In this document: in pieces, positions 1-25,768 of the stretch | How the letters are laid out: every line of letters starts with the position of its first letter | Numbering within the stretch: position 1 is the first letter of the stretch | IMG/VR virus record: IMGVR_UViG_3300036045_000058 | Location: 1 to 25,768 of that record | Length of the DNA stretch: 25,768 bases | Reading direction: 5' to 3' (one strand) | From: a virus | Made by a program: the position numbers and the translations under genes | The notes under the pieces: model-generated | What the model was told of the DNA's origin: nothing | What the model saw: the letters and a program-made list of their open reading frames with translations, nothing else | Database searches by the model: none

Positions 1-1
1 T

Positions 2-1177
2 GCTGCCGCTGCCGCTGCCACACTAGGCCGATACGGCAATCAATTGCTGCAAATACGGGAGCAGCTGGAGGCTGCTCAGGCAGAATTCACTGGTGGCCGC
101 CGCTCCCAGGATGCCGAAGTTGAGCGCGCCGAAGCCCGGTTTGCCGGGATTGCTCGCACTCTTGCGAATATGCGCGATGCCACTGAGCGCCTTCGTGGAT
201 CGGAACAGCAGAGGGCAGCGACGCTCCAGGCAATCACTGAATTGGAGACTATGCTCAACACTGTGCGTGAGCAGGCCATTGCAGTTGCTGGGCGCCGCGC
301 GCGAAGGGAGCAGGAGGATAGTCAGCGCGAGGGTCGTCAGCGCATAGAGGATTTGCAAGATGGTCTGCGCAGGGAGCAGATCAATCGGAGCGGCAATCCA
401 TTCGCGCAACTTGAGTTGGACAGGCTCAATCGCGCTGAGCAATATCGTGGTGTGCTCCGCCAGATTGATGACCAAATCCGCGAGCTTCAGCGCCGGTTTG
501 AAGACACTGGCGGCACCGATGCATGGGTCAGTTCGCAGATTGAAGGTCTGCAGGCGATCCGTGCGCAATACCAGGAGTTTTATGACGCTGTCGGAAGCTT
601 CCAAGAGGCTGAGGCGCAGCGCGCAAAGGACTTGTGGAAGGGTGTTGCTGATAGCATCCAAGATGGTCTCGGTAGAGGGCTTGAAGCTCTCATCACCAGG
701 ACAGGGACGCTCAAGGATGTGCTTAACGACATGTTCCGCAGCATCACGCGCTCTGTCGTCAATTATCTTGCTCAACTAGCGTTTGCCCAGGCAGGCTCTG
801 CCTTCGGCTCAATGCTTGGTGGGCCGTCAGGTTCTTCGTTTGACTTCTCCAAGGCAGTGGGCACTCTGTTTGGTGCTGTTGCCGGCGGCGGGGGAGACAA
901 GCCAGGTTTCGCAAATGGCGGAGCATTCACAAATGGCATCGTATCTGGCCCGGTTAACTTCGGCATCGGTCAAATGGGCGAAGCAGGGCCAGAAGGCATT
1001 CTGCCTCTTGCCAATGTGGGAGGTCGCCTTGGCGTTCATGCGAGAGGTGGCGGAGAAACTAATATCAACATCACTGCTCTAGACGCTGGGAGCGTGCGTG
1101 AGCTATTCTTCCGAGAGGGAAGTGCTCTTGTGCAGGCACTAGCGCATAGGGAGAGATTGAATAGAGGCATGCGATGA
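2..1177 (+). CDS. Tail tape measure protein, C-terminal part (5' end outside window)
   Basis: The frame is open to the left edge, so this is the C-terminal 391 residues of a longer protein; no internal start needs to be chosen. The first half is Glu/Arg/Gln-rich and predicted to be long coiled coil, as expected for the rod that sets tail length and is threaded through the tail tube. The second half turns Gly/Ala/Phe-rich and hydrophobic, with a segment resembling the conserved end of lambda-type tape measures (LKDVLNDMFRSITRSVVNYL). A GEAGPEGILPL motif follows near the C-terminus; this motif recurs at the end of many tape measure proteins. The position immediately before DUF2460, DUF2163 and NlpC/P60 genes fits the distal-tail order of gene transfer agents. 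It overlaps the next gene by 4 bases. The family assignment is confident; the full length is unknown. Confidence 0.88.
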   Translation, partial: AAAAAATLGRYGNQLLQIREQLEAAQAEFTGGRRSQDAEVERAEARFAGIARTLANMRDATERLRGSEQQRAATLQAITELETMLNTVREQAIAVAGRRARREQEDSQREGRQRIEDLQDGLRREQINRSGNPFAQLELDRLNRAEQYRGVLRQIDDQIRELQRRFEDTGGTDAWVSSQIEGLQAIRAQYQEFYDAVGSFQEAEAQRAKDLWKGVADSIQDGLGRGLEALITRTGTLKDVLNDMFRSITRSVVNYLAQLAFAQAGSAFGSMLGGPSGSSFDFSKAVGTLFGAVAGGGGDKPGFANGGAFTNGIVSGPVNFGIGQMGEAGPEGILPLANVGGRLGVHARGGGETNINITALDAGSVRELFFREGSALVQALAHRERLNRGMR

Positions 1178-1749
1178 CGCTTAGGATTTTTCCGACATCG
1201 CCCATTCCAGCAAATATTACTCGCACTCCCATGTGGGGTGAGAGCACGACGAAATTTGATAGTGGCGCAGAGCAAGCTTCTACTGCTTGGGGCAAGCCCT
1301 TATTCCAATATGGGCTTGGCCTGAGTAACATCCCGCGATCCAAGCAATCCAGCCTTATGGCATTCTATCATCTGGTCCAGGGGCGCGTCACGCCTTGGCT
1401 TTTCAAGGACCCATATGATTATCTGGTCAATGGCGCGGTGTGCGTTGCCAGCGGCACAGGCGTGCGCTCTTTCTTTGTGCGCACTTCAGAGGGATACCCG
1501 GTCATCCCCGATAGCGGCACGCTTCTGATCACTTCTGCGCTGTCTGGCGCTCTCAATGCCAACAGCCACTACAACTACAATCTGGCTACCGGGGTTTTCT
1601 CCACGCGAATTGCCCCGGCAAGTGCCGACACCTGGACTGCCTCTTGCCAGTATTTCCGCAAGTGTCGCTTTGACAACTACCGGGAGACTTCCCAGTTTTG
1701 GGAGTCATTCAACGGTGATGTCAATTGGCATGAGGTTTCTTTGCCGTGA
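1174..1749 (+). CDS. Distal tail protein, DUF2460 family (GTA gp12-like)
   Basis: The 191-residue protein matches the DUF2460 (TIGR02217-type) distal tail family in length and pattern. It has an early stretch about fitting or matching a region of the tail, a central segment with the pattern FYHLVQGRVTPWLFKDPYDY, typical of this family's grammar of aromatic and Asp residues, and a conserved end with FDNYRETSQFWESF. In gene transfer agents and related phages this protein forms the ring joining the tail tube to the hub. It starts inside the tape measure stop (4-base overlap) and its TGA overlaps the next gene's GTG, so translation is probably coupled. Assignment rests on motif memory and gene order and is fairly firm. 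Confidence 0.82.
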   Translation: MTLRIFPTSPIPANITRTPMWGESTTKFDSGAEQASTAWGKPLFQYGLGLSNIPRSKQSSLMAFYHLVQGRVTPWLFKDPYDYLVNGAVCVASGTGVRSFFVRTSEGYPVIPDSGTLLITSALSGALNANSHYNYNLATGVFSTRIAPASADTWTASCQYFRKCRFDNYRETSQFWESFNGDVNWHEVSLP

Positions 1750-2582
1750 GGACGATCAGTGCCGCGCTCCAGACTGCGCTGCGGCAAGATGCCGTCAACA
1801 TTGCTGACCTGATAGAGTTGACCACTCCAACGCAGACGTATCGTTGGACAACTTCCAACATTCCGATTGTGAGCAGCCTTCAGACGTATGACCCTTTTCC
1901 TGGACGAGCAGCAAGGGGCGCTGAAGAGAGCACCGATCTTGGCATCGGCTATATGGATTTTTCCGTTGTGAACAGCGGTCAGATCAAGGAATTGATTGAC
2001 GCGAACCAGCTTGATTTTGCCAGTGTCGTCATCAGCAGAGTTGTGGTGAACAGCCCTGACATTGGACGGCTCTATATGTTCCGGGGGAAGGTGGCCGATC
2101 TTTCCTTCACCAGAGACCTCATCACTGGGCAAATCCGCAACATCTTCAATGGTGTTACTGGAACCTTTCCATACAATACTTACAAGGAGACTTGTGACTG
2201 GCGTTTCGGATCAACTGGCTGCGGCATCAATACCAGCAGCTACACCATATCGAGCAGCATCGCCGCATCGTCTAGCAACCCTCTAATCCTTTTAGCCACA
2301 TCCGGCGGGATAAGCGTGGGTTATGCTCCAGGGAGGCTCGACAGAGGGCGCCTCACTGTTCTAACGGGTGCCAACAGTGGGCAGGTTAGGACGATCCGGG
2401 CGTGTAGCGGCGATCTGATGATTTTGAGCCACCCATTGCCATTCTCAGTCTCATCTGGATTTTCTTTCAGCGTCCACCCTGGATGCCGAAAGAGAGTTGT
2501 GGATGACTGCAGAAGCCTATACAACAATGTGTCGAGAGCATTGGGTTTCCCATGGATGCCGAAGAACGAGCAAGCATTCTGA
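1746..2582 (+). CDS. Tail hub protein, DUF2163 family (GTA gp13-like) with four-cysteine Fe-S signature
   Basis: The 278-residue protein is placed by length and neighbours as the DUF2163 hub. The GTG start overlaps the upstream TGA (GTGA), with a GAGG about ten bases before it. The C-terminal half carries the family's four cysteines: C150 and C159 in a TCDWRFGSTGCG stretch, then C247 and C255 in HPGCRKRVVDDCRS, followed by a LGFPWMP end. In the Rhodobacter gene transfer agent structure the corresponding hub protein binds an iron-sulfur cluster (established knowledge); cluster binding here is inferred from cysteine conservation. The protein would sit between the distal ring and the tip protein. 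Its 3' end overlaps the NlpC/P60 gene by 31 bases. Confidence 0.85.
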   Translation: MRTISAALQTALRQDAVNIADLIELTTPTQTYRWTTSNIPIVSSLQTYDPFPGRAARGAEESTDLGIGYMDFSVVNSGQIKELIDANQLDFASVVISRVVVNSPDIGRLYMFRGKVADLSFTRDLITGQIRNIFNGVTGTFPYNTYKETCDWRFGSTGCGINTSSYTISSSIAASSSNPLILLATSGGISVGYAPGRLDRGRLTVLTGANSGQVRTIRACSGDLMILSHPLPFSVSSGFSFSVHPGCRKRVVDDCRSLYNNVSRALGFPWMPKNEQAF

Positions 2583-2971
2583 GAGAAGCGCGCACTTGGC
2601 TGCGCACCCCATATCACCATAAGGCGCGCGTCAAAGGCGTCGGTGTGGATTGTGGCGGCTTGCTCTATGAAGTTTTCAAAACGATACGAGAAATAAAACC
2701 ATTCCCAGAGGCATATGCTGCCGATTGGTCATTACATAAAAATGATGAATTGTATCTAGACTTCATCGCGGAATACGTCTTAGATGTTGAAGAGCCTGAG
2801 CCTGGGGACATTGTCGTGTTCAAATACGCTAGGTGCTTTTCTCATGGTGGCATCTGGACTGAGAGGAACACGATCATCCACGCTTGGGGAAGGACTGTGC
2901 ATGGCGGCGTCCAGGAGAGCAAGTTGATCTTCTTCGGCGCCAGACCGCGCAAATTCTACGCAGTCAGGTAG
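2552..2971 (+). CDS. Tail-associated NlpC/P60 cell-wall peptidase (GTA gp14-like)
   Basis: This compact 139-residue NlpC/P60-type cysteine peptidase is expected to cut peptidoglycan stem peptides while the tail crosses the cell wall. Visible catalytic residues are Cys34 in VDCGGL, His98 in FSHGGI and His110 in HAWG. The N-terminal pattern ILREARTWLRTPYHHKA is characteristic of the GTA-type peptidase. The ATG start lies 31 bases inside the hub gene; an upstream ribosome site is weak, so expression may depend on coupling. It is followed one base later by the tip gene. It is tail-associated by context; it is probably not the free endolysin used for lysis, which was not seen in this window. Confidence 0.88.
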   Translation: MDAEERASILREARTWLRTPYHHKARVKGVGVDCGGLLYEVFKTIREIKPFPEAYAADWSLHKNDELYLDFIAEYVLDVEEPEPGDIVVFKYARCFSHGGIWTERNTIIHAWGRTVHGGVQESKLIFFGARPRKFYAVR

Positions 2972-2972
2972 T

Positions 2973-5900
2973 ATGGCCAACAATCAACAGATTGGCGCGG
3001 CTGCTGGCGGTGGTGCTGGTGCAATCATCGGCTCGTTCTTTGGCATGCCGCAACTTGGCTTTGCCATTGGATGGGCGGCTGGCGCCTGGATTGGCGGTGC
3101 CTTGGACCCGCCAAAGACGCAGATCACCGATTTTGGCGCAGAAGCTTTCCCGCCATTCAACACCAGTGTTCGCGGCGCCACAATCCCGGTCCTGTTTGGC
3201 ACCAATCGCGTGTCGTCGCAGATTATCTGGCAGGGCAACCAGAATACGATCCGCTCTGAGCAGACCACTGGCGATGGTGGCAAGGGCGGCGGCTCGGGCG
3301 GCTCTGGCAAGGGTCCACAAAGCACGACAGTATCCTACCAATATAAGATGGACATTATATACCATCTTGGCCTGGTCTCTTCACAGGCACAGCTGATCGG
3401 CGGGTGGATTGGCGCGAAGCGAATCAGCAACACGACCATAAACCAGATCAACACCAACTATGGCGCGGGCTTTGAGCCGCAAGAGCTATACTTTGCCGAG
3501 AACAATAGTGACCAAATCCTGACCTTCACAAGTGCTGAATACTTCCCAGGCAATCTTCCAGAGACGCAATCTTGGCAGCCGATCATTGATGGCACTGGCC
3601 ACGACATGCGTTGGCCGGGAACGTGCTGGGTTGGATTTGACCAACTTGACCTCGGATCAAGCCCGGTTATCCCGCAAATCTCGTGGGAAGTTGGCGAGCT
3701 TGAAAGTGTTGCGCAAAACACTGGCTCCGGCATAATCTGGTATAAGACGCCATCCAGCCAAGGTTCTTGCTTCGTTCAAGGTGGACCGGACATATATGGG
3801 AACCTCTGGACGCAACCAATTAACTCTGCCAGAGGATCGAGCGGTCCAGAATATTTGCGTTCATATAGCGCAGCTGGTGCTTTGCTCCAAGAGTATGAAG
3901 TTGAAGATTTAGTTCAATCGTGGCAGCAGCAAAAGATCAACGGCATCCCTTGGGGAAGCTCGCTGTGGGAATACGGCGTGCTCCACTCTGTTGCCTTCCG
4001 TGTCATCGGCAACTACATGTATATGTTTGCCTGCTTTACAAGATCGGCATTTGCCGTTCCAAACCCGGAAGTCTTGGTGGAAATCCATCTGTCGATGGCG
4101 TCTTACATCAATTCTGATGGGACACTTTCAGACCCTATTGGTGGTGCCTGGCAAGCTCGTGGAGTAACTGGAGCGACCATGAGCGCGCCGGTATATCTTG
4201 GGCCGGGGCTGATGCTTATGGAAGCAAGCGAGAGTGAGGACACTCCGCTTGTGGCTTGTGGCTGCAATGGGCCAAACATATTCATCATGCAGGTGCTGCC
4301 GAGCATCCGGCAACTTCGCAATGGCTCGATGCGATATGACTGGATCGCCTACAGGTTCTCGTCCACGACATATCGGACTGGGCTGTTCAGAAATGACACG
4401 ACAGTCTGGAAGGAAGTGTTTCGCCTCAAGTCGCACGTCTCTACATGGGGCGTGACGCTCGACACGCTGGATGGCCTAGGGACAAGAACGTCATACATCT
4501 ATGGATATTTATCACCTGGCTATTTCAACAGTGCCTCGGCAAACCAATTCAACATTGACTTCTTCGCCACCTTCCCGAATGGTGGGGTTGTCAGGCTTGA
4601 GCTTCCGAACGATCCTGTTCAGGTGTATAGCGGCATCAACACGGAGTATGTCAGCAATCTTCCAGACCCAGAGTTGATCAGCCAATTCAAGATCAGGGCA
4701 ACTGATGGAACGCTGACCAGCGAGGCAACAGCCTTTGATGATGACGGGAAGGGGTGGACTGACACAGTAACTGCCGCAGACACCTATTACTTGCCGGACA
4801 TCAATACCTCTGAGTTGGATGGTGGCACAGAGTTGTGCATATTCTATGCCCCGGTCAATGGCGATCCCGCCTACCCAGCAACATTGACTGCCAGCGAAGA
4901 TGTGCTGCTTTATTGGAAATTCCGCGCATATGTCTTCAACCCGTTGACCGGGGATTTTGTGCGGTATGCCAAATCTGGCGGCCCAATGTTCAGGCGCCAG
5001 GAGCTTGTTCCAACTTCTGGTGGCGTGTTGGCGACTACTAACCCATCTGTCCAACAGATGCAGATTAGATTGAACGGCACTGAGGTGCTCGTTTACTTCC
5101 ACTCTTTTGGCTCTGGCGGAACCAACCCATTAATTCCACAGCCGCGCGTCGGTCATTTCCGCTTTGGCTACCTTGGCCGAAGTGGCAAGGATATCACGCC
5201 GCCAGAAATCATTCGGGCAATCCTGGTGAATACTCGGTTTGGTCTGTATCCAGGCAGGTCTATTATTGACGAAACGTCATATGCGGCTGCTGTGCTGCAC
5301 TGCCAGAACAATAGCATCCTCGTCAGTTGCGTCTATAAGAATGACGGGAAGGCTCAGGCGCATATTGAGAAGCTTCTTGCCATTTATGATGGGTATCTCG
5401 TTGTTGATGTGACAGCCGGGACGATCAAGTTTGGCTTGACAGATTTGAACAACGTCTCTGTGCGCACGCTGAACAACAACAATCTCGTCATCAAGGATGA
5501 AGGCACTCCGCCAGTATCAACCACGAAGGGCGCGAAGCAAGACACCTACAATCTGATCCGCATTAACTTCTTGGACAGATCAATTGACTATAAGCAAAAC
5601 CAGATCGAGGAAGGGGATGAGGTTGACCAGGATGTGAACGGCATTCGCCTGCGCGAATTTGCTGCGGACTTCGTGATGAGCGAAGCCACGGCACGACGCA
5701 TGGCTGCTCGCGCTCTTTGGTCAAACCTATACACCCGCGATGTTCACCAATTCTATCTTGGATGGAAGGATGCTGACCTAGAGCCAGGCGACGTTGTGAC
5801 GCTTGTTGACTCGTTCAGCAACCTCAACCAAGTTTGCCGTATCAGCAATTGGAAGGAAGTTGAGCGCGGTCTGTTTGAAGTGTCCGCTGCTCAGCTTTTG

Positions 5901-7049
5901 AACTATATTCCTGGTGTTGACCCGACAGCCGTCAACAGCGCAACCTACAGCATGATTGACTGGGCAGGCGTCAATTCTGCCTATCTCCATATATCGAGCA
6001 AGTCCACTCAAAATCCAAATCTGCTCTCGCCTCCACCCGCATACTTCAACGCATATGAGACGCCGCCAGAATTTTCAATTGACGGTCAGCCACGCATCTT
6101 TGTTGGGTGGATACCGGATAACCGGGCGGCGGGAGCGAGGCTGTATGTCAGCGCGGACGGCACAACGTTTGGTCTCGCCCAAGAGGTGATGCCGCATCCA
6201 ATATATGGGCGCTTCCTCACTCCGCTTCCTGCCGGCAATCCGCTGACGTATCAGACTGGCGTGGAAGCTCTGTTGTATGTCAGCAGTCTCAATCCTGGCA
6301 TCAATTCGTTCCACATTGATGGGACGCTGGCAGACGTAAATGCTGCCGCCATGCATGCTGGTCTAGGGCTTCTCTGGGTTGGCTCTGAGATGGTCGCCTA
6401 TCAAGGGGTGACACTGGTCAGCCAGAACCGCTATCGTTTCAACCGGCTCTATCGTGGATGGGGCGGCACAACTGTTGGGAGCTATGATTATGGTGCTTAT
6501 TTCTGGCGGCATGGTGGTGGATTGTTCCAGAAGGTTTACGACACCAGCTACATCGGACAAACCCTCATCTACAAGGTTGTTCCACTTGGTTTTAATGGCA
6601 TGGAATATGATATTGCTTCTGTCAGTGCTAAGTCATACACCGTGCTTGGCACTCACTTTAAGCCGCTTCCTGCTGGAGCTATCCAACTCAATGATTACCG
6701 CGGCATTAATCGCCGCGCAGTCAATTCAACAATTGACATCCCACTTTTTTGGGATAATGGCGCGAGAGGGAGTGGCTACGGGTTTGGCGGTGCTGGCAGG
6801 ACTGCTGACGGGTATGGCAACTTCACTGCTGATATCCCACAGCACACATGGCGAGTGAACATTGTTGGCAGCGGCAATGTGACCGTTCGTTCTACTGTAG
6901 TAACCACGCCGAATTTCACCTATACTTCTTCGATGAATGCTGCTGACAACGGCGCATGGCGAGGAACCATCGCCGCTATAGTCACGCCACGAAATTCTGC
7001 TGGTGACGCCATCCGTTCATCTGTGGTAAGTCTGGAGTTGTTTGCATGA
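2973..7049 (+). CDS. Giant tail tip / host-specificity protein (Phage-tail_3 / GTA gp15-like)
   Basis: At 1358 residues it is the largest protein in the window. The N-terminus is Gly/Ala-rich with two hydrophobic stretches (residues about 7-43), as in other tip proteins of this class, followed by a Gly/Ser linker and a KMDIIYHLGL segment. The middle (about 150-730) is rich in aromatic, Gly and Asn residues and looks like inserted beta domains. Around residues 735-960 there is recognisable Phage-tail_3-like hub sequence, with TPPEIIRAILVNTRFGL, a long charged/beta segment and an LEPGDVVTLVDSF stretch. The C-terminus contains repeated Tyr/Gly beta patterns suitable for receptor contact. It begins one base after the peptidase stop and ends in an ATGA overlap. 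The role as tip or receptor-contact protein is inferred from family and order. Confidence 0.82.
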   Translation: MANNQQIGAAAGGGAGAIIGSFFGMPQLGFAIGWAAGAWIGGALDPPKTQITDFGAEAFPPFNTSVRGATIPVLFGTNRVSSQIIWQGNQNTIRSEQTTGDGGKGGGSGGSGKGPQSTTVSYQYKMDIIYHLGLVSSQAQLIGGWIGAKRISNTTINQINTNYGAGFEPQELYFAENNSDQILTFTSAEYFPGNLPETQSWQPIIDGTGHDMRWPGTCWVGFDQLDLGSSPVIPQISWEVGELESVAQNTGSGIIWYKTPSSQGSCFVQGGPDIYGNLWTQPINSARGSSGPEYLRSYSAAGALLQEYEVEDLVQSWQQQKINGIPWGSSLWEYGVLHSVAFRVIGNYMYMFACFTRSAFAVPNPEVLVEIHLSMASYINSDGTLSDPIGGAWQARGVTGATMSAPVYLGPGLMLMEASESEDTPLVACGCNGPNIFIMQVLPSIRQLRNGSMRYDWIAYRFSSTTYRTGLFRNDTTVWKEVFRLKSHVSTWGVTLDTLDGLGTRTSYIYGYLSPGYFNSASANQFNIDFFATFPNGGVVRLELPNDPVQVYSGINTEYVSNLPDPELISQFKIRATDGTLTSEATAFDDDGKGWTDTVTAADTYYLPDINTSELDGGTELCIFYAPVNGDPAYPATLTASEDVLLYWKFRAYVFNPLTGDFVRYAKSGGPMFRRQELVPTSGGVLATTNPSVQQMQIRLNGTEVLVYFHSFGSGGTNPLIPQPRVGHFRFGYLGRSGKDITPPEIIRAILVNTRFGLYPGRSIIDETSYAAAVLHCQNNSILVSCVYKNDGKAQAHIEKLLAIYDGYLVVDVTAGTIKFGLTDLNNVSVRTLNNNNLVIKDEGTPPVSTTKGAKQDTYNLIRINFLDRSIDYKQNQIEEGDEVDQDVNGIRLREFAADFVMSEATARRMAARALWSNLYTRDVHQFYLGWKDADLEPGDVVTLVDSFSNLNQVCRISNWKEVERGLFEVSAAQLLNYIPGVDPTAVNSATYSMIDWAGVNSAYLHISSKSTQNPNLLSPPPAYFNAYETPPEFSIDGQPRIFVGWIPDNRAAGARLYVSADGTTFGLAQEVMPHPIYGRFLTPLPAGNPLTYQTGVEALLYVSSLNPGINSFHIDGTLADVNAAAMHAGLGLLWVGSEMVAYQGVTLVSQNRYRFNRLYRGWGGTTVGSYDYGAYFWRHGGGLFQKVYDTSYIGQTLIYKVVPLGFNGMEYDIASVSAKSYTVLGTHFKPLPAGAIQLNDYRGINRRAVNSTIDIPLFWDNGARGSGYGFGGAGRTADGYGNFTADIPQHTWRVNIVGSGNVTVRSTVVTTPNFTYTSSMNAADNGAWRGTIAAIVTPRNSAGDAIRSSVVSLELFA

Positions 7050-7864
7050 GCTTCACCGCTGACAACCAATTTGAACTGATTGCCTCCGGGCAAGCTGATT
7101 GGGACACTTCGCTCAATTCCAACTTTGCCATTGCTGAGCGTGGCCATCACGTGACCTTTCAGGCTGGCTCGGCCATCAACAGCGGTGACACGCTGTCCAT
7201 GACGAACAGCGGCACAGTTGTCCGATACAATCCAGGCTCGCGCGATGCCAAGTGCGAGTTTATTTCTCCATTTGCAGTGACCAGCGGCTCCAATGGCATG
7301 TTCGTGGCCCTCGGCTCCATTCGTTCTATGACGGTTTGGAGCGGAGCAATTCTTGCTGGTCGTCCAGTATATGGCTCCATCAACAGCCCCGGTTTCCTGG
7401 TGTCCTCTTTTGCTGGGCACAAGGAGCAACTTGGGATCGCCACAGCAGTGAATGCCGTAAGATTTGATCCGAACCGCCCAACATTCCCATATCAGGTCAC
7501 TGAGACACGCACGGTCGGTCCAATCGTTGTTGGAAGCGAGGGCAACTTTGAAGTCCCCATTGGTGACCGGGCCATTGTCCGTGAGGTGACGATTACTTCA
7601 AGCCACAATCGCTTCAAGGTCCAATTCTGGACCAATTCCAACAGGTCATCTTCCACTCTGGAATATGAGACGTTGACGCGATCTTGGTCGCCAAGCTCTG
7701 CTGACGTTACCAGCACCTACTTCACTGACCAGGCGCTGTTCCCGCACAAGGGCACTGACGTTGGATGCCCGTGGTTGATGCACGGCAAGATAACTGCTCA
7801 GAGCGGCACTGGTGTCACTTCGGCTTATGCCCTCGTCACCATCATTGCTGAAAGGTTTGCGTGA
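7046..7864 (+). CDS. Unrecognised protein following tail tip, probable tip appendage
   Basis: The 272-residue protein was not recognised. It is rich in Ser, Thr, Asn, Gly and Val with few Lys residues, suggesting beta structure, and its N-terminus (DNQFELIASGQADWDTSLNS) resembles the short N-terminal modules by which tail fibres or fibre adaptors attach. The middle repeats short Gly-bounded strands (for example INSGDTLSMTNSG). The C-terminal half (about 150-272) looks like a compact beta domain. It starts with ATGA on the tip gene stop and is coupled to the next gene, so all three are probably made together. A structural role is inferred from position; receptor binding is possible but unproven. 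Confidence 0.6.
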   Translation: MSFTADNQFELIASGQADWDTSLNSNFAIAERGHHVTFQAGSAINSGDTLSMTNSGTVVRYNPGSRDAKCEFISPFAVTSGSNGMFVALGSIRSMTVWSGAILAGRPVYGSINSPGFLVSSFAGHKEQLGIATAVNAVRFDPNRPTFPYQVTETRTVGPIVVGSEGNFEVPIGDRAIVREVTITSSHNRFKVQFWTNSNRSSSTLEYETLTRSWSPSSADVTSTYFTDQALFPHKGTDVGCPWLMHGKITAQSGTGVTSAYALVTIIAERFA

Positions 7865-9246
7865 TGGCTGATTGGTTCTTCGATAGCGCGGCAACCGGGA
7901 ATGGGAGTGGCGACACTCCCGGCAACGCTGGCACAAACATCGTCTCTTTCTGGTCATATGTGAATAGTGCCTGGACGTTTGGTGACCGCATGTGGTTTCG
8001 TCGCAGCTCAGTTGCGACGTGGAACAACACCAACAGCAACTGGCCGATGGGGCGCACTGGATGGAACACCCAGAGCGATGCCTACAGCTGGATGATCGGT
8101 TGGCCGAAGTCTGGCCAGCTGTTCTATAGTGACCGGCCAGGATCGGCGCGCTCACTCGGTTGGGACACCGACACAAACACCGTCTATTCCAGCATTGATA
8201 TGGCCGCCTTCATTGACACGGCAAGTGCTGGGTTTTCTCGCTCTCACGGCTTCGGCACTGGGCTTGGGCTTGCCAATTTTGTTTTCGTCAATTGCGGTGT
8301 TCAGCGCAACTTTCCAGTTATGACTGATTCAGGCCCATATACCGTCAAGAACAATATCCATTGGGTCAATTACACCTATGGCGCTGCCATGGAAAACTAT
8401 ATTGACCTGACCATAACGACCAGCTGCGGAGCGTGGGGCACAATAGCAACAGCATTTCTCATTCGGATTGACAAGCTTACCATAACTGCATCTTGCAATA
8501 TTGGATTGAACTTGTTTGCAGCAAACCAACCATTCTTTATCAAGGAAATGGTTGTTGACACAAATTCTATGGGCGCGCTATGTGACGCAGGGCAATTTGC
8601 CTCGTCGCAAGAGCGTTGCATTCTGGAGACTGTCAGAGGGACAAAGTGGAAGGCTGATGTCACATCAAGCTCTCTTTCCAATGATCAAGTTGCTCCAAGA
8701 GAGGTGATGATCAGCAATTACTTTGGTGAAGGTCCAAGGACGATTACTGGCAGGCGGACTGGAAACTATCGCACGCCAATTTCTGGAACGGCTCTTGTCA
8801 ATAGCGTTCCAGCCATGTCGATGACGCACGTTCAATCTGGTGCCGCTTCAGCAAACGGATATGCCAATTTCGTCCATACTTCGGGAGGGCGCCACGCACC
8901 ATTGGCTCGGGTCAGAGACTTTGTGACTTGGAGCAACACAATGGACTTGGTGTTGCGCTGGCCGTTTCTGCAAATTGGCTCGGCAAATTTGAATGTGGCA
9001 TCAACGCGCATGCCGCACTTCATTCATGTGGTAGGGCTTGGCCAAAGTCCAGCTGAGATCGCTGTTAGCAGCGGTTTCACTTGGAGTGGAGGCTCTGCAA
9101 CTGGCGTGGGTAGTGCCTGGGTGGCCATTGGCCGCTTCCGTGCTGCTGCTGTTGGGAGTGGATTTGCAGATTTGATGCTTTCAATGTTTACGCCAAATAA
9201 TGATGATTTGATATTCTTTGGCCGGGTTGAGGCTAATTCAGCATGA
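7864..9246 (+). CDS. Unrecognised beta-rich protein, candidate tail spike or receptor-binding protein
   Basis: The protein is about 460 residues. It may start at ATG 7864 or at the in-frame GTG 7861, which makes a GTGA overlap; AAGG at 7852-7855 can serve both, and the ATG was chosen. The N-terminus (MADWFFDSAATGNGSGDTPGNAGT) resembles the start of parallel beta-helix spikes, where aromatic residues and a Gly/Asn/Asp turn precede the helix. The body is rich in Asn, Thr, Ser and Gly with regular hydrophobic spacing, and has no visible catalytic motif. It lies in the variable part downstream of a tip protein, where receptor-binding proteins usually sit. A beta-helix fold and a receptor or polysaccharide role are inference; a minor structural protein is the main alternative. 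Confidence 0.6.
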   Translation: MADWFFDSAATGNGSGDTPGNAGTNIVSFWSYVNSAWTFGDRMWFRRSSVATWNNTNSNWPMGRTGWNTQSDAYSWMIGWPKSGQLFYSDRPGSARSLGWDTDTNTVYSSIDMAAFIDTASAGFSRSHGFGTGLGLANFVFVNCGVQRNFPVMTDSGPYTVKNNIHWVNYTYGAAMENYIDLTITTSCGAWGTIATAFLIRIDKLTITASCNIGLNLFAANQPFFIKEMVVDTNSMGALCDAGQFASSQERCILETVRGTKWKADVTSSSLSNDQVAPREVMISNYFGEGPRTITGRRTGNYRTPISGTALVNSVPAMSMTHVQSGAASANGYANFVHTSGGRHAPLARVRDFVTWSNTMDLVLRWPFLQIGSANLNVASTRMPHFIHVVGLGQSPAEIAVSSGFTWSGGSATGVGSAWVAIGRFRAAAVGSGFADLMLSMFTPNNDDLIFFGRVEANSA

Positions 9247-9482
9247 GTGACTTTCTCCGTTTTAATTTTGGTATTGGCTATTCTGCAGCTTCTTTAGAGG
9301 TTTACCCGGCATTTGGGGCGGGGTATAGTGTGGGGTCATATACTGCCTCTGGTAGTATTGCCCCGAGCAGCAGTGGTGGCGGTGGGATTGATGTTAGGGC
9401 TTCAACAGTCCGTCTCTTTCCCGTTAGCAGACCATTTCGGCTTTCCCCCACAACAGATTTGCGGAGCTTCCCGCTGGATTAG
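9243..9482 (+). CDS. Small Gly/Ser-rich protein, unknown
   Basis: The 79-residue product was not recognised. The start is in an ATGA overlap with the preceding gene. The first 45 residues alternate aromatic and small residues (GIGYSAASLEVYPAFGAGYS), then comes a Ser/Gly linker (SSSGGGG), and the end is Arg/Pro/Phe-rich. The pattern suggests a small structural or linker protein of the tail tip. Its stop overlaps the ribosome binding site of the next gene, so it belongs to the same transcription unit. Coding is supported by its tight packing rather than homology. Confidence 0.5.
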   Translation: MSDFLRFNFGIGYSAASLEVYPAFGAGYSVGSYTASGSIAPSSSGGGGIDVRASTVRLFPVSRPFRLSPTTDLRSFPLD

Positions 9483-9490
9483 GAGTCATC

Positions 9491-9760
9491 ATGCCTGACT
9501 TTGTGAATAAAGCTGGAGAGGATCGTGTTATGAAACTTGAGGATTGGGCGCATGACCACGAGGTCAAGTGCACCGAACGTTACACCGCCATCCTCAGTAA
9601 AACTGAGACGGTCCATAATGACATGGCTGAAATGAAATTGTGGCTGCACCGCCGCATGGATTGGACGCTGGGTGTGCTCATCGTTCTGGCCCTTAGCTCA
9701 GTGTTCGACCAGAACAGCCTCCTGAGCCTCGCAGGTAGAATTTTCCGTATAGGCGGCTGA
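9491..9760 (+). CDS. Small one-span membrane protein, XhlA/holin-like in architecture
   Basis: The 89-residue protein has a charged, helical N-terminal half (about 1-55) and one hydrophobic segment (about 58-71, WTLGVLIVLALSSVF), then a short basic end. This arrangement, with a long soluble helix before a single membrane span, resembles XhlA-type hemolysin/holin accessory proteins, which are of similar size. AGGAG at 9481-9485 with a 5-base spacer supports the ATG at 9491. As the last gene of the tail module it occupies a position where lysis genes are common, but no endolysin or spanin is adjacent. Membrane insertion is well supported; a lysis role is only a suggestion. Confidence 0.6.
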   Translation: MPDFVNKAGEDRVMKLEDWAHDHEVKCTERYTAILSKTETVHNDMAEMKLWLHRRMDWTLGVLIVLALSSVFDQNSLLSLAGRIFRIGG

Positions 9761-9786
9761 CGGCACGTTCAGGACCAGCCCGGCTA

Positions 9787-9810
9787 CTAGGGTAGCTCCC
9801 CTACCCCTAG
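9787..9810 (+). terminator. GC-rich hairpin after the tail module, possible terminator
   Basis: CTAGGGTAG (9787-9795) pairs with CTACCCCTAG (9801-9810) with one bulged C and a 5-base loop. No T-run follows, so it does not meet the usual intrinsic terminator pattern. Its placement 27 bases after the last tail-module stop suggests termination or RNA 3' end protection. Confidence 0.35.
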
Positions 9811-9832
9811 GAACACGCAGGCATGTGGCTAC

Positions 9833-9848
9833 TGTGTGGCGCCACACA
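9833..9848. promoter_or_regulatory. Perfect 16-bp palindrome, candidate operator
   Basis: TGTGTGGCGCCACACA is an exact inverted repeat with no spacer. A symmetrical site of this size upstream of promoter-like elements is a plausible binding site for a dimeric regulator. No regulator gene is visible in the window. Confidence 0.4.
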
Positions 9849-9896
9849 TCCTACGGCGGGAGGATAACCGGGGGACAGGGTTTTCAGCGCTGGCCC

Positions 9897-9912
9897 TTAT
9901 ACGCGCGCGCGA
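9897..9912. repeat. Left arm of 16-nt inverted repeat
   Basis: TTATACGCGCGCGCGA is the exact reverse complement of the sequence at 10051-10066, with 138 bases between the arms. Read on the minus strand it gives TATAA next to an alternating CG tract, matching the plus-strand arm that contains the TATAAT element. Confidence 0.85.
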
Positions 9913-10040
9913 CCCCACTCCATATATCCCCTCGGTATAGAGACGGAAGTTCAGAGGTAGCGGTAGCGTGGACGTTAACCTGCGAAAAAGTTCTCTCTAC
10001 GTTCCCGGCGCGAGTCAGCTATTCCTATACTGCCGGAGTA

Positions 10041-10067
10041 TTAAGAGCACTCGCGCGCGCGTATAAT
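10041..10067 (+). promoter_or_regulatory. Candidate promoter for the replication genes
   Basis: A perfect TATAAT lies at 10062-10067, with a poor TTAAGA (10041-10046) at a 15-base spacing as the only -35 candidate. Transcription would start near 10074, about 18 bases before the helicase ATG. A second candidate, TATACT, lies at 10026-10031. Confidence 0.5.
10051..10066. repeat. Right arm of 16-nt inverted repeat
   Basis: TCGCGCGCGCGTATAA is the exact reverse complement of 9897-9912. This arm includes the first five bases of the TATAAT element at 10062-10067, so a protein binding here would block or position RNA polymerase. Confidence 0.85.
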
Positions 10068-10091
10068 AGCGCCCCGGTTACTGGAGCAGTC

Positions 10092-11852
10092 ATGAGGGTC
10101 GTCCAATTTGATGAGCACCTTGGACTAGACATTCCAAGCGGCCATTTCTACCACGAAGTTGCGAAGCATATGCCCAAGCGCAGGTGGTTCCCAACCCGCC
10201 GCCTTTGGCAGTTTCCAGCCCAGCGGCCAGTCATGGAATATGTCCGCAGGAATATGCCTCACTTGGCATGGGACGAATATGCCGAGAAAGCTTGGCAGCG
10301 TGCCAATGAGAAGGAGGAAGATCGCCGCAAGGTCTCAAATGGCGAGGTTGATCTGAACGTTGACCTGTCAAGTGTCCCGTTCAAGTATCCCCCATTTGAG
10401 CACCAGCGCAAGGCACTCATCCTTGGACGTGACAGGGAAGTCTTTGCCTACCTGATGGATCAGGGCACTGGCAAGACCAAGGTGATCCTTGACGATGCCT
10501 CGCACAATTTCAGGAACGGCACGATAGATGCCCTAGTCATAATTGCGCCGAACAGCGTCAAGACGAATTGGTGCAATGGATATGACGGCGACAATGATGC
10601 AGAGTTTGATGAAGTCAGGAAGCATATGCCACCTGACATCCGTTATTCGCGAGGCGCGTTCTTTGCCAACCCAAGCGCACTCCAGAAGGACTACTGGCTG
10701 AGGTTCCACAAGACTATGGCAGACAGGAGCAGGCTGTTCATCCTGTCCATAAGCGTGGAAGGGCTTCACTCTCCAAAGTCTATTGCCATCTTGCAGGAAG
10801 TGATGAGGCGCCGCAAGGTGATGCTTGTGGTGGATGAGTCCACCAGGATCGGAAACCGGGCCGCCAAGCGGACAAAGGTGGCAACTGACATCAGGAGGAA
10901 GGCTGTGCTTGCTCGAATTGCGAGTGGCACACCAGTGATCAAGTCACCGCTGAAGGCGTTCAGCCAATTCGGCTTCCTTGATCCAGACATCCTCGGCATT
11001 GCCACATTCACCGAGTTTTCTGCCCGGTATGCCGTGACGGTCCAGACAAATGATCGCGTCAGAATACCTGTCCGCTACCAGAATTTGAAGGAGTTGGGCG
11101 ACAAGATTGCCGGCGTCTCTTTCCGCGTTCTCAAGGAGCAATGCCTGGACCTGCCTCCAAAGACGTATGTGAAGCGCAATATCTATCTGACCAAAGCAAT
11201 GGAAGTTGCCTACCGTGAGATGCAGAGGCAATCCATCATATATTTGGACAGCCTCCATCGTGTCGAGGCCACGACCATTCTGACGCAGATGTTGCGGCTC
11301 CAGCAAATTACCGCAGGCTATCTTCCGATCATTGACCCGTTGACGAACGAGCAGACTGGCATCCACAAGATTGAAGATGGCTTCCCGCCAAAGATTGAGG
11401 AAGCAATTGACATGATCGAGGAAGTGGATGGGAAGGTAATTGTCTGGTGCAAGTTCAAGTTTGAGATACGTGAGATGCACGAGGCGCTGAAGAAAGCTGG
11501 AATTGAGCACGTCCTGTTCTATGGCGATACGCCAGAGGATGAGCGCATCAAAAACAGGATGGCGTTCCAGAACGATCCAAATATCCGGGTGTTCGTTGGG
11601 CAAGTGCGCACTGGTGGGATTGGCCTAACGCTCACCGCAGCCAACACCGTCATCTATCTGTCAAACACCTTCTCGACAGAAGATCGTGTTCAGTCTGAAG
11701 ATAGGGCACACCGCATCGGGCAGAATTGGCCAGTCACATACTTTGATCTGGTCTCTCCCCGCACAATTGACGAGAAGATCATCGTCACCCTTCGCACCAA
11801 CAAGCGTTTATCTGACGAAGTCATGAGAGACGGGTATAAAGCCTGGATTTAA
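10092..11852 (+). CDS. SNF2-family (SF2) DNA helicase/translocase
   Basis: The 586-residue protein is an SNF2-type ATPase that would move along or remodel DNA during replication or recombination. Visible motifs in order are GTGKT (Walker A, 125-129), DEST (Walker B, 248-251), SGTP (motif III region), a VRTGGIGLTLTAANTVIYL segment (motif V) and QSEDRAHRIGQ (motif VI, 534-544). The first 90 residues form a small separate domain (RRWFPTRRLWQFP), as in other phage SNF2 proteins. The ATG at 10092 was chosen because GGAG at 10083-10086 precedes it and because the longer reading from GTG 9825 adds non-homologous sequence through the promoter region. It is the first gene of the replication module and stands apart from the next by a 73-base gap containing a hairpin. 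Confidence 0.9.
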   Translation: MRVVQFDEHLGLDIPSGHFYHEVAKHMPKRRWFPTRRLWQFPAQRPVMEYVRRNMPHLAWDEYAEKAWQRANEKEEDRRKVSNGEVDLNVDLSSVPFKYPPFEHQRKALILGRDREVFAYLMDQGTGKTKVILDDASHNFRNGTIDALVIIAPNSVKTNWCNGYDGDNDAEFDEVRKHMPPDIRYSRGAFFANPSALQKDYWLRFHKTMADRSRLFILSISVEGLHSPKSIAILQEVMRRRKVMLVVDESTRIGNRAAKRTKVATDIRRKAVLARIASGTPVIKSPLKAFSQFGFLDPDILGIATFTEFSARYAVTVQTNDRVRIPVRYQNLKELGDKIAGVSFRVLKEQCLDLPPKTYVKRNIYLTKAMEVAYREMQRQSIIYLDSLHRVEATTILTQMLRLQQITAGYLPIIDPLTNEQTGIHKIEDGFPPKIEEAIDMIEEVDGKVIVWCKFKFEIREMHEALKKAGIEHVLFYGDTPEDERIKNRMAFQNDPNIRVFVGQVRTGGIGLTLTAANTVIYLSNTFSTEDRVQSEDRAHRIGQNWPVTYFDLVSPRTIDEKIIVTLRTNKRLSDEVMRDGYKAWI

Positions 11853-11868
11853 TTGGTCCGATCAATAA

Positions 11869-11901
11869 CTAGGCTTCCCGGTCAACAACACCGGAGCTAG
11901 G
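11869..11901 (+). other. Hairpin between helicase and coiled-coil gene
   Basis: CCGGT (11878-11882) pairs with ACCGG (11890-11894) around a 7-base loop, and outer CTAG and CT elements can also pair with AGCTAG (11895-11900) with small bulges. There is no T-run after it. It could shorten transcripts, protect the mRNA or modulate the GTG start 25 bases downstream. Confidence 0.4.
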
Positions 11902-11925
11902 ATTAACCTTTCGCGTGAGGGCACC

Positions 11926-12345
11926 GTGTCAAACGACAAACATCCAGCTGTAACTGCTCTCGTCAAAGAATTGCGCGCCTTAAAAGACCGCAAGGATGAA
12001 CTTGAGCAACAGCTGAGTGAAGTCAACAAGAGGGCACGGCAGATACAAGAGCGTGAACTTCCAAAGCTTATGGAGAACGCTGAGCTGGAGAAGTTCACAG
12101 TGACCGGGGCTGGCACCTGTTATGTCAAGCAGGAGCTTTATGTCTCGATGACCAATGATGAAGAGGCGGCGGAACCGCCATTCTACGATTGGGCGCGCGA
12201 ACATGCGCCAAATTTGATCGTCCCATACATCCATCCTGCTCGCCTAAAGTCCTGGGCGAAGGAGCGTCTGGAAGGTGGCTTGCCAATTCCAGGCAACACT
12301 CTCAAGGCAACTTTCGTCCCCACCGCAACCCTTCTCAGGAGATAG
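11926..12345 (+). CDS. Small coiled-coil protein, conserved-looking phage protein of unknown function
   Basis: The 139-residue protein starts with GTG, with GAGG at 11917-11920. Residues about 5-50 are strongly charged and heptad-like (ALVKELRALKDRKDELEQQL), indicating a coiled coil. Residues 50-139 form a small domain with FTVTGAGTCYVKQELYVSM, then IHPARLKSWAKERLE. The shape, a helix pair followed by a small domain with a KFTV/GTCYV strand pair, recalls a family I associate with phage replication genes, but I cannot name it. It lies just before the probable ssDNA-binding protein and may act with it. No enzyme motif is visible. Confidence 0.65.
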   Translation: MSNDKHPAVTALVKELRALKDRKDELEQQLSEVNKRARQIQERELPKLMENAELEKFTVTGAGTCYVKQELYVSMTNDEEAAEPPFYDWAREHAPNLIVPYIHPARLKSWAKERLEGGLPIPGNTLKATFVPTATLLRR

Positions 12346-12350
12346 GCCAG

Positions 12351-13232
12351 ATGGCCAAGTCAGCACCTGCCCCAAAAGCAGAAGAGCCTGTGCCCGCAGT
12401 GGTGGCTCCAAGCCCACTGGCAATGCCGGATTGGGCCAAGGAATATTCTGGCCCGGTAGGCACGGAGAACATTGACTCCGGTGACGTGAACATCCCGCGC
12501 CTCAAGTTGGCGCAGTCGATGACGCCCGAGGTCAAGGACAGGATTGTCCAGGATGGTGACCTGTTCCATTCGATCACCAAGGAAGTGATCATCGCCGTTG
12601 GCTCTTCTGGTCTGGTCGTTCCTGTCGTTTACCAGAAGGAGTTCATTCTCTGGCGTGACAGGTCTGATGGCGGCGGCATCTTCGCGCGCGCTCACAGGGA
12701 AGTCCAGAACGATGGCACTGTCCGGTATGCCTGGGACAAGCCCAACAGCGTCTTCACCACCAAGATCAAGGGCGCCGTCAAGGTGGAGTGGAAGACCAAG
12801 CACTACATCGATGAGGATGGGCTTTCTGAATTTGGCACCATGGTCCCTGGTGATCGTGAGTCGCCTCCTGCAGCAACTGCCCACTTCAACTATGTGATGT
12901 ATCTGCCGGATCGCGGCGACATGGTGGCCGTATCCTTCGCGCGATCCGCCGCCAAGAGGGCGAAGGATTTGAACGCGATGTTGAAGATGGGCGGCGCTCC
13001 AATCTTCATGCGCCAATTCGCCCTCAGCACGATACCTGACCAGAACGAAGCTGGCGACAAGTTCTTCAACTACTCTATTGTGCCGGCTGGGTTCATCCAG
13101 GATCGTGACTTGTTCCTTCGCCTCCAGAAGATGCACATGGAAATGCGCGACCGCAGCGTGACCGTGGACTACTCTGACGAGGCGGATGCCAGCCAGAGTT
13201 CTGCTGCTGAGGCCGAGAGGCAAGCATTCTGA
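12351..13232 (+). CDS. Probable single-stranded DNA-binding protein
   Basis: The 293-residue protein starts at ATG 12351, five bases after the previous stop, with AGGAG at 12337-12341. A longer in-frame reading from 12189 would overlap the upstream gene and lacks support. The N-terminus is Ala/Pro-rich and disordered (about 1-30), the middle (about 40-265) is mixed strands and helices with many aromatic and basic residues (VKVEWKTKHY), and the C-terminus is an acidic, Ser-rich tail ending in Phe (YSDEADASQSS then AEAERQAF). A disordered acidic tail ending in Phe is a hallmark of phage and bacterial ssDNA-binding proteins, which use it to recruit partners. The neighbouring primase and helicases fit. 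No OB-fold was proven by eye, so the name is an inference. Confidence 0.5.
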   Translation: MAKSAPAPKAEEPVPAVVAPSPLAMPDWAKEYSGPVGTENIDSGDVNIPRLKLAQSMTPEVKDRIVQDGDLFHSITKEVIIAVGSSGLVVPVVYQKEFILWRDRSDGGGIFARAHREVQNDGTVRYAWDKPNSVFTTKIKGAVKVEWKTKHYIDEDGLSEFGTMVPGDRESPPAATAHFNYVMYLPDRGDMVAVSFARSAAKRAKDLNAMLKMGGAPIFMRQFALSTIPDQNEAGDKFFNYSIVPAGFIQDRDLFLRLQKMHMEMRDRSVTVDYSDEADASQSSAAEAERQAF

Positions 13233-13235
13233 TCC

Positions 13236-14732
13236 ATGCGAAGGTTCGCCCAGTTATTCTCTGGGCGAACCGACTGCTTCGGTCGCTACATAGTCACAGA
13301 ACAACGCAATGATGGAAAGCAGAAGGGACGAGGCGTTACCGTTCGTGAGCCATTAACTGACGATCATTACGCCTCTCACCTTGCTGGTCGCGTTCGTATT
13401 GGTGTTGTTCCAATTAGACTAGATAGCACTGTCAGTTGGTTCGCTGGAGATATTGACGCTTACAACATCAACCCGATTGATGTTGAGAAGCTCTGCCAGA
13501 AACATCAGATACCCGTTGTAGTCTGCCGCTCAAAGAGCGGTGGGGTGCACATACATTGCTTTATTCGCGGGAGCATCAAGGCTACTCTCGCCATTACGCT
13601 TATGCGCACTTGGCTTGCGAAGCTTGGCTATCCAAAGTCAGAAGTCTTTCCAAAGCAGGAAACTGTCACTGAGGAAAGCTATGGCAATTGGATCAACCTT
13701 CCATACCACAATGCGCAGCAAACCGATAGCTACGCAATTGGTGTGAGTGGAGAGAAGCTGTCACTTGAGGAATTTGAACAGCTAGCAGATGCTAGAAGCC
13801 CAACTCCCGATGAGCTTGAAGGGATGCTTGGGAAGCAGAAGGAGAAGGAGCGATCACCGCTTCATGGCGCTCCACCTTGTGTGGAGAAGATGTTTGAGGA
13901 AGGCGTTGGCGAAGGTGGCAGGAACAACGCCCTAACTCACGTTGGCATATACCTACTGAAGTCAGACCCCGACAACTGGCGTGATCGTCTATACGAGGCA
14001 AACAACAGCCTGTTTGGTGAGCCGCTGCCAACTGAAGAAGTCAGAACGATTGGCAGGAACGTATCAAAGGCCAAATACGAATACTTGTGCAAGGTTGAGC
14101 CGATGTGCTCGCTTTGCAACAAGGAAGTCTGCCTGACCCGAAAATGGGGCGTTGGCCCTGGTCGCGGCATAGAATATGACGACTTTGAGGTTGATCGCGT
14201 CATCAAGATCACATCTGACCCGCCAATCTATCTGGTCATCTACAATGGCCAGGAAGTCAAGATGGACACGCAACAATTCCTAAGCCCCGGTTTGTTCAGG
14301 CGCCGCATCTATGAGGTGACCGGGCAACTTATCGCGCCGATGAAAGAGCGGCAGCACGAAGCGCGCATCATGGCGACTAGGATTGAGATTGAGGCTGCGC
14401 CAGAGGAAGTTGATCAGCCTGGGCAGATACTTGAGGCGTTCCGCGAGTGGTGCGAGGTTCACATTCCAAACTCGCGCAACTTGGCAGAAGTGCTTCGCGG
14501 CAATCCCTTCTTTGACCAGGAGAAGCGCAACGTCATCTTCCGGGCAGCCGATCTGACTTCTGCTCTTAGCAGGCAGAAGAAGATTGATGCCCCTGATCGT
14601 GATGTCTGGTCGGCTCTGAGGAAGCTCGGGTGCTTCCGTGAGAACGTCAGAATTGATGGGAAGCAGACAAAGGTCTGGATGTTTCCAGTCGAGAAGCCAT
14701 GGTTTGATATGCCAGCACAGGAGGCGTTCTGA
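13236..14732 (+). CDS. AEP-type DNA primase (PrimPol family) with PriCT domain
   Basis: The 498-residue protein carries the archaeo-eukaryotic primase signature. It has a metal-binding DxD at D72/D74 in FAGDIDAY, the SGGVHIH nucleotide-binding motif at 101-107, and NWINLPYH at 151-158, a pattern I associate with primases of this class. It is followed by a PriCT-1-like helical domain (about 212-285, EGGRNNALTHVGIYLL) and four cysteines (C285, C291, C294, C299) that could bind zinc. The last third (about 400-490) resembles a winged-helix DNA-binding domain. It would make primers for the DnaE-type polymerase encoded downstream. It starts four bases after the upstream stop. No DnaG or DnaB-type gene was seen, so this is the probable primase of the phage. 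Confidence 0.88.
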   Translation: MRRFAQLFSGRTDCFGRYIVTEQRNDGKQKGRGVTVREPLTDDHYASHLAGRVRIGVVPIRLDSTVSWFAGDIDAYNINPIDVEKLCQKHQIPVVVCRSKSGGVHIHCFIRGSIKATLAITLMRTWLAKLGYPKSEVFPKQETVTEESYGNWINLPYHNAQQTDSYAIGVSGEKLSLEEFEQLADARSPTPDELEGMLGKQKEKERSPLHGAPPCVEKMFEEGVGEGGRNNALTHVGIYLLKSDPDNWRDRLYEANNSLFGEPLPTEEVRTIGRNVSKAKYEYLCKVEPMCSLCNKEVCLTRKWGVGPGRGIEYDDFEVDRVIKITSDPPIYLVIYNGQEVKMDTQQFLSPGLFRRRIYEVTGQLIAPMKERQHEARIMATRIEIEAAPEEVDQPGQILEAFREWCEVHIPNSRNLAEVLRGNPFFDQEKRNVIFRAADLTSALSRQKKIDAPDRDVWSALRKLGCFRENVRIDGKQTKVWMFPVEKPWFDMPAQEAF

Positions 14733-15007
14733 TGGGCCGGAATATGCGCAAGACTGGCGATTATCGCATCTTAGATGATGCGAGCACAATCCCGAGGGCC
14801 GGGACTGGTGGGCTCCTGAGCGTTATCCACAATGCTACTGGCATCACGTTGTTTTCTGCGTTCAACGATAGCCTCATGGATTTGCTGTTGGAGGCATACT
14901 ACACTGGATATGAAAAGGGCAAGAAGGATGGAAGGAAGAAAGCGCGATTTGACATCTGCTATGCCATTGGGGCAAAGCCAGTAGATGACAAGGAAGATGA
15001 CGAGTGA
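14732..15007 (+). CDS. Small protein of unknown function
   Basis: The 91-residue product was not recognised. Its ATG overlaps the primase TGA by one base (TGATG), indicating coupled translation, and its own TGA overlaps the GTG of the helicase gene. A central segment (SVIHNATGITLFSAFNDSLMDLLLEAYYTGYEKGKKDG) is helical with a basic stretch, and the C-terminus is acidic. A helper role for the primase or helicase is possible from position only. An alternative start exists at ATG 14744. Confidence 0.6.
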   Translation: MGRNMRKTGDYRILDDASTIPRAGTGGLLSVIHNATGITLFSAFNDSLMDLLLEAYYTGYEKGKKDGRKKARFDICYAIGAKPVDDKEDDE

Positions 15008-16557
15008 ACGTCACCAAGATATTTGGCCCACCAGGGACTGGCAAGACCACAAGGTTGCTGGCCATCCTTGAGGATGAGTTGGCGAGCGGCACTGATCCTC
15101 GCCGGATCGCCTATGTGACGTTCTCAGTTGCCGCGCGTCTTGAGGCAAAGACACGCGTGATGAAGAAGTTTCCACTTATTCCTGCCGAGGCACTGCACTA
15201 CTTCAAGACCATCCACGGCATCTGTTATGCCGAGATAGGCATGCATAAGAACAATGTTATGCAGCTTGAGGACTACCTCAAGTTTGCCAAGGCATGTCCA
15301 ATTGAGTTTTCTGACTCGTTCACTGACAATTTCGACATAGACGGCATGCCGTTTGGTTGGGTAACAAGCCCCGGTAATCAGATCATGAACATTCGCCAAG
15401 TTGCTGCGGCGAGAAGGCTCGATCCATTCTCTGATGAAGTCATCCGCAAGGATTGGCCGAGAGACATCAAGCGGAAGGAAGTTGCTCACGTTCTTGACCT
15501 GTATGCCAAATACAAGTCAGATGAGAGCAAATTTGACTTTGTGGACATGCTTCTGATGTATGAGAAAAGTGGCGATCCTCTCGCCATTGATGTCATCATC
15601 GTGGACGAAGCGCAAGACTTGTCCAGGCTTCAGTGGGCGCTCGTTCGCAAGATGGCGGCAAATGCCAAGCGAATGTATCTGGCTGGTGATGACGACCAAT
15701 CCATCTACGGCTTCCTTGGCGCCGATCCGTATGGGTTCTTCCACCATCCGTGCGACAAGAAGATCAACCTCACCAAGACGTATCGGCTGCGCAGCAACGT
15801 TTGGGAATACGCCAAGAAGATAATTGAACGGGTAAAGATGCGCGAGCCGAAGCAAGTCATCCCGATTGACAATGGAGGCGATGTCAACTTCTGGGGCTTG
15901 CCTGCTGATGCTGTTCTCGACAGAGTTGACCTTGATGACGTCATGGTTATCGCACCAACAAACTATGATTTGGCGTCAATCAAGTCCAGGCTCGACAAAG
16001 CTGGCATCCCGGTGAATTACCGGGGCGGGTGCGTGACGCAGACACAAGAGGCATCCAGGTTTTATTGGTATCATCGCATGAGGAAGGGTAGTGAAATTCC
16101 AATGCGCGATGCTGCCTCCATTCTCCGCGTGCTCGGAATAGAGGCGCACAAAGCTGTTGCTGAGCGCGCCAGAACCCAGGTCAATGCAACCGTCTCTCCA
16201 AACGAAATGGTGGAGTTTGGCGCCAAGATAGTGCGCAATCGAGGCATGTGTGAATATCTTGCCTCAAAGCCAGTCCACGTCAAGGCGAACCAGACACTTT
16301 ACCAGATTGCCTCCAAATTCGGGCTGGAGGCTACTATAGCGAAGCCGAAGGTAACACTGTCCACATATCACGCGAGCAAAGGGCGGGAAGCCAAGCAGAC
16401 GATCCTTGTGACAGATTGCTCTCCGTCAGCAATGGACTATGCTGTGCGCGATCCAGACTATGAGCGCAGGCTTGCCTATGTTGGTGTGACCAGAACGAAG
16501 CAGGCGCTCAACGTTTGCAGTCCACTGTCTGAAACCTACATGAAAGCATTTCGCTAG
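15004..16557 (+). CDS. UvrD/Rep-like SF1 DNA helicase
   Basis: The 517-residue helicase has the full set of SF1A motifs: GPPGTGKT (8-15), DEAQD (201-205), DDDQSIYGF (229-237), TYRLRSNV (motif IV region), TYHASKGRE (about 454-462) and YVGVTRTK (492-499). It is shorter than full UvrD, so accessory 1B/2B insertions are reduced, as in many phage versions. The GTG start overlaps the preceding TGA. It would unwind DNA during replication or repair. It ends in TAG, inside which the next gene's ribosome site begins. Identification as an SF1 helicase is very secure; which step it serves is not. Confidence 0.93.
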   Translation: MNVTKIFGPPGTGKTTRLLAILEDELASGTDPRRIAYVTFSVAARLEAKTRVMKKFPLIPAEALHYFKTIHGICYAEIGMHKNNVMQLEDYLKFAKACPIEFSDSFTDNFDIDGMPFGWVTSPGNQIMNIRQVAAARRLDPFSDEVIRKDWPRDIKRKEVAHVLDLYAKYKSDESKFDFVDMLLMYEKSGDPLAIDVIIVDEAQDLSRLQWALVRKMAANAKRMYLAGDDDQSIYGFLGADPYGFFHHPCDKKINLTKTYRLRSNVWEYAKKIIERVKMREPKQVIPIDNGGDVNFWGLPADAVLDRVDLDDVMVIAPTNYDLASIKSRLDKAGIPVNYRGGCVTQTQEASRFYWYHRMRKGSEIPMRDAASILRVLGIEAHKAVAERARTQVNATVSPNEMVEFGAKIVRNRGMCEYLASKPVHVKANQTLYQIASKFGLEATIAKPKVTLSTYHASKGREAKQTILVTDCSPSAMDYAVRDPDYERRLAYVGVTRTKQALNVCSPLSETYMKAFR

Positions 16558-16566
16558 GAGGCAATT

Positions 16567-17514
16567 GTGTTCATCATCGGAGCCGGCATGGCCGGTCTTG
16601 TCGCATCCCACATCTTCCGCAATCGGAAGCCGGCAATACTTGAGGCGCAGAGTAGTCTGCCCAACAACCACGAGGCGCTGCTCCGGTTCAGGAGCACGGC
16701 GGTTGCTGAGGCAACCGGCATCCAGTTCAAGAAAGCTCTGGTGAGAAAGGCAATCGTCTATCAGGGCACATTCATTGACAAGCCGAACATGTTCCTGTCC
16801 AACACATACTCGCTAAAAGTCACTGGGCAGATCAGCGACCGCTCAATCTGGAACATCAATGAAGCAGAGCGATGGATCGCGCCATTCGACTTCGTTCAGC
16901 AGATGTCAAATGGTGTGACAATATCATACTCCAATTTAATCACCAACCTTTCTGCCCTGAAGGATTTCACCGGGGATGCCCCGGTTATCTCAACCGTTCC
17001 AATGCCAATCCTGATGAAGATTGTTGGGTGGCAACATGCGATCAAGTTTCACGCTCTGCCGATTTGGAGCGTTCAGGTTGACCTGCAGCATCCGGCCACA
17101 AACGTTTATCAGACCATCTATTATCCAGACCCGGAAGTGCCTTACTATCGCGCGTCCATAACTGGAAGCCGCTTCATCGTTGAGTATGCCGCCTCTCCAA
17201 ATGACATTGAGCGTGATGTGGAGACGATACTTGGCGATTTCGGCATCATCGGATGGAGCACGACTGCGATCATGTCTCCAAAGGAGCACCGCTATGGGAA
17301 GATCGTTGCTGTAGATGATACAGCCAGAAAGGACTTCATCTACACAATGACCAGAGAGCACAACATCTACAGTCTTGGGCGCTTCGCTATCTGGAAGAAT
17401 ATCCTGCTTGATGAGGTTGTTGGAGACTGCCGAGTCATCCAACGTCTTATTGAGATGGAGGGGCGCCGTAGCAACTATCACCAAACTCTTGCGACAATTG
17501 GAGGTATGCACTGA
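16567..17514 (+). CDS. FAD-dependent oxidoreductase of unknown substrate
   Basis: The 315-residue protein opens directly with a Rossmann dinucleotide-binding motif, GAGMAG (5-10), and Glu26 at the end of the second strand (AILEA) for the FAD ribose. A LLRFRS segment and a late GRFAIWKN segment resemble FAD-binding parts of amine-oxidase/UDP-galactopyranose-mutase-like flavoproteins. The GTG start is supported by AGGAGG at 16556-16561, one of the best ribosome sites in the window. I recall similar flavoproteins in other phage genomes but cannot give a function. It lies between a helicase and DUF3850/ThyX genes, suggesting nucleotide metabolism or DNA modification. It appears intact. Confidence 0.75.
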   Translation: MFIIGAGMAGLVASHIFRNRKPAILEAQSSLPNNHEALLRFRSTAVAEATGIQFKKALVRKAIVYQGTFIDKPNMFLSNTYSLKVTGQISDRSIWNINEAERWIAPFDFVQQMSNGVTISYSNLITNLSALKDFTGDAPVISTVPMPILMKIVGWQHAIKFHALPIWSVQVDLQHPATNVYQTIYYPDPEVPYYRASITGSRFIVEYAASPNDIERDVETILGDFGIIGWSTTAIMSPKEHRYGKIVAVDDTARKDFIYTMTREHNIYSLGRFAIWKNILLDEVVGDCRVIQRLIEMEGRRSNYHQTLATIGGMH

Positions 17515-17840
17515 TGTTCGAAGCACCTGAGCCAAATGTTCCACAAGTCGTTCAGGAGCACAAAAGGCATGATCTAAAGTGCCTTGGCGTGTTATTTGAC
17601 TCAATCGCGAGTGGCGCAAAGACTTTTGAGATACGCAAGGATGACCGGGGCTTTCGGTTGGGGGACTTCATCATCCTTCACAGGGTGAGCGAGACCAGTC
17701 CAAACGAGGTCAAGTTTGGTGGGAAAACCCTTTGGCTCAAGATCACTTACACTCTCAGGGGCGAAGCCTGGGGCTTGATGAAGGGATATGTGGCGATAGG
17801 CTTCAAGATACTTGAAAAGACGGCTGAGGCACGGCCCTAG
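17514..17840 (+). CDS. DUF3850 protein with ASCH/PUA-like fold
   Basis: The 108-residue protein shows the DUF3850 pattern: HDLKCLGVLFDSIASGAKTFE (residues about 19-39), IRKDDRGFRLGD, then an ITYTLRG strand and a GYVAIGF end. Members of this ASCH-like group are thought to bind RNA or nucleotides. The ATG overlaps the upstream TGA by one base (TGATG) and GGAGGT at 17500-17505 gives a strong ribosome site. It has about a 17-residue N-terminal extension before the domain. It is followed by a 134-base non-coding gap, so it may end a transcription unit with the flavoprotein. Confidence 0.8.
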   Translation: MFEAPEPNVPQVVQEHKRHDLKCLGVLFDSIASGAKTFEIRKDDRGFRLGDFIILHRVSETSPNEVKFGGKTLWLKITYTLRGEAWGLMKGYVAIGFKILEKTAEARP

Positions 17841-17974
17841 ATCGGAAGCGCCCTACTCTCCCCGGCTTAGGCGCGTGGCTCATAGGCTTATTTGAATTCG
17901 TTGAAGCCTCCAGCCTACGCGGAAGCCTTTCAGTATCGGGCGCGTTATACTTAGCGGACGGACAGGAGTTGAAG
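17841..17974. other. Intergenic region before thyX
   Basis: No gene was found. The region contains an imperfectly supported hairpin, AGGCTT (17884-17889) pairing with AAGCCT (17904-17909) across a 14-base loop, a TATACT element at 17946-17951 and a ribosome site (AGGAG, 17964-17968). It probably separates the flavoprotein/DUF3850 pair from the unit beginning with thyX. Confidence 0.5.
17946..17951 (+). promoter_or_regulatory. Candidate -10 element upstream of thyX
   Basis: TATACT lies 23 bases before the thyX ATG, in a GC-rich setting. No good -35 hexamer is present at the usual distance, so an activator or an alternative recognition mode may be needed. Confidence 0.35.
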
Positions 17975-18805
17975 ATGGAAGTTACCCTCATCAGCCATAC
18001 GCAAGATGCGATGGAGCTTCTCATCTACACCAAGCAGACGCGCATGAGCATGTCGCCTGGTGCCTTCGCCGCGATCAAGGGCTGGGAGCAGCCGCGCAAG
18101 GAAGCTGAGATCAACTATATGCTCCACACCATCCAGTCCAGCTGGGAGTTTGTGGAATACGTTTTTGTGATCGAGGGCGCTCCCCGGTCCTTCACGCACC
18201 AGCTGGTGCGGACACGTCATGCTTCTTATGCGCAACAGAGCCAGCGGCTCGCGCAGGGAGAAGATATTGACACGCACATGCCCGACAAGATTGCTGAGGA
18301 TGGGTTGCTTCGCCGCACTTTCGATGAGGCCATGGAAGCTGCCCAGGAAGCATATGACCAGTTGCTCCGAGACGGCGCTGACGCTCAAGATGCCCGCGAG
18401 GTTTTGCCGAATGCTTCCTGTTCAAACATCGTGATGAAGGTGAGCCTTCGCGCGCTCCACGATTTTCTTCTCAAGCGCCTTTGCGTCAGAGCACAAGGCA
18501 TGGCGCAGCAAGTGGCGCGCGAAATGCGCAAAGCCGTCATAGCAGTCCACCCATGGTCTGAACCTTTCCTTCGGGTGTGGTGCGCAACGCACGGAACATG
18601 CCAATTCCACAACCACCCGATGGAGTTGTGCCCGGTCAAGCCGTTTGTGTATAACCCGCATACCGGGATGGCTTATGACAGGAAGGCTGCCCTTCCCGCG
18701 ACCATTGAACACATCCAAGACCTTTGGGAGAAGATGGGTGTCCAACACGTCCAGCCGAAAGCCCACAGCACTAGTGGAAACGATGCCAAGGATGGTGCTG
18801 GTTAA
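17975..18805 (+). CDS. thyX: FAD-dependent thymidylate synthase ThyX
   Basis: The 276-residue protein would convert dUMP to dTMP using methylene-tetrahydrofolate and reduced FAD. The family signature appears as RTRHASYAQQSQR (79-91), a variant of the usual RHRxxSxNxxSxR. Supporting motifs are REVLP (141-145) and RALHDFLLKR (159-168), equivalent to the conserved nucleotide-binding arginine helix. ATG 17975 was chosen over the TTG at 17969 because AGGAG at 17964-17968 is correctly spaced. The protein is longer than most ThyX (about 220-250), with a tail that contains C203, H206, C209, H212, H214 and C219 as a possible metal site. It overlaps the next small gene by 23 bases. Confidence 0.88.
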   Translation: MEVTLISHTQDAMELLIYTKQTRMSMSPGAFAAIKGWEQPRKEAEINYMLHTIQSSWEFVEYVFVIEGAPRSFTHQLVRTRHASYAQQSQRLAQGEDIDTHMPDKIAEDGLLRRTFDEAMEAAQEAYDQLLRDGADAQDAREVLPNASCSNIVMKVSLRALHDFLLKRLCVRAQGMAQQVAREMRKAVIAVHPWSEPFLRVWCATHGTCQFHNHPMELCPVKPFVYNPHTGMAYDRKAALPATIEHIQDLWEKMGVQHVQPKAHSTSGNDAKDGAG

Positions 18806-18962
18806 ACTGCCAAGCGGCATGTTCAACCTCATCATCCAGCACATTGAGCACAGTGTGGAGAACCCGGAAGGGTTTGTCTGGGCAACTCGTCAGATATCAA
18901 CCTTGACTGCTCAAGAGGCAGAGAAGCTCAGGAAGGGAAACCACGATGCTCGCCATGGATGA
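18783..18962 (+). CDS. Small protein overlapping thyX, unknown
   Basis: The 59-residue frame starts at ATG 18783 (or ATG 18792) within the last codons of thyX and ends 17 bases inside the nucleotidyltransferase gene. The sequence (MVLVKLPSGMFNLIIQHIEH, then QISTLTAQEAEKLRKG) looks like a small folded protein. A GTGGA just upstream may serve as a ribosome site. The gene fills the only gap between thyX and the next gene, which is the main support for it. No family was recognised. Confidence 0.5.
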   Translation: MPRMVLVKLPSGMFNLIIQHIEHSVENPEGFVWATRQISTLTAQEAEKLRKGNHDARHG

Positions 18963-19671
18963 TCTTCGGCGCGTCATAATGATGATGCCGAAAGATTTGC
19001 GCGAAGTGATGACCAAGAACAAGATTTATCTTGCTGGCGGCAGCATCCGAGACATTGTTGCCGGCAATGAGATCAGTGACTGGGACATCTTTGGCGAGAA
19101 CAAGGATTTCCTCAAGATGGTGTGCAACAGCTTTGTTGGCACACGCAAGCCTGATGCGCGGCTCTACACCACCAAGAATGCCTTCACCGTTCTGTCTCCA
19201 AGGGGCAAGCCCATTCAAGCCATCCATCGCTGGTTGTATAGCGATCCGGTGGCAGTCATGAACGACTTTGACTTCAGCATGTGCGCCGTGGTGGTTTGGC
19301 ACGAAGGTGGTGGGTGGCACTCCAAGGCTCACCCATACTTCTATGCTGACTTGGCCGCGAAGCGGCTCCGGTATATTGCGCCGCAGCGCGATGAAGATGC
19401 TGGTGGCAGCATGCTGCGGATGGTCAAGTTCATTCGTCGCGGCTATTCGATCAGCCCCGAGAACATGGCCAAGATCATGGCCAGACTTACGAAACAGATG
19501 CGCGACACAAACGTGCTTGATCAGCATGATGGTCATGAGCGCGTGCTCACCAGCCTTTTGCGTGAGGTTGATCCGCTCACAGTTATTGAAGGGCTTGAGC
19601 TGCGCGATCCATTCGCTGACCCACTTCTTTCCACCAATGACCTTGACGCAGGAGTTGAAAATGGACTATGA
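18946..19671 (+). CDS. Nucleotidyltransferase related to poly(A) polymerase / CCA-adding enzyme head domain
   Basis: The 241-residue protein carries the pol-beta superfamily signature of class II poly(A)/CCA enzymes: AGGSIRD (30-36) then DWDIF with catalytic Asp45 and Asp47, and a likely third carboxylate at D107/D109 in MNDFDF. A further helical region (SMLRMVKFIRRGYSIS) matches the segment following the head domain. It lacks the long C-terminal RNA-binding part of full CCA enzymes (usually about 400 residues), so the substrate is uncertain: RNA, a nucleotide or a protein. The ATG at 18946 is supported by GGAAGGG at 18931-18937, better spaced than the ATG at 18955. It lies between thyX and MazG-like genes. 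Confidence 0.75.
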   Translation: MLAMDDLRRVIMMMPKDLREVMTKNKIYLAGGSIRDIVAGNEISDWDIFGENKDFLKMVCNSFVGTRKPDARLYTTKNAFTVLSPRGKPIQAIHRWLYSDPVAVMNDFDFSMCAVVVWHEGGGWHSKAHPYFYADLAAKRLRYIAPQRDEDAGGSMLRMVKFIRRGYSISPENMAKIMARLTKQMRDTNVLDQHDGHERVLTSLLREVDPLTVIEGLELRDPFADPLLSTNDLDAGVENGL

Positions 19672-20344
19672 TCAAGCTGTGGCTATCGCGCATGATGCGG
19701 ATAGCCTTCCATTCGCGCTTCTCTGCGAGAAGTATATCCAGTTTGTCGGCATCACCGAGAACACACCAAACTGGATGTCACAGCTTCTTGTGACCGGGGG
19801 AGATCACGGTCACGGCAACGTCAAGATTGACGGGAAGCCAATGTCCTTCCAGCGCGCGCTCCATGCCAGCATGGGCCTGGTCACTGAGTGCTCCGAGCTT
19901 GTGACTATTTCCCTTCCAGCCTTCACCAATCCGCTTGCCAAGACGAGCAGGAGCCACATTATTGAGGAAATTGGCGACATCTTCTATTACACCGCACTTA
20001 TGAAGAGCGCACTTGACCAGATGGACTATAAGGTTGGCCTGGATGTGATGCTCCAAGCTGGCCAATCTTTGGCCGGGCCTAGTGCGCCCGACATCCTGAA
20101 GCTTTCGATTGATGCCCTCAATCGCTCCATATCCATCCTTGATTTGTTCAAGAAGGACTTGTATGGCAAGAACAAGATTTTGACGGCATCACAAATCTCC
20201 AGCCGTCTTGCTGAATGCCTATTCAGCATAAAGTTGATCATCCTTGCTCTATTCAATGAGCACCCGACTGTGACGCCGAGGTCAATCATGGCTGAAAACA
20301 TCAAGAAGTTGGCCAACCGCTACATCGAAAAGTTTGGGAGATAG
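19661..20344 (+). CDS. MazG-like all-alpha NTP pyrophosphohydrolase
   Basis: The 227-residue helical protein contains the metal-binding pattern of the all-alpha NTP-PPase superfamily: E76xxE79 in TECSELV followed by E103xxD106 in EEIGDIFYY. Members hydrolyse NTPs or dNTPs to monophosphates plus pyrophosphate, for example to remove damaged nucleotides or dUTP. The start is ATG 19661, with AGGAG at 19650-19654, overlapping the previous gene by 11 bases. The C-terminal half (about 125-227) is an extra helical domain not needed for the signature. The substrate cannot be deduced; proximity to thyX suggests the nucleotide pool. Confidence 0.75.
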   Translation: MDYDQAVAIAHDADSLPFALLCEKYIQFVGITENTPNWMSQLLVTGGDHGHGNVKIDGKPMSFQRALHASMGLVTECSELVTISLPAFTNPLAKTSRSHIIEEIGDIFYYTALMKSALDQMDYKVGLDVMLQAGQSLAGPSAPDILKLSIDALNRSISILDLFKKDLYGKNKILTASQISSRLAECLFSIKLIILALFNEHPTVTPRSIMAENIKKLANRYIEKFGR

Positions 20345-20347
20345 ACC

Positions 20348-20710
20348 GTGGACAAGAACGCTGGTGATCTGCTCAGAGAGGCTGCTGATCTATTCAAGCA
20401 GCGCAACGAGCAATATGGCCCGAGCTACTTCACCCATGGCCCGGTTCTCAGTGCGCTGTTTCCTTATGGCATGAGGTTGCAGACGCCAGAGGATTTCAAC
20501 CGCTTCGCCATTCTCAATTTGGTTGTGACGAAGCTGGTCCGCTACTGCAACAATTTTCACTTTGGCGGGCACCAAGACAGCATCGCTGATCTTGCGGTCT
20601 ATGCCAAGATGCTGGAGGAAGTTGATGCTCGCATTAGTGACGGGAGCCTCCCATGGTCTGGGCGCTTCTATCGCGGAAAAATTGATGAAGAAGGGGATGG
20701 TGGTCCGTGA
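20348..20710 (+). CDS. DUF6378-like protein, probable all-alpha NTP-pyrophosphohydrolase relative
   Basis: The 120-residue protein has the pattern of small phage proteins of the DUF6378 type: LLREAADLFKQRNEQYGPSY, a middle LNLVVTKLVRY helix, and the HQDSIADLAVYAKMLEE helix that holds the family's His/Asp residues. The GTG start has GGAG at 20338-20341. The domain ends near residue 92 and the remaining 28 residues form a basic/acidic tail that is read out of frame by the following gene (86-base overlap). Function is inferred from family resemblance and from the MazG-like neighbour. Confidence 0.65.
   Translation: MDKNAGDLLREAADLFKQRNEQYGPSYFTHGPVLSALFPYGMRLQTPEDFNRFAILNLVVTKLVRYCNNFHFGGHQDSIADLAVYAKMLEEVDARISDGSLPWSGRFYRGKIDEEGDGGP
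20614..20618 (+). promoter_or_regulatory. Ribosome binding site that sets the dehydrogenase start inside the upstream gene
   Basis: GGAGG lies six bases before ATG 20625. It is the best ribosome site near the dehydrogenase and fixes a start that lies 86 bases before the upstream gene's stop. Confidence 0.75.
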
Positions 20711-21293
20711 CATCCCAGGAGACACTATAGCAAGCGGCCCAAGGCATATTGAAGGTGCAATAAGGCGCCTATCTAGGTGCCCAAACATTATCGTCAATAA
20801 CTATGGCATAAACCATCTTTCATGGATAGGAGAGACGCCAGCAATTGATGAGGCAATCATCAAAGCAAATCTTCTTGGTCCATATTGGGTGATCAACTAT
20901 GTCAAGCAGCACTGGGGTGGTCCTTGCCGCGTGGTCAACATCGCCTCCCAGGTTTACCGGGTGCCGCAACGCTGCACAAGTCTCTATTGCGCGTCAAAGG
21001 CTGGCTTGGTCCACATGACGAAGGTCATGGCTCGCGAGCTTGCGCCAAGTGGGTGGATTGTGAACGCAGTCAGCCCTGGCAAGATCGAAGACACGATGAT
21101 GTCCAGGATGACTGATGCGCAGGTGTTGAAGCTTCGCGGCTGGGACCCAGACAAAGCCGACAACTACGCCAAGTCTCTCATTCCGGCGGGGCGCTATACT
21201 ACTCGCGCGGAGGTCGCGGACGTGGTCATGAGTGTCCTTGAGATGCCCGACTATGTCAACGGCACCGTCATTGAAGCGCACGGAGGGGTATGA
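20625..21293 (+). CDS. Short-chain dehydrogenase/reductase (SDR)
   Basis: The 222-residue protein has all classical SDR landmarks: TGASHGLG (6-13, NAD(P) binding), NNYG (58-61), Asn82, catalytic Ser108, Tyr121 and Lys125 in the YCASK motif, and NAVSPG (147-152). It ends with a GG segment typical of 3-oxoacyl-reductase-like enzymes. The start at ATG 20625 leaves no extra N-terminal sequence before the Rossmann strand, which supports it. The NAD(P)-binding motif lies inside the region shared with the preceding gene. Substrate is unknown; candidates are a fatty-acid, sugar or pterin-type carbonyl. SDR genes are not part of the standard phage replication set. Confidence 0.88.
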   Translation: MLALVTGASHGLGASIAEKLMKKGMVVRDIPGDTIASGPRHIEGAIRRLSRCPNIIVNNYGINHLSWIGETPAIDEAIIKANLLGPYWVINYVKQHWGGPCRVVNIASQVYRVPQRCTSLYCASKAGLVHMTKVMARELAPSGWIVNAVSPGKIEDTMMSRMTDAQVLKLRGWDPDKADNYAKSLIPAGRYTTRAEVADVVMSVLEMPDYVNGTVIEAHGGV

Positions 21294-21580
21294 TGTCAAT
21301 TAGCGAGGCGGCAGCAGAGCTTGCCGACCAGATTGCGATGGACAAGAACCATACGGCAATTGTCCTTGTTCGAGACGGGAAAGATGGGAGCGGCACCAGC
21401 GTGTTCCTGTCAAATTCTGGCGAGGAAATGCTGGCTACTCTTGCCAGCGCACTCGATGAGCACCCCGTTCTGATCAGCCTGTTCGTGGGCGCTCTCAGCA
21501 TGGTCCGCAAGTTTGGCAACAGCAAAGACGATGAGGGCTTCGCCCCGGTCATCTTTGCCGGGGACAAGAGGCTCAACTGA
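21293..21580 (+). CDS. Small protein of unknown function
   Basis: The 95-residue product was not recognised. Two ATGs are possible: 21290 and 21293. GGAGG at 21282-21286 is six bases from the second, so 21293 is preferred; this gives a one-base overlap with the dehydrogenase stop. The sequence begins with a helix (SISEAAAELADQIAMDKN), followed by a strand pair (AIVLVRDG, GTSVFLSN) and helices. It looks like a small alpha/beta protein. It lies immediately upstream of the proofreading exonuclease (TGATG overlap). Confidence 0.6.
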   Translation: MSISEAAAELADQIAMDKNHTAIVLVRDGKDGSGTSVFLSNSGEEMLATLASALDEHPVLISLFVGALSMVRKFGNSKDDEGFAPVIFAGDKRLN

Positions 21581-22152
21581 TGATCGTCGTTGACCTTGAG
21601 ACAACTGGACTGCTCAAGCCAGATACGCGTGACCCGGAGCAGCAACCGGGCATCGTTCAGATTGCTTTGGCCAAGGTCCAGTATGTTGGACCGGATACTG
21701 GCTACAGGGCAACTGACTGGAAAACTTGGCTGGTCAACCCAGAGAAGCCCGTCTGGGACCCGGATGCCATCAAGACACACGGCATCAATCCCGGCGATGT
21801 CAAGGACGCTCCAACCCTCGCTGCGCTCCATCCAGAGTTGTGCGATTGGTTTGCTGGTCAGCACACGTGGATCGGCTTCAACAACGAATTTGACCGCAAG
21901 GTGCTGTTCTACTCTCTTGCCCGGTTATCCATGGAAGCACGCTTCCCTTGGCCGTGGATTGACATGGATGTGATGAAGATCGCTAAGCCAGTTGTCAACA
22001 TTCCCGGCAAGAGAGACATCAAGTTCCCGTCACTCATTGAGTGCCACAAGGAATTGGTTGGCGAGGATTACAAGAATGCCCATGATGCTGGCGCCGACAT
22101 CATGGCAACGTTGAACTGTCTGAACGCTCTCGCGTCCTTGGGGTATGTATGA
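21580..22152 (+). CDS. DnaQ-like 3'-5' exonuclease (DEDDh), probable proofreading subunit
   Basis: The 190-residue protein contains the DEDDh exonuclease motifs: VDLETTG with D5 and E7, GFNNEFD with D105, and AHDAGAD with H168 and D173. These residues bind two metals and remove mispaired 3' nucleotides. The ATG overlaps the previous TGA (TGATG) and its TGA overlaps the start of the polymerase gene by four bases (ATGA), so exonuclease and polymerase are probably made in fixed proportion. This pairing resembles the epsilon/alpha partnership of bacterial DNA polymerase III. The name rests on motifs and context. Confidence 0.9.
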   Translation: MIVVDLETTGLLKPDTRDPEQQPGIVQIALAKVQYVGPDTGYRATDWKTWLVNPEKPVWDPDAIKTHGINPGDVKDAPTLAALHPELCDWFAGQHTWIGFNNEFDRKVLFYSLARLSMEARFPWPWIDMDVMKIAKPVVNIPGKRDIKFPSLIECHKELVGEDYKNAHDAGADIMATLNCLNALASLGYV

Positions 22153-25070
22153 TCCATCTAGACATCCGCACTGGGTTCAGCTTCCTCAAGGCATACGGCA
22201 ACCCCGAGCAGATCATTGACCGGGTGAAGCAGATCGGCTCGACCACCTTTGGCATTGCTGACTTGTGCTCAACGTGGGGCCACATCCCATTCTACAAAGC
22301 TGCCAAGAAAGCTGGAACGAAGATCGTCCTTGGCACTCAGTTCAACGTTGTGCGCGCCCTGGACAAAGACACGCGATATGATCAGGTGACGGTCCTGGCA
22401 AAAAACTCCGCCGGTCTCAAGGATCAGTATGATCTGATGTCTCTTGCGACGCAACCTGACCAATTCTACTACCGCCCACGCATCACTTGGAAGCAGCTTG
22501 ATGACGTTGCATCCAGCAATTTCATCATAGCAAACCAGTTGACGCCAGATACGCTCAAGGATTTCGAGGCTATTGGCACAGGCTACATCGGGGCTGCGCC
22601 TCTCCCCGGCTTTATGTTGTCCCGCGCGCGGTCAAGCAGCCTAGGCGTGGCGCTATCGTGTTCCCCGGTCTATCCCACCGCAGGGGAGCGGGAGACGTAT
22701 CAGCTGGTGAATTCAATCGGCTCTGCGCGCAAGACATATGAGATTGAAGCGCCAGATCAGTGGATATTCTCCAGGGCTGAGCTTGCTGCCAAATTCTCGC
22801 AGCTAAGAATTGACGAAGGCGTGCTGTCTGCGTGGATTGCCGAGACAGAGAGAATAGCAGCAGAATGTGATGCGCACATACCTCAAGCGCAGAACGTGAA
22901 GCCGGACATCAACATCACTCTTGAGCAATGGTGTGAGGAAGGCGCCAAAGAGCGCGGCATTGATCTGACGAAGGAGCCATACAAGTCTCGCCTGTCATAT
23001 GAACTTGGATTGATCCACGAGAAGGGATTTGTGGATTACTTTCTGCTCATTGCCGATCTAATCGCTTGGGCGAAGGAGCGGATGTTTGTCGGGCCAGCAC
23101 GCGGAAGCTCCGCTGGCAGTCTGGTGTGCTTCCTCATGGGCATCGTTGAGGTTGATCCTATCCAGCACAACCTGATGTTCGAGAGGTTCATTGACGTAAC
23201 GCGCACAGACTTGCCTGACGTTGATATTGATTTCCCAGACACTGAACGGGATGATTGCTACAACTACCTGGCAGAAAAGTATGGATCGGATCGCATCGCG
23301 CGGCTTGGAACCATTTCTGTGTTCAAAGCCAAGTCTGCCATTGGCGATGTGGCAAAAAGCTATGCTGTCCCCAGGTGGGAAGTAGAGGATTTGTCCACAG
23401 TCTTGATTGAGCGGAGCGGCGGTGACGCGCGCGCCAACATGACTATTATGGACACAATTGAGCAGTTTGAGAAAGCAAAAACGCTCATCGCCAAATACCC
23501 CAAGCTTCGTATGGCCGAGAAGCTTGAGGGGCACCCTCGGCATAGTGGCAAGCACGCGGCAGGAGTTTGCATCAGCAACGATGCGATCAGAAAATACTGC
23601 GCAATTGACCACTACAAGGGCGGCGTTGGTATGCTCACCAAATACGACGCTGAAGCCATCGGCCTGATGAAGATTGATGCCCTCGGTCTCAAGACACTCT
23701 CTGTCATCGAGGATTGCGCCAATATGGCTGGGTTTGACCCGCGCATGCTGTATAGACTTCCTCTGAATGATGAAGAGGTGTTCAAGCCATTCCAACAAGA
23801 CAAGGTTGCCGGCATATTCCAATTTGAAGGGTATGCTGTGCGCAGCTTGATGCGTCAGATGGGGGTGGAGAAATTCGATGATATTGTGGCTCTTACTTCT
23901 CTGGCTCGCCCTGGCCCTCTTCATTGTGGCGGGGCTAATGAGTTTATCGCCAGAAGAACCGGTGCGAAAGATTGGCAATATCTTCATCCTTCTATGTCTG
24001 CTCACACTGGTCATACTTTTGGCACCATTGTTTATCAAGAGCAGGTGATGTCAATCACCCGCGATCTTGGCGGCATGGATTGGATGGATGTCAACGCACT
24101 CCGCCGAGCCATGTCCAAGTCGCTTGGTGAAGAGTTTTTCAACCGTTACCGGGACAAATTCTTGGTTGGAACCCGCGCCAGAAAAATCGAAGATGGAGTG
24201 GCACTGGAAATATGGAACGAAATGTGCACATTCGGCTCTTGGGCATTCAACCTGAGCCACGCTGTCTCCTATGCCATCATCAGCTATTGGTGCGCTTGGC
24301 TCAAGGTGAAGCACCCACTAGAGTTTGCGGTGGCCCACCTGCGACGCGCAGCTTCGGACGATCACGTGTTCAGATTACTGCGGGAGTTGGACAAGGAAGG
24401 TTATCGCATCATACCATTCGATCCACACCTGTCAGAAGTCAACTGGTCGGCCAAAGATGGAGCGATTGTGGGTGGCTTCAATTCCGTCAAAGGAATAGGC
24501 GACAAGACCGCTGCCGCCCTGGTGGCCACACGCGCTGAAAAGATCAAAGGCTTGGCAGAAATCAACCTGCCGCCAGAAAAATGGGTGGACACACTCAGCA
24601 CAGCCCAACGCGCCAAGATACTCGCGCCAAACAACACGCCATGGCACAACCTGAAGCGCCTCCAGACCAAGTTTGCCGGCATTTACAAAGACCCGGTCAA
24701 TTACAGGTCAGAGGATTTGCCTCATGGGATAACCGGGAAGGTCATCTTCATTGAGGACATTCCAGAGCGCAAGGGTGAATATTGCTTCATTGCCACTCTG
24801 AAGGAGCGCAATCTTCGCGATCTGAACGAGACGCAGAGCCTGGCAAAGCGAAATGGACGGGTTATCCACTTCCAAAACCTTTTCCTCAACCTTCAGTTTG
24901 AGGATGACACTGGTTCCATATTGGCGACGATCAACCGTTTCCGGTATGATAAGCTCGGCAAAATCTTGATGGAGGAAGCAAGCGATGGATTAGACTTCAT
25001 TGTGCGCGGTGAAATCCGCGAAGATGGACGCAGAAAGATTGACATCAGCAACTTGAAGAGGTTGAAGTGA
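22149..25070 (+). CDS. C-family DNA polymerase, DnaE / Pol III alpha-like
   Basis: The 973-residue protein is shorter than bacterial DnaE (about 1160). It begins with a PHP-like region (1-90) in which the metal-binding motifs are eroded: HLDIRTGFS replaces the usual HLHxHSxxS and ADLCSTWG the usual TDHG, so the PHP domain is probably inactive. Polymerase motifs are intact: VGPARGSSAGS (314-324), PDVDIDF with D357 and D359, and KIDALGL with D510, equivalent to the three catalytic aspartates. A helix-hairpin-helix region lies at about 775-795 (GGFNSVKGIGDKT) and an OB-fold-like region near 860-960. The tau-binding C-terminus of DnaE appears absent. It is translationally coupled to the exonuclease. 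Confidence 0.95.
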   Translation: MIHLDIRTGFSFLKAYGNPEQIIDRVKQIGSTTFGIADLCSTWGHIPFYKAAKKAGTKIVLGTQFNVVRALDKDTRYDQVTVLAKNSAGLKDQYDLMSLATQPDQFYYRPRITWKQLDDVASSNFIIANQLTPDTLKDFEAIGTGYIGAAPLPGFMLSRARSSSLGVALSCSPVYPTAGERETYQLVNSIGSARKTYEIEAPDQWIFSRAELAAKFSQLRIDEGVLSAWIAETERIAAECDAHIPQAQNVKPDINITLEQWCEEGAKERGIDLTKEPYKSRLSYELGLIHEKGFVDYFLLIADLIAWAKERMFVGPARGSSAGSLVCFLMGIVEVDPIQHNLMFERFIDVTRTDLPDVDIDFPDTERDDCYNYLAEKYGSDRIARLGTISVFKAKSAIGDVAKSYAVPRWEVEDLSTVLIERSGGDARANMTIMDTIEQFEKAKTLIAKYPKLRMAEKLEGHPRHSGKHAAGVCISNDAIRKYCAIDHYKGGVGMLTKYDAEAIGLMKIDALGLKTLSVIEDCANMAGFDPRMLYRLPLNDEEVFKPFQQDKVAGIFQFEGYAVRSLMRQMGVEKFDDIVALTSLARPGPLHCGGANEFIARRTGAKDWQYLHPSMSAHTGHTFGTIVYQEQVMSITRDLGGMDWMDVNALRRAMSKSLGEEFFNRYRDKFLVGTRARKIEDGVALEIWNEMCTFGSWAFNLSHAVSYAIISYWCAWLKVKHPLEFAVAHLRRAASDDHVFRLLRELDKEGYRIIPFDPHLSEVNWSAKDGAIVGGFNSVKGIGDKTAAALVATRAEKIKGLAEINLPPEKWVDTLSTAQRAKILAPNNTPWHNLKRLQTKFAGIYKDPVNYRSEDLPHGITGKVIFIEDIPERKGEYCFIATLKERNLRDLNETQSLAKRNGRVIHFQNLFLNLQFEDDTGSILATINRFRYDKLGKILMEEASDGLDFIVRGEIREDGRRKIDISNLKRLK

Positions 25071-25339
25071 CAATGGACACCCCAAAGACCGTTGAAATTG
25101 ACCCCAAGCTTCACAAGAAGCTCATGGAGGCAAACAGCCGGATGGAGGCTGTGCAGAAGATGATGCAGATGTTCCAGAGCACCTGCGAGGAACGCATGGC
25201 CGCCATCCAGAGGGAGGTGCGTGAGACGTGGGGCGAAATCGCTCAAAGCACCGGCATTGATATGCGGAACATCGTCTGGGAGCCTCATCCGTCTCAGCCG
25301 ATTGTGGTGCCTACGCAGATGAAGCTCAACGTCGGGTAG
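25067..25339 (+). CDS. Small coiled-coil protein, unknown
   Basis: The 90-residue protein overlaps the polymerase stop by four bases (GTGA); an in-frame ATG lies at 25073. GAGG upstream favours the GTG. The first 65 residues are helical and heptad-like (KLHKKLMEANSRMEAVQKMM), with many Met and Gln residues, suggesting a coiled coil; the end is Pro-rich (EPHPSQPIVVP). It may be an accessory protein of the polymerase on the basis of position alone. Confidence 0.6.
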   Translation: MTMDTPKTVEIDPKLHKKLMEANSRMEAVQKMMQMFQSTCEERMAAIQREVRETWGEIAQSTGIDMRNIVWEPHPSQPIVVPTQMKLNVG

Positions 25340-25362
25340 TTTCTCGACATTTCGGCTTCCGC

Positions 25363-25368
25363 TATAAT
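25363..25368 (+). promoter_or_regulatory. Candidate -10 element before the exported protein gene
   Basis: A perfect TATAAT lies 22 bases before the ATG at 25390, in the 50-base gap after the coiled-coil gene. TTCTCG (25341-25346) is a weak -35 at 16-base spacing. It could start a new transcription unit. Confidence 0.4.
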
Positions 25369-25389
25369 CCGCGCGAAAGGAAGCAAGGG

Positions 25390-25686
25390 ATGTTGACGCA
25401 AATGAAGTTCCTGGAGATTGTCGCGGCCATCGTGATCGTCATCGTGATGTCCGCCCTCATGTGTGGTCTGGCTCATGGCCAAACCACCGGCGCGCGGATA
25501 TACGACGACAAGGGCAACTTCAGAGGGCGCGTGGTGCCTGACTATGCCGGGCGCTGCTGCGTCACTTTGGACAGCAATGGGAACCGGGATGGGCGGCTTC
25601 TGATGCCGCCATCGTTCCCGCCACGTCAACTTGGGCCGTCACCCGATGTGCGCGGCCACTTCAGCAACGGGAGGCAGCGTCAGTAG
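25390..25686 (+). CDS. Exported small protein, unknown
   Basis: The 98-residue protein starts with a hydrophobic segment (residues about 7-24) preceded by Lys and followed by a likely signal peptidase site after Gly30 (AHG then QTTG), indicating export to the periplasm. The mature part has two adjacent cysteines (GRCCVTLD) and short repeated Gly/Asp turns (DDKGNFRGR and DSNGNRDGR), then a Pro-rich tail. The lipobox is poor. AAGG precedes the ATG. Roles in lysis or superinfection exclusion are conceivable but not shown by the sequence. Confidence 0.65.
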   Translation: MLTQMKFLEIVAAIVIVIVMSALMCGLAHGQTTGARIYDDKGNFRGRVVPDYAGRCCVTLDSNGNRDGRLLMPPSFPPRQLGPSPDVRGHFSNGRQRQ

Positions 25687-25688
25687 CC

Positions 25689-25768
25689 ATGTTTGGCAAA
25701 AAGCTCGAAGGGATTGACCCTCACATCATGCGCCTGGTCATAGCTGACGTTACCGACAAGGGCGTGTA
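25689..25768 (+). CDS. Start of a further gene, cut by window edge
   Basis: Only 26 codons are visible, from ATG 25689, three bases after the previous stop codon (TAG). The peptide begins MFGKKLEGIDPHIMRLVIAD. GGAGG at 25671-25675 is rather far (13 bases). Too little is present to assign a family. Confidence 0.5.
   Translation, partial: MFGKKLEGIDPHIMRLVIADVTDKGV

Follow-up and report, generated by a model that had tools for sequence, protein, structure and literature searches.

AEP primases and C-family DNA polymerases in phage replication regions: a conserved, predicted priming and unwinding module with an exchangeable polymerase and a candidate SSB

The pairing of an AEP primase with a DnaE-like C-family DNA polymerase is common among phages, being both widespread and little studied, and the polymerase is the exchangeable part on a conserved priming and unwinding module. 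An apparent oddity is in this way replaced by a general rule, namely that one such module works with either PolA or DnaE. As judged from the predicted functions of the genes described here, they likely encode a largely self-contained phage replisome in which SSB-tip-like tails are used instead of a phage clamp.

The DNA under study (hereafter the window; G000) is a 25,768-base stretch of an IMG/VR virus record from an uncultivated phage. It is a fragment, and the window and most of its relatives are either fragments or unverified assemblies. Its left part (1-7049) is a GTA-like tail cassette with DUF2460-like, DUF2163-like, NlpC/P60-like, and hub genes, the hub protein having matches to Phage-tail_3 and Rcc01698_C; in Dinoroseobacter phage R5C, the genes at the equivalent place are annotated as GTA-like. 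The cassette suggests an alphaproteobacterial host. From 9825 onward, the window consists of replication and nucleotide-metabolism genes, all on the plus strand, and two longer relatives, G001 and G044, are syntenic with it across the tail and replication genes.

The replication region opens with an SNF2/HepA-like SF2 helicase (9825..11852, +; SNF2-rel_dom E 2e-11, Helicase_C E 2e-13), which carries the motifs GTGKT, DES, and HRIGQ and is 51% identical to its G001 and G044 counterparts. The mechanically called ORF is some 89 amino acids too long at its N-terminus (9825-10091), and relatives of 576-592 amino acids indicate that the true start is probably the ATG at 10092. Downstream lie a Pam3 gp33-like protein (DUF7307; 11926..12345, +; PF23984 E 1e-24), with a coiled coil and a small domain, and a Pam3 gp34-like protein (12351..13232, +; PF23977 E 4e-38), discussed below as a candidate phage SSB. 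These are followed by the AEP (PrimPol) primase with its PriCT-1 domain (13236..14732, +; AEP-TOTE E 1e-20, PriCT_1 E 1e-5; phrog_21866 primase E 1e-83), a small ORF in the interval between primase and UvrD (14732..15007, +) without a family match in Pfam or PHROGs, and a UvrD-like SF1 helicase (15004..16557, +; UvrD-helicase E 4e-27) with intact Walker A/B motifs. Repair, with 3'-5' polarity, is the usual role of UvrD helicases; therefore, this one is treated as a candidate replicative unwinder only.

The genes fall into two modules, AEP-UvrD on the one hand and DnaE-DnaQ-FAD on the other, a split that was overlooked in an earlier note made on this DNA. An NAD/FAD Rossmann-like protein (16567..17514, +; phrog_4828 E 2e-75) comes after UvrD. 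The stretch between the two modules (17514-21293) holds DUF3850, the FAD-dependent thymidylate synthase ThyX (17969..18805, +; Thy1 E 4e-38), a polyA-polymerase-like nucleotidyltransferase, and MazG-like, DUF6378, and short-chain dehydrogenase genes. The DnaQ-like DEDDh 3'-5' exonuclease, a candidate proofreader (21580..22152, +; RNase_T E 4e-11; phrog_192 DNA polymerase exonuclease subunit E 2e-35), and the DnaE-like C-family DNA polymerase (22149..25070, +; DNA_pol3_alpha E 4e-69, fingers E 3e-39, PHP E 5e-17) follow.

The AEP, SNF2, UvrD, DnaQ, and DnaE genes that the earlier note had named are real, lie at or near the places it had assigned to them (SNF2 just upstream of 13236-25070), and have intact motifs. 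In the primase, the AEP-TOTE domain (PF22548) scores 74.6 bits against a Pfam cut-off of 27, and the catalytic motifs DxD (D72/D74), SGGxHxH (SGGVHIH), and FPKQ are mostly invariant among 10 homologues. The closest solved structures by sequence are 7nqf and 7nqd (E 2e-14), which we take to be CRISPR-associated prim-pols (CAPP). Searching IMG/VR with the single window AEP protein returned no matches; an alignment-based search did return them. Many of the AEP relatives in genome contigs come from alphaproteobacterial MAGs. DnaQ possesses DxE, NxxxD, and HxxxxD (DEDDh). DnaE is made up of PHP, the catalytic core, HhH (the HHH_6 match being under its own cut-off), and an OB-like end; its motifs PDVDIDF and KIDALGL are intact, the catalytic Asp is invariant, and matches to DnaE proteins in the PDB reach E values of about 1e-135 to 1e-139.

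Although the reading of the region as a mixed replisome without certain standard genes stood, the claim that its combination of primase and polymerase is unusual was not supported. AEP-TOTE was found in 22/44 IMG/VR records with a window-like DnaE, and a Prim-Pol AEP in two more; among the 14 such records of at least 50 kb, the corresponding numbers are 11 and 2. Relatives of the RepB'-type primase of phage PB1 occur in 357 phage records, RepB' being an AEP family (PMC5862659), and phage-encoded AEPs have been reported to be nearly as frequent as DnaG-like primases (PMC5862659).

The gene order SNF2-gp33-gp34-AEP-UvrD is present in 46 AEP loci, with partial versions in most of the others, and the step from AEP to UvrD is conserved. 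Where AEP and DnaE occur together, gp34-AEP-UvrD is found in 23 of the 24 loci, and the contig of the remaining one stops beside AEP. PolA is present in 46 of the 57 AEP records searched (taken from the AEP alignment), and six of the other 11 are DnaE records. The five-gene module is more often accompanied by PolA than by DnaE, from which it follows that the polymerase is exchangeable. DnaE, in turn, is accompanied by DnaQ and the phrog_4828 Rossmann-like protein. By parsimony, four switches between PolA and DnaE are placed on the AEP tree, but the AU test does not reject one DnaE clade (p 0.18). We therefore dropped repeated PolA/DnaE exchange as a firm claim; the exchange may have taken place once or several times, and in either direction.

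Of the 359 phage records with a phrog_4828 match, most belong to Pbunavirus-type Pseudomonas phages; in our loci, the family was seen only in DnaE-bearing records and not in about 45 PolA/AEP loci. The protein is possibly a partner of the C-family module.

Profile searches of the window revealed no DnaB, DnaG, beta clamp, or clamp loader, bearing out what the earlier note had reported. Because the window is a fragment, the search was repeated in longer, near-complete relatives, namely G001 (54.0 kb), G044 (54.5 kb), G046 (55.5 kb, with an exact 117-bp terminal direct repeat), and G047 (58 kb), the first three of which each carry AEP and DnaE. This check beyond the window, which had been proposed for DnaB and the clamp, again gave no DnaB, DnaG, clamp, or loader in any of the four, and DnaB was above the cut-off in 0/44 IMG/VR records with a window-like DnaE. 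Clamps were searched for with phrog_947, chosen because the divergent clamp that phage Pan1 encodes had escaped PF02767, and loaders with PF13177; both were detected in the positive controls Pan1 and R5C, so the searches are able to find divergent phage versions. These two phages combine AEP-UvrD with PolA, a divergent clamp, and a loader (L006, 31745-32725 and 36115-37041; L007, 32440-33411). One might object that the window is without head genes and terminates inside the replication region, so that DnaB, DnaG, and clamp genes could sit in the missing part of the genome. The syntenic G001 and G044 and the terminally repeated G046 are also without them, which largely refutes this objection and leaves it very improbable.

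The question of how the polymerase gains processivity, likewise posed in the earlier note, stands and has become sharper, as DnaE is without the canonical clamp-binding motif. Bacterial DnaE proteins, apart from some known exceptions, bind the clamp through the consensus motif QL[S/D]LF (PMC3919608). The suggested inspection of the polymerase for such a motif found neither QxxLF nor QL[SD]LF after HhH in 8/8 DnaE proteins (the window and seven homologues, PB1 included); DnaQ has neither motif. A tau-binding C-terminal domain was also lacking in the eight, the window protein stopping past the OB-like region at residue 973. A DnaE without QxxLF that ends soon past its OB-like part is, on these features, unlikely to use a clamp in the canonical manner. 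The missing motif is compatible with membership of the C family, because it is also missing from some bacterial DnaE proteins, and in some groups it is weak or unrecognised and yet their genomes are replicated (PMC3919608). Clamp use by way of an adaptor or a divergent motif is possible.

The alternative that DnaE borrows the beta clamp of the host, either by a degenerate motif or with the help of an adaptor (e.g., the gp33-like protein), while the host loader supplies the clamp, deserves serious weight, even if we hold it to be the lesser chance. It would account for a phage that encodes neither clamp nor loader, it has a precedent in the bacterial groups just mentioned, and loose matches to the motif exist, among them QNLF at residue 909 in the window protein. 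Against it, the position of these loose matches is not conserved, and the recognised motifs are absent from all eight polymerases as well as from DnaQ.

The candidate SSB had been overlooked too. The gp34-like protein has no assigned function in Pfam or PHROGs, the Pam3 literature gives none for gp33 or gp34, and the PB1 homologue (gp53), which matches 504 phage records, is annotated as hypothetical among the matches listed. In the AF2 model of the window protein, a beta-rich core precedes a disordered tail (269-293, pLDDT<50), which is acidic and ends in ...EAERQAF; AF2 models were built for the window and for viral-contig loci. Of 90 homologues, 85 terminate in an aromatic residue (73 F, 7 Y, and 5 W), which usually follows acidic ones, as in DDDIPF and DEDVPF; members of the largest AEP+DnaE clade often have a terminal M instead (DDDVM). 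Among ORFs of at least 150 amino acids from the same loci, the background for a terminal F is about 12% (12.5%), and the UvrD, gp33, and SNF2 homologues have termini of other kinds, unlike gp34-like and AEP. Tails of the DDDIPF/DEDVPF type match the tip of bacterial SSB. Acidic tails have been described as a hallmark of SSBs from bacteria and phages (PMC5686142).

The structural comparison points in two directions. Using Foldseek against the PDB, SSBs took ranks 1, 3, and 5 for the gp34-like model, with weak E values (0.02-0.06), low TM-scores, and probabilities of 0.30-0.47 (0.30 for the SSB with the best E value, 0.02), whereas the top probability (0.85) went to a phiC31 integrase-RDF fusion. 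With SSB hits this weak, an OB fold in the gp34-like protein is no more than tentative. The fusion would suit another replication or recombination protein that bears an SSB tip, be it an annealing protein, a loader, or a protein akin to the directionality factors of phages; and the tail alone does not prove an SSB, because the primase has such a tail too. We regard this as unlikely, though not to be dismissed, given that the module yielded no second candidate for an SSB and that SSBs typically combine the features seen here, namely a conserved position, a beta-rich core, and an acidic tail that is long and disordered. That gp34-like is the phage SSB is, in our view, quite probable, and under this reading, a family of unknown function with >500 phage records would gain a probable one. 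The gp33-like protein, encoded directly upstream in most loci, might be a partner of the SSB or the polymerase; its AF2 model (pLDDT 87.5) shows a long helix and a small domain and had no PDB fold match.

The window AEP ends in ...PAQEAF. A terminal F is found in 83/93 AEP homologues, often in an EEDIPF- or DEDVPF-like setting, and in at least 20 of the 24 AEPs of the AEP+DnaE set. In the replisome that we favor, the AEP would lay the primers, which by analogy with the CAPP prim-pols (PMC8211822) would probably be ribo-initiated DNA primers; UvrD, aided by SNF2, would open the duplex in DnaB's stead; and the gp34-like protein, acting as the phage's SSB, would cover the single-stranded DNA. DnaE would elongate the AEP primers while DnaQ proofreads in trans, and the acidic, aromatic-tipped tails may tether SSB and primase to a common partner (polymerase or helicase), which would help to sustain continuous synthesis. 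A bolder form of this proposal, in which the C-family replisome is clamp-free and interchangeable SSB and AEP tails share one site on DnaE (or UvrD), bringing about primer handoff and T7-like processivity, is speculative, and we think it rather unlikely to be right in full. A few purified proteins would now suffice for a direct test of clamp-free synthesis by DnaE.

It should also be asked whether the AEP takes part in replication at all. The Pfam family of its domain is named for TOTE conflict systems and the solved structures nearest to it seem to come from CRISPR-associated prim-pols (PMC8211822), so the enzyme could serve in repair, restart, or TOTE-like conflict while host DnaG and DnaB prime and unwind the phage forks. 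The surroundings of the gene make this improbable: the AEP is the sole primase candidate found, it stands beside UvrD and the SSB candidate in dozens of phages with their own PolA or DnaE, and DnaE phages without AEP-TOTE can have another AEP. The context of a replication module speaks against the conflict reading in particular, for which the match of the AEP domain is the one TOTE feature seen.

Among known systems, the cultured Pbunavirus PB1 and its kin come close to the window, sharing DnaE, DnaQ, SNF2, ThyX, phrog_4828, the gp33/gp34-like pair, and a primase of the AEP superfamily; in PB1, as in the window, no clamp, loader, or DnaG was found. The PB1 primase, a RepB_primase protein (E 1e-60), adjoins DnaE/DnaQ, and the accompanying helicase is VapE-like. 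The two differ in that PB1 has this RepB' primase with an SF3 helicase where the window has AEP-TOTE with UvrD, and no RepB_primase or VapE match was obtained among the window replication proteins scanned.

The PolA phages (Acinetobacter phage Barton, Dinoroseobacter R5C, Pelagibacter HTVC023P, and DSL-LC04) share gp33-gp34-AEP and a UvrD-like helicase, often with SNF2 and mostly in the same order as the window; they differ in their family A polymerase, and R5C, like Pan1, also has a clamp and loader. Swaps between A and C DNA polymerases within otherwise similar replication regions are known in the Caudoviricetes (PMC11348598). In the swap described there, a DnaB-like helicase and a DnaG-like primase moved with the polymerase, whereas in the present phages it is the module of primase and helicase that is shared. 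The CAPP enzymes (7nqf, 7nqd; PMC8211822) have an AEP domain related by sequence; the window AEP differs from them in belonging to a phage replication module and in having PriCT-1 and an SSB-like tail.

Phage T7 offers a parallel for the tails, as its SSB (gp2.5) and primase (gp4) both have acidic tails whose last residue is aromatic. The tails of the T7 SSB and of the gp4 primase-helicase bind the polymerase. The C-terminal phenylalanine of the T7 SSB has been described (PMC9917605). The T7 proteins differ from those of the window in having no sequence relation to them, and in the window the polymerase belongs to the C family and the helicase is a separate protein.
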